Made by a program: the position numbers and the translations under genes. From NCBI RefSeq assembly GCF_000832305.1, contig NZ_CP010537.1, positions 2,542,001 to 2,606,000 of the forward strand: a stretch of DNA of 64,000 bases. The letters are read 5' to 3'. Under the pieces are notes generated by a model, which was not told where the DNA came from, did not search any database, and worked only from the letters and a program-made list of their open reading frames with translations. Position 1 is the stretch's first letter; every line of letters starts with the position of its first letter. Origin of the DNA: Cupriavidus basilensis. GTDB taxonomy: Bacteria; Pseudomonadota; Gammaproteobacteria; Burkholderiales; Burkholderiaceae. This document shows, in pieces, positions 1 to 64,000 of the stretch.

Positions 1-803
1 GAAGCCTGCGCCGCGAAGCGCGCTTCGCGCCCTTCCACGAAGGCGGCGCGCGCCTCGTCGGAATCCGCGCTCATATAGGCTTGCAGCGTGAAGCCCTGCT
101 CCCAGCGGTACTTGTCCTCCAGGTTGCCGTCCTCCACGCCGTTGAGCGCCTCCTTGGCCAGGCGCACCATGGCCGGGCTTTTCTGCGCGATGCGCCGCGC
201 CATCTCCAGCGCGGTATCGCGCAGCGCCGTGCGCGGCACCACCCGCTCCACCGCGCCCAGGCGGTAGGCTTCGGCGGCGTCGATCATGTCGCCGGTGAAA
301 TACATCGCCCGCACCTTCTGCACGCCAAACATGCGCTGCAGGTGGGCACCGCCGCCCATGGCGCCACGGTCGATCTCGGGCACGCCGAAGCGCGCGCACT
401 CGGCGGCGATCAGGATATCCGCCGCGCCGCAGATGCCGATGCCGCCACCAAGCACGAAGCCGTGCACCGCCGCGATCACAGGCTTTGGATTGCGATGGAC
501 CGCGCGGAAGGTGACGTAGTTGCCGGCGTTGACCGCCACGATGCGCTGCGGGTGGGCCGCCAGCTCCTTGATGTCGACCCCGGCGCAGAAACCCCGGCCC
601 TCTGCGCGCAGCACGATCACGCGCACGGCGTCATCCCTGCCGAGCCGCTCGATGGCCGCCGCCAGCGCATGCCAGCCCGCGCTGTCCAGCGCGTTGACCG
701 GGGGATGGGCGATCGCCAGTTCCGCCACGCCGTCCCGCACCTCGATGTGAAAGGGCTCGTTACCGGCCAGTGCTACAGGCTCGCTTGATCTCGTCGTTGT
801 CAT
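1..803 (-). CDS. echA20: EchA20-type enoyl-CoA hydratase/ring hydrolase (3' end cut by window edge)
   Basis: This is a crotonase-fold protein, probably the hydrolase that opens steroid ring D of HIEC-CoA, as EchA20 does in Mycobacterium. The translation starts MTTTRSSEPVALAGNEPF. It carries PPVNALDSAGWHAL, the segment LRAEGRGFCAGVDIKEL, the oxyanion-hole loop VHGFVLGGGIGICGAADI, and late in the protein the run EALNGVEDGN. These agree with what I recall of EchA20 (RAEGRGFNAGVDIKEM, NGFCVGGGIGL). About 267 codons are visible and no stop is reached, so only the extreme C-terminus is missing. The ATG at 803 lies 12 nt after the ipdC stop, with a weak AAGG upstream. It is the last visible gene of the hsaC-ipdA-ipdB-echA-ipdC-echA20 run. 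Family placement is solid. The exact substrate is inferred from resemblance and neighbours. Confidence 0.85.
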   Translation of the reverse strand, partial: MTTTRSSEPVALAGNEPFHIEVRDGVAELAIAHPPVNALDSAGWHALAAAIERLGRDDAVRVIVLRAEGRGFCAGVDIKELAAHPQRIVAVNAGNYVTFRAVHRNPKPVIAAVHGFVLGGGIGICGAADILIAAECARFGVPEIDRGAMGGGAHLQRMFGVQKVRAMYFTGDMIDAAEAYRLGAVERVVPRTALRDTALEMARRIAQKSPAMVRLAKEALNGVEDGNLEDKYRWEQGFTLQAYMSADSDEARAAFVEGREARFAAQA

Positions 804-815
804 GAACGTCTGCCT

Positions 816-1925
816 TCAATGGATGGCTTGGATGGGATTGCCGCGTTCCGGCCTGGCGCTGGATGGTCCCGTCAGCGCGCCCAGGCGCGCCTGGGCCTGC
901 GCGGCAATGCGGGCAACGATCTGCTCGCAGGATTCGATGGCGCCAATGGCCGCCGCGGCCTGTCCGCTCGGCAGCACGCCTTCGTCGGGGTGGCCTTCGA
1001 CCATGGCGCGCTGGATCAGCACGGGCGCGTTGGCCGCCATCAGCGTTTGCGCCGTGGTGTAGTCGTGCTGGCGCAGCGCGCGCCAAGCCACCGCCAGCAT
1101 CTGCGCGAGCCCCATGCCGCTGTGCTGGCGCCACTGGCGGGCGGTAGCCAGCGCCATCAGCGTGCGGCGCAGCGCTCCGGCCTGCTCCAGCGCCAGCAGC
1201 AGGCGGTTGTCGATCATCCGTTGCGGCAGGCCGTCGATGGCAAGCGAGACGCGGATCTGCGCCGCATCCCGGACTGCCAGGTAGCGCTCCAGCGTTTGCG
1301 GCGGCACCGGCGACTCGCCGGACATCAGGAAGCGCGTGCCCATGGCGATGCCCGCCGCGCCGTAGGCCAGCGCCGCGGCCAGCCCGCGGCCGTCGAAGAA
1401 GCCGCCCGCGGCCACCACCGGCACCGCCACCTTGTCCAGCACCTGCGGCAGCAGCAGCGTGGTGGGCGTGCCGCCCGTATGCCCGCCGCCCTCCCCGCCC
1501 TGCACGGTCACCACGTCGGCGCCCAGCTCCACGGCCTTGGCGGCGTGCTTGGCCGCGCCCACGGTGGGCATGCACACCACGCCCGCGGCCTTGAGCCGGC
1601 CGATCATCGCGGCGTCCGGCCCGCGTCCGTAGCTGACCGCGCGCAGCCGGTGGCGGATGGCCATCTCGACCACCTCGTCGGCGTTGGGCTGGAACATATG
1701 GAAGTTGATGCCGAAGGGCTGGCTGGTGAGCGCCTTCACCCGCAGGATCTCTTGCTCGACTGCGCCCGGCTCGATGGTGGCGCCGGCCAGGAAGCCGAAG
1801 GCCCCGGCATTGCTGCTGGCGGCCACCAGGCGGGCATCGGCCACCCAGCCCATCGCGGTCTGCACGATCGGGTAGCGGCAACCCAGCAAGTCGCACAGCA
1901 CGGTATGCAGGGGCGCGCCGCTCAT
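816..1925 (-). CDS. ipdC: IpdC-type FMN-dependent oxidoreductase (nitronate monooxygenase family)
   Basis: This 369-residue protein has a 2-nitropropane dioxygenase-type TIM barrel. Visible landmarks are YPIVQTAMGWVADARLV at the N-terminus, the Gly-rich flavin segment VQGGEGGGHTGG, and VPVVAAGGFFDGRGL with GIAMGTRFLMS for phosphate binding. In C/D-ring steroid degradation, the family member IpdC (ScdK in Comamonas) oxidises 5-oxo-HIC-CoA before ring D is hydrolysed. The neighbouring ipdA, ipdB and echA20 genes support that role here. The ATG at 1925 overlaps the upstream echA stop (ATGA), so translation is coupled. Mycobacterial IpdC is fairly divergent, so a generic nitronate monooxygenase cannot be excluded from sequence alone. 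Confidence 0.78.
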   Translation of the reverse strand: MSGAPLHTVLCDLLGCRYPIVQTAMGWVADARLVAASSNAGAFGFLAGATIEPGAVEQEILRVKALTSQPFGINFHMFQPNADEVVEMAIRHRLRAVSYGRGPDAAMIGRLKAAGVVCMPTVGAAKHAAKAVELGADVVTVQGGEGGGHTGGTPTTLLLPQVLDKVAVPVVAAGGFFDGRGLAAALAYGAAGIAMGTRFLMSGESPVPPQTLERYLAVRDAAQIRVSLAIDGLPQRMIDNRLLLALEQAGALRRTLMALATARQWRQHSGMGLAQMLAVAWRALRQHDYTTAQTLMAANAPVLIQRAMVEGHPDEGVLPSGQAAAAIGAIESCEQIVARIAAQAQARLGALTGPSSARPERGNPIQAIH

Positions 1926-2812
1926 GCCGCCTTCTCCTCGCCGGTGCGTTGCGAAGCCGCCATGGCGCGTGCGTCGAAGCCGCCCAGCTTGTCGCCGCTG
2001 ACCAGCTCGTTGTGGGCATGGGCGAAGTGGTGCCAGGCAAAGGCAGCGTCCATGGCCGCGCGCTTGCCCTGCAGTTCCTCGACGTGATTGATGGCCTGCT
2101 TGGTGAGGCTCAAGCCCAGCCGCGGCATCTGCGCGATCTTGGCCGCCATGCCCTGCACGGTGGCATCCAGCGCCGCGCGCGGCACCACGCGGTTGACCAT
2201 GCCCATCTGGTAGGCGCGCTGGGCATCCATGCGCTCGCCCATGAAGAGGAATTCCTTGGCGATGCGCGGATTGAGCTCGTAGGCGTGCGCGAAATACTCC
2301 ACACCCGGAATGCCCATGCGCACCACCGGATCGGCAAAGAAGGCATCGTCCGACGCCACGATCAGGTCGCACACCCAGGCCAGCATCAGGCCACCGGCAA
2401 TGCAGGCGCCGTGCACCATGGCGATGGTCGGCTTGGGCAGGTCGCGCCAGCGCCGGCACATGCCGAGGTAGACCTCCTGCTCGCGGGTGTAAAGCATCTC
2501 GCCGCCCGGCTTGCCCACATGGTCGGGCCACAGCGAAACGCGCTCGAACGACTCGCCAATGTCGCGCCCCGGCGTGCCGATATCGTGCCCGGCCGAGAAG
2601 TGCTTGCCGGCCCCGCGCAGGATCACGACCTTGACCGCATCGTCCGCCGCCGCGCGCCGGAACGCTTCGTCCAGCGCGTAGGTCATCTTGGAGTTCTGCG
2701 CGTTGTGGTACTGCGGCCGGTTCATGGTGACGATGGCCACGCCGTCGGCCGCCTCAAAAAGCACCTCGGCGTTGGGGCCCAGCCCAAGGGATTCGTTAGC
2801 TTGCGATGACAT
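1922..2812 (-). CDS. enoyl-CoA hydratase/isomerase family protein
   Basis: This is a crotonase-superfamily protein of 296 residues. It contains VVILRGAGKHFSAGHDIG and the second oxyanion-hole loop VHGACIAGGLMLAWVCDLIV, followed by DAFFADPVVRMGIPG. It is longer than the EchA20-like gene downstream and clearly a different subfamily. A hydration or isomerisation step on a CoA thioester of the steroid C/D-ring remnant fits the operon, but the step is not assigned. I chose the ATG at 2812 because GAGGAA stands about 6 nt upstream. A GTG at 2824 overlapping the ipdB stop is an alternative that adds four residues. The stop overlaps the ipdC start. Confidence 0.82.
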   Translation of the reverse strand: MSSQANESLGLGPNAEVLFEAADGVAIVTMNRPQYHNAQNSKMTYALDEAFRRAAADDAVKVVILRGAGKHFSAGHDIGTPGRDIGESFERVSLWPDHVGKPGGEMLYTREQEVYLGMCRRWRDLPKPTIAMVHGACIAGGLMLAWVCDLIVASDDAFFADPVVRMGIPGVEYFAHAYELNPRIAKEFLFMGERMDAQRAYQMGMVNRVVPRAALDATVQGMAAKIAQMPRLGLSLTKQAINHVEELQGKRAAMDAAFAWHHFAHAHNELVSGDKLGGFDARAMAASQRTGEEKAA

Positions 2813-2820
2813 GGTGTTCC

Positions 2821-3624
2821 TCACGCGGCGCGCACGGCCGGGTTCTCGCGCACGATGGCGGCGCGCAGGTTGTGCGGATCGAGCCGGCCGATGACGGCCA
2901 GCTCATCCGCGGTGGGCGCGGGGGTCTGCGGCAGTATTTCCCCGGATGGGTTGGCCAGTGCGAATCCGGTGGCCGCCCGCACCTGCTCCAGGCTCACGCC
3001 AGGATGCAGCGAGCGCACGCGGATGGCGTGATCGGGACCGGTGAAATCCATCACGCACAGGTCGGTCACGATCACCCGCAGGTCGACAAAGCTGCGCATG
3101 CCTTCGATCTGGCGCGCCGGGTTATAGCCCACGCTGCACACCATATCGACCTCGCCGGCCACAAAGGCGCGCGGGCTGTGCGCCGGCACAAAGAAGGAGT
3201 TGGCATGGTGGATGCTGTTGCCGGGAAAGCCGCGTGCGCCGAGCAGTTGCTTCTTTGGCTGCGCATGGGTGCCGCCGAGCATGGAAATATTGGCCTGGCC
3301 GAAGCGATCGATCTGGGTGGGCATCACCAGCGCATGCCGACGCCCGCCCCACAGGCAGTCGAATACGCGCGCATAGCCCATCCAGCCGCTGGCGCGCACC
3401 TTGAAGCCCGGCTCGCGGCGCCCCAGCGGCACCGGCTCTTCCACCAGATAGGCTTCGCCGTCGGTCAGCATCAGGCCAGGGTTGTGCAGCAACCGCGCCA
3501 GCCCGGCCGCGATGCGCGGGCCGGTGCCGATGCCGGTGGCCATGACCTCGCCGTCGTCGCGCCAGGCACGGGCTGCGGCGGCGATCATCAGTTCGGCGAG
3601 AGTGAATTGTTGAGTGGCGCTCAC
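2821..3624 (-). CDS. ipdB: IpdB, beta subunit of the COCHEA-CoA ring-C hydrolase (CoA-transferase family)
   Basis: This 267-residue class I CoA-transferase beta-like subunit pairs with IpdA to open the last steroid ring (ring C) of COCHEA-CoA. Diagnostic stretches are LLHNPGLMLTDGEAYLVEEP, RASGWMGYARVFDCLWGGRR, the segment TQIDRFGQANISMLG, GFPGNSIHHANSF and SLHPGVSLEQVR. They align by eye with Mycobacterium IpdB (ILLTDGEAQLL, NQVDRYGNQNIS, SPGNTINHATSY). The GTG at 3624 is preferred because AAGGAGAAGGAG stands 6 nt upstream. The in-frame TTG at 3654 has no comparable site. The gene lies 26 nt after ipdA, and its stop abuts the next hydratase. Confidence 0.88.
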   Translation of the reverse strand: MSATQQFTLAELMIAAAARAWRDDGEVMATGIGTGPRIAAGLARLLHNPGLMLTDGEAYLVEEPVPLGRREPGFKVRASGWMGYARVFDCLWGGRRHALVMPTQIDRFGQANISMLGGTHAQPKKQLLGARGFPGNSIHHANSFFVPAHSPRAFVAGEVDMVCSVGYNPARQIEGMRSFVDLRVIVTDLCVMDFTGPDHAIRVRSLHPGVSLEQVRAATGFALANPSGEILPQTPAPTADELAVIGRLDPHNLRAAIVRENPAVRAA

Positions 3625-3650
3625 GATGGCTCCTTCTCCTTGTGACGGGT

Positions 3651-4541
3651 TCAAAGGACCGGCAACGGCAGGTCCAGCACGTGGCGCATGCCACCGATCT
3701 TGTCCAGGTAGCTGGCTTCGGTGCCGCCGATCACGTCCTTGCGGTAGGTGGCGAAGCCCGCCTCCTGCTCGGCGCTGGCGCAGTAGGCCTTCAGCTGCGG
3801 CAGGTCAAAGCCATAGGCCGGCCCGCAGGAAGTGGGATGCGCCCCGCCTGGCGCGTGCACCACGCCGCTGACAAGCGCGCGCTCGAAGGGGTTGTTGCGC
3901 GCCCGCGCGAGGTCTTCGTCCTCCAGGCGGTCGTGCAGGACCTCGCAGCTCACATAGCACCGGCCCGCCGCCCGCGCGAACCACTCGTCGAAAAAGGGAT
4001 CGGGGCCATCGATACGGGTGTTGCCCAGCACATCGCTCTCGTTGACATGCAGCAACGCAGCGTCGAGCGGGATGGCCGGCATCGCCAGCAACACCTCGCC
4101 ATCGGCGTAGGGCGAGCGCACGGTCCTGAGTGCGGGGTTGCAAGCCAGCACGTCGGTCCCGAGCCCGGCGCGCGTCGGCAGGAACGGCAGGCGCGCGGCA
4201 GCGGCGCGCAAGCCGAGCTGCAACATGCCCTCGTCGAGTTCCCAGACGTCGATTTCGCCGCGCTCGCGGGCCGCGCGGAAATGCGGCTCCAGCGGGATCA
4301 CGTCGAGCGAGACGAAGCCGAACACCACCTTGCGCACCTTGCCGGCAGCGCACAGCATGCCGACTTCCGGGCCGCCGTAGGCCACCACGGTAAGGTCCTT
4401 CAGCGGCGAGCGCAGGATTTCCCGCACCAGCGCCATCGGCTTGCGGCGAGGGCCCCAGCCGCCGATACCGATGGTCATGCCATCAGCGAGGCGGCCGACC
4501 ACTTCGGCCGCGGTCATGGTCTTGTCCAGTGTCTTGCGCAT
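3651..4541 (-). CDS. ipdA: IpdA, alpha subunit of the COCHEA-CoA ring-C hydrolase (CoA-transferase family)
   Basis: This 296-residue CoA-transferase alpha-like subunit forms the IpdAB hydrolase with the next gene. Visible matches to IpdA are GMTIGIGGWGPRRKPMALVR, VVAYGGPEVGMLCAAGKVRK, the run FGFVSLDVIPL, LDEGMLQLGLRAAAARLPFL, and near the C-terminus VHAPGGAHPTSC and IGGTEASYLDKIGG. The ATG at 4541 follows the hsaC stop by only 4 nt and has no strong ribosome-binding site. It is therefore probably translated by coupling to hsaC. A longer open frame continues upstream inside hsaC but has no family similarity. Confidence 0.9.
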   Translation of the reverse strand: MRKTLDKTMTAAEVVGRLADGMTIGIGGWGPRRKPMALVREILRSPLKDLTVVAYGGPEVGMLCAAGKVRKVVFGFVSLDVIPLEPHFRAARERGEIDVWELDEGMLQLGLRAAAARLPFLPTRAGLGTDVLACNPALRTVRSPYADGEVLLAMPAIPLDAALLHVNESDVLGNTRIDGPDPFFDEWFARAAGRCYVSCEVLHDRLEDEDLARARNNPFERALVSGVVHAPGGAHPTSCGPAYGFDLPQLKAYCASAEQEAGFATYRKDVIGGTEASYLDKIGGMRHVLDLPLPVL

Positions 4542-4545
4542 AGTT

Positions 4546-5442
4546 CTAGCGATATCCGATGCTGAAATCGTGGCCCCACAGGCTGACCCGGGTGGCCTCA
4601 AAGGCGGCGTGCTGGCTCCAGTCGACCACCAGCCCACCGTAGCCGTACTCGAGGTCGAAGCCGCCGGGCGTCTTCATGTAGAAGGAAACAATGCGATCGT
4701 TGCAGTGCTGGCCCAGCGTGGCCGAGAGCGCCACGCCGTGCTGCTGCGCGCGGTCGAGCGCGCGGCCCACCTCCCCCATGTCCGGCACCTCGGCCATCAC
4801 ATGGACGCAGCCGCTGGGCGCGGGGGCCTCGAAGATGGCCAGGCTGTGGTGCCGCCCGTTGCCGCAATGCAGGAAGTGGATGCGCTTCTCCGGCTCCGCC
4901 GGATCAGTAGTGAAGCGCGCGCGGAAGATGTCCGACAGGCCGAAGCCCATCACATCACGCAGAAAGGCATAGGTTTCGTCAAAGGCCGGCGCCGGCAGCA
5001 CGGAGTGCCCCGCACCCAGCGGATCGGTGACGAAGCACGACACGCCGATGGGCGAGACAAAGCGCAGGAAATCCGATCGCATGCCCCAGAAGATCTCGTG
5101 CCGGTTGCCGGAAGGATCGGCGAACCAGGCCACAGCCTGCGCGCGCCGCTGGATGCGCTCAGCCTCGCTGGCATGCGTGACTTCCACGTTGGCGGCACGC
5201 AACGTGGCAAGCGCGTGGTTGAAGGCCGCCTCGCCGGCCAGCTCCCAGCCCGATGCCAGGTAGCGGTCCTGCTTGCCGGGCACGATCAGGTAGCGGTAGT
5301 CGCGCTCGTCCATCTTGAGATAGAGCGCGCCATGGGGCGCATTGGTGCACGCCATGCCGAGCACTTGCTCGCCGTAGTGGCGCCAGCGCTCGGTGTCGGT
5401 GGACTCGACCACGATATAGCCGAGCGCTCGGATGTCCATCAT
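4546..5442 (-). CDS. hsaC: extradiol (meta-cleavage) dioxygenase, HsaC/TesB type
   Basis: This 298-residue vicinal-oxygen-chelate enzyme should cleave the aromatised A ring of 3,4-DHSA with Fe(II) and O2. Two tandem VOC modules are seen. The C-terminal one carries the candidate metal ligands: His146 in GAGHSVLPAP, His198 or 199 in CNGRHHSLAIF, and Glu265 in PGGFDLEYGYGG. Length and ligand spacing fit BphC/HsaC (about 300 aa). The start at 5442 has GAGGAGG just upstream; the ATG three bases further in is equally possible. It heads the leftward operon running into ipdA (4-nt gap). The name TesB used in Comamonas should not be confused with acyl-CoA thioesterase TesB. The hydrolase for the next step (HsaD/TesD) is not in this window. 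Confidence 0.88.
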   Translation of the reverse strand: MMDIRALGYIVVESTDTERWRHYGEQVLGMACTNAPHGALYLKMDERDYRYLIVPGKQDRYLASGWELAGEAAFNHALATLRAANVEVTHASEAERIQRRAQAVAWFADPSGNRHEIFWGMRSDFLRFVSPIGVSCFVTDPLGAGHSVLPAPAFDETYAFLRDVMGFGLSDIFRARFTTDPAEPEKRIHFLHCGNGRHHSLAIFEAPAPSGCVHVMAEVPDMGEVGRALDRAQQHGVALSATLGQHCNDRIVSFYMKTPGGFDLEYGYGGLVVDWSQHAAFEATRVSLWGHDFSIGYR

Positions 5443-5859
5443 GCTGCCTCCTCGCTGTTCCTGGATTTCATTTGCTGCCGCGTTGGGTGCGGCAGGTTGG
5501 TGAAGCCATTGTTCAGGGGAAGCGGGATGTGGGCATCGTCTGTTGGGACTAGCCAGGTGGGGTTGGTTGGGCTTTTGGCGGGTGGCGCGGTGGGGCGCGA
5601 AGGGGCGCGGCTTTAGCGCCTCTGGCTGCTGGCGCGGCTGAATTTCCTGGGAAGTCTTGTGAGCCGTCCCAGCCACTTGCGCAGAGACGAGAAGCGTGGC
5701 GGAGGCGGGCGCGCGACCTCGGAATGTAGTGGACGCCCCCTGTCTGCGCAGACGATGTGCCGAAGCGCCGGTCGCCCTTCGGGTGAACGCCAATGGTGCC
5801 CGCGCCGGAATGCATGGAACAATCCGGCTGGCAATTCTTCACCTGAAGACGAGAGGAAT
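5443..5859. promoter_or_regulatory. divergent intergenic region between hsaC and the TeiR-like regulator
   Basis: These 417 bases separate two divergently transcribed genes and must hold the promoter of the hsaC-ipd operon and probably that of the regulator. I see no convincing coding sequence. Short open frames on both strands have no family resemblance. A perfect 12-bp palindrome at 5742-5753 is the clearest candidate operator. No confident -35/-10 pair can be assigned. Confidence 0.6.
5742..5753. promoter_or_regulatory. perfect 12-bp palindrome GTCTGCGCAGAC, candidate operator
   Basis: The sequence GTCTGCGCAGAC is its own reverse complement. It lies 107 bp before the TeiR-like start codon and 300 bp before hsaC. 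It could bind a dimeric regulator, possibly the adjacent LuxR protein. This is inference from symmetry and position only. Confidence 0.35.
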
Positions 5860-7059
5860 ATGTCAATGGCGAAAACCGTGCATCGTATCGAGCCTTCGAT
5901 CTATGCAACGGCGGGTTTTACGGTCCCGCAGTATGGCGAGCTGCTCGACGCCATCTATCGCGGACCGCTCGAGGAAGCACCGTGGTCGAGCGCGCTCGAG
6001 TCCGTGCGCGTCCTGCTCAATGCCCGCGCCGCAGCCCTGATGCTGCGACCGCCCACGTTCGACCGTCCCGGATCGATGTTCAACATGCCGCCGCGCGACA
6101 CCTATGCGCGCAACCCGATCACGTACGACAGCCATTACCATGCGCTGGACCCGTTTGTCGACCTGCCGCCAGGCACCGTGACCACGGTGGACAAGTTCCT
6201 GGGCACCGAGGCATGGTGCCAGAGCGGCATCTACCGGCAACTGCTCAAGGGCATGGATATGCGCTATATCCTTGGCGCGGATATCCAGACCGACGACGGC
6301 GTGATGTGCCGCTTCCGCCTGTGCCGCAGCCACGACGCCGGGGATTTCTCGGAGAAGGACGAAGCCGTCTGCATTGCGCTGCTGCCTCACATCAAGCGCG
6401 CCGTCGACGTGTACTCCCGCATCGATGTGGCCGAGTCCGAACGTGGCCTCTACGAACACGCGGTCGACCGCATGCAGATCGGCATGGTCATGCTGGACGA
6501 CCAGGGCATCGTGCTCAAGGCCAATGCGGCGGCGCGCACGGTTCTGAGCGAGGATGACGGTATCCGCCTGCGCGGCGGCAAGTTCGAGCTCGCAGACAGC
6601 CGGGCGCGCGGCCGCTTCCGTGAGCTGGTCCGGCGCTCGATCGATTCGATCCCGATCTCACACGATGACGGCGCCCCCGGGCCCATGGTGGAGGCGATGT
6701 CCCTGGCCCGCCCTTCGGGCAAGGGCAGGCTCGAGGTGTTGATCCGCGCGATACCCGTTAGGGAATGGTCGGAAGAGAACAAATGGTGTCCCGCTTGCGT
6801 GGTGGTCATCCGCGACCCCGCGTGCAGCTCCCGGACCTCCGTCGAGGTGTTGCGCCAGTTGTTTGATTTCACGCCGGCGGAGGCATCGCTGGCGCTGCTG
6901 ATGGCCAACGGCTGTTCGCTGGAAGCCGCAGCCGAAGCGTTGAAGGTGAAGACCAATACCGTGCGCAGCCATTTGCGCTCCGTCTTCCAGAAAGCGGGCG
7001 TCACCCGGCAAGCCGAGCTGGTGCGCACGCTGCTCAACAGCGTCATGTCGCTCAGTTGA
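5860..7059 (+). CDS. LuxR-family regulator, TeiR-like (steroid-responsive activator candidate)
   Basis: This is a 399-residue protein with a C-terminal LuxR-type helix-turn-helix: FDFTPAEASLALLMANGCSL, then EAAAEALKVKTNTVRSHLRS and VFQKAGVTRQAELVR. The N-terminal 280 residues resemble a PAS-like sensor seen in TeiR, the LuxR-type regulator of testosterone degradation in Comamonas testosteroni (about 390 aa). There is no receiver Asp pocket, so it is not an ordinary response regulator. The ATG at 5860 has GAGAGGA immediately upstream. It is divergent from hsaC and probably controls it. A paralogue at 20667-21854 shares the same layout (RYILGADIQTDDGVMCRFRL here, RYLLGADIRTDDGVECRFRV there). 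Confidence 0.8.
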   Translation: MSMAKTVHRIEPSIYATAGFTVPQYGELLDAIYRGPLEEAPWSSALESVRVLLNARAAALMLRPPTFDRPGSMFNMPPRDTYARNPITYDSHYHALDPFVDLPPGTVTTVDKFLGTEAWCQSGIYRQLLKGMDMRYILGADIQTDDGVMCRFRLCRSHDAGDFSEKDEAVCIALLPHIKRAVDVYSRIDVAESERGLYEHAVDRMQIGMVMLDDQGIVLKANAAARTVLSEDDGIRLRGGKFELADSRARGRFRELVRRSIDSIPISHDDGAPGPMVEAMSLARPSGKGRLEVLIRAIPVREWSEENKWCPACVVVIRDPACSSRTSVEVLRQLFDFTPAEASLALLMANGCSLEAAAEALKVKTNTVRSHLRSVFQKAGVTRQAELVRTLLNSVMSLS

Positions 7060-7261
7060 GCCACGCACGCGCCGTGGGCCGGCGCCACCCATATTTGGAG
7101 TAGATCCCAGCCATTCACCCGGACGATGCCGGCGCCCGGCATTGCGGGGACACTGACGTGCGTAGCGGCTACGGCGGGCCCTGGGCAGTCATGCCCGGCG
7201 GCGTCGTGCCGCGCTGCTGACCCGATGCCATCGGGCAGCCTTACCGACAAGGAGCACATCG

Positions 7262-8764
7262 ATGAATGCCAACTGGTCGCGGCGCGCCTGCGCCGCCATC
7301 CTCGCCCTTGCTTGCCTGCAGGCCCACGCCCAGCCGACGCCGGCGCCCCTGGCCCCGGCGGGCATCGATGCGCGGCTTGCGCCTCATCAGATCGAAGCGC
7401 TGACCCGGCAGGCGTACTTCTGGGGCCTGCAGCAAGCCGGGTTCTACGAGTTGCGCTACGTCTTCACGCAGGCGGAGGCGATGCCCGCATATCGCGGCAT
7501 CAACCGCCTGGCGCAGAACCGGAAGCTCTTCACCGCGAAAGAGCGTTTCGCGACCACGCCGAACGCCTCGACCCTGTATGCCGGTGGCTTCTTCGACCTG
7601 TCCCGCCAGCCGGTCGTGGTTACCTCGCCCAAGGTCGAAGATGGCCGCTACTGGAGCATCCAGGCGCTTGACCAGTACGCCGGCTGGTTCTTTATGGTGG
7701 GTAGCCAGTTCACCGGCAACGCGCCGCAACGCTACCTGATCGTCGGGCCGAACTGGCACGGTACTTTGCCGCAGGGGTTTCGCGGCACCGAGGTCGTGCG
7801 AGCGCCGTCCGACGCGTTCGCGATCACGCTGCGCGTGGCGATCACCACGCGCGACGACGCCGACTTCGAATCCGCACATCGCCTGATGGACGGTGTGGCT
7901 GTCGAGCCCCTGGAGCGCTGGAAACGCAACGGCGGCAAACCGGTGCCGCTGGCCGAGGTCCCGAAGCAGGCCGCGAACTACCGCACCTTTGCGCGCATGT
8001 CTCAGATTTCCGACATGGCCAACTCGATGACGGCCACCGATTACCTGCAGTTGGCCAGCCTCGTGATCAACGACGAATCCCTGACCCTGCGTAGCGACTC
8101 GGTGACCGAGCGCGATACCTTGCGCGCGCTGGGGCCGCTCGGCCTGCGCAAGGGCGTGAGATTCGATCCGGAAAGGCTCACACGCGCGCAGCGCAGCGCC
8201 GTGCAGAAGGGGTTCGACGCCGCACGTGCCGAGGCGCGCGCGGCGTTCAGCGCCGCGCAGGCCGACATGAACGGCTGGAAGCTGCAGAGCAGTCTCCTCA
8301 ACAACGGCAACGACTTCAAGGCGAGGGCCGGGGCCGCGGACATTGCCTGGGGCAGCCCCGTGCCATACCAGTCGCACACCATTGCCTACGCCATGGCGGA
8401 CGCACAGGGCAGGCCGCTCGACAGCGCCCGTCGCTACACGATGACGCTCGACATGAAGAACCTTCCTGCGGTCACCGAGTTCTGGGAGCTGCCGGTCTAC
8501 GACGACAGCGGCTACTTTGTCGACAACCCGATCGACCGCTACAGCGTAACGAGCTACCAGGTCGCGGCCGGGCAGTTTGCGGTGAACGACGGCAAGCTCA
8601 CCTTGTATTTCCAGCATGACAAGCCGTCTGACCCGGAACAGGCGCGAAACTGGCTACCGCTGCCCCCGCAAGGACCGTTCCGCGTCGCTGCGCGCTTCTA
8701 TGGACCGACCGCGCCGCTGATCGACGGGTCTTACGCCATGCCGAAACTGGTACGAAGAGATTGA
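7262..8764 (+). CDS. exported DUF1254/DUF1214 family protein
   Basis: This 500-residue protein starts with a signal peptide (RRACAAILALACLQAHAQ, cleavage near residue 24). It then shows the DUF1254/DUF1214 pattern: EALTRQAYFWGLQQAGFYEL, the segment TTPNASTLYAGGFFDLS, GRYWSIQALDQYAGWFFMVG, and in the second half VPYQSHTIAYAMADAQGRPL and FWELPVYDDSGYFVDNPIDR. The family has no agreed biochemical role. AAGGAG stands about 8 nt before the ATG. It lies 202 bp downstream of the TeiR-like gene on the same strand, so it may belong to the steroid regulon. A role with an exported or outer-membrane steroid-handling system is only a guess. Confidence 0.85.
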   Translation: MNANWSRRACAAILALACLQAHAQPTPAPLAPAGIDARLAPHQIEALTRQAYFWGLQQAGFYELRYVFTQAEAMPAYRGINRLAQNRKLFTAKERFATTPNASTLYAGGFFDLSRQPVVVTSPKVEDGRYWSIQALDQYAGWFFMVGSQFTGNAPQRYLIVGPNWHGTLPQGFRGTEVVRAPSDAFAITLRVAITTRDDADFESAHRLMDGVAVEPLERWKRNGGKPVPLAEVPKQAANYRTFARMSQISDMANSMTATDYLQLASLVINDESLTLRSDSVTERDTLRALGPLGLRKGVRFDPERLTRAQRSAVQKGFDAARAEARAAFSAAQADMNGWKLQSSLLNNGNDFKARAGAADIAWGSPVPYQSHTIAYAMADAQGRPLDSARRYTMTLDMKNLPAVTEFWELPVYDDSGYFVDNPIDRYSVTSYQVAAGQFAVNDGKLTLYFQHDKPSDPEQARNWLPLPPQGPFRVAARFYGPTAPLIDGSYAMPKLVRRD

Positions 8765-9083
8765 GGAGAGAACGTAACTATTCAGCCACCACGCGTCAGA
8801 CAGGCGAAGGTACGTTGCCCGAAAATGCAAGGGTCGGCGCCTGGAAGAGCGCGGCCCTGTTTTCGCAGGGAGGCAAGATAGGAGCGAATGGTGCAGAACG
8901 CGCTCAGCCCGTGCGGGGTGAGCAAGCCGCCCGAGACCTTCCGTTTGAGTTTGGGCATGCGGATGTCGCGTTCGGCTTGGTTGAACCGAAATAAAGCGAT
9001 CCTTGCAGGAGGCTGGCGTGGCCTCATTGGGAACGCCAGAGTTTCGTCGTACGGCCCTGGGTTCCAACAGATTCCTTGGCCCC
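8765..9083. other. 319-bp gap between convergent genes holding an IS66 transposase remnant
   Basis: This gap lies between the convergent DUF1254 gene and fadD3. The central part encodes an IS66 TnpC C-terminal scrap on the minus strand (listed separately). The bases at 8774-8787, GTAACTATTCAGCC, could be an old terminal inverted repeat. I do not see the partner end. Nothing else is recognisable. Confidence 0.6.
8782..8985 (-). pseudogene. IS66-family transposase (TnpC) C-terminal fragment
   Basis: The minus-strand frame reads [20 protein letters not shown], continues [20 protein letters not shown], then [17 protein letters not shown]. This is the characteristic C-terminal block of IS66 DDE transposases (NQAERDxRMxKxxxKxSG ... 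FxxIRSYLxTxRKQG). Only about 65 residues remain. There is no catalytic DDE core, no TnpA or TnpB, and no in-frame start that makes sense. It is a relic of an insertion at the edge of the steroid operon. Confidence 0.8.
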
Positions 9084-10724
9084 TCACCCCTCCCGCAACC
9101 GATACTTAAGAATCTTGCCGGCCGCGCTGGTCGGCAGCGTCTGCACGAACACCACCTCGCGCGGCACCTTGTAGTTGGCCATATGCCGGCGCGCCCAGTC
9201 GATCAGTTCGTCTGCGCCAACCTTGCTGCCATGCCGCAGCACCACAAAAGCCTTCCCCGCCTCGCCCAGGCGCTCGTGCGGAACGCCCACCACCGCCACT
9301 TGCGCGATCGCCGGATGGGATACCAGCAGCTTCTCGATCTCGGCCGGATAGCAATTGAAGCCGCCGACGATAAACATGTCCTTGATGCGGTCGGTGATAC
9401 GCAGGTTGCCGCGCACGTCCAGCGTGCCGATATCGCCAGTGCGCAGCCAGCCGCCCGCATCGATGGCTTCGGTGGTCGCCTCCGGTAGCTGGAAGTAACC
9501 GCGCATCACGTTGTAGCCGCGCACCGTCACCTCCCCCGGCTCGCCCGCCGGCACCGGATAGCCGGCGCCATCCACGCAGCGCAGCTCGACCCCCGGCATG
9601 GCGCGGCCCGAGGTCAGCGCCACGATGTCGGCATCGTCTGCGGCACGGGTCAGGGTGGCGAAACCGCACGACTCGGTCAGGCCATAGCCGGTGAAGATGT
9701 CGCGAAAGCCGAGCTCGCGCCGCATGCGCTGGATCAGCACGGGCGGGATCGCCGACGCACCTGTCACCGCAACCCGCAGCGAGGACAGGTCGAACTCGCG
9801 CAGGCGCGGATGGTTCAGCAGTGTCTGGTAGAGCGTGGGCGGCCCGGGCAGCACCGTGATGCGCTCGTTCTCGATGCGGGTCATCACGGCCTCGGCATCG
9901 AACACCAGATGCGGCAGGATGGTGGCGCCGCTGGCCAGCGCGGCCAGCCACCCGGCCTTGTAGCCAAAGGTGTGGAAGAAGGGATTGACGATCAGGTAGC
10001 GGTCGCCGGCTTCCACGCCGGTGATCGAGGCCCAGCCGTGGATGGCCTGCAGGTTCTGCGCATGCGCGGTCATCACGCCCTTGGGGCGCCCGGTGGTGCC
10101 GGAGGTGAACATGATGTCCATCAGGGTGTCGCCGGACACGGCACTCTCGCAGGCACGGAATGCAGCCTCGCCGGTTTGCGCCGCCAGTGCCAGGAAGTCC
10201 GCCCAGGCAAGCTCGTCCGGCGCCATCTGCCGCCCTGCGCGCCCGCGCAGCACCACGATCCGCTCCAGCGTGCCGGGCCGGTGCGGCGCCAGCATTTCCG
10301 GATAGCTCTCGCCGAGGAAATTGTCGATGCAGAACAGCACCCGCGCGCCGCTGTCGGCCAGGATCGCGCCGGCTTCCATGCCCTTCATGCGGGTATTGAT
10401 GGGCACCAGCGCCGCCCCAATGCTGTGCGCGGCCAGGGCGGCGACGATCCATTCCGACAGGTTGGGCGCCCAGACGGCGACCCGGTCGCCAGGCAACAGG
10501 CCCAGCGCGAGCAGCGCACGCCCCGCCTGCGCACGCAGCGTGTCGAGCTCCGTGAAGCTGAGCCGCAGCCCGTCCTCCTGGATGGCGATGCGCGCGCCGT
10601 GGCGCGCGGCGGCTGTGCGTACCAGTTCCGGGATGGTGGCCGGGATGGTGGCGGGGATGGCCTGCCCCGCGCTGGCGGCGCCGGCCAACCTCGGTTCGGT
10701 TTCGATGGTGTCGGTTGTCATCAT
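9084..10724 (-). CDS. fadD3: FadD3-like acyl-CoA synthetase (candidate HIP-CoA ligase)
   Basis: This 546-residue ANL-superfamily ligase activates a carboxylic acid with ATP and CoA. Motifs are the P-loop [30 protein letters not shown], the hinge [12 protein letters not shown] with [22 protein letters not shown], and the catalytic C-terminal Lys in [14 protein letters not shown]. In steroid degraders FadD3 loads HIP, the C/D-ring propionate, onto CoA, which fits a gene co-transcribed with kshB and kstD. The ATG is at 10724, one base after the kshB stop. A second ATG follows immediately. The N-terminus has a short internal repeat ([12 protein letters not shown]). It is the last gene of the 19128->9084 operon. 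Substrate assignment rests on context. Confidence 0.8.
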
Positions 10725-10725
10725 G

Positions 10726-11754
10726 TCAGTCTGGAAATTTCAGGTGCAGTTCGCTGCCGGCCGCGCGGGCCTGGCAGGCCAGGGTCCAGCCGGCCTCACG
10801 GTCGGCGGCGTCGAGCACGTGGTTCTCCCCCAGCGTGGCCTCACCGTGCGTCACCTGGCACATGCAGGCGCCGCAAAGGCCGGAGCGGCAGGAGTTCGGC
10901 GCCGCCACGCCGGCCCGCAGCATGGCGTCGAGCACGGTTTCGCCGGCGTGCGCGTCGAGCCGGTGGCGTACGCCGTCGAGCTCCACTTCCAGTGCGGCGG
11001 GCGCGCAAGCTGCCGGCGTTTGTTCTTTGGCCGGCACCGCGGCCGGCGGCGGCGCGCCGAAGCGCTCCACGTGAATCCGCTCGCGTGCCACGCCAAGCGT
11101 CTGCAATGCGGCCTGGGCACCGTCCATAAAGGGTCCCGGCCCGCAGATAAAGCAATCGGCGTGGCCCCACGGCGCGGCCAGCGCTTCAAGCTGGGCCTGC
11201 GAGGGCGGCCCCTGCACGCTGTCCAGCCAGTGGATCACGCGCAGCCTGTCCGCGTGGCGCGCAGCCAGCTCGCACAGCGCATCGCGGAAGATCACGCTGC
11301 GCTCGTCGCGGTTGGCGTAGATCAGCGTGACGTTGCCGCCGCCATGGCGCAGCGCGGCCTTGGCGATCGACAGCACCGGCGTGATGCCGCTGCCGCCGGC
11401 AAACAGCAGCAGGTCGCCATCCAGGCTGCGCGGCGTGAAGACGCCGGCGGGCGGCATCACCTCGACCGTGTCGCCGGCGCCGAGCCGGTCGCAGATCCAG
11501 TTGGATACGCGCCCGCCGCGCACGCGCTTGATGGTCACCCGCAGCGCGCTGTCGACCTGGGGGCTGCTGGACAGCGAGTAGCAGCGCTGCTGCGCGGCGC
11601 CCTCCAGCGGCACCTTGAGCGTCAGGAACTGGCCCGGCCGGTAGGCGAACGTATCGCGCAGTCCGTCGGGCAGCTCGAACACCAGCGAGCTTGCCTCGTC
11701 GGTTTCGGCCACCACCTGGGCGATGCGCAGCGGGTGGAATTGCGCTTGCACCAT
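10726..11754 (-). CDS. kshB: KshB, ferredoxin reductase of 3-ketosteroid 9alpha-hydroxylase
   Basis: This 342-residue electron-transfer protein has three modules in order. The FAD domain carries RPGQFLTLKVP and RCYSLSSSP. The NAD domain carries FAGGSGITPVLSIAKA and CFICGPGPFMDGA. The C-terminal plant-type [2Fe-2S] domain has ligands in CRSGLCGACMC and a distal Cys in WTLACQAR. This is the KshB/PaaE layout. In a steroid cluster it should pass electrons from NADH to the Rieske oxygenase KshA, which opens ring B. No kshA is present in the window, so the oxygenase must lie elsewhere. It starts 11 nt after the SDR stop and ends 1 nt before fadD3. PaaE-like reductases of other oxygenases look similar, so context decides the name. 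Confidence 0.82.
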   Translation of the reverse strand: MVQAQFHPLRIAQVVAETDEASSLVFELPDGLRDTFAYRPGQFLTLKVPLEGAAQQRCYSLSSSPQVDSALRVTIKRVRGGRVSNWICDRLGAGDTVEVMPPAGVFTPRSLDGDLLLFAGGSGITPVLSIAKAALRHGGGNVTLIYANRDERSVIFRDALCELAARHADRLRVIHWLDSVQGPPSQAQLEALAAPWGHADCFICGPGPFMDGAQAALQTLGVARERIHVERFGAPPPAAVPAKEQTPAACAPAALEVELDGVRHRLDAHAGETVLDAMLRAGVAAPNSCRSGLCGACMCQVTHGEATLGENHVLDAADREAGWTLACQARAAGSELHLKFPD

Positions 11755-11765
11755 GATGTCCGCGA

Positions 11766-12533
11766 TCAGGCTACGCCCATGATGGTCTGCGCATTGTCGA
11801 TGCGCAGCTCGGCGCCGTTGACAAAGCGCGACTCATCGGAGGCCAGGAACAGCACCAGGTTTGCCACGTCGCCGGGCAGGCACATGCGCTGCATCGGATC
11901 GCCGCCCTGCTGCTCATGGGTGGCCGGGGCGTCGGCCGCGCCTTGCATCAGCGCGGCCGTCATCGGCGTCAGGATGCCATCCGGGTGGACGGAATTGCAG
12001 CGGATCTTGTAGCCGCGCTGCTTGCAGTAGGCTGCCACGCTGCGGGTGAGCGCAGCCACCGCGCCCTTGCTGGCGCTATAGGCACAGAACACACCCATGC
12101 CGCCCAGCGCCGCCACCGAAGACATATTCACGATGACCCCACCGCTCGCCTTCATCGCACCCACGCCGTACTTGCAGCCCAGGAAATAGCCATCGGCATT
12201 GATGCGCATGACGCGCTGCCATTGCTCCAGCGTGGTGTCCTCCACCGAGCCCAGCGCCAGCACCGCGGCGTTGTTGACCAGCACGCCCGGCGTGCCGAAA
12301 CGGTCCTGGGTGCGCTGCATGACCTGCTGCCAGCCGGCTTCGCTGGCGATATCGTGGGGCACGAAGATGGCGGTGTCGCCGATCTCGCGCGCCACGGCGT
12401 GGCCGGCCTCCTCGTTCAGGTCGGTCAGCACCACGCGCGCGCCCTCGCGCGCCAGCAGCAAGGCATCTTCCTTGCCGACGCCGCTGGCGGCGCCGGTGAC
12501 GATGGCGATCTTTCCTTCAACCCGGTTGCTCAT
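11766..12533 (-). CDS. short-chain dehydrogenase resembling 3beta/17beta-hydroxysteroid dehydrogenase
   Basis: This 255-residue SDR oxidises a hydroxyl with NAD(P)+. Seen are the cofactor motif TGAASGVG, NNAAVLALG, the catalytic Ser in VNMSSVAAL, and the YSASKGA catalytic Tyr/Lys. It resembles the 254-residue 3beta/17beta-HSD of Comamonas testosteroni from start to end: MSNRVEGKIAIVTGAASGVG here against MSNRLQGKVALVTGGASGVG as I recall it, plus the shared SVHPDGILTPM and LVLFLASDES. It should convert 3beta- or 17beta-hydroxysteroids such as testosterone to ketones. AAGGAGA stands 8 nt before the ATG at 12533. That start lies 17 nt inside the 3' end of the preceding flavoprotein gene, so the two are coupled. 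Confidence 0.85.
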   Translation of the reverse strand: MSNRVEGKIAIVTGAASGVGKEDALLLAREGARVVLTDLNEEAGHAVAREIGDTAIFVPHDIASEAGWQQVMQRTQDRFGTPGVLVNNAAVLALGSVEDTTLEQWQRVMRINADGYFLGCKYGVGAMKASGGVIVNMSSVAALGGMGVFCAYSASKGAVAALTRSVAAYCKQRGYKIRCNSVHPDGILTPMTAALMQGAADAPATHEQQGGDPMQRMCLPGDVANLVLFLASDESRFVNGAELRIDNAQTIMGVA

Positions 12534-14295
12534 GGCTTGTCTCCTTGGTGTGTTCGATGGTGTGGGTGTGTTCGTCGGTGTCTTCAATGCGGCCCGCCTG
12601 GTCCGCCAGGGCAACGAGATGGCGCCCGGCATTGCGCCCCGACCAGATGCAGTCGGCCAGCGAAAGGCCGCTCACGTAGTGATTCGATGCGATGCCGACC
12701 GCGGTGCGGCCGACCGCGTACAGGCCCGGGATCGCCGCTGCCTGCCCGCCGGCGCCTTGCGCCAGCACCTGGCCACACGCCTCGTCCACGCGCAGGCCGC
12801 CAAGGGTGATGGCGGGACAGGGAAAGGTGCGGCTGTGCGCGCTGATGTCGATGGCCAGATAGGGCCCGTGCTCCAGCGATGCGCACATCGCCGCGGATTT
12901 CCCCACGGGGTCGGGCCGCTCGCCGCGCGCCGCCGCGTTATACGCAGCCAGCGTCGCCAGCAAGGCCGCGCTCGGCATGCCCAGCTTGTCGGCAAGCGAT
13001 TCGATACCCGGGGCACGCGTGGCGCCAAACAGCATCAGCATGATGGCGGGCACGCGCTGAAAGGCCCAAAGGCGTCCGCTCACGCAATCGCGCAGGGCCG
13101 CGCGCGCCAGCCCGGCGTTCAGGATCAGCCAGGCGCGGCCACCGTGCTCCTCGCAGATGGCGTGGCCCAGGCGCGCGCCGTAGACTTCTTCGTTGCCGAT
13201 GCGCGCGCCTTGCGCGTTGACCACGCAGCCGCGCGCCCAGTCGAACGGCGGATTGACGAAGCGCCACGCGGAAACACGCTCCAGGTAGCGCGCCGCCGCC
13301 CCGACGGACAGGCCGAGGCGGATCCCGCTGCCATCGCAGCCGGTGGTGCCCAAGCGCCAGTTGCGGCGGTACTTGGGGGCATGCGCGGCCACCATGGCCG
13401 GGTTGAAGATAAAGCCGCCGGTGGCCAGCACCACGGCACCGGCACGCACTGCATAGGGCTGGGCGAATTTCGCTTCCAGTTGCGTCACGCGCCGGCGCAA
13501 GGCATCGGCCAGCGCCGGGCAAAGATTGTGCAGGCGCTCGGCCCAGCGCGCCAGGCGGGCATGCCGGCGTTGCAGGCGGCCCGGCGGCAGGCGCCGCAGT
13601 TCCACGCCGATGACCGCGCCCTGGCCATCGACGATCAGGCGGCGCGCCGCGGCATGGCGCATCACGTCCACCCCGGCCTGCGCCTGCACCGCGCGCCGCA
13701 GCACGCCGTACAGCACGTGGCCGGACATGCCATTGCCCTTGCAGCGATGGCCGCGCGGCGCCGGCTCGGCATGGCGCGCGTAGTCCGCCACGGCCTCGTT
13801 GCCCGAGTAGTAGAGGTAATAGTCCTGCGCGGGATACGAGGTCTTGCGGGGCGGCACAGTGGCGGCAAAGCGCGCGCCCAGTTGCTCCAGCCAGGCGATC
13901 ATGCCCGCGCTGCGCTCGCAGAAGGCATGCAGCGTGGCATCGCCCACGGCGTCGCCAACCTCCTGGCGCAGGTAAGCCGCCATGGCCTCGGGCGTGTCAT
14001 GGTAGCCGGCAGCCTGCTGGTATGGCGTGCCACCGCCGGCATACACCACGCCGCCGCTCCTGGCGCTGGCGCCGCCGCCTTCGAAGCGCTCGGCCACGAC
14101 CACGCCGAGCCCGCCCCGTGCGGCTTCGAGCGCCGCGCAGGCGCCCGCCGCGCCGAAACCGATCACCGCCACGTCGCAGCAGGCATCCCAGCCGTAGGCG
14201 AGCGGGTCGGCGACGACCAGCGGCGGCGATACCGCGTTGACCCCGCCTGAGGTCGGATCAGAAGCGGGATCGGGAACGACGGCGGTGGCGGTCAT
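12517..14295 (-). CDS. FAD-dependent 3-ketosteroid dehydrogenase, candidate delta4-(5alpha) type (TesI-like)
   Basis: This 592-residue flavoprotein of the fumarate reductase/KstD superfamily has the Rossmann motif VAVIGFGAAGACAALEAARG and a C-terminal FAD block IPGLYAVGRTAVGIASNHYV. It lacks the YPGxG motif of delta1 dehydrogenases. It has Tyr540-Val-Ser542 instead, reminiscent of the Tyr/Ser pair reported for delta4-(5alpha)-KSTD of Rhodococcus. I therefore suggest a 5alpha-reduced 3-ketosteroid delta4-dehydrogenase, like TesI of Comamonas, but this needs testing. The last 20 residues (HTHTIEHTKETSHEQPG) derive from a short ACAC-rich repeat overlapping the SDR start and look non-conserved. 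The gene starts 27 nt after hsaB. Confidence 0.78.
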   Translation of the reverse strand: MTATAVVPDPASDPTSGGVNAVSPPLVVADPLAYGWDACCDVAVIGFGAAGACAALEAARGGLGVVVAERFEGGGASARSGGVVYAGGGTPYQQAAGYHDTPEAMAAYLRQEVGDAVGDATLHAFCERSAGMIAWLEQLGARFAATVPPRKTSYPAQDYYLYYSGNEAVADYARHAEPAPRGHRCKGNGMSGHVLYGVLRRAVQAQAGVDVMRHAAARRLIVDGQGAVIGVELRRLPPGRLQRRHARLARWAERLHNLCPALADALRRRVTQLEAKFAQPYAVRAGAVVLATGGFIFNPAMVAAHAPKYRRNWRLGTTGCDGSGIRLGLSVGAAARYLERVSAWRFVNPPFDWARGCVVNAQGARIGNEEVYGARLGHAICEEHGGRAWLILNAGLARAALRDCVSGRLWAFQRVPAIMLMLFGATRAPGIESLADKLGMPSAALLATLAAYNAAARGERPDPVGKSAAMCASLEHGPYLAIDISAHSRTFPCPAITLGGLRVDEACGQVLAQGAGGQAAAIPGLYAVGRTAVGIASNHYVSGLSLADCIWSGRNAGRHLVALADQAGRIEDTDEHTHTIEHTKETSHEQPG

Positions 14296-14322
14296 GGCGC
14301 GGGCTCCGGCATCTGGTTCACC

Positions 14323-14844
14323 TCACGCTGCCCGCAGGCTGGCGAGCGGCGCCGAGGTGGAGTAAGCGCCGTCCACATAGACCAGCGGCGCCACCTCGCC
14401 GGCCAGCCGGACCTCGCGCAGGCGGCCGATGAAGACGGCGTGGGTGCCGTAGTCGAAACGGCCGTCCTGCTCGCAGATCAGGTTTGCCTGGGCATCGCGC
14501 AGGAAAGGCACGCCCAGCAGGTCGGCCTCCCACTGGCCCGTGGTAAAGCGCTCCTCGCCCTTGAGGCGGCCGCTGCAATCGACTGCGATGTCGCGATGAT
14601 CGGCGGCCAGCAGGTTGACGCAGAAGTCCACTCCGGCATTGAGCGCCGGGTAGATCGAGGCATTGCGGTGGATGCAGATCAGCAGCGAAGGCGGATCGGC
14701 GGACAGCGAATCGACCGCCGTGACCGACATCGAGTAGCGGCGCTCGCCCTCGCGGCAACTCACCACCGCTACCGAGCGCGCCATGCGGCGCATTGCCATC
14801 AGCATATCGTCGCGCAGCGACGGGGAAATAGTCTGGTTCATCAT
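14323..14844 (-). CDS. hsaB: HsaB/TesA1-type flavin reductase
   Basis: This 173-residue FMN-binding flavin reductase of the two-component monooxygenase class contains MARSVAVVSCREGERRYSMS, VTAVDSLSADPPSLLICIHR, NAGVDFCVNLLAADHRDIAV and the C-terminal G(D/H)xxxxxG-type block FDYGTHAVFIGRLREV. It should supply reduced FMN to the HsaA oxygenase encoded two genes upstream. The ATG pair at 14844/14841 follows AGGAGG. A further ATG at 14895, 5 nt after the kstD stop, would add 17 poorly conserved residues. Length is close to actinobacterial HsaB (about 187 aa). Confidence 0.82.
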   Translation of the reverse strand: MMNQTISPSLRDDMLMAMRRMARSVAVVSCREGERRYSMSVTAVDSLSADPPSLLICIHRNASIYPALNAGVDFCVNLLAADHRDIAVDCSGRLKGEERFTTGQWEADLLGVPFLRDAQANLICEQDGRFDYGTHAVFIGRLREVRLAGEVAPLVYVDGAYSTSAPLASLRAA

Positions 14845-14899
14845 GCCTCCTGCTTGTATGCCGCGCGGCGCGGTAGCCGCATCGCGCTGCGTCATGGTG

Positions 14900-16642
14900 T
14901 TATTCCGCCTGGCCCTGCCCGGTTGCCCCGCCCGCCAGCACATCGGCGGCGATCAGGCCAAAGGTCATGGCCGGCCCGATGGTGGAGCCAGCGCCCGGAT
15001 AGCTGGCGCCCATCATCGAGGCGCTGGTATTGCCGATGGCGAACAACCCGTCGATGGGCGAGCCATCCTCGCGCAGCACGCGGGCGCTGGCGTCGGTCGC
15101 CAGCCCGCCCTTGGTGCCGATATCGCCCGCGTCGATGCGCACCGCGTAGAACGGCGGGCGCCCGATCGGCGCCAGGCACGGGTTGGGGCGGACCTGGGTG
15201 TCGCCGTAGTAGGTATCGAAAACGTTGTCGCCCTTGCCAAAGTCCTCGTCCACCCCGCGCGCTGCGAAGCCGTTCATGCGGTTGGCGGTATGCGCCAGGG
15301 CAGCGGGGGCGATGCCGACGCGCCGGGCGAGCGCATCGAGCGATTCGGCGCGCACCAGGATGTCCGCGAAGGGCGCGGGGATGCGGTGGTCCGGCATGAT
15401 CGATCCGGGCAGGATCGGCCCGCAGGGATACTTGCGCCGGAAGGTGGCATCGAACACCAGCCACGCCGGCACGCTGCAGCCCGTCTGCTCGTGGTCGCGG
15501 TACATCGCGGGCACGAACTCGGAATACGGCGCGGCCTCGTTGACGAAACGCCTGCCGCGCCCGTTGACGACGATGCAGCCGGGCAACGCGCGCTCGACAA
15601 AGATCGCGCGCTGTTTTTCCTCGCCGCTGACCTTCACCGTTGGCGCGCCCCAGACATGCGACATCAGCTCCAGCGCCGCGCCCGCGCGCTGCGCGGCCTG
15701 GATGCCGTCGCCGGTGTTGTGGGGCGGCGTGGCGCTCCACTCGGCCCGGCTGGGGTGCGGCAGGTATTGCTCGCGCATGGCCTGGTTGCGCTCGAAACCG
15801 CCCGCGGCCAGGATCACCCCGCGCCGGGCTTCGATGCGCACGGGTACGCCATCGCGCCGCGCCTGCACGCCGGTGACGCGCGCCGCGCCGCCGTGCTCCT
15901 CCACCAGCAGGTCTTCCAGCGCGGTATCGAGCCACAGCGGGATGCCGCGCGTCATCATGGCGTGGCGCAAGCCGCCCACCAGGCTGTTGCCCAGCGTAAG
16001 CCGACGGTCGCGCGCGGTGCGCCGGCGCCAGCCCAGATCCAACCAGTAGCGCCCGAACTGCCGGGCCGCCACGCCCAGCCAGCCCCGGCTTTTGCTCAGC
16101 ATGGCGTGGGCCTCGGCGGAGGTCACCGCCACCCGGCCCGCCACCAGCGTCCCGGGCGAAGGCGGGCGCAGCCGCTCGAACTCCGCGCCCAGCAGCGCGC
16201 CATCGAACGGCATCGGATCCAGCGACCGGTATCCCGGCAACGCGCCCGGCAAGCGCTGGAAGTAATCGGCGTAGCGCGGCAGCGAGTAGTAGCGCACCCC
16301 CGTGCGCTGCTCCAGGTAGCCAAGCATGCGCGGACCATGTTCCAGGTAGGCGCGCAGCTTGGCGGGCGTGGAGCGGCCTTCGGTGCACGCTTCGAGATAG
16401 GCGAGCGCGGCGTCGTAGCTGTCGCTGCCTCCCGCTTCTTCGATATGGTGATTGAGCGGAATCCAGATCCCGCCGCCGGATACCGCGGAGGTGCCGCCGT
16501 ACTGGCCGCTCTTTTCCACCACCACCACGGACAGGCCGCGATCCGCCGCGCGGCAGGCTGCCAGCATGCCGCCCGCCCCGGAGCCAACCACCACCACATC
16601 AAACACGGCGGTGCCGCCTGCCTGCCCTGCTTCCTGATTCAT
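14900..16642 (-). CDS. kstD: 3-ketosteroid delta1-dehydrogenase
   Basis: This 580-residue FAD enzyme introduces the 1,2 double bond into ring A of 3-ketosteroids. The N-terminal motif is FDVVVVGSGAGGMLAACRAA with VVVVEKSGQYGGTSAVSGG. The substrate loop is LPGALPGYRSLDPMPFDG. The C-terminal block is SYPGAGSTIGPAMTFG, where Tyr548 and Gly552 match the Tyr487/Gly491 pair of Rhodococcus KstD1 that handles the 3-keto group. The ATG at 16642 has GGAG 8 nt upstream; a GTG at 16654 is less likely. It is 19 nt after hsaA. Together with HsaA and HsaB it forms the A/B-ring opening set (TesH in Comamonas naming). Confidence 0.9.
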   Translation of the reverse strand: MNQEAGQAGGTAVFDVVVVGSGAGGMLAACRAADRGLSVVVVEKSGQYGGTSAVSGGGIWIPLNHHIEEAGGSDSYDAALAYLEACTEGRSTPAKLRAYLEHGPRMLGYLEQRTGVRYYSLPRYADYFQRLPGALPGYRSLDPMPFDGALLGAEFERLRPPSPGTLVAGRVAVTSAEAHAMLSKSRGWLGVAARQFGRYWLDLGWRRRTARDRRLTLGNSLVGGLRHAMMTRGIPLWLDTALEDLLVEEHGGAARVTGVQARRDGVPVRIEARRGVILAAGGFERNQAMREQYLPHPSRAEWSATPPHNTGDGIQAAQRAGAALELMSHVWGAPTVKVSGEEKQRAIFVERALPGCIVVNGRGRRFVNEAAPYSEFVPAMYRDHEQTGCSVPAWLVFDATFRRKYPCGPILPGSIMPDHRIPAPFADILVRAESLDALARRVGIAPAALAHTANRMNGFAARGVDEDFGKGDNVFDTYYGDTQVRPNPCLAPIGRPPFYAVRIDAGDIGTKGGLATDASARVLREDGSPIDGLFAIGNTSASMMGASYPGAGSTIGPAMTFGLIAADVLAGGATGQGQAE

Positions 16643-16661
16643 GATCCGCTCCACGCCGGCC

Positions 16662-17861
16662 TCAGATAAAGAAATCGGTGTTGGTGCGGCCCATCATCAC
16701 GCCGCCCAGGTTCTGGCCGAACCGATCCAGGTTGTTGGCGTAGTGGGCGCGCGCCGCGTGCAGGTCAAGGAAGCGGCGCACCAGCGGATTGGTGACGTAG
16801 ATGCCATTGCCGCCGGCGTAGCGCAGCAGGCTGCTGGCGAGCTGCGCGCAGCGCTCGGCCACCTGCGACGACTGGTAGCGAAAATGCAGGCGGCGCGCGG
16901 TATCGAGCTGCTCGCCGCGCTGCGCCGTTGCCATCAGCTCGTCGAAATTGCGGCGCAGGATGGTGCGCATCTCGTCGATGCCGGCCGCGGCGTTGGCGCA
17001 GGCGAGTTGCGCGCCGCCGTCCTCGGCCGTCCTGCCGCCGCTGTTGGCGCTGACGCGGCCATCGGCATAGGCAACGAAATCGTCGAGCCCGCCTTCCAGC
17101 GCGCCGATGCAGGCCGTGCAGACGGCACGCACGAAGATCTGGGCGAACGGCAACTGGTACAGCGCCGCCTTGTTGAGCGACAGGCCGGGACTGGTGCCTA
17201 TGGCGCCGTCGATGGCGCTGTGGGTGCGGTAGGCCGGCACGAAAACGTCGTCCACCACGATGTCGTGGCTGCCGGTGGCACGCAGGCCCAGCACATCCCA
17301 GTTGCGCACGATGGTGTAGTCGCCGCGCGGCAGCAAGAAGGTGCGGTACTCGGGCGCAGCGCCAGGCTGCTGCGGCGGCACCAGCCCGCCGAGGAAGATC
17401 CAGTCGCACAGCTCGCTGCCGCTGGAGAACTTCCAGTGCCCGGAGAAGCGGAAGCCGCCGTCCACCGGCACCACCTTGCCCACCGGCATATAAGTCGAGG
17501 CGATCAGGGTAGACGCGTCCGTGCCCCAGACGTCCTGCTGCGCGCGGCCGTCGAACAAGGCGAGCTGCCAGTTGTGCACGCCCACCACGCCATAGACCCA
17601 GGCGGTGGACATGCAACCCTTGGCCAGGGCCATCTGAATCTCGAAGAAGGTCTGCGGGTCCAGCTCATGGCCGCCGTAGCGGCGCGGCTGCAGGACCTTG
17701 AAGAAGCCCGCGGCCTGCATGTCGGCCACGGTGTCGGCCGGGATGCGCGCTTGCGCCTCGGCCTGGCCCGCGCGCTGCGCCAGCACCGGGATCATTTCGT
17801 GCGCGCGGCCGATCAGTTCGGCTGCCAGTCCTTCGGGGTAGTTGTCTCGATGCACCGCCAT
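16662..17861 (-). CDS. hsaA: HsaA/TesA2, oxygenase of 3-HSA hydroxylase
   Basis: This is a 399-residue acyl-CoA-dehydrogenase-fold, FMNH2-dependent monooxygenase. It should hydroxylate the phenolic A ring of 3-HSA to the catechol cleaved by HsaC. It shows AGFFKVLQPRRYGGHELDP, the segment GCMSTAWVYGVVGVHNWQLA, VDGGFRFSGHWKFSSGSELC, NWDVLGLRATGSHDIVVDDV and a C-terminus ending GRTNTDFFI. Length is close to mycobacterial HsaA (394 aa). The start is uncertain. The ATG at 17861 has AGAGGAG directly abutting it. A GTG at 17855 would have better spacing. An ATG at 17903 adds 14 residues. The reductase HsaB lies two genes downstream. Confidence 0.87.
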   Translation of the reverse strand: MAVHRDNYPEGLAAELIGRAHEMIPVLAQRAGQAEAQARIPADTVADMQAAGFFKVLQPRRYGGHELDPQTFFEIQMALAKGCMSTAWVYGVVGVHNWQLALFDGRAQQDVWGTDASTLIASTYMPVGKVVPVDGGFRFSGHWKFSSGSELCDWIFLGGLVPPQQPGAAPEYRTFLLPRGDYTIVRNWDVLGLRATGSHDIVVDDVFVPAYRTHSAIDGAIGTSPGLSLNKAALYQLPFAQIFVRAVCTACIGALEGGLDDFVAYADGRVSANSGGRTAEDGGAQLACANAAAGIDEMRTILRRNFDELMATAQRGEQLDTARRLHFRYQSSQVAERCAQLASSLLRYAGGNGIYVTNPLVRRFLDLHAARAHYANNLDRFGQNLGGVMMGRTNTDFFI

Positions 17862-17976
17862 CTCCTCTTGCCGGCCGCCGGGCCGGTCTTGTCGTGCCTT
17901 CATGCTGCCATCGCCGCCGCCCCGCGCCATCGTCCGAGGGGACTAGTCGCGCGGCAGCGATGGGCCGGTGGCTCGC

Positions 17977-19128
17977 TCAGGCGAGCGCGCGCAGCTTGCG
18001 GCCCTGGGCGCGGAAGTGCGGGATCACGTGTTCGCCGATATTGCGGATGGTTTCAAGCTGGGCCCATTGCGGCACCGTGCCCATCTGGCAGATGAACAGG
18101 ATCTCGTCGGCGCCGGCATCGATCAGGCGCTGCACATAGCCGATGCAGTCCTCCACCGTGCCGTAGGCATGGTTGGGGTTGAGCATCATCATCGACGGAT
18201 CGCTGAAGTCCACCGTGACCTTCTCCGAGGCGAAGCTGGTCTTGATCACGGCCTTGCCCTGGGCGTCCTCCTCCGTGACGTTCTCCGCGTCCCATGCATC
18301 GGGATTGGGGCGCTCGCCGCCGGAGTACCAGTACGCCAGCGACTCCATGAAATAGCGCTGCCCCTTGATGCCGATCTTGCGCGCGGCCTTGCCGTCTTCC
18401 AGCACGATGGTCGGACACAGCGCGGCAAGATGCTGGTGAGGACGCAAGCCAACCTGGTCCCCCGCCTGGCGCGTCTCGTATGCCTTGCGATAGATGGCGT
18501 TCTTCTTCGCCACGTCTTCCGGGCCACCAAAGCCAAGCACCAGCGCGCCCATGCCGCGCGCGCCGGCGCGCTGCAGCGTGTCGGCGTTGGTGCATGCCAG
18601 GTACATCAGCGGATGCGGGTCCTGGCGCGGCTTGGGATGGATGGGGCGGCGCGGGATCTTGATGTACTCGCCGTCGTGCTCGATCTCGTCCTGGGTCAGG
18701 ATCTTCGGAATCAGGTACATCGACTCATCGATCATGGGGTGCAGGGTATTGAGGTCGTAGCCGAAGGTGCCCGCTTCCTGCTGCGTGCCGCCCTTGCCCA
18801 CGCCGAGGTGCACGCGCCCGCCGGAGAGGATGTCGAGAGTGGCCACGCGCTCGGCCACCTTGACCGGATGGTTCATCGCCGGCGGCAGGCAGACCACGCC
18901 GTGGCCGATGCCGATGCGGCGCGTGCGTCCGGCCACGAAGGCCAGGAACGTCTCCGGCGCGCTCATGTGTGCGTAGTTGGTCAGCGCCGTGTGCTCCACC
19001 GCCCAGACGACATCGAAACCCATGTCCTCGGCGAGCTCCACCTGCTCCATGATTTCGTCGAACACCTTGTGGTCGCCGGCGCGCGACGCGTCGACAGTCT
19101 GTGCTTCGTAGATCAGCGAAAATCGCAT
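17977..19128 (-). CDS. LLM-class (luciferase-like) flavin-dependent oxidoreductase
   Basis: This 383-residue bacterial-luciferase-fold protein starts MRFSLIYEAQTVDASRAG. It carries AEDMGFDVVWAVEHTALTNY, RIGIGHGVVCLPPAMNHPVK, the loop VAERVATLDILSGGRVHLGV with GKGGTQQEAGTFGYD, and ends VIPHFRAQGRKLRALA. These enzymes use FMNH2 to oxygenate or F420 to oxidise small molecules; an FMN partner such as HsaB is at hand. It is first in the leftward operon, about 115 bp before hsaA. I do not recognise a known steroid step for it. Oxygenation of a side chain or of a cluster-specific intermediate is possible. Confidence 0.82.
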   Translation of the reverse strand: MRFSLIYEAQTVDASRAGDHKVFDEIMEQVELAEDMGFDVVWAVEHTALTNYAHMSAPETFLAFVAGRTRRIGIGHGVVCLPPAMNHPVKVAERVATLDILSGGRVHLGVGKGGTQQEAGTFGYDLNTLHPMIDESMYLIPKILTQDEIEHDGEYIKIPRRPIHPKPRQDPHPLMYLACTNADTLQRAGARGMGALVLGFGGPEDVAKKNAIYRKAYETRQAGDQVGLRPHQHLAALCPTIVLEDGKAARKIGIKGQRYFMESLAYWYSGGERPNPDAWDAENVTEEDAQGKAVIKTSFASEKVTVDFSDPSMMMLNPNHAYGTVEDCIGYVQRLIDAGADEILFICQMGTVPQWAQLETIRNIGEHVIPHFRAQGRKLRALA

Positions 19129-19351
19129 TGCGGTCCCCTTCCTTTGCATTTGGTTTCCAGGCCATCGGCCGGCAGCACCGCCGCGTTGTCGTGGCGGGCG
19201 GCGCCATCGCCGGCACCGTTATTGCTGGCCTGCGTGAGCGCAGTGTGAGCGGCCGGGGAGAGCGCGGCATCGTCTGATTGGATTATGCGCAGCGGCACCA
19301 TATCCCTATCATGTGCAGGACCACCCACCACCTCCACACGGATACGCCCTC

Positions 19352-20287
19352 ATGAACATGCCTACGCTTCGCCGCACGCTGCTGCTGGCCGCCCTGCTGA
19401 CCGGCGCCGCCGCGCCCGCCCATGCGCTCGACATCCTGTTGTCCAACGACGACGGCTATCAATCGACCAATATCCGCGCCCTGTACGCCAGGCTGAAGCA
19501 GGATGGACACCACGTGGTGATGGCCGCGCCGAAGCGCAACTTCAGCGGCGCCTCGGCCTCGTTCGAGTACTTCAAGCCGGTCGACGTGCGCCGCGACGCG
19601 CAGGACCCGAACGTGCATATCGTCGACAGCACGCCGGCAGTGGCGGCCATGTATGGCCTGGACCGGGTGTTCCGGGACAAGGCGCCCGACCTCGTCATCT
19701 CCGGGCCGAACATCGGCTGGAACACGGGCTATCTCGTCAACCTGTCCGGCACCATCGGCGTGCTGGAAATAGCGCTGCGGCGCGGCGTGCCGGCCATAGC
19801 GGTGAGCGCCGACCACAGCGAGGACGCGCCGGCCAGGGTGGCGGGCATCGTGTCCGCGCTGGTGACGCAATTGCAGGCGAGCGGCAAGAGCCCGGGCGAG
19901 GCGCTGCTGCCGCCGGGCGTGGGGCTGAACGTGAACCTGCCGCGCACCAACGCCATCCGGGGCGTCATGCAAACGGTCAATGGCGACTACTCGCCCTACC
20001 ACATGGTCTTCGTCGACGATATGGCGCCGCACGCGCTGCCGGGCACGACGCTGCCGGCACGCCCGGGAGTGGTGCTGGGAGACGCCAGGACCCAGTACGA
20101 TGGCGGCGCCGCCCGCTCCGAGGGACGCGAGGTGGAGCGCGGCAATATCACCATCAGCGTGATCGGCGCCCGCCTCGACGCACCGCCCGCGCAGGGCGAG
20201 GCGGTCTACCAGCGGCTGAGCGGATTCGTGGCGGCCTGTGAAGACGCCAGCGGTGCCGTGTGCCGCCAGGCGGCGGCAGCCCGCTGA
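19352..20287 (+). CDS. surE: exported SurE-family 5'/3'-nucleotidase
   Basis: This 311-residue protein begins with a signal peptide (MNMPTLRRTLLLAALLTGAA, ending in AHA), followed directly by the SurE metal site LDILLSNDDGYQSTNIRAL. Further SurE landmarks are APKRNFSGASASFEYF, the segment DLVISGPNIGWNTG, and VNLSGTIGVLEIALRRGVPA. The Asp-Asp pair, the Ser of SGAS and the Asn of SGPN are all kept, so the enzyme should be active on nucleoside monophosphates. Housekeeping SurE is cytoplasmic. A secreted form with a C-terminal extension (FVAACEDASGAVC) is unusual and suggests periplasmic phosphate or nucleotide scavenging. The ATG at 19352 has only a weak ribosome site; a second ATG lies two codons on. 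It is divergent from the LLM gene. Confidence 0.82.
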   Translation: MNMPTLRRTLLLAALLTGAAAPAHALDILLSNDDGYQSTNIRALYARLKQDGHHVVMAAPKRNFSGASASFEYFKPVDVRRDAQDPNVHIVDSTPAVAAMYGLDRVFRDKAPDLVISGPNIGWNTGYLVNLSGTIGVLEIALRRGVPAIAVSADHSEDAPARVAGIVSALVTQLQASGKSPGEALLPPGVGLNVNLPRTNAIRGVMQTVNGDYSPYHMVFVDDMAPHALPGTTLPARPGVVLGDARTQYDGGAARSEGREVERGNITISVIGARLDAPPAQGEAVYQRLSGFVAACEDASGAVCRQAAAAR

Positions 20288-20301
20288 CAAGGAGCGCCAA
20301 C

Positions 20302-20661
20302 ATGCAATCGAACCTCTTGCTTTACCCGGTGGACGATATCGACGCCGCCCTGCCGTTCTTCGAGCAGGGCCTGGGCCTGGCGGTGAAGTTTCGCGATGGC
20401 GGGCGCTATTGTGCGCTGGATGCCGGCCCCATCACGATAGCGCTGGTGGCCGGCGAGGAGCGGCTTGTCTCCCAGCCCGCGCTGGCATTCCGGCTGGAAG
20501 CCGGCGAGGATATCGCCGCGGCGATCGCGCACCTGCTGGCACGCGGCGCGCGGATCGCGCAGCCGCTTGCCAGCGGCCCGCACGAACTGCGCGCGGTGCT
20601 GGCCACGCCGCAGGGATTCCCGCTGGTGGTCAGCGCCAAGCCCGCCAGGCCGGCGGGCTAG
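20302..20661 (+). CDS. small VOC/glyoxalase-family protein
   Basis: This 119-residue single-module vicinal-oxygen-chelate protein starts MQSNLLLYPVDDIDAALPFF and carries EQGLGLAVKFRDGGRYCALD and an end motif HELRAVLATPQGFPLVVS. This size is typical of bleomycin-resistance or glyoxalase-like proteins. The usual His/Glu metal ligands are not obvious, so activity is unknown. AAGGAG lies 9 nt before the ATG. It is 14 nt downstream of surE and probably co-transcribed. It converges with the LuxR gene that ends 6 nt away. Confidence 0.75.
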   Translation: MQSNLLLYPVDDIDAALPFFEQGLGLAVKFRDGGRYCALDAGPITIALVAGEERLVSQPALAFRLEAGEDIAAAIAHLLARGARIAQPLASGPHELRAVLATPQGFPLVVSAKPARPAG

Positions 20662-20666
20662 CGTGC

Positions 20667-21854
20667 TTAGCCGAGCGCCACCACGCTGCTGAGCAACATG
20701 CGCACCAGCGTGGCCTGCCGGGTCACGCCGGTCTTGGAGAAGATGGCGCGCAGGTGTGCACGCGCCGTGTTCTTGCTGATGCCCAGCTCCTCGGCCGCTT
20801 CTTCCAGCGCGAGGCCGTTGGCCAGTTGCAGTGCGAGCTGGGTTTCCGCCGGCGTGAAATCGAACAGCTTGCGCACCACCTCGTGCGAGGCCTGCGACTT
20901 GCGCTCCGGGTCGCGGATGAAAATCACGCACGAAGGCCGGCGCTTGTTGTCTTCCGACCACTCGCTCAGCGGAATCGTGCGGATCAGCACGCCCAGCTTC
21001 GCGTTGCCCGAAGGCCGCGTGATCGACATCGCCTCCATCACCGCCGGCGCGTTGCCGATATGGCCCATGATGGCCTGGCGCAGCAGGCGCTGGAACTGGC
21101 GGTTCTCCTGCGCGTACTCGACATCCAGCGAGCCCCTGGCAATGCGGATGCCGTCCTTGTCGGCAAGGATCTCGTCCGCGGCCGAATTGGTCCGCATGAT
21201 GGCGCCGGTCTCATCGAGTATGGCCATGCCGACCAGCATGCGGTCGATGGCGCTGGCGTACAGCGTGCGCTCCGACTCCACCACATCCATGCGCGAGTGC
21301 AGATCGACCGCGCGCCGCAGGTGCGGCAGCAGCATCGCGCAAATGGTCTTGTCCGCCTCGGAGAAGTCCGGCGCGTCGGCGTTGCGGCACACGCGAAAGC
21401 GGCATTCCACGCCGTCGTCGGTGCGGATATCCGCGCCCAGCAGATAGCGGATGCCGAGCGGCTTCAGGAACTGCTGATAGAGTTCGCTGTTGCACCACAC
21501 GCCCGTGCCAAGCTGGTCGTCGATCGTCACCACGCGGTCGGCGGGCAAGCCAACGAAGGGGTCGAGCGCGTAGTAGTAGTTGTTGTACATGGCCTCGCCG
21601 GGCAAGGTGGTGCCGCCCTCTTCGCTGGCATTCACCATCAGGCCCGGCCGGTCGCTGGCCGGCGAGCGCAGGATCAGCGTGACGTAGTTCGCACGCAGGT
21701 GGGTGCGGATGAGTTCCAGCGCCTTGCTCCAGGGCACCTGCTCCATGGGCCCCTGGTAGACCTTGCCAAGCAGCGTACTGAAATCCGCCAGCGAGAGCGA
21801 CACCGGCGCATCGCAATGCGCCGGTTCCTGGCTGTGGCTTGCCTCCATCAACAT
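20667..21854 (-). CDS. LuxR-family regulator, second TeiR-like paralogue
   Basis: This 395-residue protein has a C-terminal LuxR HTH: FDFTPAETQLALQLANGLAL, EEAAEELGISKNTARAHLRA and IFSKTGVTRQATLVR. The N-terminal sensor region matches the regulator at 5860-7059 segment by segment (YYALDPFVGLPADRVVTIDD; RYLLGADIRTDDGVECRFRV; GNAKLGVLIRTIPLSEWSED). Two such paralogues flank the 19128->9084 steroid operon and probably control different parts of it or sense different steroids. The start is ATG 21854 or 21848; AAGAGG precedes the first and is better spaced for the second. It is divergent from the SDR-hydrolase-RibBA operon. Confidence 0.8.
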   Translation of the reverse strand: MLMEASHSQEPAHCDAPVSLSLADFSTLLGKVYQGPMEQVPWSKALELIRTHLRANYVTLILRSPASDRPGLMVNASEEGGTTLPGEAMYNNYYYALDPFVGLPADRVVTIDDQLGTGVWCNSELYQQFLKPLGIRYLLGADIRTDDGVECRFRVCRNADAPDFSEADKTICAMLLPHLRRAVDLHSRMDVVESERTLYASAIDRMLVGMAILDETGAIMRTNSAADEILADKDGIRIARGSLDVEYAQENRQFQRLLRQAIMGHIGNAPAVMEAMSITRPSGNAKLGVLIRTIPLSEWSEDNKRRPSCVIFIRDPERKSQASHEVVRKLFDFTPAETQLALQLANGLALEEAAEELGISKNTARAHLRAIFSKTGVTRQATLVRMLLSSVVALG

Positions 21855-22294
21855 ACCTCTTTGTCTCCTGTTATTCACGCCTGGCTCTGCGGCCGGCGTT
21901 CGCCATGACAGGGGCACTGCGGCCCCCCGGCGGTTCCCGATTATATGGATCGCCACTGTGCCGGCGGCAGGATTGCGCGTCATGGTTTGCACTGATTTTG
22001 CGCTGATCCGCGCGCCCTGTGATGCCGCCGTCGCTTCATGCCGCACGGCGTTGCCGGCGCTTGTTTCCGCACCCGCGTCACCGCTTGCTGATAGGCCAGA
22101 CCTTACGCTCCTGCCGCGCGCTCACATACCGCAAACGGACTAGGCAACTCCCCTCTCAGGGCAATCCCTGAGGCTGGCGGAGCGACTGGCTCCTCACTCA
22201 AACAGACGATGCGTGGGCCGGGCCCGGCCGATAGAAATGGGAGGACGCAATCCTGCGCACCATCCATTTCAACCCCTTCGAGAGGAGCACCGCC
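21855..22294. promoter_or_regulatory. 440-bp divergent intergenic region with a short perfect hairpin
   Basis: This lies between the second TeiR-like gene and the rightward SDR operon. I see no conserved coding sequence. A perfect inverted repeat CTCAGGG-CAAT-CCCTGAG is at 22155-22172, about 120 bp before the SDR start. It could be an operator or an RNA hairpin. GAGAGGAG before the SDR ATG is the ribosome site. No confident sigma-70 promoter is assigned. Confidence 0.55.
22155..22172. promoter_or_regulatory. perfect 7-bp inverted repeat with 4-nt loop, candidate operator
   Basis: CTCAGGG and CCCTGAG are separated by CAAT, with no T-run after either strand, so it is not a typical terminator. 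Its place in a divergent promoter region suggests regulator binding. Function is not shown. Confidence 0.3.
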
Positions 22295-23104
22295 ATGGCG
22301 GCAAACGAGACCGGAAAGACTGCAGTGATCACAGGCGCCGGCGGCGGCATTGGCCGGGCCCTGGCCCACGCGCTCGCCGCGCAGGGTGTGGCGCTGGTGC
22401 TGGCGGACAAGGATGCCGACGCGCTGCGGCGCGTGCACGGCGAACTGGCGCACCACCCGCAAGCGATAGCCATGCTGCCAACCGATGTGGCGCAAGCTGC
22501 CCAGGTCGAGCAGCTCTGCGCGCGCAGCTTCGAACTGCTGGGCCGGGTCGACCTGCTCTTCAACAATGCCGGCGTGCTGGCGACCGGCGCCTGCTGGGAG
22601 CTGGATGCCGCCGTGTTCGAACGCGTACTGAATGTCAACCTGTGGAGCGTCATCCACAGCTTGCGCGTCTTCGTGCCTCGCATGGCGGCGCAAGGCAGCG
22701 GGCACATCGTCAACATCGCCTCCATGGCAGGCCTTGCCGTGGGCCCCTGGCTTGCGCCCTATACCGTGTCCAAGCAGGGCGTGGTGGCGCTGAGCGAAGG
22801 GCTGGCGATGGAGCTGCAGGCGGCGGGCTTGCCGCTCAAGGTGTCGGTGGCATGCCCAGGCCCGGTGGCCACCGGCATTGCGCTCGACCTGCCAGCCGGC
22901 GCGCAAAGCGGCGTCGGCGGCATGAACCAGGCGCTACGGGCGAGCATCGCGCAGGGCATGCCGGCGGCAACCATGGCCAGGCACATCCTCGACGGCGTGT
23001 GCGCAGGAGATTTCTGGATCCTGCCGCACGCTGAAGCGGCTGCCGCCGCGCAAGCGCGCGCGAACGGCATCGCCAGCGGCAAGGCGCCGGCCTTCGCCGT
23101 CTGA
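22295..23104 (+). CDS. short-chain dehydrogenase/reductase
   Basis: This 269-residue classical SDR has the cofactor site TGAGGGIGRALAHALAAQG, NNAGVLATGACWELD, the catalytic Ser in VNIASMAGLA, the Tyr/Lys pair in YTVSKQGVVAL and the segment VACPGPVATGIALDLPA. It oxidises or reduces an alcohol/ketone with NAD(P)H. Position in the steroid island suggests a hydroxysteroid or a degradation intermediate, but the sequence does not identify which. GAGAGGAG lies about 9 nt before the ATG. It is first in a rightward run with the hydrolase (64-bp gap) and the RibBA-like gene. Confidence 0.85.
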   Translation: MAANETGKTAVITGAGGGIGRALAHALAAQGVALVLADKDADALRRVHGELAHHPQAIAMLPTDVAQAAQVEQLCARSFELLGRVDLLFNNAGVLATGACWELDAAVFERVLNVNLWSVIHSLRVFVPRMAAQGSGHIVNIASMAGLAVGPWLAPYTVSKQGVVALSEGLAMELQAAGLPLKVSVACPGPVATGIALDLPAGAQSGVGGMNQALRASIAQGMPAATMARHILDGVCAGDFWILPHAEAAAAAQARANGIASGKAPAFAV

Positions 23105-23168
23105 AACGCGCCTGCCCGGCCCGCACCCCTGCCCCCCTGCCCCCTCCCGTCCGCATCAGGAAAAACCC

Positions 23169-24161
23169 ATGCAATTCGACCCGCAAGTCCGCGCCCTGCT
23201 CAACGCCATGGCGCAGTTTCCGCCACTCGACTTCACCACCATCACACCGCTGGCCTACCGCGCCGCGCTGGCCGCGCACCCCGCTTTCGCGCCAGGCGAT
23301 GCGGTCGCGCAAGAACGCGAGCTGAGCGTGGCCGGAGCCGCCGGCCCCTTGCCCGCGCGCCTCTACCGGCCGCACGGCGACGGCCCCTGGCCGCTCACGG
23401 TGTTCTTCCACGGCGGCGGCTTCGTCACCTGCGGGATCGAAACGCATCACAATATCTGCCGTTCGCTGGCGAACCGCGCTGGCACCCTGGTGCTGTCGGT
23501 CGGCTACCGGCTAGCGCCGGAGGCACGCTTTCCGGCGGCTGCCGACGATGCCTGCGCGGCGCTGCGCTGGAGCGCGGTGCACGCCGCCGACCTGGGCGCG
23601 CTGCCCGACAAGCTGGCTGTCGCCGGCGACAGCGCGGGCGGCAACCTGGCCGCGGTTGCGTGCCAACAATTGCGTGACAGCGTGGCGGTGCGCCACCAGT
23701 TGCTGCTGTATCCCTACCTGGACTGCGCGGACGAATCCGGCAGTTGGCGCACCTTCGCGCAAGGCTGCTTCCTGACCGAGGACATGTTGCGCTGGTATGC
23801 CCGCCACTATCTCCCCGAGCCACCCGACCCGCGCCATGGCGCCGATGTGCGCGCCAGCCCGCTGCGCCAGCGCGAGCTGGCGGGCGTGGCGCCGGCCACC
23901 ATCATCACGGCCGAATTCGACCCCCTGCGCGATCAGGGCGAAGCCTACGGCGCCGCCTTGCAGCGCGCCGGCGTGGACAGCGTTGTCCGTCGCTGGCCAG
24001 GGCAGATTCATGGCTTCATGAGCATGCAGGGCCTGCTGGGAGCGGCCGATGCGGCGCTCGACCTGGCGGCAGGCGCCTTGCGCGCAGCCTTTGCCGACGT
24101 TGCCGATATTGCCGATATTGCCGATGTTGCCGATGTTACCGATACGGGGAAGCCAGCATGA
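23169..24161 (+). CDS. alpha/beta hydrolase, hormone-sensitive-lipase family esterase
   Basis: This 330-residue esterase has the HSL oxyanion motif TVFFHGGGFVTCG, the nucleophile elbow VAGDSAGGNLAAVA, the Asp region TAEFDPLRDQGEAY and the catalytic His in GQIHGFMSMQG. It should hydrolyse a short-chain carboxylic ester, possibly a steroid ester such as an acetate. That substrate is a guess from context. The C-terminus is extended by a run of DVADIADIADVADV residues encoded by a 9-bp tandem repeat, which is likely to be slippage-prone and dispensable. Its stop overlaps the start of the RibBA-like gene (ATGA). Confidence 0.85.
   Translation: MQFDPQVRALLNAMAQFPPLDFTTITPLAYRAALAAHPAFAPGDAVAQERELSVAGAAGPLPARLYRPHGDGPWPLTVFFHGGGFVTCGIETHHNICRSLANRAGTLVLSVGYRLAPEARFPAAADDACAALRWSAVHAADLGALPDKLAVAGDSAGGNLAAVACQQLRDSVAVRHQLLLYPYLDCADESGSWRTFAQGCFLTEDMLRWYARHYLPEPPDPRHGADVRASPLRQRELAGVAPATIITAEFDPLRDQGEAYGAALQRAGVDSVVRRWPGQIHGFMSMQGLLGAADAALDLAAGALRAAFADVADIADIADVADVTDTGKPA
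24093..24146 (+). repeat. 9-bp tandem repeat (five units plus a degenerate sixth) in the esterase 3' end
   Basis: The units read GCCGACGTT, GCCGATATT twice, GCCGATGTT twice, then ACCGATACG. They encode Ala-Asp-(Val/Ile) triplets. Because the unit is a multiple of three, copy-number changes keep the frame. The repeat adds an acidic, low-complexity tail to the hydrolase. Confidence 0.8.
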
Positions 24162-25282
24162 GCCCCGCACCCATCGGCGACGTGCTGCGCGCCATCGCCA
24201 CCGGCCAGCGCGTTGTCGTGATTGAGGAAGACACGGATGATGCCAGCGGCTGCGTGCTGGCCGCCGCCGACCAGGTGAGCGAGGCGGACGTGAATTTCAT
24301 GGCAGCGCACGCACGCGGCCTGGTCTGCCTGGCCATCACGGAATCCCGCCGGCGGCAGCTCGGCCTGCCGATGATGGCCAGCGGGCGCCGCCATGGCCGC
24401 AGGCAGGAGCCATTCACCGTGTCGATCGAGGCGGTGCAAGGCGTCTCCACCGGCATCTGCGCGGCGGACCGCGCGCTCACCATGCGCGTGGCCGCCGCCG
24501 CCAACGCCGGGCCCGGCCACCTGGTCCAGCCGGGCCACGTCTTCCCCGTGGTGGCGCAACCGGATGGCGTGCTGCGCAGCGCGGGCTTTGCCGAGGCCTG
24601 CTCCGACTTGCCCAGGCTCGCCGGGCGCGAAGCCGCGGGCGCCTATGCGGTGCTGCTGGACGATGCCGGCGAGGTGCTGCGCGGCGCCGCCTTGCTCGCC
24701 TTCGCCCGCGAGCACGGACTGCTGGTCTGCGCGATCAGCGACCTGATCCATCATCGCCTGCTGGTGGAGGGCGCGCTGCGCCGCAGCCAGAGCAGCCGGC
24801 TGGCCACGCCCTACGGTGAGTTCGTCGTGCATGCGTACCACGATGCGCCGATCGACGCCGTGCACCTGGCGCTGGTACTGGGGCAGCCGGACCCTGCCGA
24901 GCCCGTGCTGACGCGCGTGCAAACCGTGGAAACCTTGCGCGACCTGTTTGCGTTCGAATCCGCGCATGCGGCGCCCGGCACGCCGGGCTGGAACCTGGCG
25001 CGGTCCCTCGCGCGCATCGGCGAGGAAGGCCGCGGCATCCTGGTGCTGCTGGCCGAACGCGAAGCCCCGCATCACTTGCTCGAGCAGCTCGCCCTGCTGG
25101 ACCAGTCCGGGCCAACCTGGCAGACCGCGCGGCCCGCTTTCGCGCAACGCGCGCTGGGCGTAGGCGCACAGATCCTGCGCGACCTCGGCGCGCGCAAACT
25201 GCGCATGCTGGGCGTGCCGGTGCCCTACCGCAACATCGCGGGCTTCGAGCTGGAGGTGACCGGGTTCGTGCCGCCGGGCTGA
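24158..25282 (+). CDS. RibB/RibA-like fusion protein with degenerate catalytic sites
   Basis: This 374-residue protein has an N-terminal domain clearly related to DHBP synthase (ITESRRRQLGLPMM, EAVQGVSTGICAADRALTMR, QPGHVFPVVAQPDGVL) and a C-terminal region related to GTP cyclohydrolase II. The RibB acid loop DEDRENEGD reads EEDTDDASG here, and the metal His of GGHTEA reads AGFAEA (His to Phe). The zinc-binding Cys cluster of RibA is absent. Neither reaction is therefore expected. Its ATG overlaps the esterase stop. The cluster is rich in flavin enzymes, so a regulatory, scaffold or new catalytic role is conceivable. It could also be a decaying paralogue, but the frame is intact. Confidence 0.75.
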   Translation: MSPAPIGDVLRAIATGQRVVVIEEDTDDASGCVLAAADQVSEADVNFMAAHARGLVCLAITESRRRQLGLPMMASGRRHGRRQEPFTVSIEAVQGVSTGICAADRALTMRVAAAANAGPGHLVQPGHVFPVVAQPDGVLRSAGFAEACSDLPRLAGREAAGAYAVLLDDAGEVLRGAALLAFAREHGLLVCAISDLIHHRLLVEGALRRSQSSRLATPYGEFVVHAYHDAPIDAVHLALVLGQPDPAEPVLTRVQTVETLRDLFAFESAHAAPGTPGWNLARSLARIGEEGRGILVLLAEREAPHHLLEQLALLDQSGPTWQTARPAFAQRALGVGAQILRDLGARKLRMLGVPVPYRNIAGFELEVTGFVPPG

Positions 25283-25431
25283 ATCAGCGCGGGCAGTCTG
25301 CCGCCAAGGATGACCTGGCGGATGCTGCGAGACACCCATGCTTGCCTGGCTTCGCCCGCATGCCTTGGCAGCACAGCCAGGTCCAGCACACCAACACCGA
25401 ACACGACGGCAGCCCCCGCGCACAACCCCGC

Positions 25432-26625
25432 TTACACCCCCTTCAAATCCTCCTCGGCAAACACCTCCTCCGCCATGTGAAAAGCCGAATTGGCCGCCGG
25501 CACGCCGCAATAAATAGCGGTCTGCAAGAGCACTTCCTTGACCTCGTCGCGGCTGACCTTGTTGTTGGCCGCGGCGCGCAAATGCAGCTTGAGCTCTTCG
25601 CCGCGGTTAAGCGCCACCATCATGGCGATGGTGATCAAGCTGCGCGAATGGCGCGGCAGGCCTTCGCGGGTCCAGATCTCGCCCCATGCATAGCGCGTGA
25701 TCAGGTTCTGGAATTCTTCGGTCAGCGGGTTGAGCTTGGCCAGCGAGCGATCCACGTGAGCGCTGCCCAGCACCGCGCGGCGCACGGCCAGGCCAGCCTG
25801 GTAGCGCTCGCCATCGTTGGCGGGGCGGCCCGCGGCTTGTTGCGCATCGCCGCCCAGGAAGTCCAGCAATGCCTCGGTGAAGCGCGCGGGCTGTTCGCGG
25901 TTGGACAAGTGGGCCGCTTCCAGCTCCAGATAACGCGCGCCCGGAATGGCGTCGGCCAGGGCGCGCCCTTGCTCCGCGGTCGTGGACGGGTCCGCGCTGC
26001 CGGCAATCACCAGCACCGGCACGGGAATCGTCTTGACCGCTTCGCGCAGGTCGGCGTCGCGCACCGCGGCGCAGTTGGCGGCATAGCCCCGGGCATCGAG
26101 GCCGGTCAGCACCTGGCGCAGGTCGTCCAGCTGGTTGCCGGCGGCGCTGACGAAGGCAGGCGTGAACCAGCGCTGCAACGAGCCTTCCACCAGCGGCGTC
26201 ATGCCGTCGCGCAGCACGCCTTCGATGCGCGTGTTCCACGCCTCGTGCGTGCCGATCCTGGGCGCGGTGTTGGCCAGCACGATGCGGGTGAAGCGCTGCG
26301 GTGCGTTCACGCCCAGCCACATGCCGGTGAGGCCGCCCATCGACAAGCCGCAGAAGGCAGCCTTCTGGATCTGCAAGGCATCCATGAGGGCGATGACGTC
26401 GCTGCCCAGTTCCGCCACGCTGCTCGGGCCCGGGGGCAATGCGGACCGCCCGTGGCCGCGGGTGTCGTAGCGCAGGATGCGGAATTGCTGGCCCAGCGCT
26501 TCGACTTGCGGCGCCCACATGGTGTGGTCAGTGCCCAGCGAGTTGGAGAAGATGAGGACGGGCGCGGATGCCGGGCCTTCCAGCGTGTAGAAGAGGCGGT
26601 TGCCGGCGTGGGTGATGAAGGGCAA
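25432..26625 (-). CDS. pcaL: PcaL: fused 3-oxoadipate enol-lactonase and 4-carboxymuconolactone decarboxylase
   Basis: This 397-residue bifunctional enzyme carries out the last two steps from carboxymuconolactone to 3-oxoadipate. Residues 1 to about 265 are an alpha/beta hydrolase (PcaD) with oxyanion region FSNSLGTDHTMW, nucleophile Ser95 in CGLSMGG, the Asp segment AGSADPSTT and the His in ELEAAHLSN. Residues from about 275 are PcaC: RYQAGLAVRRAVLGSAHVD, RYAWGEIWTREGLPRHSRSL, and the proton-donor segment HLRAAANNKVSRDEVKEVLL. It is last in the pca operon, 71 bp after pcaB. Separate pcaD and pcaC are common elsewhere; the fusion is known in several bacteria. Confidence 0.92.
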   Translation of the reverse strand: MPFITHAGNRLFYTLEGPASAPVLIFSNSLGTDHTMWAPQVEALGQQFRILRYDTRGHGRSALPPGPSSVAELGSDVIALMDALQIQKAAFCGLSMGGLTGMWLGVNAPQRFTRIVLANTAPRIGTHEAWNTRIEGVLRDGMTPLVEGSLQRWFTPAFVSAAGNQLDDLRQVLTGLDARGYAANCAAVRDADLREAVKTIPVPVLVIAGSADPSTTAEQGRALADAIPGARYLELEAAHLSNREQPARFTEALLDFLGGDAQQAAGRPANDGERYQAGLAVRRAVLGSAHVDRSLAKLNPLTEEFQNLITRYAWGEIWTREGLPRHSRSLITIAMMVALNRGEELKLHLRAAANNKVSRDEVKEVLLQTAIYCGVPAANSAFHMAEEVFAEEDLKGV

Positions 26626-26696
26626 GGTGGTCTCCAGGGAATTCGGTTTGCGGTTCAGTTACGTTACGTGTTCTTCGTGTGTTCTTGGTGTGTCCT

Positions 26697-28109
26697 TCAA
26701 GCGCCCGTGGCTGGGTTCCCAGGGCGCTCAATGCTGGCCTGGCCGGCTTCGTGCCGCCAGGCCGCCAGGACCGCATCGACGAATCCCGCCGCCTGCCCGG
26801 CATAATTGGCCGGATCGCAGACCCGGTCCAGCGCCGCCGCATCCATCAACCCCGCATGCGCTGCGTCCTCGGCCAGGGTCGCGCCCAGGGCTTGGCGCAA
26901 TGTCGTGCCTTCGGCCACGGCCCGCCGGCAGGCGCCTTCCACCAGATGATGCGCGGGCAGCCGGCCAATCTTGCCGCCGAGCTCCAGCATGGCGGCTTCC
27001 GCCAGGATCAGCCCGTGCGTCACGCCCAGGTTGGCGCGCATTCGCGCGGCATCCACCTGCAATCCGCCCACCACTTCCAGCATCTGCCGCAATGCCCCGG
27101 CTGCCAGCGTGACGATTTGCGGCAAGGTATCCCATTCCGCCTGCCAGCCGCCCAGCGCGCGCTCGTGCTCCTGCACCATGCCGGCCAGCATGGTCGCCAC
27201 CAGCGGCGGCACGCGCACGGCGGCGGTGAGCACGGCGGCGCAGCCAACCGGGTTGCGCTTGTGCGGCATGGTGCTGGAGCCGCCGCGCCCCGGGCCGGTG
27301 GGCTCCGCGACCTCGGCGACTTCCGTTTGCATCATCAGCGACACGTCGCGGGCGATCTTGCCCAGCGAGCCGGTGAGCATGCCGAGCGTGGTGGCTACCT
27401 CGACCATACGGTCCCGGTAGGCATGCCAGGGCGTGGGCGCCACCGCCAGCGAGAGCGCACTGCCAAGCGCCGTTGCCACTGCCGGCGCCGCGGCGCCCAA
27501 GCTAGCCAGCGTGCCGGCGGCGCCGCCGAATTGCAGCGTGGCAGCCTGCGCGCGCGCGGCGTCGAGGCGGCGCAGGTCGCGGCGCAGGGCATCGAGCCAG
27601 CCGGCGGCCTTGAGGCCAAAGGTAGTGGGCAGCGCGTGCTGCAGCCAGGTGCGCGCCACCATCGGCGTGTCGCGGTGCTGCGCGGCGAGCGCCGCGCAGG
27701 CATGGCCGAGGGCCTTGAGATCGGCGTCGACCGCCTGCAAGGCTTCACGCAACTGCAGCACCATGCCGGTGTCGATCGCGTCCTGGCTGGTGGCGCCCCA
27801 GTGCACGTAGCGCGCGGCTTGCGCGTCGCGCGCGGCCACGCGGGCGGTGAGCTGCCTGACCAGAGGAATGGCAAGGTTGCCGCCTGCCACGGCGGCGGCG
27901 GCCAGCGCATCGAAGTCGATCTCGCCGGCGCGGCAGGTGGCGGCGATCGCCTCGGCGGCGTCCGCCGGGATGACCCCGCAGCTGGCTTCGGCGCGCGCCA
28001 GCGCGGCTTCGAAATCGAGCATGCGCTGCACGGTCGCCGTATCGGAGAAAGCGGCCAGCGTGGCGGCGCTGCCGAACATCGGGTCGGTCAGTCGGGATGA
28101 AGTCGGCAT
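26697..28109 (-). CDS. pcaB: 3-carboxy-cis,cis-muconate cycloisomerase
   Basis: This 470-residue fumarase/ASL superfamily enzyme lactonises carboxymuconate. It shows RYVHWGATSQDAIDTGMVLQ, RTWLQHALPTTFGLK, the signature loop GRGGSSTMPHKRNPVGC and the C-terminal run HAGLMDAAALDRVCDPANY. The ATG at 28109 matches the family N-terminus (SSRLTDPMFGSAATLAAFSD); its ribosome site is weak. It is separated from pcaG by 107 bp that contain a terminator-like hairpin, so it may be expressed below the dioxygenase genes or from its own promoter. Confidence 0.92.
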   Translation of the reverse strand: MPTSSRLTDPMFGSAATLAAFSDTATVQRMLDFEAALARAEASCGVIPADAAEAIAATCRAGEIDFDALAAAAVAGGNLAIPLVRQLTARVAARDAQAARYVHWGATSQDAIDTGMVLQLREALQAVDADLKALGHACAALAAQHRDTPMVARTWLQHALPTTFGLKAAGWLDALRRDLRRLDAARAQAATLQFGGAAGTLASLGAAAPAVATALGSALSLAVAPTPWHAYRDRMVEVATTLGMLTGSLGKIARDVSLMMQTEVAEVAEPTGPGRGGSSTMPHKRNPVGCAAVLTAAVRVPPLVATMLAGMVQEHERALGGWQAEWDTLPQIVTLAAGALRQMLEVVGGLQVDAARMRANLGVTHGLILAEAAMLELGGKIGRLPAHHLVEGACRRAVAEGTTLRQALGATLAEDAAHAGLMDAAALDRVCDPANYAGQAAGFVDAVLAAWRHEAGQASIERPGNPATGA

Positions 28110-28131
28110 CGATTCAGATTCGCATCGGCAT

Positions 28132-28174
28132 GGAAAAACCCCAGCGCCGGGCCACGATGGGTCCGGCGCCGGGG
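28132..28174 (-). terminator. Rho-independent terminator-like hairpin between pcaG and pcaB
   Basis: Read on the minus strand, a 12-bp stem (CCCCGGCGCCGG paired with CCGGCGCTGGGG, one mismatch) encloses a 12-nt loop and is followed at once by TTTTT. It lies downstream of pcaG and about 23 bp before the pcaB start codon. Confidence 0.75.
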
Positions 28175-28216
28175 CTCGGTTCAGCGCGGGCGCGCTGGCA
28201 ATGGCTGCGCGCGGGA

Positions 28217-28795
28217 TCAGATGTCGAAGAAGACCGTCTCGTCCTGGCCTTGCAGCACGACCTGCCATTGCAGCCTGCCTGCGCCTGCCTGCTGCGCCAC
28301 CAGCGTGTGGCGGCGCGCGGCGGGCACCTGCGACAACACCCAGTCGCGTGCGTTGGCCTGCGCTTCGTCCGGGAAGTATAGGCGCGTGGACAAGTGCTTG
28401 AGCAGGCCGCGCATAAACAGCGAGACGACGATATGCGGCGCCTGCGGCTGGCCGTCGGGGCCGGGCACGGGGCCTGGCTTGACGGTGACAAAGCGAAAGC
28501 TGCCGTCGGGCCCGGTCGGCAGCCGGCCAAAACCGGTGAAGCCGGGCACCAGCGCCGTCTCGGCGCCGTCGCGCGCATCGTCGGGGTGGCGGTAGCGGCC
28601 GGCCGGGTTGGCTTGCCAGATTTCGACCATGCCGTCGGGCACGGGATCGCCCTTGCCGTCGATCACGCGGCCTTCGATCACGATGCGCTCGCCCGTCAGC
28701 TCACTCGCCTCGGCGGTCAGGTCGGCGCGGTCAAGGCCGGACAGGCCGATATGCAGGTAGGGTCCAACGGTCTGGGATGCGGTGGCGTACAACAT
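28217..28795 (-). CDS. pcaG: protocatechuate 3,4-dioxygenase, alpha subunit
   Basis: This 192-residue alpha subunit of the intradiol dioxygenase pairs with PcaH. It contains SQTVGPYLHIGLSGL, DGMVEIWQANPAGRYRHP, the run GFTGFGRLPTGPDGSFRF and PHIVVSLFMRGLLKHLSTRL with YFPDEAQANA. As usual for alpha subunits, the iron-ligand set is incomplete. It starts 3 nt after the pcaH stop and is translationally coupled to it. Confidence 0.95.
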   Translation of the reverse strand: MLYATASQTVGPYLHIGLSGLDRADLTAEASELTGERIVIEGRVIDGKGDPVPDGMVEIWQANPAGRYRHPDDARDGAETALVPGFTGFGRLPTGPDGSFRFVTVKPGPVPGPDGQPQAPHIVVSLFMRGLLKHLSTRLYFPDEAQANARDWVLSQVPAARRHTLVAQQAGAGRLQWQVVLQGQDETVFFDI

Positions 28796-28798
28796 GGC

Positions 28799-29524
28799 TT
28801 ACTCCATCGGCGTGGCATCGCGGCCACGCAGCACGATATCGAAACGGTAGCCGAGCGCGTACTCGGGGACCGTGGTTTCCCAGTCGAAGGTGGACACCAG
28901 GCGATCACGCGCCTTGGCGTCGGGCACGCAATTGAAGATGGGATCGAAGGCGAGCAGCGGGTCGCCCGGGAAATACATCTGCGTCACCAGCCTCGTGGCA
29001 TAGGCGTTGCCGAACAACGAGAAATGGATATGCTGCGGCCGCCAGGCGTTGTGGTGGTTACGCCAGGGATAGGCGCCAGGCTTGATGGTCTTGAACTGGT
29101 AACGGCCCTGCGCGTCGGTCACCGCGCGGCCTTCGCCGGTGAAATTGGGATCGAGCGGCGCGTCGTGCTGGTCCCGCTTGTGCACATAGCGGCCGGCGGC
29201 ATTGGCCTGCCAGACCTCGATCAGCGCGTTCGGCACGGGACGGCCGTTTTCATCGAGCACGCGGCCGCTGACCAGGATGCGCTCACCGATGGGTTCGCCG
29301 GCGTGGCCGGCGGTGAGGTCGCTGTCGCCGTTGCGCACGAACTCGGCGCCGAACAGCGGGCCGGTGACCTCGGACAAGGTCTGGTTCAGCGCCACCAGCG
29401 GCTCGTTGGGCGAGCGCAGCGCCGTGGAACCGTAAGGGTCAAAGCGGTATTCCGGCTGGGTGTCCCAGTAGTGGCGGCGATATTGCGCCAGCCCTGGTGG
29501 CAGCTTGATGGGCGAGTCGGCCAT
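28799..29524 (-). CDS. pcaH: protocatechuate 3,4-dioxygenase, beta subunit
   Basis: This 241-residue iron-bearing subunit cleaves protocatechuate to 3-carboxy-cis,cis-muconate. The four Fe(III) ligands are visible: Tyr113 (GRYVHKRD), Tyr152 (GAYPWRN), His165 and His167 (RPQHIHFS). They keep the spacing of the Pseudomonas enzyme, shifted by five residues. It is first gene of the leftward pca operon and divergent from pcaQ across a 95-bp AT-rich region. Confidence 0.96.
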   Translation of the reverse strand: MADSPIKLPPGLAQYRRHYWDTQPEYRFDPYGSTALRSPNEPLVALNQTLSEVTGPLFGAEFVRNGDSDLTAGHAGEPIGERILVSGRVLDENGRPVPNALIEVWQANAAGRYVHKRDQHDAPLDPNFTGEGRAVTDAQGRYQFKTIKPGAYPWRNHHNAWRPQHIHFSLFGNAYATRLVTQMYFPGDPLLAFDPIFNCVPDAKARDRLVSTFDWETTVPEYALGYRFDIVLRGRDATPME

Positions 29525-29619
29525 GATACGTGTCTCCGTGGGGTGGAATTTTCATTACTTTATTTGCTGTTAAAGCGCATGTATATTGAGTTTTTCGACT
29601 ATTTGCATAACTTTTAGAT
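29525..29619. promoter_or_regulatory. pcaH/pcaQ divergent promoter region
   Basis: These 95 bp are AT-rich in an otherwise GC-rich window (for example TTTTCATTACTTTATTTGC and GTTTTTCGACTATTTGCATA). They must carry both promoters and PcaQ-binding sites. I could not find a clear match to the ATAAC-N4-GGTTAA PcaQ site described in Sinorhizobium, so no operator is assigned. Confidence 0.7.
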
Positions 29620-30570
29620 ATGCAGCCAACCTTCCGCAACCGTGTCCGCCTGCGCCACCTGCATTGCTTCGTGGCCGTGGCGCAAACCCAGCACCTGGGC
29701 CAGGCCGGGGAGCAGCTGGGCCTCAGCCAACCCGCCGTATCCAAGACCCTGACCGAGCTGGAAGCGCTGCTTGGTGCACGTTTGCTGGCCCGCGGCCGGG
29801 CGGGCACCGAGTTGACCGAGCTGGGCCAGCGATTCCTGCGCCACGCCCTGCGCGTGCTGGAGGACCTGGACGAAGCCGCGGTAAGCGTGACCGGTGCGCA
29901 CGCTGCGGGGCTTGAGCACATCCGTGTCGGCGCCCTGCCCAGCGTCGTGCCCGACCTGCTTCAGGAAGCCGTACTGGCCTTTCGCCGCACGCATCCGGAC
30001 GTGGGCCTGGCGGTGCAGACAGGCATGAACCGCACGCTGATCGACGGGCTGAAGGCCGACGTGCTCGATATCGCCATCGGCCGCATGGACAATCCCACGG
30101 TGATGGAGGGTCTCTGGTTTGAAATGCTGGATGCGGAGCCACTGCTGCTCGCCGTGCGCAAGGGCCACGCGCTGGCGAAAGCGCCCCCTTCCATGGCGGA
30201 GATCATGGCTTGCCAGCTGGTGGTGCCCGCGCAAGGCTCGGCGCCACGGCACAGCGCCGAGAGCCTGCTGGCCCGGCACGGCTTCATGCTGCCACCGGGC
30301 GTGCTGGAAACCTCGGACGCTTACCTGGGCCAGCTGGTCGCCCTGAAATCCGACGCCATCTGGCTGGCGCCGCGCTGCGCCATGCGCCAGGCGCTGGAAA
30401 GCGGCGAGCTGGTGCTGCTGCCCGTCTCCGGCCAGGGCAGCGAGGAACCGGTCGGGCTGTTGCGCCAGGGCGGCCGCGAGCTAGGCGCCGCCGCCGAGGC
30501 CTTTGTACAGGACCTGCGCGAGCGCGCCGCGGCACGCTCGCACGGGCTGGCTGGCAAAACCAAGGCGTAA
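29620..30570 (+). CDS. pcaQ: PcaQ, LysR-type activator of the pca operon
   Basis: This 316-residue LysR regulator has an N-terminal winged HTH: LRHLHCFVAVAQTQHLGQAG, EQLGLSQPAVSKTLTELEAL. A periplasmic-binding-fold effector domain follows (HIRVGALPSVVPDLLQEAVL, FRRTHPDVGLAVQTG). PcaQ-type proteins bind carboxymuconate or carboxymuconolactone and activate pca genes. Divergent placement from pcaH supports this assignment. The C-terminus is Ala/Arg-rich. The 40 bp after the stop contain imperfect copies of AACCAAGACA. Confidence 0.9.
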   Translation: MQPTFRNRVRLRHLHCFVAVAQTQHLGQAGEQLGLSQPAVSKTLTELEALLGARLLARGRAGTELTELGQRFLRHALRVLEDLDEAAVSVTGAHAAGLEHIRVGALPSVVPDLLQEAVLAFRRTHPDVGLAVQTGMNRTLIDGLKADVLDIAIGRMDNPTVMEGLWFEMLDAEPLLLAVRKGHALAKAPPSMAEIMACQLVVPAQGSAPRHSAESLLARHGFMLPPGVLETSDAYLGQLVALKSDAIWLAPRCAMRQALESGELVLLPVSGQGSEEPVGLLRQGGRELGAAAEAFVQDLRERAAARSHGLAGKTKA

Positions 30571-30610
30571 CCAAGACAAAATCAAGGCATAACCAAGACA
30601 TAACCGGCGG

Positions 30611-32062
30611 CTACATCTCCGTCGCATCCTCGACGCCCTTGCCGGCCGGACGGGCCACGTCCGGGGACAGTTGCAGGAAGATCCAGGCAGAAGCCGAGGT
30701 AATCAGCCCCACACAGATAAACGTGGCATGGAACGCCGGCAGCGCGCTGGTGGCGCCGTGCCGGCCGAAGGTGCCCTGGAAAGTCGCCAGCAACGCGCCG
30801 GCTGACGTCACCGCCAGGCTCATCGACAGCATCTGCACCATCGACAGCAGGCTGTTACCGCCGCTAGCCCCGGCCGTGCCGAGGTCCTTCAGCGTGACCG
30901 TGTTCATGGCGGTGAACTGGATCGAATTGACCATCCCGAACAGCGCCAGCTGCACCAGTACCAGCGCCAGCGGCTGGGTGGGCGAGATCAGCGCGAACGA
31001 CGCCATCGCCAGCCCCACCAGGAAGGTATTGGTGACCAGCACCTTGCGATAGCCATGACGCTCGATCAGGCTCGTGGCAAGCCGCTTGGACGCCATGCCC
31101 GCCGCCGTGATCGGCAGCATCATCATGCCCGCCTGGAACGGCGAGTAACCCAGGCTGACCTGCAGCGTCAGCGGGATCAGGAACGGCATGGCGCCGTTGC
31201 CGATGCGCGCAAACAGGTTGCCCAGCAGCCCCACGCTGAAGGTATGGATGCGAAACAGCCGCAGCGCAAACAGCGGCCGCCGCCGCCGCGAGGCATGCAG
31301 GACATAAGCCGTGAGTGACGCCATGCTGGCAATCAGCAGCATCAGCACGGTGGCATGCTCGAAGCCAAGCTCCGCCAGGCCATCCAGCGAAAACGAAATC
31401 GTCAGCATCGAGATCGCGAGCAACAGGTATCCGCTCAGGTCGAACGCCGCCACCCCGTGCAGGCGCGCGTTGGGCATGTAGCGCATGGTGGCCAGCCCGC
31501 CCAGCAGCCCCACCGGCACATTGATCAGGAAGATCCAGTGCCAGGAAAAGGTCTGGGTCAGCCAGCCCCCCAGCGTCGGCCCGATCAGCGGCCCCACCAT
31601 GCCCGGAATCGCCACAAAGCTGAGCGCCTGCAGGTACTGGTCCCGCGGGAACGTGCGCAGCACCGCCAGCCGCCCCACCGGCAGCAACATCGCGCCACCC
31701 ACGCCCTGCACCACCCGCGAGACCACCAGCCAGGTCAGGCTATTGGAATAGGCGCAAGCCAGCGAGCCTGCGACAAACAGCACGATAGCCGTCTGGAAGA
31801 TGGTGCGGGTACCAAAACGGTCCGCCAGCCAGCCCGACGCCGGAATGATCACCGCCATGGTCAGCGAGTAGGCAATGATCACCGACTGCATCCGCAGCGG
31901 GCTCTCCCCCAGGCTCCTGGCCATCGAAGGCAACGCCGTGTTGACGATCGTGGAATCCAGCGTCTGCATGAAGAAACCGATGGCGACCACCCACAGCATG
32001 ATCCTGCGGATGTGGTCGTCGGCGGTGGCTGAGGTGGGGGGGGAAAGAGGCGTGTCTTGCAT
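30611..32062 (-). CDS. MFS transporter, DHA2/EmrB-QacA (MdtD-like) family
   Basis: This 483-residue inner-membrane protein has about 14 predicted transmembrane segments. It shows FMQTLDSTIVNTALPSMARS, WLADRFGTRTIFQTAIVLFV, the family motif VVQGVGGAMLLPVGRLAVL, and GPLIGPTLGGWLTQTFSWHW with IFLINVPVGLLGG. These are hallmarks of proton-driven drug or organic-anion exporters of the DHA2 class. It converges on pcaQ (40 bp apart), so a role in aromatic acid efflux is possible but unproven. Confidence 0.88.
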   Translation of the reverse strand: MQDTPLSPPTSATADDHIRRIMLWVVAIGFFMQTLDSTIVNTALPSMARSLGESPLRMQSVIIAYSLTMAVIIPASGWLADRFGTRTIFQTAIVLFVAGSLACAYSNSLTWLVVSRVVQGVGGAMLLPVGRLAVLRTFPRDQYLQALSFVAIPGMVGPLIGPTLGGWLTQTFSWHWIFLINVPVGLLGGLATMRYMPNARLHGVAAFDLSGYLLLAISMLTISFSLDGLAELGFEHATVLMLLIASMASLTAYVLHASRRRRPLFALRLFRIHTFSVGLLGNLFARIGNGAMPFLIPLTLQVSLGYSPFQAGMMMLPITAAGMASKRLATSLIERHGYRKVLVTNTFLVGLAMASFALISPTQPLALVLVQLALFGMVNSIQFTAMNTVTLKDLGTAGASGGNSLLSMVQMLSMSLAVTSAGALLATFQGTFGRHGATSALPAFHATFICVGLITSASAWIFLQLSPDVARPAGKGVEDATEM

Positions 32063-32396
32063 CGGGATGGGCGGGCCCCGGCACGCAGACGCGCCGGCAA
32101 GACCCTGTGGGTCGCGTTCCGTAGCAGTGTAGCGGAGCTGGATGGCGGCGCGCGCGAATTCCGGGACGGCCCCGCTCCAGCCACAGGCCTGGCCGGCGGC
32201 CTCGGATCATCCAGCGCGTCATGCCATGCCACCCGGGACGGATGAAATCGGCGATTCGGAAATTTCCGTCCTCATTTTCGTACCTGTCCGATTTCAATCC
32301 GAATCTCGGCTCGGTATCGTGGATCTGGCCTGGGCTTAGTCCAGCCTCGCCCAAGCGTCAACGCGCTTGCATACCCGACTTCTCTCAAGACGCAGG
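32063..32396. promoter_or_regulatory. 334-bp intergenic region upstream of cdiA
   Basis: This lies between the divergent MFS gene and cdiA. The 120 bp nearest cdiA (32251-32370) recur upstream of cdiB and are listed as a repeat. No conserved coding sequence is seen. The proximal part is relatively AT-rich (GGAAATTTCC, CTCATTTTCGTACC), which fits a promoter, but the -35/-10 boxes are not assigned. Confidence 0.6.
32251..32370 (+). repeat. leader repeat, copy 1 (upstream of cdiA)
   Basis: This block matches 45663-45782 upstream of cdiB. Shared words include GGAAATTTC, CCTCATTTTCGTA, TGTCCGATTTCAATC, GCTCGGTATCGT, TCTGGCCT, TAGTCCAGCCTC and CGCGCTTGC, with scattered substitutions between them. 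It probably contains the promoter or a regulatory leader of the CDI genes. Confidence 0.85.
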
Positions 32397-35300
32397 ATGA
32401 ACAAAAATATCCATCGCCTGGTTTTCAACGCTGCGCGCGGCATGCTGGTCGCAGCCCCCGAACATGCCGCGGGGCGCGGCAAGGGCCGCCAGGGCAACGC
32501 CGGGCGCGGCGGCCAGGGCTCGGTGCTCGTGCCCGCTTTCGTGCCAGCATTCGTGCCGGTGCTATGGCTCACCGCGTTGACAGCCTCGATGATGGGCTTG
32601 CCGGTGTTGCTGGACCAATCGGCGCACGCGCAATCCCTGCCGATTCAGGTGGACAAGCAAGTGCCGGGCCAGCGTCCGGTGGTGGGCGTGGCGGCCAACG
32701 GCGTGCCGGTCGTCAACATCCCCCCGCCCAGCCGTAACGGCGGCACCAGCGTGAGTCATTTCATTCAGTACAACGTCGGCCCGTCCGGCGTTGTACTGAA
32801 TAACAGCGGGGCCAACAGCCAGACGCGGATTGCGGGCTGGGTCCAGGGAAACACCATGCTCGGCAACGGGCACGCCAGCAACATCGTGGTCCAGGTCACG
32901 CAGCCGAACCCCTCCCGATTGCTTGGCGCGCAAGAAATCGCCGGGAACCGCGCCAATCTGATCCTGGCCAATCCGGCGGGGTTGCATTGCTCGGGCTGCG
33001 GGGCGATCAACGCGGACCGCTTCACGCTTTCAACCGGACGTCCGGTGTTCGGCGCCGATGGCAGCCTGGCCGGCTTCGACGTGCGGGGCGGCAACATCGG
33101 CATCGACGGACAAGGCTTGTCCAGCCCGCAGGCGCAGGTCGATCTGCTGGCGCGCTCGATCCAGGTCAATGCGCAGCTGTGGGCCACGCACCTGAATGTG
33201 GTCGCGGGTGCCAACCAGGTCGGCTACGAAACCCTGAATGCCGCCGCGCAGGCGGGCAACGGCCCCGCCCCGCAGTTCGCGCTCGACGCCTCGGCGCTGA
33301 GCGCCATGTACAGCGGGGCGGTCAGATTGATCGGCACCGAACGCGGTGTCGGCTTTCATCTCGGCGGCGGCGTCACCGCCCGCTCCGGCGACATCGTGGT
33401 GGACAACAACGGCGACGTGCGTATCGTGCCAGGCGGCCGCCTGCAAGCCGAGGGCAGCGCCTCCCTCGCCGGCGCCAGCATCGACAACGCGGGCACCATC
33501 ACCACGCGCGGCGGCATTGCCGCGGCCACGCCGGGAGCACTGAGCAACAGCGGCACGCTGGCCGCCGGCACCGATCTGCTGGCCCGGGCCGAGCGCATCG
33601 CCAACAGCGGCACCATCGGCGCGGGCGTCGATGCCAACGCCAGCGTGACCGGCGCGGGTACGGCCCATCTCGCCGCGCGCACGGCCATCCAATCCCATGG
33701 CACCATCGTGTCCGGCGCGAACACCAGGCTGTCGGCCCCCACGCTGGACCTGTCGAACGGCAAAGTCGTTGCGCACGACGCCGCCTATCTGTCGGCGGCG
33801 GGCGACATCCGCCACCAGGACGCGCGGCTCGAAGCCAATGCCGTACAGGTCGACGCCGGCGGCACCGTGGACAATCGCGGCGGCGCCATCGTCGTGGGCA
33901 CCCATGGCGGAGCCGTCCAGGGCGCAAACATCCTGAACCAGGATGGCGCCATCACCAGCAGCGGCACACTCGGCGTGGACGCGGCGCAGGCCGTGGACAA
34001 CACCGGCGGCACCATCGCCGGGACCCGCGCCACCACGGTCGCGGCTGCCGGCACCGTCAATCGCGGCGGCATGATCGCGTCGGTGCAAGACCAGCTACGG
34101 ATGACCGGCACGCTGGACAACACCAGCGGCAAGATCGTGGCAGGCGGCCCGCTGGACATGACCGGCGACAGCCTCGCCAACACTGGCGGCCAGGTCGCGT
34201 CGAACCGCGATGCAACGCTGCGCATCGCGGCCACCCTCGACAACACGGCGGGCTTCATCCATGCCGGTGGCACCCTGGACGCGCAGGCGGGCGCCATCCT
34301 CAACCGCGACACCCTGCACGGCACCGGCGCCGCCCCGAAGGGCATGGAGGGCGCCAGCGTCAGGCTGTCTGCCCATGCCATAGACAATGCCCAGGGCGCG
34401 CTGCGCGCCGACGCCTCGCTTGACGCCAATGCCGCGACGCTCGGCAACACCGGCGGCGAAGTCGCCTCCGGAGGCACGGCGCAGCTCGATGTGCAGGCCA
34501 TCACCAACACCGGTGGCCTGCTGGCAGCCAACCAGGCGCTGGGCATCAGGGGCAACAGCCTCACCGGGGATGGCTCACTGCAATCCCATACGGGCGACGT
34601 CACCGCGATCCTGCAAACCGATTTCCATAACACCGGCACGGTGACCGCCGCACGGGATCTCAACCTGCTGATCGAGGATGCCCAGGGCAATGCCACGAGC
34701 GATATCACCAATGCTGGCAAGCTGCTGGCGGGCCGCGACGCCGACGTCCACGGGCGCAACGTCACCAACGCGGGCGAGCTGTCCGGCCGGGCCTCCAGCA
34801 CCGTCCGCGCCGATGGGGCCGTGCTCAACAAAGGCCTCATCGACGGCGGCGCCGTGCGCATCCTGGCCGGCACCACCGTCACCAACATCGACCGCATCTA
34901 TGGCGACTCGGTGGCCATCGGCGCCGGCCAGCAACTCCTGAACGACATCAACGCCGCCACCGGCCAGGGGGCCGTGATCGCCTCGCGCAGCGGCGGCGTC
35001 GAGCTGGGCGCCCCGGAGATCGTCAACCGCGAGCACGCGCTGGTCTACTCGTCGCAAGACCTGAACGTGGGCCGCGCGCTGGATGCCAGCGGCAAGGCGA
35101 CCGGCCAGGCCGATGCGCTTACCAACGCGTCGGCCACCATCGAGGTGGCGGGCAGCGCCAACTTCAACGTTGCCGCCCTTGCCAACCGCAACGACCACTT
35201 CCGCACCGAGCGTACCGATACCGGGACCGTGCACGCGTTCTACTACCGGCTCGACGGCAGCGCCGAAAAAATCGACCCGAGCACCGCGATGCTCGTGCTG

Positions 35301-38300
35301 CCAACCGCTTCAGGCGCCATATATGGCCACATCGCCAGCCGCGGCGACGACCTGGCCTACCTCGGCGATGACGACTACAAGCGCCTGCTCCTGCCCTCGG
35401 CGCGGTACCCCTTCAGCGTGTTTGGCCCCCCGTTCGACTGGGCGCGCCAGGCCGATGGCACACCGGGACAGAGCGACAGCCGCTCATCCGGCCCAAACTG
35501 GCCCGTGGGCCTGGCAATGCTCCCGTTCGCGCCCGACGCGCATGGCAGCCTCGAAGCCGATCATTTCGTCTACAAGGCCGACGACCCGATCTGGGACAAA
35601 TTCGGGATGGCCCGGCCCGGCGCGCTGCCGCCCGTACCCTCCCCCTGCCCGGATGGATCGCCAGCGGCCTGCCAGACGCAATACCGGGCCGCACTGCTTG
35701 CCTACCATGCCGCAAAGGCTGCCAGCAAACCGCTTTACGAAGCCCTGAATGGCAAGATCCAGGCATTCAACAGCGACTATCAGGGCCGGCTGGTGAAGTC
35801 CTGGACCATCGAACGGCGCGAGACCCGCGTGCAGGACGAGGTTGTCGTCCACACCGATCCCGCCCGCATCCTGGTGGGCGGCAACGCCAGCTTCACTGGC
35901 GCGGTCACCAACGACAAGAGCCAGATTCTCGTTGGCGGCACGCTTGCTGCCGGTGGCGCAAGCGGCGGTGTCAACAACCTTGCGCACGATGCGATACGCA
36001 TCGAGGATACGACCGGCACCAGCCAATACACCCGCCCGTGCGGGCGCGACCGCTGCTACGACACCATGGGCGTGCCGGCGGTGCACCTGGAGATTCCGAC
36101 TCAGCTCGCCAAGGGTGAAGCGCTGGATTACCAGGTTGTGAACGGCACGGGCACGATCGTGGCGGACAAGACCGGCACCGGCCCGATCGCCACCGCGCCG
36201 ACCCTCACGCAGATCCCGCTCGGCACCGGGGCCGCGGGCCTGCTGGGCGGCGACGTCATCCGGGCCGTCTCGCCGTCGCTGGCGATGCCCGACAATGCGC
36301 TCTTCAAGATTCGCGGCGAGCCGGGCACGCCTTACCTGATCGAGACCGACCCGCGCTTCACCAACCAGCGCCAGTGGCTGTCCAGCGATGTCATGCTCAC
36401 GCAACTGGGCCAGGACCCCACCCACGTGCTCAAGCGCCTGGGCGACGGCTACTATGAAGCCCGCCTGGTGGCCGATGCCGTGATGCTGGGAACCGGCCAG
36501 CGCTTCGTGGGCGACTACACCGACAACGAGGCGCAATACAAGGCGCTGATGCAATCGGGCGTGGCGTTCGGCAAGCAGTTCCACCTCAACGTGGGCACCG
36601 CGCTGACGGCGGACCAGATGCGCGCACTCACCACCGACATCGTGTGGCTGGTCGAGAAGACGGTCACCCTGAAGGACGGCACCACCCAGCGCGTGCTGGT
36701 GCCGCAGGTCTACCTGAAGGTGCGCGCGGGCGACCTCAAGGGGGACGGCACCCTGATGGCCGCGCGCGATACCGTGATCCAGACCGATGGCGACGTGAAG
36801 AACACGGGCACCATCGCCAGCCGCAATGTGACGCTGATGGATGCCGCCAATATCCACAACAGCGGCGCGCTGTCGGCGAGCGTCATGGGGCTGAGCGCCA
36901 GGCAGGACATCAACAACCTCGCCGGCCATATCACGACGGGCCAGCTGGCGGCCATGGCAGGCCGCGACATCAACCTGACCACCACCACCGCCTCCGGGGC
37001 CGGCGGCAGCGGCGACCTCGCGGGCAGCCGCGCCGTGATCGCGGGCATCTCCAGCGTGGCGGCCGACAACGCCACCTTCGTGGCCGGGCGCGACATCAAC
37101 ACCAAGGCCGCGAACATCCAGGCCACCGGCAGCCTGGGCATGGCGGCGGGCCGCGACATCCACCTTGGCACGGTCGAGGTCAGCGAATCAGAACGCCTCT
37201 ACAAAGACGCAAAAAACAATGCGGCGGTATCGCGCAGCACGGAAATCGGCACGCAGGTCACGGCGGGCAAGAACACAACCCTGAGCGCCGGGCGCGACGT
37301 GAACGCCACCGCCGCATATGTGAGCGCGGACGGCGCGCTGGCCGTGGGCGCGGGACGTGACATCAACGTCAAGGCCGGTCAGGCATCGAGTTCCGTGCGC
37401 GACGAGCACGCCTACCAGGAAAGCGGCTTCCTGTCGAAAAAGTCCACCCACGCCATCGATGCCAACAGCCAGACCGAGGCGCTCGGCAGCACCTTCTCCG
37501 GCGACACCGTGGCCATGGCGGCAGGACGTGACCTGGCCGTCGCCGGCAGCACCGTGGCGGCCACGCACGACGTGAACCTCGGCGCGGGGCGCGACCTGAC
37601 CATCGGAACCACCGAGACCACCTCGTCCGCCCACACCTACAAGGAAGAGACCAAGTCAGGGTTCGGCGCCACCGGCTCCGGCCTCTCGTACGGCAAGCGC
37701 GCCCAGAAGGACACCACCAACGACAACGGCACGCGGCAAGTGGGGAGCCTGGTCGGCAGCACGGACGGCAGCGTGCGCATGAACGCGGGCAGCACCCTTA
37801 CCGTCACCGGCAGCGACCTGATCGCCAGGCAGGACATCACCGGCGTGGGCGCGGATGTCAACATCGAAGCCGCGCAGAACCGCCAGCACCACGACGAAAC
37901 CCACGAGGTCAAGCAAAGCGGCTTCACGCTGGGCGTGTCGGGGGGAGCCATCGGCGCGGCCATTGGCGCCGGAAACAAGATCAACGCGGCCAGTCAAAGC
38001 CAGGACGGCCGCGCGTCCGCGCTGTGGGGAATCGCCGCCGCGCGCGACATTGCCGACACCGGCAGCGCACTGGCGCAGGCCGGCGGCAACCCGCTGTCAG
38101 GCGCCGCCGTGACGCTCTCCTGGGGCACCAGCCAGAGCAAGCAGACCATGACGCAGGACGCCACCAGCCACAACGGCGCCAACGTATCGGCAGGCGGCAC
38201 CGTAGCCTTCGTCGCGACCGGCGTGGATGCCAACGGCAACCAGACGGCGGGCAACCTCAACATCACCGGCTCGAACATCGACGCCAACAAGGTCGCGCTG

Positions 38301-40430
38301 GGAGCCAGGCACGATATCAATATCGTCTCCGCCACCGACACCAACGAGAGCCACAGCACCAACAAGTCCAGCAGCGCCAGCGTCGGCGTATCGTATGGCC
38401 TTGGCCCCGACAACGCCGGCTTCGGCGTTTCGGCCTCCGCCTCCAAGGCGAAGGGCAACTCGGACAGCCGGGGCGTCTCGCAAACCAACAGCCATGTGAG
38501 CGGCCGCGAGTCCGTCACCCTCCTATCGGGTAACGACACCAACATCCTCGGCGCCACGCTCAGCGGCGGCAAGGTGATCGCAGACGTGGGCGGCAACCTG
38601 AACATCGCCAGCCGCCAGGACACCGAAGAAACGCGCGCCAGGCAGGAAAGCATAAGCGGCGGCTTCAGCATCAGCCAGGGCGGCGGGTCAGCCAGCGTCT
38701 CCGCATCCAAGGGCAAGGCCAGCGGCAGCTATGCCAACGTCAGCGAGCAGTCCGGCATCCATGCCGGCAAGGACGGCTTCGATCTCACCGTCAAGGGCAA
38801 TACCGACCTGAAAGGCGCAGTCATCGCCAGCGAGGCCGGCAAGGACAAGAACAACCTGACCACCGGCACGCTCACCTGGACCGACATCGCCAACCACTCG
38901 GACTACAGCGCGACTTCCGCAGGCCTCTCCGCAGGCGGGGCCTTTGGCGCACCCAGTGGCCAAAGCAACAGCGGCCAGGCCTCCGGCAAGAACACCGGCG
39001 GCATCAACCCGATGATTCCGCAGCACGAAAGCGGCAGCCAGGACGGACTCGCACGCAGCGCAATCGCCGAAGGCACCATCACCATCAACGACCAGGCCAG
39101 CCAGAAGCAAGACCTGGCCAGCCTGAAGCGCGACACCGCCGGCACCAACAGCACGGTCGGCAAGAACCCCGACCTGAACCAGGTACTGAACAAACAATCC
39201 GACATGATGGCCGCCGCCCAGGCCGCCGGCGAGGCGATAGCCAAGACCGTGGGCGACCTGGCCGGCGCCAAGGAGAAACAGGCCCGCGCGAATGCCAAAG
39301 CCGCCCGCGACGCCGGAGATACCCAACTGGAAAGCAAATACCTCGCCGACGCGCAGAACTGGGAGGAAGGCGGCAACTACCGCGCAGCGCTGCACGCCGC
39401 CGGCGGCGCGCTGGTTGCAGGACTCGGTGGCGGCAACGCGCTGGCCGGCGCCGCAGGCGCGGGCGTCTCGTCCCTGGCCGCGCCCAAGCTTCAGGCACTT
39501 GGCAATGCGGTGTCAGAGAGCATCGATACCGGCAACGCCGGGTTGAATGAAGCACTCGGCAACGTGGCGGCCAATATCGCAGCGGGTGGCGTTGGTGCCA
39601 TCGTGAGTGGTGGGTCTGGTGCGGCGACGGCGGCGAATGTGGATCGGTTCAATAGGCAGTTGCATCCGGATGAAAAAGCGAAGATCCTGGCGCAGGCAAA
39701 CGGGAACAAGGCTGAAGAGGACCGTCTAACCAAGGCTGCGTGCTATGTTGTGCAATGCTGGGCTGAATACTCGGTCGGCAGTGCGGAATACAACAAAAAC
39801 TATGTAAGCTCGGTAGAGGCAAGTGGCCTAACAACCGAGATTCAGTGGGTGAAGCTACAAAAGCAAGCCGGCCTGTTCGACTACACTCTGGCTCAGCGCG
39901 TCGGCGATGCCGTGAAGAGCGATCCGATTGGCGTTGCCAAGGATGGATTGAAGGCCGTAACTGGTGCCGTGACCGCACTGACAGGCGGCACCATCTGCGG
40001 CACTAGTCTAGTAGGCTGTGCTGCAGGTGGGCCCATGGCAGCCTTTGGGACGAGCGATGCTGTCGAAGGCGTAACCGGGTTGACCAATGCAATGCTGGGA
40101 TATCGATCAGGTGGCTTCAATCCCATCAAATATGGGCTGAATGAGGTAATGCCCGTCTGGGGGAATACCGCGTATGACGGACTAAATCTCACCTTCAATC
40201 TATTGGCGATGCGCGCTCAAGTTCCTCTAAAATTAGGCTTGGCGGATGGGCTAGCCCGCCCCAGTTCTATCTTCGGCGCTACGACCTCTAAATTTAATAA
40301 CCCAAAGTTAGTTCCAATTATCAATTGGTCACTGCCCAACGGGACCGCACAAAATGCATTACTAATGGGGGCTGGGGCTAAGACCATTGGCCTAGTTAAT
40401 GATGTTAACAACGCTCGACCTGAAAAATGA
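32397..40430 (+). CDS. cdiA: CdiA/BcpA-type contact-dependent inhibition protein (TpsA filament with toxin tip)
   Basis: This 2677-residue two-partner-secretion exoprotein starts with an extended signal peptide (MNKNIHRLVFNAARGMLVAA, signal end near QSAHAQ, residue 77). The TPS transport domain follows (NRANLILANPAGLHCSGCGA, about residue 185). Next are long FHA-type beta-helical repeats, a Tyr-rich non-repetitive middle (HAFYYRLDGS, DDLAYLGDDDYKRLLL), more FHA repeats with ESGFLSKKS-type modules, and a pretoxin region. From about residue 2416 (DRFNRQLHPDEKAKIL) the variable C-terminal toxin begins: KAACYVVQCWAEYS, hydrophobic Gly/Ala segments, then NEVMPVWGNTAYDGLNLTF. The toxin tip does not match a nuclease I know and looks membrane-active. 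The start at 32397 fits the ESPR motif. The stop overlaps cdiI (ATGA). CdiB is encoded at 46071. Confidence 0.92.
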   Translation: MNKNIHRLVFNAARGMLVAAPEHAAGRGKGRQGNAGRGGQGSVLVPAFVPAFVPVLWLTALTASMMGLPVLLDQSAHAQSLPIQVDKQVPGQRPVVGVAANGVPVVNIPPPSRNGGTSVSHFIQYNVGPSGVVLNNSGANSQTRIAGWVQGNTMLGNGHASNIVVQVTQPNPSRLLGAQEIAGNRANLILANPAGLHCSGCGAINADRFTLSTGRPVFGADGSLAGFDVRGGNIGIDGQGLSSPQAQVDLLARSIQVNAQLWATHLNVVAGANQVGYETLNAAAQAGNGPAPQFALDASALSAMYSGAVRLIGTERGVGFHLGGGVTARSGDIVVDNNGDVRIVPGGRLQAEGSASLAGASIDNAGTITTRGGIAAATPGALSNSGTLAAGTDLLARAERIANSGTIGAGVDANASVTGAGTAHLAARTAIQSHGTIVSGANTRLSAPTLDLSNGKVVAHDAAYLSAAGDIRHQDARLEANAVQVDAGGTVDNRGGAIVVGTHGGAVQGANILNQDGAITSSGTLGVDAAQAVDNTGGTIAGTRATTVAAAGTVNRGGMIASVQDQLRMTGTLDNTSGKIVAGGPLDMTGDSLANTGGQVASNRDATLRIAATLDNTAGFIHAGGTLDAQAGAILNRDTLHGTGAAPKGMEGASVRLSAHAIDNAQGALRADASLDANAATLGNTGGEVASGGTAQLDVQAITNTGGLLAANQALGIRGNSLTGDGSLQSHTGDVTAILQTDFHNTGTVTAARDLNLLIEDAQGNATSDITNAGKLLAGRDADVHGRNVTNAGELSGRASSTVRADGAVLNKGLIDGGAVRILAGTTVTNIDRIYGDSVAIGAGQQLLNDINAATGQGAVIASRSGGVELGAPEIVNREHALVYSSQDLNVGRALDASGKATGQADALTNASATIEVAGSANFNVAALANRNDHFRTERTDTGTVHAFYYRLDGSAEKIDPSTAMLVLPTASGAIYGHIASRGDDLAYLGDDDYKRLLLPSARYPFSVFGPPFDWARQADGTPGQSDSRSSGPNWPVGLAMLPFAPDAHGSLEADHFVYKADDPIWDKFGMARPGALPPVPSPCPDGSPAACQTQYRAALLAYHAAKAASKPLYEALNGKIQAFNSDYQGRLVKSWTIERRETRVQDEVVVHTDPARILVGGNASFTGAVTNDKSQILVGGTLAAGGASGGVNNLAHDAIRIEDTTGTSQYTRPCGRDRCYDTMGVPAVHLEIPTQLAKGEALDYQVVNGTGTIVADKTGTGPIATAPTLTQIPLGTGAAGLLGGDVIRAVSPSLAMPDNALFKIRGEPGTPYLIETDPRFTNQRQWLSSDVMLTQLGQDPTHVLKRLGDGYYEARLVADAVMLGTGQRFVGDYTDNEAQYKALMQSGVAFGKQFHLNVGTALTADQMRALTTDIVWLVEKTVTLKDGTTQRVLVPQVYLKVRAGDLKGDGTLMAARDTVIQTDGDVKNTGTIASRNVTLMDAANIHNSGALSASVMGLSARQDINNLAGHITTGQLAAMAGRDINLTTTTASGAGGSGDLAGSRAVIAGISSVAADNATFVAGRDINTKAANIQATGSLGMAAGRDIHLGTVEVSESERLYKDAKNNAAVSRSTEIGTQVTAGKNTTLSAGRDVNATAAYVSADGALAVGAGRDINVKAGQASSSVRDEHAYQESGFLSKKSTHAIDANSQTEALGSTFSGDTVAMAAGRDLAVAGSTVAATHDVNLGAGRDLTIGTTETTSSAHTYKEETKSGFGATGSGLSYGKRAQKDTTNDNGTRQVGSLVGSTDGSVRMNAGSTLTVTGSDLIARQDITGVGADVNIEAAQNRQHHDETHEVKQSGFTLGVSGGAIGAAIGAGNKINAASQSQDGRASALWGIAAARDIADTGSALAQAGGNPLSGAAVTLSWGTSQSKQTMTQDATSHNGANVSAGGTVAFVATGVDANGNQTAGNLNITGSNIDANKVALGARHDINIVSATDTNESHSTNKSSSASVGVSYGLGPDNAGFGVSASASKAKGNSDSRGVSQTNSHVSGRESVTLLSGNDTNILGATLSGGKVIADVGGNLNIASRQDTEETRARQESISGGFSISQGGGSASVSASKGKASGSYANVSEQSGIHAGKDGFDLTVKGNTDLKGAVIASEAGKDKNNLTTGTLTWTDIANHSDYSATSAGLSAGGAFGAPSGQSNSGQASGKNTGGINPMIPQHESGSQDGLARSAIAEGTITINDQASQKQDLASLKRDTAGTNSTVGKNPDLNQVLNKQSDMMAAAQAAGEAIAKTVGDLAGAKEKQARANAKAARDAGDTQLESKYLADAQNWEEGGNYRAALHAAGGALVAGLGGGNALAGAAGAGVSSLAAPKLQALGNAVSESIDTGNAGLNEALGNVAANIAAGGVGAIVSGGSGAATAANVDRFNRQLHPDEKAKILAQANGNKAEEDRLTKAACYVVQCWAEYSVGSAEYNKNYVSSVEASGLTTEIQWVKLQKQAGLFDYTLAQRVGDAVKSDPIGVAKDGLKAVTGAVTALTGGTICGTSLVGCAAGGPMAAFGTSDAVEGVTGLTNAMLGYRSGGFNPIKYGLNEVMPVWGNTAYDGLNLTFNLLAMRAQVPLKLGLADGLARPSSIFGATTSKFNNPKLVPIINWSLPNGTAQNALLMGAGAKTIGLVNDVNNARPEK
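38412..38768 (+). repeat. cdiA internal segment duplicated downstream (parent copy)
   Basis: This part of cdiA, encoding ASASKAKGNSDSRGVSQTNS through ESISGGFSISQGGGSAS, recurs almost base for base at 45201-45541 and in diverged form at 41944-42106. The 45201 copy carries a short in-frame deletion where the parent reads AAGGGCAAGGCC. Such donor/acceptor identity is a substrate for recombination between cdiA and the downstream cassettes. Confidence 0.85.
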
Positions 40431-40681
40431 ATTGGCGGACGATATCCAATTTTCTTCACGACTCGATCATCCTTGGTCTGACAATAGTCGCATCAGGGGC
40501 ATTCTATTCTTTTCTCATTCTGTGGGTATGTTTGAAGACCATCGGCCTCGATGATCAGCAAAATCAGATCAGGATTGGCGTGATCTTCATGTCCATCTAT
40601 TCGATATGGGGGATAATCTATCTCCCGAAGCCATTGCGTAAGGCAGGGTTGCTGTGTGGGGTCTTTGAGAAGAGAAATTGA
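40427..40681 (+). CDS. cdiI: candidate CdiI immunity protein, small inner-membrane protein
   Basis: This 84-residue protein has two predicted membrane segments (SIILGLTIVASGAFYSFLIL and IGVIFMSIYSIWGIIYL). Its ATG overlaps the cdiA stop codon as ATGA, the coupling expected for a CDI immunity gene. A membrane immunity protein suggests that the cognate toxin acts on or in the inner membrane. I do not recognise the family. Base composition is markedly more AT-rich than flanking genes, as is typical of exchanged toxin-immunity cassettes. Confidence 0.78.
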   Translation: MNWRTISNFLHDSIILGLTIVASGAFYSFLILWVCLKTIGLDDQQNQIRIGVIFMSIYSIWGIIYLPKPLRKAGLLCGVFEKRN

Positions 40682-40713
40682 AATTAACTAGATTGTGGCC
40701 TCGCCACTAAAAA

Positions 40714-41685
40714 GATCGGTTCAATCGGTAGTTGCATCCGGATGAACAGAAGTGGATCAAGGCCAAGGCTTTCGCAAAGCAACAAGGTATCTCCGAATCG
40801 GACGCAGAAATGCGCCTTGCGCAGCAGGGATTCCGGCAAGTCCAAGCGGGTGTAGGTGGCGAGGAGGATGCTGGCGCGCGCGCGTTTCTCAGTCAGGCAC
40901 ATGGAATGCTGCCAGCAGATGGTGCAAGTGGGCCGGGCTACATGTTCTATACACCCCCGTCGCAGAAGAACGATGCAAGGATGTACAGTAAGGCATTGGG
41001 TGATTCAGCCGCTTTCTACTACACCAATGGCCTCAGGCAACCGGGAGCTATTCAAGCCGCAACCGCGGGGGCAATGAGCGATGCCGAGAGAAAAAAACTA
41101 GCTGGTGCCGTCGTCAATGTAGTTGGCGGTTCAGCGCTGCTGGCAACAGGGCCCGCTATCGCGGCAACCGTTCCCGGCTTAGTGACAAGTACCGTAACTG
41201 CCTGCACGATCAACCCGACCGCATGTACGTCAGCCGCAGGAATTGGCGGTATTGTGAGTGGCTCGATGGATATGGCAGGACAGCTCTTCCTGACTGGAAA
41301 TATTCGACCAGGACAAACAGCGATGGCAACGGTCAGTGGTGCAATTTTTACACCGCTAGGCATGAATGCTGGAGCGTACGGCAATGCCGTATTGGGTAGC
41401 GTTAATTCCATAGCAAATGCTCAGTTTCAGAACATACTCTATGGAGATACGAATAGCCTATTTGGTGCCGCAATAATTGGTTACGGCTTCGGATCATTTG
41501 GCGCCAATGTCGGGAGTCTCACTCAAAAAAGTGCAACATCGATATTTCCAATTCATGTTAACTCACGCGTCCCAGCTCTACTTCAGAAGCCAAGTACGAC
41601 GGCCCCTCTTATCGGAGTTGGAGTTGGCAACGCGGCTCAGGGTTTTGGATCACCCGTTACTCCTTTTCAGAATCAAAAAAAATGA
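40714..41685 (+). pseudogene. displaced orphan CdiA C-terminus (pretoxin stub plus toxin domain)
   Basis: The block begins with GAT CGG TTC AAT CGG TAG TTG CAT CCG GAT GAA. This copies the cdiA junction encoding DRFNRQLHPDE, but the Gln codon is a TAG stop. The frame then stays open for 317 residues from TTG 40732 to 41685. It lacks a signal, a filament and a proper start, so it is an orphan cdiA-CT that could replace the native tip by recombination at the shared junction. The toxin part is rich in hydrophobic Gly/Ala stretches (AVVNVVGGSALLATGPAIAA, SAAGIGGIVSGSMDMAG, FGAAIIGYGFGSFGANVG), again hinting at membrane action. Its stop overlaps the next immunity gene (ATGA). Whether TTG 40732 is ever used as a start is unknown. 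Confidence 0.82.
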
Positions 41686-41900
41686 AAACAATTAAGAAAA
41701 TATGGATTGCATTTCAAGGCATTTTTTCACCCTGGATTATGTTGATTCCACTCACAATATTTAAACTACTCGGTTTCAACGTCACACTTAAGCACTATTA
41801 TCTTGTTTCTGCAATATGCCTAATTTGGACAATAATATTCGCACTTTGGTTCTTATACTTTTGGAAGAAAACTCGACAGATTGACAAGACAAATTCTTGA
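41682..41900 (+). CDS. orphan CDI immunity protein, two-TM type (copy A)
   Basis: This 72-residue, two-helix membrane protein carries GIFSPWIMLIPLTIFKLLGF and YYLVSAICLIWTIIFALWFL, then KKTRQIDKTNS. The ATG overlaps the stop of the orphan toxin upstream (ATGA), so it is very probably that toxin's immunity partner. It is closely related to the protein at 44886-45125 (shared PWIMLIPL, KLLGFNVT and KTRQI) and to a truncated third copy at 44586-44771. The coding sequence is very AT-rich compared with the window. Confidence 0.8.
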   Translation: MKTIKKIWIAFQGIFSPWIMLIPLTIFKLLGFNVTLKHYYLVSAICLIWTIIFALWFLYFWKKTRQIDKTNS

Positions 41901-41943
41901 GCTTCAAACATCATAGATTCCCTTCGAGAATTCGCGAGCCGAA

Positions 41944-42106
41944 ATGAAAGAGTCCACAGTCGACGTATCGCACGGCATTGACAACGGCGACGCCGGCTTC
42001 GGCGTTTCGGCTTCAGCTTTCCAGGCAAAGCACAATTCGAGCATCGAAGACATCTCGCATACCAACAGCCACATGGCCAGCCGGGAGTCCGCCACCTTTG
42101 CGTCGA
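41944..42106 (+). repeat. cdiA-derived fragment with MKESTVDVSHGIDNG leader (copy 1, diverged)
   Basis: The translated block starts MKESTVDVSHGIDNGDAGFG, continues VSASAFQAKHNSSIEDISHT and ends NSHMASRESATF. The second half is a decayed copy of CdiA (GFGVSASASKAKGNSDSRGV). The first 45 bases are nearly identical to 45153-45197. Both copies stand just after a two-TM immunity gene. The open frame runs on into the following lipoprotein gene, but similarity to CdiA stops near 42106. Confidence 0.8.
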
Positions 42107-42216
42107 GTATCCGGCACCTCCATCCCCGGTCTTCGCAGAATAGACGCGATACCACCGGGGCCGCCGCCCTTCTTACCGCCATCAGGCGTGCAAACATCAA
42201 CCTATCAAGGACTCTC

Positions 42217-42831
42217 GTGAACAAGAACCACGTACCATTGTCGGGAAAAGCCCTCGCCCTGGCTGTGCTCACCGCGCTGCTGACTACGGCCTGCTCAATT
42301 CTCCCTCAACCAACACACAGCGTCACCGTCGCTACCCCAACGTACGATCCCAGCGTTTCTGCACGCCTCCGATTCCTTTCCGGCAATGGCACCGGCAGTG
42401 CGGCTTTCCGGCCCGGCGAGTCTTGCTACAAGGATATCTACCTGCAGGATGAAAAACGCGTCGATGTCAACGATGGCTTTCTGGCGTCGTGGAAGTACTC
42501 ATCCAACAGCGTAACGATCGGTATGCCTCAAAGCCCGCGCCCTTACATGCGCGTCGACGGCCTTGCCTTCAAGGACTTCATCAAGGAATACGTCGTCCCG
42601 GCAGCAACGCCCGTCACAGTGAGGTTGTCGCTCAACCCGCAGTCTTCCTCCTGTACGCCGCCAGCGGTTACGTTCGTTCCCGAGCCAGGCAGGGATTATG
42701 ACGTGTTCATGCAAACCGCCGGCAACCGCTGTTGGGTTGCCGCCAGCCGCATCGATAGCCACGGCGCGGATGAGTCCGTCCGCCTGGAATTAGCGCAGAA
42801 GTGTCCGACTGCGCCCGCCCCCAACAATTGA
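42217..42831 (+). CDS. predicted lipoprotein of the CDI locus
   Basis: This 204-residue protein has a lipoprotein signal: positively charged start, hydrophobic core ALALAVLTALL, and lipobox LTTAC with Cys26. I chose the GTG at 42217 because AAGGA stands about 6 nt upstream and the signal begins there. The open frame itself extends upstream into a cdiA-like scrap. The mature part contains four further Cys residues (ESCYKDIYLQDEKRVDV, SSSCTPPAVTFVPEPG, AGNRCWVAAS, ELAQKCP). No family is recognised. A lipoprotein between A/I and B genes recalls BcpO of Burkholderia bcpAIOB loci, though that protein is smaller, so homology is not claimed. Confidence 0.75.
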   Translation: MNKNHVPLSGKALALAVLTALLTTACSILPQPTHSVTVATPTYDPSVSARLRFLSGNGTGSAAFRPGESCYKDIYLQDEKRVDVNDGFLASWKYSSNSVTIGMPQSPRPYMRVDGLAFKDFIKEYVVPAATPVTVRLSLNPQSSSCTPPAVTFVPEPGRDYDVFMQTAGNRCWVAASRIDSHGADESVRLELAQKCPTAPAPNN

Positions 42832-42858
42832 CCCACAAAAACAGGAGTAGTGATCACC

Positions 42859-43740
42859 ATGAATCGCATGCGCACCTTGCACCTCGTCGCCGTCACCCTG
42901 CTGAGCCTCGCGGCAATTCCCGCCATGGCAGTGGAAAACTATCTACTCGCCGCTCACAAACAGCGCCTGGAGAAAGCACGCGTTGAAGAGTCAGCGGCCA
43001 AGTCGACCTGGGATAAGGCATTCGCCCTGCGCCAGCAAGCTGCGGAGCTGGACTCAATGGGCAAATCGGCGGAAGCGCTTACCCTCATCGACCGGGCGCT
43101 GAGCTCGGTCGGATCTGAAAATGCTAAGGACTTCATCGCTACCAAGGCCAGTATTCTGTTCAGCATGAATGACCCGCGAGGTGCCTTGGCATTGCTGGCG
43201 CCGCATCTGGAGGCGACACGAGAGTACGCCGCGCGCCAGGCTGCCGCCGGGCGAAACCTCGCGCTCGGAACGTTCACGGAGGGCTTTGTGACAGCCACTT
43301 TTGCGCAGATCCAGCTTGAGCAGTGGCGTGACGCAATTGCAACGCTGGCCAATGCGGAGGCACCGCTTGAAGGGCCGAGCTTCTATGCCTACCGAAGCCT
43401 CGTCTATCGCTACATCATGAGCCGGGCCAAAGACGACACGCTGGTGAACCCTCAATTGGAGGATATGGCGACGTACTACGCACAGAACGACAAGGGTCAC
43501 TACGGTGCGTTGCTGCGGATGTGGCAGGGAGAGGACACGCGGAAAGAAGCGGCGGCGCTGATCGGACAGATGTCCGGCTCCGAGCAGCAGGAAGCGTTTG
43601 CGGAAGCTTTGTTCCATAGCGCGGCCTATGCAAAGTTTGTCAAAGGCGATGCAGCAAGCGCACGAACTATGCTGGACAAACTCAATCAGGTCGCTCCATA
43701 CGGCAGTATCGAGTGGATATATGGACAGAGGGTGCTGTAA
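42859..43740 (+). CDS. exported helical-repeat (TPR-like) protein, function unknown
   Basis: This 293-residue protein starts with a signal peptide (MRTLHLVAVTLLSLAAIPAM, cleaved after AMA). The mature part is alpha-helical with TPR-like pairs (RQQAAELDSMGKSAEALTLI, DRALSSVGSENAKDFI, SMNDPRGALALLAPHLEATR, IQLEQWRDAIATLANAEAPL). Such repeats usually mediate protein contacts in the periplasm. It follows the lipoprotein by 27 bp and may be co-transcribed. AGGAG lies 12 nt before ATG 42859; a GTG at 42850 sits too close to it. GC content is normal for the window, unlike the toxin cassettes on either side. Confidence 0.78.
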   Translation: MNRMRTLHLVAVTLLSLAAIPAMAVENYLLAAHKQRLEKARVEESAAKSTWDKAFALRQQAAELDSMGKSAEALTLIDRALSSVGSENAKDFIATKASILFSMNDPRGALALLAPHLEATREYAARQAAAGRNLALGTFTEGFVTATFAQIQLEQWRDAIATLANAEAPLEGPSFYAYRSLVYRYIMSRAKDDTLVNPQLEDMATYYAQNDKGHYGALLRMWQGEDTRKEAAALIGQMSGSEQQEAFAEALFHSAAYAKFVKGDAASARTMLDKLNQVAPYGSIEWIYGQRVL

Positions 43741-43756
43741 TCATCAACGCGGATCG

Positions 43757-44032
43757 GTGAGCCTATGCGTCGACTACGGACAAACCTACCGCGCCATTCG
43801 CCCACCCAATGCGTCAGCGGCAAGTGACTTGATGCAATCCAGGGACGTTGTTGCATACATCGAGATTGAAAGCACGGGCTCCTCGGTGAGGCTGAACTCA
43901 GGCGATACGGACGGACTGCGGACATGCAAGTTCCATGCGGTTGAGTACGCCTGCACGGATGGCCAAAGCAACAGCGGCTCAATTACGCAAGGAGGTGGGT
44001 CTTTCGTGCCCGGAAAGGAAATAAAAAAATGA
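43757..44032 (+). CDS. small hypothetical protein ending at an ATGA junction (possible toxin remnant)
   Basis: The frame gives about 91 residues from GTG 43757 (SLCVDYGQTYRAIRPPNASA ... DLMQSRDVVAYIEIESTGSS ... ACTDGQSNSGSITQGG) and remains open further back into the 3' end of the previous gene. I do not recognise it. Near its end an 18-bp word GGCCAAAGCAACAGCGGC is identical to cdiA 38958-38975, so part is cdiA-derived. Its stop overlaps the start of a small membrane protein (ATGA), as at the other toxin-immunity junctions. It may be a scrambled toxin stub rather than an expressed gene. Confidence 0.45.
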   Translation: MSLCVDYGQTYRAIRPPNASAASDLMQSRDVVAYIEIESTGSSVRLNSGDTDGLRTCKFHAVEYACTDGQSNSGSITQGGGSFVPGKEIKK

Positions 44033-44340
44033 GCAAAAAACTGGATGAACTATTGCGAGAACGAACATGGCGCGGCGTTATCAGCAGAGCTGTTTGCACA
44101 ATCTCTCTCGTCGTACTTGTTGCATGGCTTCCGGAAATTGCAACCTTCGGCGAAGCCATAGTTTTTAAACGGCAGTTTATTATAAACCAAAACAAGTATT
44201 CAATTATAAAGATAATTTCGTGTCTATTTTTAATAATTATTATTACTCGCGATGCCCTCACCATCAAACATATACTCAAAAATCGCGCAAAGGAAAAACA
44301 ACCCACAAAATCAATCAAAAATATCTCCAATGTGGATTGA
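44029..44340 (+). CDS. small membrane protein, candidate orphan immunity protein
   Basis: This 103-residue protein has two hydrophobic segments (AVCTISLVVLVAWLPEIATF and IIKIISCLFLIIIITRDALT) and a Lys-rich tail. Its ATG overlaps the preceding stop (ATGA). AAGGAAAT lies just upstream. Position, size and AT-rich composition match CDI immunity genes, but it is unrelated in sequence to cdiI at 40427 and to the copy A/B pair. Confidence 0.6.
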   Translation: MSKKLDELLRERTWRGVISRAVCTISLVVLVAWLPEIATFGEAIVFKRQFIINQNKYSIIKIISCLFLIIIITRDALTIKHILKNRAKEKQPTKSIKNISNVD

Positions 44341-44620
44341 TGACAAATTCGATAGTCCCGGCTGGCAAGGAATTGCCGTTTTCATCGCCACGTGCTTTTC
44401 GATACTAATAGCAGTACGCTGGCTACGAGACGCGGCGATCTGGATCTCAGAAAATATTACAAATACTCACACAAAAATAACGGATGAGCAAAATAATGAC
44501 TCCATTATACCGATTACGATTCTCATTAAAAATGAGCAAAGAACTTTTTATAACTGCCGCGAAATGACTTCTTTCCCCTTGGGCAATGCAAATACCACTC
44601 ATCTCCCTCTGGATTCTTAA
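44330..44620 (+). CDS. small membrane protein, hypothetical
   Basis: This 96-residue frame starts at ATG 44330, inside the end of the previous gene (WIDDKFDSPGWQGIAVF). It has one clear membrane helix (GIAVFIATCFSILIAVRWLR) followed by a polar tail rich in Asn and Thr. It is possibly a second immunity or accessory protein of the same cassette. No family is recognised. The AT-rich region makes chance frames more likely, so expression is uncertain. Confidence 0.45.
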   Translation: MWIDDKFDSPGWQGIAVFIATCFSILIAVRWLRDAAIWISENITNTHTKITDEQNNDSIIPITILIKNEQRTFYNCREMTSFPLGNANTTHLPLDS

Positions 44621-44771
44621 ATTCAATGTTACATCACGACATTTTATTGCAATGACCATCTTCTGCTCCATATGGTCCATCGGCATAGCAATTTGGCACT
44701 GCATATTGTTTATGAAAAGATCACAATCAATAACTCGTGATCTGGAGAGTCATCAAAAGAAGAGGATTTAG
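44586..44771 (+). pseudogene. truncated paralogue of the two-TM immunity protein
   Basis: This 61-residue frame reads LWILKFNVTSRHFIAMTIFC, then SIWSIGIAIWHCILFMKRSQ. It aligns with the second half of copy A (KLLGFNVTLKHYYLVSAICL, IWTIIFALWFLYFWKKTRQ). The first membrane segment is missing, and the frame overlaps the tail of the previous one, so it looks like a decayed third immunity copy. Confidence 0.65.
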
Positions 44772-44817
44772 TTGATACCGGTATTTGAAAAAGTCAAATT
44801 CCGAAACAAATAACTGG

Positions 44818-44889
44818 ATGAAAGGTGGCGACTACCGCGCAGCGCTGCACACCGCAGCCGACGCTTTCGTTGCTGACCCGGTTAAATGA
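44818..44889 (+). pseudogene. 24-codon cdiA scrap ending at an ATGA junction
   Basis: The frame reads MKGGDYRAALHTAADAFVAD PVK then TGA. GDYRAALHTAA copies CdiA GNYRAALHAAG (39373-39405). The stop overlaps the ATG of the immunity gene at 44886. Almost all of the toxin open reading frame has been deleted, leaving only a start-proximal scrap and the coupling junction. Confidence 0.7.
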
Positions 44890-45125
44890 AGAAAATATTA
44901 CAGAGAATTTTGTGGGCAGCCCAGGGAATTACCGCTCCTTGGATCATGCTAATACCGCTGGCAATTCTTAAACTACTAGGGTTTAACGTCACAAAAAAAC
45001 ACTTTTATGCCGTTTCAACCCTTTGCCTTCTATGGATGCTGGCAATTTCAGCTTGGTATCTATACGCGTGGATAAAAACACGGCAGATTGAAAGGAAAAA
45101 TAAGATTGACAGACAAGAACCATAG
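44886..45125 (+). CDS. orphan CDI immunity protein, two-TM type (copy B)
   Basis: This 79-residue membrane protein has segments GITAPWIMLIPLAILKLLGF and FYAVSTLCLLWMLAISAWYL, then WIKTRQIERKNKIDRQEP. It is an obvious paralogue of the 72-residue protein at 41682, differing mainly in the N-terminal and second helices. Its toxin partner has been deleted to a scrap (44818-44889), so it may give resistance to neighbours using the matching toxin. It is AT-rich like the other cassettes. The MKESTV fragment follows 27 bp downstream, as after copy A. Confidence 0.78.
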   Translation: MKKILQRILWAAQGITAPWIMLIPLAILKLLGFNVTKKHFYAVSTLCLLWMLAISAWYLYAWIKTRQIERKNKIDRQEP

Positions 45126-45152
45126 CTTCTGTTCGTGAATTAGCGAACCGAG

Positions 45153-45671
45153 ATGAAAGAGTCCACAGTCGACGTATCGCACGGCATTGACAACGGCAAC
45201 GCCGGCGTCGGCGTCTCGGCCTCCGCCTCCAAGGCGAAGGGCAACTCGGACAGCCGGGGCGTCTCGCAAACCAACAGCCATGTGAGCGGCCGCGAGTCCG
45301 TCACCCTTCTATCGGGTAACGATACCAACATCCTCGGTGCCACGCTCAGCGGCGGCAAGGTAATCGCAGACGTGGGCGGCAACCTGAACATCGCCAGCCG
45401 CCAGGACACCGAAGAAACGCGCGCCAGGCAGGAAAGCATCAGCGGCGGCTTCAGCATCAGCCAGGGCGGCGGGTCCGCCAGCTTCTCCGCATCCAACGGC
45501 AGCTATGCCAACGTCAGTGAGCAGGCCGGCATCCATGCCGAACGCGCAACCTTGACCAGGCCACGAAAACATACGCCGCCCGCCGGAGCAAGCCACCTAC
45601 CAGCAACGCCTCCCCCACAGCCACAGCCTATCCAGAACCTGGCCAAGTTCAGCGCTGAATCGATCGATTAG
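45153..45671 (+). pseudogene. cdiA-derived fragment with MKESTVDVSHGIDNG leader (copy 2, nearly identical to cdiA)
   Basis: The translation starts MKESTVDVSHGIDNGNAGVG, then runs through ASASKAKGNSDSRGVSQTNS and HVSGRESVTLLSGNDTNIL to ESISGGFSISQGGGSASFSA. The part 45201-45541 is almost identical to cdiA 38412-38768. After HAERATL the frame leaves cdiA similarity and ends in a Pro-rich, probably meaningless tail. There is no signal peptide. It is a leftover of an ancestral cdiA duplication or a recombination donor. Confidence 0.82.
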
Positions 45672-45782
45672 GAAATTTCTCCCCTCATTTTCGTATTTGT
45701 CCGATTTCAATCTGCGCGAAAGCTCGGTATCGTCCGTCTGGCCTTGGCGTAGTCCAGCCTCACACATGCGGCAGCGCGCTTG
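45663..45782 (+). repeat. leader repeat, copy 2 (upstream of cdiB)
   Basis: This copy matches 32251-32370 in front of cdiA (shared GGAAATTTC, CCTCATTTTCGTA, TGTCCGATTTCAATC, GCTCGGTATCGT, TAGTCCAGCCTC). It overlaps the end of the cdiA fragment and lies about 290 bp before cdiB. It may serve as the cdiB promoter or be a scar of a lost second cdiA. Confidence 0.85.
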
Positions 45783-46070
45783 CGCGTGGGTGGCATTGGC
45801 AACGAGGCCAGCGGCGCTTGCGTCAACCATGCCATCTGAAATCTGGAGTGGAGAAGATGATCCGATTTATTTTTTCACACCGGCATCGCCTGTCGATGTT
45901 GCGAAAACTTGGTCTGTTCATCCTCGCTCGCAGAGCCTCAATGCGCGATGTTCTCTGTGCACTCGATTGCACACCACTCGATTGCACACCTCATGAACAT
46001 ATAGCGATCTAGCCCGACCGGATCATCCGCCTCCGCATCGAATTGCCTGACATGTAAGCCGCGTCAATCC
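45672..46070. promoter_or_regulatory. region between the last cdiA fragment and cdiB
   Basis: This contains leader repeat copy 2 and then about 290 bp without a convincing gene. Two short direct repeats of CACTCGATTGCACACC stand at about 45960-45990. Short frames here have no family resemblance. It probably carries the cdiB promoter and 5' untranslated region. Confidence 0.55.
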
Positions 46071-47822
46071 ATGCCGATGAACTTCCGCAACGCGCGCCGC
46101 AAGGCGCGTGGCGTACCCCCTTTTGCCTCGCTCATCCTGACGCTGCCCGCACTGGCGGTTGCCCAGGCCCTGCCTGCATTCCCGCACACGGTCCCGCCTG
46201 TCACCCCGAACGCCGCCATAGAGCGCCGCCAGGAACAGCGGCAGGACGCTGCGCGCGAGCGTGCCCTGGCCCGTCCTGATGTGCTGACGACCTCCCCCGC
46301 CGACGCCGCCAACGCTGGTATCGCGGGACCGCTGATCCTGCCTGCCGAGTCGCCCTGCTTGCGCATCGGGACGGTGCGCTGGGAGGGGGCCGAGGACTTT
46401 GCGTGGCTCCAGGCCGAGGCGGGCATCCTGCCCGCTCAATGCGTTGGCGGCAAGGGGCTGGAGGCCATCCAGGACTATTTTTCGGCGCGGCTGCTCGCCC
46501 AGGGCTACATGACCACGCGCGTGGTGATCCCGGAGCAGAATCTCGCCGGCGGCGAGTTGCGCCTGCGCGTAGTGGCCGGACGCCTGTCTGGTGTCAAGGC
46601 CGCTGGCGCGCCCGGCTGGTGGCGCATGGCCTTGCCCACCGGCCCCGGCGGGCTGGTGAACCAGCGCGACCTTGACCAGGGCACGGAGAACATGCGCCGG
46701 CTGCAGGGGCAGGCCGATGCCGGCATCGACCTGGTGCCCGGCGAGAACCCTGGTGACACGGAACTGATCATCAGGCCGGGCACCGGCAAGCGCTGGCATG
46801 CGCTCGTGACGGGCGATAACGCCGGACTGGACAACACCGGGCGCTACCAGATGGGCGGCACGCTGACGGTGGACTCGCCACTGTTCCTCTACGACAGCCT
46901 CACCGTCTCCGGCAGCACCAATGCCAATGCCGGCAACGGCGCGGCGGGGACCCGCTCTTCGGCCATCAGCTACAGCATTCCCTTCGGTTACTGGAGCGCT
47001 TTCTTCAGCGCCAACCAGTCGCGCTACCACCAGACGGTGGCGGGTTTCGAGAGCGACATCGTCTACGGCGGGCGCAGCACGCAGATCGAGGCTGGACTTG
47101 GCTACGTGCCGTGGCGCAACGCGTCGGGCAAGACGAGCCTGTACGCCAAGGTGTTCCGCAAGACCGCCAGCTCCACCCTGGACGGCATCGACATCGCCGT
47201 GCAGCACCGGGACTTCGTCGGCTTCGAGGCCGGCGCCGCGCACCGCCAGTATCTCGGCAGCACGGTGCTGGATGCCGGCGCGGCATGGCGCGCGTCGCTG
47301 CCCGCGCACTCCAGGTCGCCTGGCTTTGTGCTGGGCGAGCCCGGCTGGGATGGCAAGTCGGAGATCGTGCTGGCGAATGCCGGCCTGATGGTGCCATTCC
47401 AGGTCGCCGGGGAGCGCTTGCGCTACCAGGGCAGCCTGCGCATGCAGTACGCCCGCACCCGCATCTTGCCGTCCGACTACTTCGTCATCGGCAACCGCTA
47501 CTCGGTGCGCGGCTTCGATGAGCAACTCACCCTTGCCGCCGAGAACGGCATCACCTGGCGCAACGACCTGGCCTGGCAACTTGGCAATACGGGGCAGGAG
47601 GCCTTCGTGGGCTTGGACATGGGCCATGTCAGCGGCCCCTCCGCCGGGTTCCTGGTGGGCCAGACGCTGATGGGCGCGGTGATCGGGGCGCGCGGACGCT
47701 GGGCCATGGGTGGCTACGCTGCCCTGACCTACGAGGTGACGCTCGGCAGGCCGCTCAGCAAGCCTGAGTTCTTCCGCACGCACCGGCCCGGTATCGCGGC
47801 GCAGATCGGCATTGAGTTTTAG
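46071..47822 (+). CDS. cdiB: CdiB/TpsB outer-membrane transporter (two-partner secretion, ShlB/FhaC family)
   Basis: This 583-residue Omp85-type transporter exports CdiA. After a signal peptide (FASLILTLPALAVA) it has the plug/linker region (ERRQEQRQDAARERALARPD). POTRA domains follow: CLRIGTVRWEGAEDFAWLQA; CVGGKGLEAIQDYFSARLLA; QGYMTTRVVIPEQNLAGGEL; RLRVVAGRLSGVKA. The 16-strand barrel carries the conserved loop motif SVRGFDEQ and ends with aromatic-terminated IAAQIGIEF. It lies downstream of cdiA and the immunity array, the order seen in Burkholderia bcpAIOB loci rather than the E. coli cdiBAI order. The ATG is at 46071 or 46077. Confidence 0.93.
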   Translation: MPMNFRNARRKARGVPPFASLILTLPALAVAQALPAFPHTVPPVTPNAAIERRQEQRQDAARERALARPDVLTTSPADAANAGIAGPLILPAESPCLRIGTVRWEGAEDFAWLQAEAGILPAQCVGGKGLEAIQDYFSARLLAQGYMTTRVVIPEQNLAGGELRLRVVAGRLSGVKAAGAPGWWRMALPTGPGGLVNQRDLDQGTENMRRLQGQADAGIDLVPGENPGDTELIIRPGTGKRWHALVTGDNAGLDNTGRYQMGGTLTVDSPLFLYDSLTVSGSTNANAGNGAAGTRSSAISYSIPFGYWSAFFSANQSRYHQTVAGFESDIVYGGRSTQIEAGLGYVPWRNASGKTSLYAKVFRKTASSTLDGIDIAVQHRDFVGFEAGAAHRQYLGSTVLDAGAAWRASLPAHSRSPGFVLGEPGWDGKSEIVLANAGLMVPFQVAGERLRYQGSLRMQYARTRILPSDYFVIGNRYSVRGFDEQLTLAAENGITWRNDLAWQLGNTGQEAFVGLDMGHVSGPSAGFLVGQTLMGAVIGARGRWAMGGYAALTYEVTLGRPLSKPEFFRTHRPGIAAQIGIEF

Positions 47823-47922
47823 GCCCCGCATCCCCGGGGGTATCGCGCAGGCGATGCTCGCCCGCTGGCGTGAATCGTTTGCATGCTTGAGTAAGCTTGA
47901 GTAATGAAGAGGAGAAACCCGC

Positions 47923-48603
47923 ATGAACAGAGTGAAAAGTGGATCGCTATTTGCCGCGGCTGGGCTGCTCGCCCTGCTTGGCGGCTGTGCGACCGAATCA
48001 TCAACGGCGTTGCCCGTGCAGAAGGTCGAGAGTGCCAGCCGCCCTTACGTAGGGGTGCGCACGCCGATCGCGGTCGGAAAGTTCGATAACCGTTCGAGCT
48101 ATATGCGCGGCGTGTTTTCCGACGGCATCGACCGGCTGGGCGGCCAGGCCAAGACCGTGCTGATCACCCACCTGCAACAGACCAACCGCTTCCATGTTCT
48201 CGACCGCGACAACCTGGACGAGATCAAACGCGAGGCGGGCATCAAGAGTCAGGCGCAACGCCTCAAGGGGGCCGACTACGTCGTTACCGGCGATGTGACC
48301 GAGTTCGGGCGCAAGGAAGTGGGCGACCAGCAGCTCTTCGGCATTCTCGGCCGCGGCAAGTCGCAGGTGGCCTATGCGAAGGTCGCCCTGAACGTGGTCA
48401 ATATCGTGACATCGGAAGTGGTGTTCACCAGCCAGGGCGCGGGCGAGTACGCGCTGTCCAGCCGGGAGGTCATAGGTTTTGGCGGCAGTTCCAGCTATGA
48501 CTCGACCCTCAACGGCAAGGTGCTGGATCTCGCCATGCGCGAGGCCGTGACGAACCTGGTCAACGGGGTCGAGGCCGGCGCCTTGAAGCCGGGCAATCCC
48601 TGA
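47923..48603 (+). CDS. CsgG/HfaB-family lipoprotein
   Basis: This 226-residue lipoprotein has lipobox LLGGC with Cys22. The CsgG-like domain shows VGVRTPIAVGKFDNRSSYMR, LGGQAKTVLITHLQQTNRFH, VLDRDNLDEIKREAGI and KGADYVVTGDVTEFGRKEVG. Related proteins assemble outer-membrane secretion pores (CsgG) or surface organelles. This is the first of a three-gene lipoprotein operon conserved in many proteobacteria (CsgG-DUF4810-DUF799). GAGGAG stands before the ATG. It follows cdiB by 100 bp. Confidence 0.85.
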   Translation: MNRVKSGSLFAAAGLLALLGGCATESSTALPVQKVESASRPYVGVRTPIAVGKFDNRSSYMRGVFSDGIDRLGGQAKTVLITHLQQTNRFHVLDRDNLDEIKREAGIKSQAQRLKGADYVVTGDVTEFGRKEVGDQQLFGILGRGKSQVAYAKVALNVVNIVTSEVVFTSQGAGEYALSSREVIGFGGSSSYDSTLNGKVLDLAMREAVTNLVNGVEAGALKPGNP

Positions 48604-48633
48604 ACACCAACATCCAGAGAAAGAGGAGAAACC

Positions 48634-49008
48634 GTGAAGACATCATTCCGGCCGTGCCGCCTGGCGACACTTGCGCTCGCGGCAAGTGCATTACTGGCGG
48701 GCTGCGCCGCGCCAGCCAAGCCCCTGTATCAGTGGGAAAGCTACCAGCCGCAGGTCTACCAGTACTTCAAGGGAGAATCGAAGCAAGCCCAGATTGAAGC
48801 GCTTGAGCGCGATCTGCAGAAGATCATGGCGGCTGGCAATACGCCGCCGCCGGGCTACCACGCCCATCTTGGCATGCTGTACGCCGAAGCCGGCAAGGAT
48901 GATCAGATGGCCCGCGAGTTCCAGACGGAAAAGACCCTGTTTCCGGAGTCGTCCGCCTATGTGGATTTCCTGATGAAGAACATCAAGCAAGGGGGAAGCA
49001 AGAAATGA
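48634..49008 (+). CDS. DUF4810 lipoprotein
   Basis: This 124-residue lipoprotein has lipobox LLAGC (Cys24) followed by KPLYQWESYQPQVYQYFKGE, a typical DUF4810 opening, and a helical TPR-like part (PGYHAHLGMLYAEAGKDDQM, AREFQTEKTLFPESSAYVDF). The family has no firm function. It is encoded 30 bp after the CsgG-like gene, and its stop overlaps the next start (ATGA). The fixed gene order suggests the three proteins form one outer-membrane complex. Confidence 0.85.
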   Translation: MKTSFRPCRLATLALAASALLAGCAAPAKPLYQWESYQPQVYQYFKGESKQAQIEALERDLQKIMAAGNTPPPGYHAHLGMLYAEAGKDDQMAREFQTEKTLFPESSAYVDFLMKNIKQGGSKK

Positions 49009-49664
49009 AAGATCTGCTCAAACGCGCGCTTGCGCTCCTGGCCGTCGCGGGACTGGCCGCCGGGTGCGCGGCGCCACCCAAGCATGTCGACTACGCCGCC
49101 TTCAAGGAAAGCAAGCCGCGCTCGATCCTGGTGCTGCCTCCGCTGAACGAGTCGCCTGACGTCACGGCAACCTACAGCATGCTGTCGCAGGTCAGCTATC
49201 CGCTTGCCGAGGCCGGGTACTACGTGCTGCCGGTGGCCCTGGTGGATGAGACGTTCCGCCAGAATGGCCTGACGACGCCGGGTGATATCCATGCTGTCCC
49301 GCCGCCGAAGCTCAGGGACATCTTCGGCGCGGATGCCGCCCTCTACATCACGGTGACGGACTACGGGACGAAGTATCAGGTGGTCAACAGCGCCACGGTC
49401 GTCAGCGCGAAGGCGAAGCTCGTGGATTTGCGCACAGGCGGCACGCTCTGGACCGGCGCCGCGTCGGCATCCAACAGCCAATCGGGCAACGCCGGCGGCG
49501 GCCTGGTTGGGATGCTTGTGGCGGCAGCGGTCGCGCAGGTGATCAACAGCGTGTCGGATGCGAGCTATTCGGTCGCGGGAACAACGAGCCAGAAGCTGCT
49601 GTCGGCCGGCAGCCCGGGCGGCATCCTGTACGGTCCGCGCTCTGCCAGGTACGGCGCAGACTGA
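49005..49664 (+). CDS. DUF799 (GNA1162-family) lipoprotein
   Basis: This 219-residue lipoprotein has lipobox LAAGC (Cys21), then PRSILVLPPLNESPDVTATY, EAGYYVLPVALVDETFRQNG, IFGADAALYITVTDYGTKYQ and SAKAKLVDLRTGGTLWTGAA. This matches the DUF799 family, which includes meningococcal GNA1162 and has a TolB-like fold related to CsgG. A hydrophobic Gly/Ala segment (GGGLVGMLVAAAVAQVINSV) near the C-terminus could be membrane-inserted. It overlaps the DUF4810 gene by four bases. Confidence 0.87.
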   Translation: MKDLLKRALALLAVAGLAAGCAAPPKHVDYAAFKESKPRSILVLPPLNESPDVTATYSMLSQVSYPLAEAGYYVLPVALVDETFRQNGLTTPGDIHAVPPPKLRDIFGADAALYITVTDYGTKYQVVNSATVVSAKAKLVDLRTGGTLWTGAASASNSQSGNAGGGLVGMLVAAAVAQVINSVSDASYSVAGTTSQKLLSAGSPGGILYGPRSARYGAD

Positions 49665-49674
49665 TGGCGCCGCG

Positions 49675-49699
49675 CCGGCTGCCGCCATGCCGCAGCCGG
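49675..49699. terminator. hairpin between convergent lipoprotein operon and TonB receptor gene
   Basis: CCGGCTGC and GCAGCCGG form a perfect 8-bp stem with a 9-nt loop in the 73-bp gap between convergent genes. No T-run follows on either strand, so it would be at best a weak or Rho-assisted bidirectional terminator. Confidence 0.45.
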
Positions 49700-49737
49700 C
49701 CGGCGGATGCCTGGCAGGCGAACGGCCCGGCCGCCAC

Positions 49738-51852
49738 TCAGATCTCCGCCCGCAGCCCCACGAAAAACCGCCGCCCCGGGGCCGGCTCGAAATACCGGCC
49801 ATTGCTCTCGTTGACGATCACCGACCCGATGTAATGCCGGTCGGCGATATTGTCGATGCGCCCATAGGCATACCAGCGCATGCGCCCCACGCGGAAGTTG
49901 TAGCCGGCGCGCAGGTTGAAGGTGGCGTAGCCCGGCGCATATTGCGTGTTGAGGTCGTCGGCGAACACGCGCCCTTCCACGCGCATCTCCACGCCCAGCG
50001 TGAGGTCGGCCACGGGCTTGTACGTGGCCTCGGCGAACAGGCTGTGGCGCGCGGTGCCGGGCAGGCGGTTGCCAGAGGCTACCGTTGCGCCCTGCGCATT
50101 GCGAAAGGCGTCGCCAAAATAGGCGTCGAGCCAGGTGTAGGCCAGGCCGGTGCCGTAGCGCTCGCCGGGGCCGTAGGTGCCGCGCCATCCCAGCTCCAGA
50201 CCGCGCCGATGCACACCGTTGACGTTCTGGTAGACGGCGCGGCCGTTGTCGTTGGACAGCGGCACGATCTCGTTGTGGCTGCCGGCATCGAACACCGCGG
50301 CTTCCAGCCGCTGCCCTTTGCCTTGCCATTTGACGCCGATCTCGCCCTGGCGGCTGGTGGAGGGCTGCAGCCCGAGGTTGGTGCCGGTGCCGCCGGGGCC
50401 GTAGGCGACTTCGGTCAGCGTCGGGGTTTCGAAGCCGCGGCCGAGGTTGGCGTAGACATTGAGCGAGTCCACCGCCTGCCAGACCACGCCGAGCACCGGG
50501 CTGACGTTGTTGTAGGTGGCGGTGCCGCTGTCGTCGGGGCTGGCGGCGGTGATGTAGTGATCGTCGATGCGCAGCTTGACCTGGCTGGCGCGCACGCCGC
50601 CGACCAGCCGCCAGGATGGATTCCAGGTCCAGTCGAACTGGGCGAAGGCGCCCAGGCTGCCGGCCTTGTCGGTTTCATCGCGGCGCAGCGCGCCCTGCGT
50701 GCCGTTCTGGTTCACATAGCCGGTGCGCGCGTCGCGCATGCCGTCGGCGTCCAGGCCGGCGCTCCATAGCAGAGGCAGTCCGGCCACCGTGGTGTTGTGG
50801 TGCCATGACATCGCACCGCCGCCGTAGGATCTGTCGATATCCACGATGCCGCCCGCCGACGAGGGCGCGATGCCGCTGAAACCCAGGTACTGGGTGAGTT
50901 CGCGGGTGCCGCCATAGAGGCGGAATTCCAGGTTGTCCTGCTCGCTCAGCCGTTGCTCCACCAGCACGCCGCCCTGGTTCTGCCGCACGGTCTTGCCGGT
51001 ATTGAACTGCGTGGCCAGCGGCACGGCCTGGCGCGGTTTGGCGTCGGCCTGGGCGCGCGTGAGGCCGAGCGGGTCCTGCGCCTGGGGCTGGTCGAAGGCG
51101 TTGAACAACAGCGTGACGCGGGTGCCGGTGACCGGCTCCGCCACCACCTTGGCGTTGAGCTGGCGGCGCCGGGCCGCGCTGTGGTCGCGGTAGCCGTCGG
51201 TCTCGAATGTCCATGCATCCAGCACGCCGCCGATCTTGTCGTTGCCGCCGCCCACCGTCACGCCGGCCATCCATTGCCCGTCGGAGCCGAATCCGCTGGT
51301 GGCGCGCGCCATCGGCGCCTTGGGCGGATCGGGCGTGAAAATCTGCACGACACCGCCCGACGCATTGCCGTAGAGCTGGGCAAAGGGGCCCCGCAACACC
51401 TCGATGCGGCTGGCGTTGGTGAGATCGGCGGTGGAGGCCTGTCCCTGCCCGTCCGGCATGGTGGCGGGAATGCCGTCCACAAACAAGCGCACGCCGCGCA
51501 CACCGAAGGTGGAGCGGCTGCCAAAGCCGCGCACTGCCAGCTGCAAGTCTTGCGCGTAATTCTGCCGCTCGCGCGCGGCCACGCCGGGCACGAGCGGCAG
51601 CAGCTCGGACACGTTGATCAATGGGCTGGGCGTGCTCAGCGAATCGACGGGAACGCTGTCGATTGCGGCCGGCGCGTCAAAGCGCTTTTGCTCGGCGCGG
51701 CTGACGCTCACCACCACGTCCGGCAGCATTTCCTCGGCCAAAGCCGCGCCGGGCGCGGCGGCAAACATCGCCGCCGCCAGGCAGCACAGGCGGTGCGAAG
51801 CCTCTGCGGAAACCGGTTTCCTGCTTCGCCCACCGCCCTTGTTGCCTGCCAT
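49738..51852 (-). CDS. pqqU: TonB-dependent receptor, PqqU/YncD-like (PQQ uptake candidate)
   Basis: This 704-residue outer-membrane receptor has a signal peptide (ending AALA). The plug contains PDVVVSVSRAEQKRFDAPAA, RQNYAQDLQLAVRGFGSRST, FVDGIPATMPDGQGQ and IEVLRGPFAQLYGNASGGVV. The barrel ends SVIVNESNGRYFEPAPGRRF. These stretches are nearly those I recall for E. coli YncD (NRQNYAQDLQLSIRGFGSRS, YVDGIPATMPDGQGQ, GSVIVNESNGRYYEPSPGR), reported as the PQQ importer PqqU. The adjacent upstream gene encodes a PQQ enzyme, and no pqq synthesis genes are visible here. AGGG lies before the ATG. The gene is 62 bp downstream of the dehydrogenase gene on the same strand. Confidence 0.87.
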   Translation of the reverse strand: MAGNKGGGRSRKPVSAEASHRLCCLAAAMFAAAPGAALAEEMLPDVVVSVSRAEQKRFDAPAAIDSVPVDSLSTPSPLINVSELLPLVPGVAARERQNYAQDLQLAVRGFGSRSTFGVRGVRLFVDGIPATMPDGQGQASTADLTNASRIEVLRGPFAQLYGNASGGVVQIFTPDPPKAPMARATSGFGSDGQWMAGVTVGGGNDKIGGVLDAWTFETDGYRDHSAARRRQLNAKVVAEPVTGTRVTLLFNAFDQPQAQDPLGLTRAQADAKPRQAVPLATQFNTGKTVRQNQGGVLVEQRLSEQDNLEFRLYGGTRELTQYLGFSGIAPSSAGGIVDIDRSYGGGAMSWHHNTTVAGLPLLWSAGLDADGMRDARTGYVNQNGTQGALRRDETDKAGSLGAFAQFDWTWNPSWRLVGGVRASQVKLRIDDHYITAASPDDSGTATYNNVSPVLGVVWQAVDSLNVYANLGRGFETPTLTEVAYGPGGTGTNLGLQPSTSRQGEIGVKWQGKGQRLEAAVFDAGSHNEIVPLSNDNGRAVYQNVNGVHRRGLELGWRGTYGPGERYGTGLAYTWLDAYFGDAFRNAQGATVASGNRLPGTARHSLFAEATYKPVADLTLGVEMRVEGRVFADDLNTQYAPGYATFNLRAGYNFRVGRMRWYAYGRIDNIADRHYIGSVIVNESNGRYFEPAPGRRFFVGLRAEI

Positions 51853-51914
51853 ATCCCTGCCTTGAGTTTGTTGATGACTTCCTTTTGCTGCTGTGCGGGC
51901 GGCCCGCCCGGCTG

Positions 51915-54116
51915 CTACTTGGCCATTGCCTGGGCCTTGGGCCGGATGGCGTCCGCGGTGCCCTGGATAAACGCCTTGATCTTCTCGACATCGTCCGCGC
52001 TCAGCTTGCCGGTGAAGTCCGGCATGCCGCGCGCCATGGCGGGTCCCTTGAAGATGAACTTGTCGAGATTTTGAATATAGGCAGTATTCATATAGCCGAG
52101 GTTGGGAATATTGCCGCCGCGATCCACCCCGGGCACGCCATGGCAGAGCACGCAGTTGCTGACGTAGAGCGCCGTGCCGGCCGCGACGTTGGCCGGGTCG
52201 TACTTCACGCCCGACAGCAATTCACCCGCGCGGTACTGCACGAACGCGGGCATCGGCGCCTTGCCGCCAACCGCGAAGGTGTAGACGGTGCCCGGCCCCT
52301 GCCGCTCGGTGGCGCGCTGGGCCTGCCCGTAGACGCCACCCCAGCCGACGGCGACGGACACGTACTGCTTGCCGTCCACCAGATAGCTCACGGGCGCAGC
52401 GATCACGCCGGTGCCCGTGGGCGACTCCCACAGCTTCGCGCCGGTGGCGGCGTTGTAGGCGATGAAGCGGCCATCGGCCGTGCCCTGGAACACGAGGTTG
52501 CCGGCGGTGGTGAGCGTGCCGCCGTTCCATGGCGAGACCTGCTCCTGCGTCCAGACCGCCTTTTGCTGCACCGGGTCCCAGGCGATCAGGCGCCCGAATG
52601 GCTTGCTGGCGGGCGGTTCGGCGTTGAGGAACTTGGCCGTGTTCCATCCCACGTTGCCGTGCGGCTGGCCGGGCTGCTTGCCGTTGAACGTCCAGTTCTT
52701 GTCGTCCATCAGGTTGAGCGGCACATGCTGCGCGGGCAGGTAGACCAGGCCGGTCTGCGGGTTGAACGACATCGGATGCCAGTTGTGCGCGCCGTAGGGC
52801 CCGGGGATGGCGTCATAGGGCTTGTCGGTGGCGCGTGCCTCCGGCAGCTCGATCGGGCGTCCGTTCTGGTCGTAGCCGCTGGCCCAGGTCACATCGACGA
52901 AGTTCTTGGCCGAGATGAACTGGCCGTTGGTGCGGTCGATGACGAAGAAGAAGCCGTTCTTGGGCGCGTGCAGGATGACCTTGCGCGCCTTGCCGCCGAT
53001 GTTCAGGTCGGCCAGGATCATGGGCTGGGTGGAGGTGTAGTCCCAGTTGTCGCCGGGTGTCTCCTGGTAGTGCCAGACGTATTTGCCGGTATCCGGATCC
53101 AGCGCGACGATGGAGGCCAGGTAAAGGTTGTCGCCGCCGGCCGGGCTGCGCTTGCTGCGCGACCAGGGCGAGCCGTTGCCGGTGCCCACGTACATCAGGT
53201 TGAGCTCGGGGTCGAAGGCCAGCGTGTCCCATGCGGTGCCGCCGCCTCCGGCTTCCCAGTACTTGCCGGCCGGATCCCAGGTCTTGGCCGCCTTGGCCAT
53301 CGACTCGTCCTCGAATGGCTTGCCGGGGTCGCCGGGCACGGTGAACCAGCGCCATTTCTGCTCGCCGGTGGCGGCATCGTAGGCGGTGATATAGCCGCGC
53401 ACGCCATACTCCGCACCGCCGTTGCCGATGATGACCTTGCCCTTGAACACGCGCGGCGCGCCGGTGATGGTGTACGAGTGGGTGCGGTCGATGATGGTGT
53501 CCTTCTCCCACAGCTTGCGGCCGGTGCCGGCATCGAGCGCGATCAGGCGGCCATCGTAGGAGGCGACAAAGACCTTGCCCTGGTACAGCGCCACGCCGCG
53601 ATTGACCACGTCGCAGCAGCCCTTGTAGCCGATCGACTTGTCGACCTTCGGGTCGAAGGTCCAGATGCGCTTGCCGCTGCGGGTGTCGATGGCATGCACC
53701 ACGCTCCACGACGCGCTGACGTACATGATGCCGTTGACCACCAGCGGCGTGGCTTCCACCCCGCGCGTGGATTCGAGATCGTAGGACCAGGCCAGCCCGA
53801 GGTCCTTCACGTTGTCGGCATTGATCTGCGAGAGCCGGCTGAAGCGGGTTTCCGCGTAGTCCAGGCCGTAGCTGGGCCAGTCGGGTGTCTTGGCGGCGTT
53901 GCCTTCGATGAAGGCGCCGTCGACGCTTCGGGTGACGCTACGGATGTGATCGGCGCTGGCCACCTTGACCGGCGGCCTGGCCTGCGCCGCCGCCAGCGAG
54001 AACGCCGCCAGCCCCGCTACCAGCACTGCCAGCTTGCGTGACAGGCCCGCTTGATTGCCGGCACGCTGCGCAACGCGCGGCCAGCAGGAAACAACCCGCT
54101 TGGGTTCTTGGCTCAT
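51915..54116 (-). CDS. PQQ-dependent quinohemoprotein alcohol dehydrogenase (type II)
   Basis: This 733-residue periplasmic enzyme has a signal peptide (KLAVLVAGLAAFSLAAAQA). An eight-bladed PQQ propeller follows, with repeated W-docking motifs (DAGTGRKLWEKDT, DAATGEQKWRWFTVPGD, NAATGAKLWESPTG), the vicinal disulphide pair in GYKGCCDVVNRG, and the active-site segment GNGSPWSRSKRSPAGGDNLY. A C-terminal cytochrome c domain has the haem site SNCVLCHGVPG and axial Met near GPAMARGMPDF. This is the soluble type II layout that oxidises primary alcohols and passes electrons to a cytochrome or azurin. The aldehyde dehydrogenase upstream would take the product. AGGAGA precedes the ATG at 54116. Confidence 0.93.
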   Translation of the reverse strand: MSQEPKRVVSCWPRVAQRAGNQAGLSRKLAVLVAGLAAFSLAAAQARPPVKVASADHIRSVTRSVDGAFIEGNAAKTPDWPSYGLDYAETRFSRLSQINADNVKDLGLAWSYDLESTRGVEATPLVVNGIMYVSASWSVVHAIDTRSGKRIWTFDPKVDKSIGYKGCCDVVNRGVALYQGKVFVASYDGRLIALDAGTGRKLWEKDTIIDRTHSYTITGAPRVFKGKVIIGNGGAEYGVRGYITAYDAATGEQKWRWFTVPGDPGKPFEDESMAKAAKTWDPAGKYWEAGGGGTAWDTLAFDPELNLMYVGTGNGSPWSRSKRSPAGGDNLYLASIVALDPDTGKYVWHYQETPGDNWDYTSTQPMILADLNIGGKARKVILHAPKNGFFFVIDRTNGQFISAKNFVDVTWASGYDQNGRPIELPEARATDKPYDAIPGPYGAHNWHPMSFNPQTGLVYLPAQHVPLNLMDDKNWTFNGKQPGQPHGNVGWNTAKFLNAEPPASKPFGRLIAWDPVQQKAVWTQEQVSPWNGGTLTTAGNLVFQGTADGRFIAYNAATGAKLWESPTGTGVIAAPVSYLVDGKQYVSVAVGWGGVYGQAQRATERQGPGTVYTFAVGGKAPMPAFVQYRAGELLSGVKYDPANVAAGTALYVSNCVLCHGVPGVDRGGNIPNLGYMNTAYIQNLDKFIFKGPAMARGMPDFTGKLSADDVEKIKAFIQGTADAIRPKAQAMAK

Positions 54117-54320
54117 TGTGTCTCCTCTTCTTTTGCTTCTTCTTCGGAATCTTCGGGGGAAGCCAGGCTGGTTCTATGCCAGCGGCTGGCCAATGGCGCA
54201 ATGGACATCGCCCGTCGCGCCACCGGATTGCAGCAGACCTAAGAATGGCCGCAGGGGTAGGTTTTACCCACTCGGGATTACCCGCAGGGCGAACGCCCCC
54301 ACCACGCGCGGCGATGCCGC

Positions 54321-55811
54321 TCAGTAAGCCATGCAGACCGACTTGATCTCGGTATAGGCCTCGATGGCGGAGCGGCCATGCTCGCGCCCGACCCCGGATG
54401 CCTTGTATCCACCAAAAGGCATGTTGGGGTCCACGATGTTGTGCGTATTGACCCAGACCGTGCCGGCATCCAGGCCATCGACCAGCCGCTGCACCGCGCG
54501 CAGGTCATTGCTCCAGATGCTGGCGCCCAGGCCATACTCGGACCGGTTGGCCTCGGCCAGCACGGCCTCGGGGTCGTCGAACGGCATGGCCACCACCACC
54601 GGGCCGAAGACTTCCTCGCGCACCAGCGTCAGGTCCTTGCACGCGGCGTTGGCCACCACGGTGGGCCGCACGAAATAGCCGGGGCGGTCCAGCGCGGTGC
54701 CGCCCGCGACGATGTCCGCGCCTTCGCTGCGCCCGGTGCCGATCAGCCCCATGACCTTGTCGCGGTGACGCGACGACACCAGCGGCCCCATCTGGCTGGC
54801 GGGATCGAGCCCGGAGCCCAGCACCGTGGCATTGGCCACCTTGCCCAGCCCCTCGACCACCTGGTCATAGTGGCGGCGCGCCACGTACAGGCGCGAGCCG
54901 GCCGTGCAGACCTGGCCCTGGTTGAGGAAGATGGCGCCGGCAGCGCCCTGGATGGCATGCGCGGGATCGCAGTCATCCAGCACGATGACCGGACTCTTGC
55001 CGCCAAGCTCCAGCGACACGCGGCGGATATCCTGGCCGCAGCGCGCACCGATCAGGCGCCCGACTTCGGTCGAACCGGTGAAGGTAATCTTGTTGACGCC
55101 GGGATGCGCCACCAGCGCCGCGCCGGGCACGCCGTCGCCGGTCACCACGTTCAGCACGCCCGGCGGGAAGCCCGCTTCCAGCGCCAGCTCGGCGAGCCGC
55201 AGCGCGGTGAGCGGCGTTTCCTCGGCCGGCTTGAGCACCACGGTGCAGCCGCAGGCCAAGGCCGGCGCGATCTTCCAGACCGCCATCAGCAAGGGAAAAT
55301 TCCACGGCACGATGGCGCCCACCACGCCCACCGGCGAGCGCCGGGTCATGGCGCTATAGCGCGTGCCGGGGGGAAACGGCACCGATACGTCCAGCGTGCT
55401 GCCTTCGATCTTGGTGGCCCAGCCAGCCATGTAGCGCAGCCATTGCGCGCTGCCGCCCACCTCCAGGCCTTGCGAGAACGCCAGCAGCTTGCCGTTGTTG
55501 AGGGTTTCAAGCCGGGCAAGTTCGTCGCCGTGTTGCTCGACCAGGTCGGCCAGCTTGAGCAGCAGGCGCTCGCGCTGGGCCGGCATCATGGCGCGCCACG
55601 TGCCGCCGGCAAAGGCGCGCCCGGCCGCGGCCACCGCCGCATCGATATCCGCCGCACCGCCCGCAGGCACGCGCGCGATCTCCTCGCCGGTGGCGGGATC
55701 GAACACGGCGAAGGTCTCGCCAGACTCAGCCTGGCGCCACTCACCGTCGATCAGCATGGCATTACGGATGGCCTGGTTCAGGCCGCTGCGGGCTTCCTTG
55801 GGTGCATTCAT
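54321..55811 (-). CDS. NAD(P)+-dependent aldehyde dehydrogenase
   Basis: This 496-residue ALDH-superfamily enzyme has the cofactor region VGAIVPWNFPLLMAVWKIAP, KPAEETPLTALRLAELA, FTGSTEVGRLIG, the general-base Glu in SLELGGKSPVIVLDD, the catalytic Cys in NQGQVCTAGSRLYV, and the C-terminal NMPFGGYKASGVGREHGRSA. Closest in style to phenylacetaldehyde/coniferyl-type or AldA-type broad dehydrogenases. It should oxidise the aldehyde made by the neighbouring quinohemoprotein. It is encoded 204 bp upstream of that gene on the same strand, with the AraC-type regulator beyond it. Confidence 0.92.
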   Translation of the reverse strand: MNAPKEARSGLNQAIRNAMLIDGEWRQAESGETFAVFDPATGEEIARVPAGGAADIDAAVAAAGRAFAGGTWRAMMPAQRERLLLKLADLVEQHGDELARLETLNNGKLLAFSQGLEVGGSAQWLRYMAGWATKIEGSTLDVSVPFPPGTRYSAMTRRSPVGVVGAIVPWNFPLLMAVWKIAPALACGCTVVLKPAEETPLTALRLAELALEAGFPPGVLNVVTGDGVPGAALVAHPGVNKITFTGSTEVGRLIGARCGQDIRRVSLELGGKSPVIVLDDCDPAHAIQGAAGAIFLNQGQVCTAGSRLYVARRHYDQVVEGLGKVANATVLGSGLDPASQMGPLVSSRHRDKVMGLIGTGRSEGADIVAGGTALDRPGYFVRPTVVANAACKDLTLVREEVFGPVVVAMPFDDPEAVLAEANRSEYGLGASIWSNDLRAVQRLVDGLDAGTVWVNTHNIVDPNMPFGGYKASGVGREHGRSAIEAYTEIKSVCMAY

Positions 55812-56236
55812 CTTCGTCTCCGGTTGGTCTTGGCTGGTGCCTTGTTATGGAGATCGAAGTTAACACCACGGCCTGATCATGGCTTGTCTGGCCGTGCACA
55901 AAGCTTGTCGATGCGTGCAAAGCGTGGGAAAGGCTGAAGCCAAAGCCAAAGCCAATGGCCAATGGCCCTTGGCACCCCAACGCCGCAACGAGCGCCCGCC
56001 CTCGCCACCGGCCTGTAGTGGTCAAACCAGCGGGAGCAGAATCGACATCGTCAGCCCAACGATTCGGCGTAGCCGAGTGACCCGCCCCCAGGCGGGGAAC
56101 ACCCCAGCGCGATGCGAAGCGAGCCGTCAAGGTTTACCTAGGCCGTATGGGGCGCCTTCTTTGCCTACTTTCTTGGCAAGACAAGAAAGTAGGTCGCCGC
56201 CCCGCAGGGGTGGTGAAACGGCCTTTGACGTTGAAG
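55812..56236. other. 425-bp intergenic region with a REP-like element and low-complexity tracts
   Basis: This lies between the aldehyde dehydrogenase and the AraC gene, both leftward. It holds a perfect 12-bp hairpin (56164-56193) inside a C/G-rich block (GGGGCGCCTTCTTTGCC ... GCCGCCCCGCAGGGG) of a type I associate with dispersed repeats in Cupriavidus and relatives. Hexamer-type runs (AAAGCCAAAGCC, AATGGCCAATGGCC) lie near 55935-55970. The ALDH promoter should lie near 55812-55900. No gene is seen. Confidence 0.6.
56164..56193. repeat. REP-like palindromic element
   Basis: CCTACTTTCTTG and CAAGAAAGTAGG form a perfect 12-bp stem with a 6-nt loop (GCAAGA), flanked by GCGCC and GCCGCCCC. It lies downstream of the AraC gene stop side and could also limit read-through. 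Assignment as a dispersed repeat comes from memory of similar elements and needs a genome-wide count. Confidence 0.6.
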
Positions 56237-57286
56237 TCAATCAGTTGCAGTTGCAGTTGCAGTTAAGCCCCCCATCCCCCCTTCCCCCCATCCCCCCGCA
56301 TTCTGCTGCCGCCACTGCGTCGGACTCATCCCGAACCGCTCATGGAAGACCCGGCTGAAATGCGCCGCATCGCCAAACCCCAGCGCAAAAGCAATCTCGG
56401 TAATGCTGCGCCCGGCGTCGCCGCTGCCCGCCAGCCGCAACGCCGCCTGGCGCAACCGGCGCGACAGGATATAGGCATGCGGGGTCTGCCCGGACTCACG
56501 AAACAGGTTGTACAAAGTGCGGCGCGACACGTTCAGCACTGCCGCCAGCCGTTGCGCCGAAAGCTCCGGATCGTGCAGATGCGCATCGATGAACTCGGCA
56601 AGCCGGCTCATGCGCGCTTCGCCGAGATGCCGCGCCACGGCAGCGTTTGCCCCATCGCCAAGGGCCGCCGGCGGCGGCGTGCCGGCGCCTTGCAGCGCCG
56701 TCTCCATCAATGAGACCACGGAATCCTGCAGCACGATCTGCCCTTGATGATCCAGCAGGTGCCCCCCGCAAGTGTCATGCAGCATGGCGCCCAGCGCCGA
56801 CAGCGCGATGCGCGCCGCGCCCTCCCCGCGCAGCGCCCGGCCGCCCAGGCTGGTGGCCGCCTGGCGCCAGCCGAAGGCGCGTTCCTGCGGCACCAGCAGC
56901 ACCAGCACCCGGCAGCGGTCCGCCATCTCGATGCTATAGGGCTGCGCGGTATCGTAGATCGACCACATGCCTGGCTCCAGCGAGGCCTCGTTGCCGCGCT
57001 GCGCCACGCGGCTCTGCCCGCTGAGCTGCCAGAAGATCTTGAAGAAGCCCGCGTCGGATGCCGCCACGTGCCGGGACTCGCGCGTAACACGGTGCGCGTC
57101 GACATCCATGTCCGCCACCGCGCTGGCGCCGAAACGCGCATAGCTGACGTGGCAATGAAAGCCCCCGCGCGTCTGGCGCGAATAATCGAGCGGCAGGAAA
57201 CTGGTGTCGATGGCTTCGCGCCATTGCTCGAAGGTCACGGTGGTCAACCGCGCCGGCGTCTGCTGCAGGTGCTGCGCTGCGGGCAT
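56237..57286 (-). CDS. AraC-family transcriptional regulator
   Basis: This 349-residue regulator has an AraC-type ligand domain of the FeaR/OruR style (FEQWREAIDTSFLPLDY, FGASAVADMDVDAHRVTR, FFKIFWQLSGQSRVAQRGNE). A C-terminal double HTH follows (AQRLAAVLNVSRRTLYNLFR, ESGQTPHAYILSRRLRQAAL, ITEIAFALGFGDAAHFSRVF, HERFGMSPTQWRQQ). The start at 57286 has GGAG 8 nt upstream. The tail TATATATD comes from a CAGTTG tandem repeat and is not part of the fold. Its place beside the alcohol/aldehyde dehydrogenase genes suggests it activates them. Confidence 0.87.
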   Translation of the reverse strand: MPAAQHLQQTPARLTTVTFEQWREAIDTSFLPLDYSRQTRGGFHCHVSYARFGASAVADMDVDAHRVTRESRHVAASDAGFFKIFWQLSGQSRVAQRGNEASLEPGMWSIYDTAQPYSIEMADRCRVLVLLVPQERAFGWRQAATSLGGRALRGEGAARIALSALGAMLHDTCGGHLLDHQGQIVLQDSVVSLMETALQGAGTPPPAALGDGANAAVARHLGEARMSRLAEFIDAHLHDPELSAQRLAAVLNVSRRTLYNLFRESGQTPHAYILSRRLRQAALRLAGSGDAGRSITEIAFALGFGDAAHFSRVFHERFGMSPTQWRQQNAGGWGEGGMGGLTATATATD

Positions 57287-57473
57287 CAGGACATCTCCAG
57301 TAGCCGGCGGTGTCTGGGCAACATGCGGAGAACATGCAGGGGAACGCGCCGGAGGCCTCGAAGGTGGTTGCAAAGCCTAATGGAAAGCCCGTGAGCCGAC
57401 AATGGGAACAATTACGCAGGCACCGCCCGCCAGCGAAGCTGGCAAACGTGCGAAGCCAGCATCACTTCCAAAG

Positions 57474-57779
57474 TCAGACCACGCGATAGATTTCCCAGCG
57501 CGCGGTGCCGGAGACGACGAACGGTTCCAGCTCCTTGCCCCATTGCGCATGCGCCGGTATCGATGCGAGCCGGGCCCAGGCGCGGTCCAGTTCGCCAAGG
57601 TCGCTCACCTCCCAGTCATGGACCACCGTGGCCTCGAGCGCGCCGATCGAGCCGGTCAGCAGGCGCCCGGTGACGAGGCCAGCTTGCGGGGCGATCTCGC
57701 GCGCCCACGCCTGCAGGCGCTCGATGACTTCTTGCTTGTGCCCGAAACGGGCGTCGATTTGCCATCTGGCTATCAACAT
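57474..57779 (-). CDS. small protein, possible dimeric alpha/beta-barrel fold
   Basis: This is a 101-residue protein: MLIARWQIDARFGHKQEVIE, RLQAWAREIAPQAGL, ATVVHDWEVSDLGELDRAWA, RLASIPAHAQWGKELEPFVV. The pattern of a beta strand, a helix with Lys/Glu, and a terminal FVVSGTARWEIYRVV is like NIPSNAP/ferredoxin-like barrel proteins, but I cannot name the family with certainty. AAGGAG precedes the ATG. It is on the same strand as the AraC gene and 187 bp upstream of it. Confidence 0.65.
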   Translation of the reverse strand: MLIARWQIDARFGHKQEVIERLQAWAREIAPQAGLVTGRLLTGSIGALEATVVHDWEVSDLGELDRAWARLASIPAHAQWGKELEPFVVSGTARWEIYRVV

Positions 57780-57979
57780 GATGCTGCTCCTTGAACGTTG
57801 GACATTGGCCGCAGGTGTCGCGAGGGCGGACCGCCCCGCTGCACGCGGCGGCTGGCCCCCCGCCCCACCCATGTGCTACCTTTTTTGAGGGGCCGCGCCA
57901 CCGCATCGCCCCAGGTTCCACTATCGACTGGCACCGTTGGAATCACGGTTGGAGAAAGCTGGAGATTATTGGAGGAAGC

Positions 57980-60900
57980 GTGGCAGCCACTGCCCACCTC
58001 GGAATCCGCCTGCTGGGTGATTTATCCGTGACCCGCAACGGCGAGCCGCTGCCGCTGCCAGCCTCAAAGCGCACCCGCGCGCTGCTGGGGTATCTGGTTT
58101 GCACCCACGCCGCGCAATCGCGGCAAGCACTTTGCGACCTGCTCTGGAATGGCCCCGACGACCCGCGCGCGGCGTTGCGCTGGAGCCTGACCAAGCTGCG
58201 CCCCCTGGTGGATGACGCTGGCGCGACGCGGCTGGTGGCAGATCGGGAGCGGGTTGTCTTTGACGGACAGGGGGTCTGGGTAGACATCGCGCGCATCCAC
58301 GCTTTGCTTGCGGCGGGCCTTGAAGCCACCGCGACCGATGCGCTGGAAGAAGCCGCGGGCCTGCTCCAGGGTGAGTTCCTCGCAGGGCTGGACCTGGCCC
58401 GCTGCTACCGCTTCTATCACTGGTGCACAGCCGAACGCGAACGCTACGACGCGCTGCGCCGTGCGGTGCTCGCCACACTGGTGGCACGCCTGGAAGCCAC
58501 GCCCGTGCTGGCGCTGCCGTTTGGCCGGGCCATGGTGGCCGCCGACCCGCTCGCCGAGCCCGCCCATGCCACGCTGGTCACATTGCTGGCGGCGGCCGGT
58601 CGCTATCCGGACGCCGAGCAGCACTATGCCTATGCGCGGGACATGCTGCGCCGGGAGCTGTCCACCCCGCCCGGCGGCCCGCTGGACACGGCGATCCACC
58701 GTGCGCGCCGCGAGATCCAGGCATGCGGCGCAGTGATCGAGCCACAGACACCGGCGGCTTGCGCGGACGCGCCCCTCGCCAACGGCCAGCCCGCCCCGCC
58801 AAGCCGGCCATTGGTAGGACGCCTTGCCGAGCGCGCCGCCATCGACCGGCTGGTTGCGGGCGGCGCCAACGAATGCGGCTCGCTGCTGCTCTTGCTCGGC
58901 GAGCCCGGCATCGGCAAGACCAGGCTGCTCGACCAGTTCGCCGAGCGCGCCCGCGCCGCCGGCTTCCAGGTATTGCGCGGACGCTGCTACGAAGCCGAGA
59001 TGGTGCGGCCGTACGGCCTCTGGCTCGACACGCTGCGCGCCATCGCGGCCGACACAGTGCCGGCGGATGCAGCGCCGCTGCTCGCGGGCGGCGGCCTGGC
59101 GGATGCACCCCGCGATGGCAGCCGCGAGCAACTGTTCAGCGCTGCCGCCAAGCTGCTGCGCGGCCTCGCCGCGAGCCAGCCGCTGGCACTCGCGCTGGAC
59201 GACCTCCAATGGCTGGACGAAGGCGCCGCCGCGCTGCTCCACTTCCTGTGCCGCACGCTGGAGCCAGGCGCGCGGATGCTGTTCGCCGGTGCCGCGCGGG
59301 CTGGCGAGATCGACGACAACCCATGGGCCAAGAGCCTGCTGCACTCGCTCGCGCGCGAAGGCCGCCTGCTACGGCTGCCCCTGGCGCCGCTGGACGTGCC
59401 CGAGGTCGCTGCCCTGCTCGGCCCGGCGCTTGCCGCGATGGATCCCCAGGCCGTTGCGCGCAACAGTGGCGGCAATCCGCTGTTCGTGCTTGAGCTGGCG
59501 AGCGCGCACGACCGGGCCAGTGGCGACGCCGGCGCGCACCGCACGCTTGACGCCCTGATCTCGGCGCGCCTGGACGCGCTGGAACCGGCCTCGCGCGAGT
59601 TGCTGACCCGGGCTTCGGCGATGGGCCGCGAACTGCGGCCGCAGTGGCTGGCCGAGGTCTCTGGCATGCCTCTGGCGCCATTGCTGACCACACTCGGGCA
59701 GCTGGAGCGGCGTGGCTTGCTCAAGCCGACCGGCGAGGGCCATTTCGACTTCAGCCATGACGTGGTGCGCCAGGCCGCCTATCGCGCCATCTCCCCGCCC
59801 CGGCGCCGCATGCTGCACAGCCTGATTGCGCAACAACTGCTGGCGGCGTGCGCGCAAGACCCCAGGCTGTATGGCGAACTGGTGCACCACGCGAGCCTGG
59901 CGGACGACGCGCCGATGACCGCGCAGGCCTGCCTGTGGGCCGGTGAGCATTGCTTGCGTGTCTACGCCAACGACGAAGCCGCCACGGTCGCCGAGCGCGG
60001 CCTGGGGCAGTTGGAGCGCTTGCCGCACGGCACCGAGCGCGCGCGGCTGGCCATTGGCTTGCTCAAGCTGCGCGCGGTGGCGGCAACCAGCGCCGGCGCC
60101 CGGCAATTGCCCACGCTGATCGATGCGCTGGAGAATGCGATCGGCGCCGCGCAAGACCTTTCGCTGCACGAGCACGCCGCCACCGGCCTGCACATGCTGT
60201 CATGGCTGCACCAGCAGGGCAACGACACCGAGGCCGCCCGCGGCGCCATCCTGGAGGCCGAGCGCATGACGCGCAAGGCCGATGCCACCACGCGCTGCCA
60301 GCAACTCGCCAATACCGCCCGCTGCCTGCTGGAGGTCGAGACGGACCTGCCCCGGGCGCGCGCCATGCTGGCCGAGGCCGACACGCTCGCCGAATCGCTC
60401 GACCTCAAGGTGATCGAGCTGATGTGGGGCCATGGCTTGCTGGCCCGTGTCGACGGCGACCTGGCGGCCGGCCACGGGCATGTCGCACGCGCGGTCGCAG
60501 TCGCCCGGCAGCGGCAGGATCACTGGCGGGAATACGAATGCCTGGTATGGCTGGCGACGATTGCGTTTGAGCTTGGGCGGTTCGATGAAGTCATCGGGCA
60601 CAGTGCGGATATCGAGCAAGCGGCGCGGCGCATGGGCGGGACAGCCGAAATCCGCGAAGTGGGTGGCATCGGTAGCATCGGTAGCATCGGCGGCATGGGT
60701 GAAGTCGACGAAATCAGCGCGCCGTTCGCCAGCGCCCTGGGCGCGCTGGCCAGGCTCCGGCTCGGGCAGCCCGCGGCGCAAGCCCAACTCGCAGCGGCAC
60801 AAGCCGCCATGTGCACCCTGGACGACAAGGCGCACCTTGCCTACGCGCTTAACGCCACCGCGGCAATGGCGCTCGATCAATGCCAAAGCCACGCGGCAAG

Positions 60901-61150
60901 CGCCTGCGCCAGGCAAGCGCTGGATGCGGCGCGGGCCGTTCGCCGCCTGACCGAAATGACAGTGGCGGCGTCATGCCTGGTGCAGGCCGCTGCCAGCGCG
61001 GGCGATGCGCCCCGCGCAGCCGAGCTGCTGGCGGAGCTGCGCTGGCTGGTGGCGGGCCGGCGCGCCAGCGCCCGGGCCGCCGCAGCGCTGGACCACGCGG
61101 AGCTTGCATGCCGCGGGATTCCAACGCTTGCGCCAACGCCGGGGCATTAG
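57980..61150 (+). CDS. large BTAD/AAA-ATPase transcriptional regulator (SARP-like)
   Basis: This 1056-residue STAND-type regulator starts with an OmpR-like winged-helix region (LGIRLLGDLSVTRNGEPLPL, SKRTRALLGYLV, LCDLLWNGPDDPRAALRWSL). A bacterial transcriptional activation domain follows (ERERYDALRRAVLATLVARL, AGRYPDAEQHYAYARDML). The ATPase has a Walker A motif LLGEPGIGKTRLLDQF near residue 310 and a Walker B-like ALALDDLQWLDEGAA near 405. The C-terminal half is TPR-like helices. A low-complexity run GGIGSIGSIGGMGEV near residue 895 comes from a short tandem DNA repeat. The GTG at 57980 has GGAGGA upstream; an open frame continues further back without conserved sequence. Targets are unknown; the next gene on the strand is the DUF4242 gene. 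Confidence 0.82.
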   Translation: MAATAHLGIRLLGDLSVTRNGEPLPLPASKRTRALLGYLVCTHAAQSRQALCDLLWNGPDDPRAALRWSLTKLRPLVDDAGATRLVADRERVVFDGQGVWVDIARIHALLAAGLEATATDALEEAAGLLQGEFLAGLDLARCYRFYHWCTAERERYDALRRAVLATLVARLEATPVLALPFGRAMVAADPLAEPAHATLVTLLAAAGRYPDAEQHYAYARDMLRRELSTPPGGPLDTAIHRARREIQACGAVIEPQTPAACADAPLANGQPAPPSRPLVGRLAERAAIDRLVAGGANECGSLLLLLGEPGIGKTRLLDQFAERARAAGFQVLRGRCYEAEMVRPYGLWLDTLRAIAADTVPADAAPLLAGGGLADAPRDGSREQLFSAAAKLLRGLAASQPLALALDDLQWLDEGAAALLHFLCRTLEPGARMLFAGAARAGEIDDNPWAKSLLHSLAREGRLLRLPLAPLDVPEVAALLGPALAAMDPQAVARNSGGNPLFVLELASAHDRASGDAGAHRTLDALISARLDALEPASRELLTRASAMGRELRPQWLAEVSGMPLAPLLTTLGQLERRGLLKPTGEGHFDFSHDVVRQAAYRAISPPRRRMLHSLIAQQLLAACAQDPRLYGELVHHASLADDAPMTAQACLWAGEHCLRVYANDEAATVAERGLGQLERLPHGTERARLAIGLLKLRAVAATSAGARQLPTLIDALENAIGAAQDLSLHEHAATGLHMLSWLHQQGNDTEAARGAILEAERMTRKADATTRCQQLANTARCLLEVETDLPRARAMLAEADTLAESLDLKVIELMWGHGLLARVDGDLAAGHGHVARAVAVARQRQDHWREYECLVWLATIAFELGRFDEVIGHSADIEQAARRMGGTAEIREVGGIGSIGSIGGMGEVDEISAPFASALGALARLRLGQPAAQAQLAAAQAAMCTLDDKAHLAYALNATAAMALDQCQSHAASACARQALDAARAVRRLTEMTVAASCLVQAAASAGDAPRAAELLAELRWLVAGRRASARAAAALDHAELACRGIPTLAPTPGH

Positions 61151-61236
61151 GCTTGCCTGCATGCACTGCCCCTTGCCCCTTTGCCCCTTTGCCCCTTACT
61201 TCTATTGCATTCCCCACCGCCCCCAGGAGGCCCGTC

Positions 61237-61485
61237 ATGTCACACATCGTGGTTGAACGCAGCTTTGCCACCCCGCAATCGGATGACGACATGAAGATCG
61301 TCGCCGACCGCGAGCGCCCCTGCCTCGCCCTTTACAACGTCACCTGGAAGCGCAGCCTGATCGCGGCCGACCGCAAGCGCATGGTTTGCGAGTACGAAGC
61401 CGCCGACGCGGAAACGGTGCGCAAGATCCAGCACGAGGCGGCGGCAAGCTTCGACCGCGTATGGGTAGGCGACGTCATCGAGTAA
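61237..61485 (+). CDS. DUF4242 family small protein (SCO4226-like)
   Basis: This is an 82-residue protein: MSHIVVERSFATPQSDDDMK, CLALYNVTWKRSLIAADRKR, MVCEYEAADAETVRKIQHEA, FDRVWVGDVIE. The pattern VERSFATP...YEAADAETVR fits DUF4242, a ferredoxin-like fold that includes the nickel-binding Streptomyces protein SCO4226. CAGGAGG stands 6 nt before the ATG. It lies 86 bp after the BTAD regulator on the same strand and may be its target or partner. Confidence 0.8.
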   Translation: MSHIVVERSFATPQSDDDMKIVADRERPCLALYNVTWKRSLIAADRKRMVCEYEAADAETVRKIQHEAAASFDRVWVGDVIE

Positions 61486-61552
61486 GCACGAAACCCGAGC
61501 ATGAAGCCCGAGTGTGAAGCCCGAGTGTGAAGCTGGCGTGTGAAGCCCGCTA
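61486..61552. repeat. short degenerate tandem repeat after the DUF4242 gene
   Basis: The sequence consists of imperfect 13-bp units of the type GTGTGAAGCCCGA (for example GCATGAAGCCCGA, GTGTGAAGCCCGA, GTGTGAAGCTGGC, GTGTGAAGCCCGC) filling the gap between convergent genes and reaching the MocR stop codon. Confidence 0.75.
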
Positions 61553-62875
61553 GCCGAGCACCGCCCGGCGCACTTTGACCAGCGCGTCCTCCAGCGCTTC
61601 ATGCGAGATGGAGCCGATCGCCAGGCGCAGCGCATGCGGCGCGCTTGGCGTAGCGGCAAACGGCTGGGCCGTCGTCACCAGGACGCCTTCGCGCTCCAGG
61701 CCAGCGGCGACGCGGTCCGCGCGCAGGTCCTCCGGCAGGGTCAGCCAGAGATAATAGGAAGCGCGATGCGCTTTGACATCGCAACCGCGCAGCACGCGGC
61801 GCGCCAGGCTTTGCCGCAGCCGCGCGTCCTTGCGCTTGCGGTCCTCGAGTTCGTCGACCAGTCCGGCCTCGATCCAATGGCAGCCCAGCGCCACGGTCAG
61901 CGTGGGCGTGTTCCAGGTCGAGACGCGGATCGCACCCTCCAGCGCGGGCACCAGCGCAAGGGGCGCGGCGACAAAGCCTACGCGCAAGCCGGACGCAACG
62001 CTCTTGGACAGCCCCGAGACATAGACAGTGCGTTCGGGCGCGTAGGTAAAGACCGGCTTGGGTGCCGGCTCGGCCAGGAAGGCATAGGCGCCATCCTCGA
62101 TGACCAGGAAATCATGCTTGCCGGCAAGCTCGGCAAGCCGGGCCCGGGACGGCTCAGCCATCACCGTGCCCAGTGGATTGTGCATCGTTGGCATGGCGTA
62201 GACGGCGCGCACCGGACGCCGTTTGCATAGCGCCGCCAGGTACTCCAGGTCCATGCCTTCTACCGTGTGCGGCACCGCCTCCAGATCGAGACGGTGCGTT
62301 TGCGCGAGCCGTTTCATGCCGGGATAGGTCAGCGCATCCACAGCCAGGACATCGCCCGGATTGAGCAGCCCCATGACCGTCACGGCAAGGCCCTGCTGCG
62401 CGCCATTGACGATGAGCACCTGCTCGCCGCCTACCCGGATGCCCCGGTTGCGCAGGTGCCTGGCCGCGGTCTGCCGCTCGTGCGCCCGCCCGCCCTGAGG
62501 CGCCGAATGCAGCAGCGCGTCGAGGTCCCCCGAGGCCGCGATGGTGCGCAGGCCATCGCGCAGCATCTCGGCCTGGCCGGGCAAGGACGGATAGTTGAAG
62601 GTGAGATCGACCGCGCCGAAACGCACCGGATGCTGCTCCAGGCCCAGGCCGCGCGGCAGCGAGGTGTCGCGCACGAAGGTGCCCCGGCCGGTCTCGCCGA
62701 CGACAAGCCCGATGGTTTCCAGCTCCCGGTAGATGCGCGATGCGGTGGCCAGGGCGATGCCATGCTGCTTCATCAAGGCGCGCACGGTCGGCAATTGCGT
62801 GCCTGGCGGCAGCACCCCCTCGCGGATGCGCCCCGCGATCTCGTCCATGATGGTTTTGTACCGGGCTGGGATCAT
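61550..62875 (-). CDS. MocR-type PLP-dependent transcriptional regulator (GntR-HTH plus aminotransferase)
   Basis: This 441-residue protein has an N-terminal GntR winged HTH (YKTIMDEIAGRIREGVLPPG, TQLPTVRALMKQHGIALATA, GLVVGETGRGTFV) and a fold-type I aminotransferase domain. The PLP-binding Lys is in VYVSGLSKSVASGLRVGF. Further signatures are VNGAQQGLAVTVMGLLNPGD and AMPTMHNPLGTVMAE. MocR regulators sense amino acids or PLP derivatives. It is divergent from a LysE-type exporter across 132 bp that hold a direct repeat, the arrangement of a regulator controlling its neighbour. Confidence 0.92.
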   Translation of the reverse strand: MIPARYKTIMDEIAGRIREGVLPPGTQLPTVRALMKQHGIALATASRIYRELETIGLVVGETGRGTFVRDTSLPRGLGLEQHPVRFGAVDLTFNYPSLPGQAEMLRDGLRTIAASGDLDALLHSAPQGGRAHERQTAARHLRNRGIRVGGEQVLIVNGAQQGLAVTVMGLLNPGDVLAVDALTYPGMKRLAQTHRLDLEAVPHTVEGMDLEYLAALCKRRPVRAVYAMPTMHNPLGTVMAEPSRARLAELAGKHDFLVIEDGAYAFLAEPAPKPVFTYAPERTVYVSGLSKSVASGLRVGFVAAPLALVPALEGAIRVSTWNTPTLTVALGCHWIEAGLVDELEDRKRKDARLRQSLARRVLRGCDVKAHRASYYLWLTLPEDLRADRVAAGLEREGVLVTTAQPFAATPSAPHALRLAIGSISHEALEDALVKVRRAVLG

Positions 62876-62907
62876 GCCTTGGCCTGCGCGCCTTCATCGG
62901 ATCGTTC

Positions 62908-62938
62908 TTTGTATCTAGAACAATTTTTTGTTTGTATC
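62908..62938. promoter_or_regulatory. direct repeat TTTGTATC-N15-TTTGTATC, candidate MocR operator
   Basis: Two identical 8-bp words at 62908-62915 and 62931-62938 are spaced 23 bp start to start, about two helical turns, within the AT-rich divergent promoter of the MocR and LysE-type genes. MocR/PdxR proteins are known to bind direct repeats. Confidence 0.6.
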
Positions 62939-63007
62939 AGACGCAAAGATTACGCTACCAGCCTCGACAACGCAAAGGGCTCCGCGGAGCCATCTGGAAA
63001 CCTGGGC

Positions 63008-63637
63008 ATGATCGAATTCGCTACCTTGTCGGTGTTCGCCGCGGCCGTGATGGTGCTGCTGCTGTCACCCGGGCCAAACATGGCCTTCGTCATGGCACAC
63101 GGCGTCACCTACGGGCTCGGCGGCGGCGCGGCGGCCGCGCTCGGCATTGCCGCGGCAGACCTCGTGCTGACCGTCCTGACGGCAACCGGCATCACCGCCG
63201 TGATTGCCGCCTGGCCCCCGGCGCTCGACCTGATCCGCTATGCGGGGGCCCTGTACCTGCTGTGGATGGCCTGGAAAGCGCTGCGCCGCCCGCTGCTGCC
63301 GCTGGGCGCGGTGACCCGGCAGGCCTCGTTGAGATCGGTGTTTTTCCGCGCTACGCTGAACAGCTTGCTGAATCCGAAAGCGTTGCTGTTCTTCATGGTC
63401 TTCCTGCCGCAGTTCGTGGACCCGGGCAAAGGCAACGTGGCCCGGCAGCTGATTGTCCTGGGCTGCGTGCTGACGGCGATCAGCACCGTGTTCCACGGCC
63501 TGCTGGGCGCGGCTGGCGGGTCGGCACGGCGGTTCCTGAGCCGCAACCCGCGTGCCGCCGTGTTCCAGAAATACGGGCTTGCCGTGGTGCTGGCGCTGCT
63601 GGCGCTGAGGCTGCTTGCCATGCCGAGGGCGTCCTAG
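63008..63637 (+). CDS. LysE/RhtB-family amino-acid exporter
   Basis: This 209-residue inner-membrane protein with about six hydrophobic segments starts MIEFATLSVFAAAVMVLLLS, then PGPNMAFVMAHGVTYGLGGG. It has AGALYLLWMAWKALRRP and NSLLNPKALLFFMVFLPQFV. These are RhtB/LysE signatures. It probably exports an amino acid or similar metabolite under control of the divergent MocR regulator. The ATG at 63008 has only a weak ribosome site; the frame is open further upstream but not conserved. Confidence 0.9.
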   Translation: MIEFATLSVFAAAVMVLLLSPGPNMAFVMAHGVTYGLGGGAAAALGIAAADLVLTVLTATGITAVIAAWPPALDLIRYAGALYLLWMAWKALRRPLLPLGAVTRQASLRSVFFRATLNSLLNPKALLFFMVFLPQFVDPGKGNVARQLIVLGCVLTAISTVFHGLLGAAGGSARRFLSRNPRAAVFQKYGLAVVLALLALRLLAMPRAS

Positions 63638-63751
63638 CCGAGGGTGTCCTAGCCGGCGAAATCGCGTCGTGGTGTCAGAGGTGGTGCGCGCCTGTGGCGG
63701 CGGCCTTGCTCACTTCATGCTGTCCGGCCAAGAAGAGAGGTCCTGCCAGGA

Positions 63752-63782
63752 AGAGAGAAAAGGCCGGTCGATCTGACCGGCC
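63752..63782 (-). terminator. Rho-independent terminator of the porin gene
   Basis: On the minus strand GGCCGGTC-AGATC-GACCGGCC forms a perfect 8-bp stem with a 5-nt loop followed by TTTTCTCTCTT. It lies about 110 bp after the porin stop codon. It could also stop rightward transcription of the LysE-type gene weakly. Confidence 0.8.
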
Positions 63783-63894
63783 AAGCGACACTCGCGCAAA
63801 AGCAAGGTCGATATGATTGCTGGCGGCATCCGCCGTGCGCAGGATGCCGCCCAGGTGCTACTCAGTTGCCGCTCAGGTGCGGCTCGGATGCGGC

Positions 63895-64000
63895 TTAGAA
63901 GCGGTGACGCACGCCGACAGTGGCGCCGGTCTGGTTCGCGCCCGGCAGTGCCGTGCCGGCACCGTTCAGGCCCAGGGTGGAACCCGACTTGTTTTTCACG
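63895..64000 (-). CDS. outer-membrane porin, C-terminal end only (OmpC-like, Burkholderiales type)
   Basis: The last 34 codons of a leftward gene are visible, with the 5' part beyond the window. The translation ends GANQTGATVGVRHRF and stop TAA. The terminal beta strand with the C-terminal Phe and the VGVRHRF ending are typical of the trimeric Gram-negative porins abundant in Burkholderiales. A terminator follows at 63752-63782. Confidence 0.85.
   Translation of the reverse strand, partial: VKNKSGSTLGLNGAGTALPGANQTGATVGVRHRF

What the first reader, a model, noticed from the sequence alone, without database searches (positions are those of the whole stretch)
40427..45125. Array of CDI toxin/immunity junctions, all with the same ATGA overlap
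Four times in 4.7 kb the stop of a toxin or toxin scrap overlaps the ATG of a small AT-rich membrane-protein gene: 40427-40430 (cdiA/cdiI), 41682-41685, 44029-44032 and 44886-44889. The upstream partner ranges from the full toxin through an orphan C-terminus to a 24-codon scrap. The coupling point persists while the toxin decays. This suggests serial capture of new toxins with old immunity genes retained as a resistance bank, and each immunity protein appears membrane-embedded.
Basis: partly seen in the sequence, partly recalled or inferred. Interest (0 to 1): 0.85.

Follow-up and report, generated by a model that had tools for sequence, protein, structure and literature searches.

The report
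Retired toxin-immunity genes inside CDI operon
A bacterium keeps a row of leftover antidote genes, some still attached to scraps of the toxins they probably once neutralised, inside its contact-killing operon; such rows are a known kind of locus, found here in a gene order where an earlier survey reported none.

Summary
Upstream partners are the CdiA toxin tip, an open orphan tip, an 18-codon toxin tail behind an insertion-sequence remnant, and a cdiA scrap whose toxin content cannot be shown. The array is larger than described: two more immunity relics lie at 44330-44620 (weak) and about 44534-44771. The four open small genes are AT-rich (32-45% G+C; window 66.5%) with two predicted membrane spans each. 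The pairing recurs elsewhere: the orphan tip plus gene 41682 match the tip and next gene of a 2868-aa CdiA frame in Ralstonia sp. SET104; relatives of 40427 occur in 17 other genomes of 249, mostly behind a relative of the main CdiA tip. In these toxin families the stop/start overlap is common, and in 5 of 7 decayed relatives the toxin's last codons survive, probably because they hold the immunity gene's ribosome-binding site. Best reading: an orphan cdiA-CT/cdiI array made by tip replacement plus local duplication, between cdiI and cdiB. Known kind, though Anderson et al. 2012 reported none in Burkholderia-type systems. Protection is untested. By-catch: elsewhere cassettes of the same toxin families are separated by a primase/XerC element joined at the same boundary motif.

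The parts
32397..40430 (+). cdiA (TpsA exoprotein, 2677 aa)
   Evidence: ESPR, TPS and Fil_haemagg_2 by Pfam
39642..40430 (+). CdiA C-terminal tip (family A), starting at boundary motif DRFNRQLHPDE
   Evidence: 51-58% identical over nearly the whole tip in 17 of the 24 non-window loci
40427..40681 (+). I1, likely cognate immunity gene, 84 aa, two predicted membrane spans
   Evidence: matches in 18 of 249 family genomes, own genome included; ATGA overlap
40714..40769 (+). copy of the cdiA boundary motif, with an in-frame stop
   Evidence: 79% to 39642-39697; stop shown
40732..41685 (+). orphan toxin tip (family B), 317 codons, no secretion domain
   Evidence: matches in 21 of 249 family genomes, own included; 54% to the tip of a 2868-aa frame in G157, which is Ralstonia sp. 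SET104 (identical tip)
41682..41900 (+). I2, orphan immunity gene of family B, 72 aa
   Evidence: a 29% relative follows the matching tip with ATGA overlap in L050/L115
41905..42129 (+). spacer plus cdiA fragment (fragment from 41959)
   Evidence: 73% to cdiA nt 5986-6155; a like stretch follows I6 (family D1)
42217..42831 (+). lipoprotein-like gene, possible cargo
   Evidence: no Pfam or NCBIfam hit at E 1 or better; lipoprotein label by eye
42850..43740 (+). TPR-like gene, possible cargo
   Evidence: 12 of 249 family genomes, own included; in 10 of 11 others within open frames of 486-650 aa; two of those looked lipoprotein-like at the N-terminus
43846..43965 (-). insertion-sequence remnant (transposase 3' end and element end)
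   Evidence: dispersed repeat in 21 of 60 genus genomes, own included, 12 matches in G037; intact copy in L103 is DDE_Tnp_1_5/DDE_Tnp_1
43976..44032 (+). 18-codon toxin tail left behind the IS remnant
   Evidence: tail profile from 6 other genomes, E 1.1e-7, best of 1223 frames
44029..44340 (+). I3, orphan immunity gene of family C, 103 aa
   Evidence: profile of 5 non-window immunity proteins, E 1.6e-7; a single-sequence search of 249 genomes found only itself
44330..44620 (+). weak candidate relic of a family C immunity gene
   Evidence: E 0.013, second-best frame; alignment A2
44534..44771 (+). broken family B immunity gene with an internal stop
   Evidence: 39% to I2 with 1 stop; open piece 44568-44768, E 7.3e-11
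44801..44889 (+). cdiA pre-tip scrap whose frame ends in the I6 start
   Evidence: 77% to cdiA 39346-39418; frame
44886..45125 (+). I6, orphan immunity gene of family B, 79 aa
   Evidence: 59% to I2; E 2e-23 with a family B profile that includes I2
45168..45540 (+). cdiA fragment after I6
   Evidence: 92% to cdiA nt 5986-6370
46071..47822 (+). cdiB (TpsB transporter, 583 aa)
   Evidence: ShlB, POTRA_2, POTRA_3

Best explanation
This is an orphan cdiA-CT/cdiI array inside a contact-dependent inhibition operon of order cdiA-cdiI-array-cdiB. New toxin tips were joined to cdiA at the RFNRQLHPDE boundary and older tip/immunity pairs were pushed downstream. The displaced tips then decayed (stop codon, IS insertion, deletions) while small two-span membrane immunity genes stayed open, and one family was duplicated locally together with a flanking cdiA fragment. 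The immunity start overlaps the toxin stop and, in relatives, its ribosome-binding site usually lies in the toxin's last codons, so a decayed toxin keeps its tail as long as the immunity gene is used. Shown: the gene families, the recurrence of the pairs elsewhere, varied tips in related loci, the toxin tail at junction 3. Inferred: the order of events, transcription together with cdiB, membrane-acting toxins, and protection against neighbours.
For: cdiA and cdiB are open and carry their domains. cdiA fragments recur through the array. Orphan tip and I2 match the tip and next gene of a 2868-aa CdiA frame with ATGA overlap. The main tip recurs at 51-58% in 17 of 24 loci. Overlap: 17 of 17 relatives of 40427 with 250 or more open codons upstream, copies within a genome not removed; 17 of 24 distinct orphan-tip-family loci with a tip of 250 or more codons and a membrane-type next gene (starts were picked nearest to -4, which favours the overlap). 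Toxin tail recognisable in 5 of 7 short-frame relatives; GGAG before the start in 14 of 17 and 5 of 7 (no background control run). Junction 3 tail E 1.1e-7, I3 E 1.6e-7. Different tips in eight related loci (by eye). I2/I6: dN 0.30, pS 0.73.
Against: Only I3 of the four window immunity genes has a Shine-Dalgarno-like match (AGGA); I1, I2 and I6 have none, so the ribosome-site argument comes from relatives. I2, I6 and their flanks look like duplicates. The profiles were built from sequences picked after the likeness was seen, and I3 alone found no relative in 249 genomes. Synonymous sites between I2 and I6 are saturated, so the low dN may be older than their orphan state. Promoter-like sites are no more than in shuffles (5 found, mean 4.1). 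Junction 4 has no shown toxin. Two relics show that immunity genes decay too. Of orphan-tip relatives with a non-membrane next gene, 2 of 6 have the overlap.
Confidence: 0.82

Rival explanations
1. Junkyard: the array is passive debris of tandem duplication and IS activity at the 3' end of cdiA; the small genes are open only because the decay is recent, and they give no protection.
For: IS remnant, deletions, broken relics; I2/I6 and their flanks are paralogous; three of four starts lack a Shine-Dalgarno-like site.
Against: Four small genes are open although at junctions 3 and 4 the toxin is gone; I2/I6 differ far more at synonymous than at amino-acid-changing sites, though saturation weakens this.
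Confidence: 0.25
2. The ATGA pattern is a start-codon artefact: genes whose second codon begins with A always show it, so only the first two junctions mean anything.
For: 25 of 90 ATGs in the stretch are ATGA; junction 4 has no shown toxin; the second codon of the 40427 family is nearly always Asn, which forces the A.
Against: The toxin frame itself ends at the overlap in 17 of 17 long-frame relatives and at junction 3.
Confidence: 0.1
3. The small genes are not immunity genes but membrane parts of the secretion or lipoprotein system around them.
For: They lie beside a lipoprotein-like gene and cdiB.
Against: Their relatives directly follow toxin tips in other genera.
Confidence: 0.04

Closest known systems
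Orphan cdiA-CT/cdiI modules (Poole et al. 2011, PMC3150448; passages read)
   Same: Tip fragments starting at a boundary motif, with a small immunity gene, some cut by mobile elements; orphan immunity protein produced in E. coli EC93; the idea of an immunity repertoire is stated there.
   Different: Here the array is between cdiI and cdiB; the boundary motif is RFNRQLHPDE, not VENN.
Burkholderia-type bcpAIOB (Anderson et al. 2012, PMC3415462; passages read)
   Same: A-I-...-B gene order; bcpI starts within 11 bp of the bcpA stop in all strains but one, sometimes before it.
   Different: No NxxLYN motif and no BcpO-like gene found before cdiB. That paper searched for bcpA-CT/bcpI modules and found no evidence of them. 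A 2022 review (PMC9086364, passages read) says Burkholderia sometimes has them between cdiI and cdiB.
T6SS orphan immunity arrays in Vibrio cholerae (Kirchberger et al. 2017, PMC5361080; section 13 and passages read)
   Same: Sequential displacement of effectors with old immunity genes kept.
   Different: CDI, not T6SS; here part of the array looks duplicated, which that paper argues against for V. cholerae.
CdiA-CT o10 / CdiI o10 of E. coli EC869 (PMC7858069; passages read)
   Same: Immunity protein with two predicted spans; its toxin depolarises the target membrane.
   Different: Sequence relation not tested; membrane action of the present toxins is inference.

Membership tests
Orphan cdiA-CT/cdiI array | Linked to a complete cdiA and cdiB | tested here: met
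Orphan cdiA-CT/cdiI array | Tip fragment without secretion domain, beginning at the boundary motif | tested here: met
   40714-40769 motif copy and 317-codon orphan tip
Orphan cdiA-CT/cdiI array | Tip followed by a small immunity-type gene | tested here: met
   Junctions 2 and 3; junction 4 has no shown tip
Orphan cdiA-CT/cdiI array | Orphan pair found fused to full-length cdiA in other bacteria | tested here: met
   Ralstonia sp. SET104, frame of 2868 aa
Orphan cdiA-CT/cdiI array | Toxin inhibits growth and cognate immunity rescues | not testable with these tools
   Needs bench work
Burkholderia-type bcpAIOB | Gene order A-I-(O)-B | tested here: met
Burkholderia-type bcpAIOB | NxxLYN boundary motif | tested here: not met
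   No N..LYN in CdiA; FNRQLHP at residue 2418
Burkholderia-type bcpAIOB | BcpO: small lipoprotein gene just before bcpB | tested here: not met
   No Met-started ORF of 50-120 aa with a lipobox in 45125-46070, + strand; other start codons not tried; the 204-aa lipoprotein-like gene at 42217 is not next to cdiB
Translationally coupled toxin/immunity pair | Toxin frame stop overlaps immunity start | tested here: met
   Junctions 1-3; coupling itself cannot be tested here

The most novel reading that the evidence does not exclude
The boundary motif RFNRQ(L/I)H is a docking site for a plasmid-like primase/XerC element that carries tip/immunity cassettes. One crossover there would load a new tip onto cdiA and push the old tip and its immunity gene downstream. 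Such elements separate cassettes of the same two toxin families in a 65-kb array in another Burkholderiaceae genome; the window would be an old array of this kind that has lost the element. Against this for the window: 40400-46070 has no DNA match to the element, only to cdiA, tips and motif, and none of the ten window proteins scanned is a recombinase.
Probability: 0.1. Interest if true: 0.8.

Novelty: new member of a known kind. Interest (0 to 1): 0.45.

Why it matters
Orphan toxin/immunity arrays are how bacteria are thought to change weapons without losing old protection. Here the array lies between cdiI and cdiB, in a gene order for which a specific 2012 search reported none, so tip displacement should not be excluded for that order. 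The common stop/start overlap offers a simple, testable reason why useless toxin tails persist: they carry the start region of the antidote gene.

Tried and rejected
Rejected: the ORF 43598-44032 as a toxin (mostly IS remnant). Rejected: the overlap as a rule of the locus (2 of 8 syntenic cdiA ends). Rejected: the lipoprotein-like/TPR-like genes as a toxin pair; most relatives of the second are longer single proteins. No result: Pfam and NCBIfam for the tips and small genes above their cut-offs; solved structures for both tips, two hits at E 0.25 and 0.56 for one and none for the other; promoter- and terminator-like sites no more than in shuffles; first genome-contig scan with I2 confirmed nothing. 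Structure prediction of the orphan tip did not run: the machine answered 'busy' each time, so membrane action of the toxins rests on the immunity proteins alone. Correction: the CdiA-tip query was one base out of frame; it was redone in frame and nothing here rests on the faulty query. Rows set aside: of 33 non-window matches, 29 had loci and 26 of these went into (L069, L073, L074 left out as short pieces), with all 31 loci: 57 loci, 12 exact duplicates, 45 distinct. Of the 45, 24 had a tip of 250 or more codons and a membrane-type next gene; 6 had such a tip and a non-membrane next gene (overlap in 2 of 6); the rest had broken or cut tips or no next gene found. Of ten syntenic loci fetched, L015 and L020 lack the cdiA-to-cdiB junction; L017 holds only the end of cdiA, and in L018 and L019 cdiA is in broken frames.
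Full report
Setting. The window lies on contig C2 (3.9 Mb) of an 8.42-Mb genome in two contigs. The locus holds an open two-partner secretion pair: cdiA 32397-40430 and cdiB 46071-47822, with 5.6 kb between them.

Observation. ATGA occurs at 40427, 41682, 44029 and 44886. Because any gene starting ATGA carries a TGA in another frame, I asked in each case whether the frame that ends there is the toxin's. Junction 1: yes, full CdiA. Junction 2: yes, a 317-codon orphan tip. Junction 3: the long upstream ORF is mostly the end of an insertion sequence on the other strand, but its last 18 codons are a toxin tail. A profile of tails from six other genomes picks this frame first among 1223 window frames, E 1.1e-7, and the gene after it matches a profile of five immunity proteins that follow such tips elsewhere, E 1.6e-7. 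Both profiles were built after I had noticed the likeness, so the E-values are flattering; I3 as a single query found no relative in 249 genomes. Junction 4: the upstream scrap is a piece of cdiA from before the tip plus a few codons without a match; a toxin is not shown.

Anatomy. Pieces of cdiA recur through the array: the boundary motif at 40714, a fragment at 41959-42129 (73%), a scrap at 44812-44882 (79%) and a fragment at 45168-45540 (92%). The spacer and cdiA fragment after I2 are matched by those after I6. I2 and I6 are 59% identical and a third, broken copy lies at about 44534-44771. A weak relic of the I3 family lies at 44330-44620 (E 0.013). So six immunity genes or relics can be counted, in three families. 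Between I2 and I3 sit a lipoprotein-like and a TPR-like gene; relatives of the second mostly lie in longer open frames.

Pairing. The 40427 family occurs in 18 of 249 family genomes, own included. All 24 non-window hits were examined: 17 have 250 or more open codons upstream and all 17 end in an ATGA overlap (copies within one genome not removed; for L025 and L042 the start was moved two codons upstream to an in-frame ATG), and these 17 carry a tip 51-58% identical to the window's. Of the other 7, 5 keep a recognisable toxin tail (E 0.008 or better) and 2 do not. GGAG precedes the start in 14 of 17 and 5 of 7; no background control was run. The orphan tip occurs in 21 of 249 genomes, own included, and at 54% as the tip of a 2868-aa frame in G157, named as Ralstonia sp. 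SET104, where the next gene is an I2 relative (29%) with ATGA overlap. Over the loci, 17 of 24 distinct loci with a tip of 250 or more codons and a membrane-type next gene have a 4-nt overlap; the others start at 0, +1, +3, +6 or +12. With non-membrane next genes it is 2 of 6.

Tip replacement. Of ten related loci fetched, eight run from the end of cdiA into cdiB. Core and cdiB are alike; tips and small genes, compared by eye, differ, with L011/L013 and L018/L019 sharing the first part of the tip. None carries the window's whole tip; only partial matches to L011 and L014 were found. Junction types vary: L013 ATGA, L016 GTGA, L011 and L017 adjacent, L019 an 11-nt overlap, L012, L014 and L018 gapped or unclear. 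By eye, L016, L017 and L019 also hold extra small genes or a second tip.

Mechanism. The four open immunity proteins each have two predicted spans. By analogy with CdiI o10 of EC869, whose toxin depolarises membranes (PMC7858069, passages read), the toxins probably act on the inner membrane; this is inference. The overlap, and a ribosome-binding site inside the toxin's last codons, would explain why tails outlive toxins, but in the window only I3 has such a site. Growth of the array: joining of new tips at the boundary motif, as in published models (PMC3150448, PMC5361080), plus local duplication of the I2/I6 unit.

What is known. Orphan arrays, their IS interruptions and the immunity-repertoire idea are in PMC3150448 (passages read). 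PMC3415462 (passages read) reports that a specific search found no orphan modules in bacteria with Burkholderia-type systems; PMC9086364 (passages read) says they sometimes occur between cdiI and cdiB. A search for papers with CdiA, immunity, overlap and translational coupling returned none. I therefore call this a new member of a known kind.

By-catch. While reading a relative's array I found a primase/XerC element that separates toxin cassettes there and in several other records; details under Noticed in passing. I found no trace of it in 40400-46070 of the window.

Noticed in passing
L104-L107 (G196:C1:1785000-1858000, unnamed Burkholderiaceae genome): Between a cdiA-like and a cdiB-like gene, nine displaced tip cassettes follow the main tip at 7.0-7.3 kb spacing, about 65 kb in all. 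In the unit tested, the spacer encodes a CHC2/Toprim primase-like protein and an integrase-family recombinase. All nine begin with the same leader, joined in eight at RFNRQ(L/I)H, the motif that also starts the main tip, and in one at a degenerate form.
   Followed up: partly
L176 (NZ_CP155076.1), L177 (NZ_CP090650.1), L178 (NZ_CP139977.1), L184 (CP074295.1), G150, G083, G279: Related HTH-primase-XerC sets sit beside toxin/immunity cassettes of TPS exoproteins, an FG-GAP protein and, in G279, what looks like an Rhs core (motif recalled, not scanned). Of 14 contexts looked at, 9 show a toxin context by my reading; L185, L186, L190 are unclear, L188 shows none, L187 has no annotation; most of the 224 plasmid records matched were not looked at. 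The listings of three paper searches showed nothing on it.
   Followed up: partly
L189 (NZ_CP072857.1, Lonsdalea populi, 11.3-kb circular plasmid): A primase-XerC set on a small circular plasmid with two endonuclease tips preceded in frame by a piece like the Rhs core motif (motif recalled), and an NTF2-fold immunity gene: looks like a free circular form of the cassette element.
   Followed up: partly
window 47923-49664: CsgG, DUF4810 and GNA1162-like genes follow cdiB.
   Followed up: no
window 42850-43740 and L088 (G041:C10): A 47-residue piece of the TPR-like gene lies within 130 bases of another cdiB-like gene in G041.
   Followed up: no
L020 (G050:C2): In one relative the cdiA and cdiB coding regions run into each other, apparently by a deletion.
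   Followed up: no
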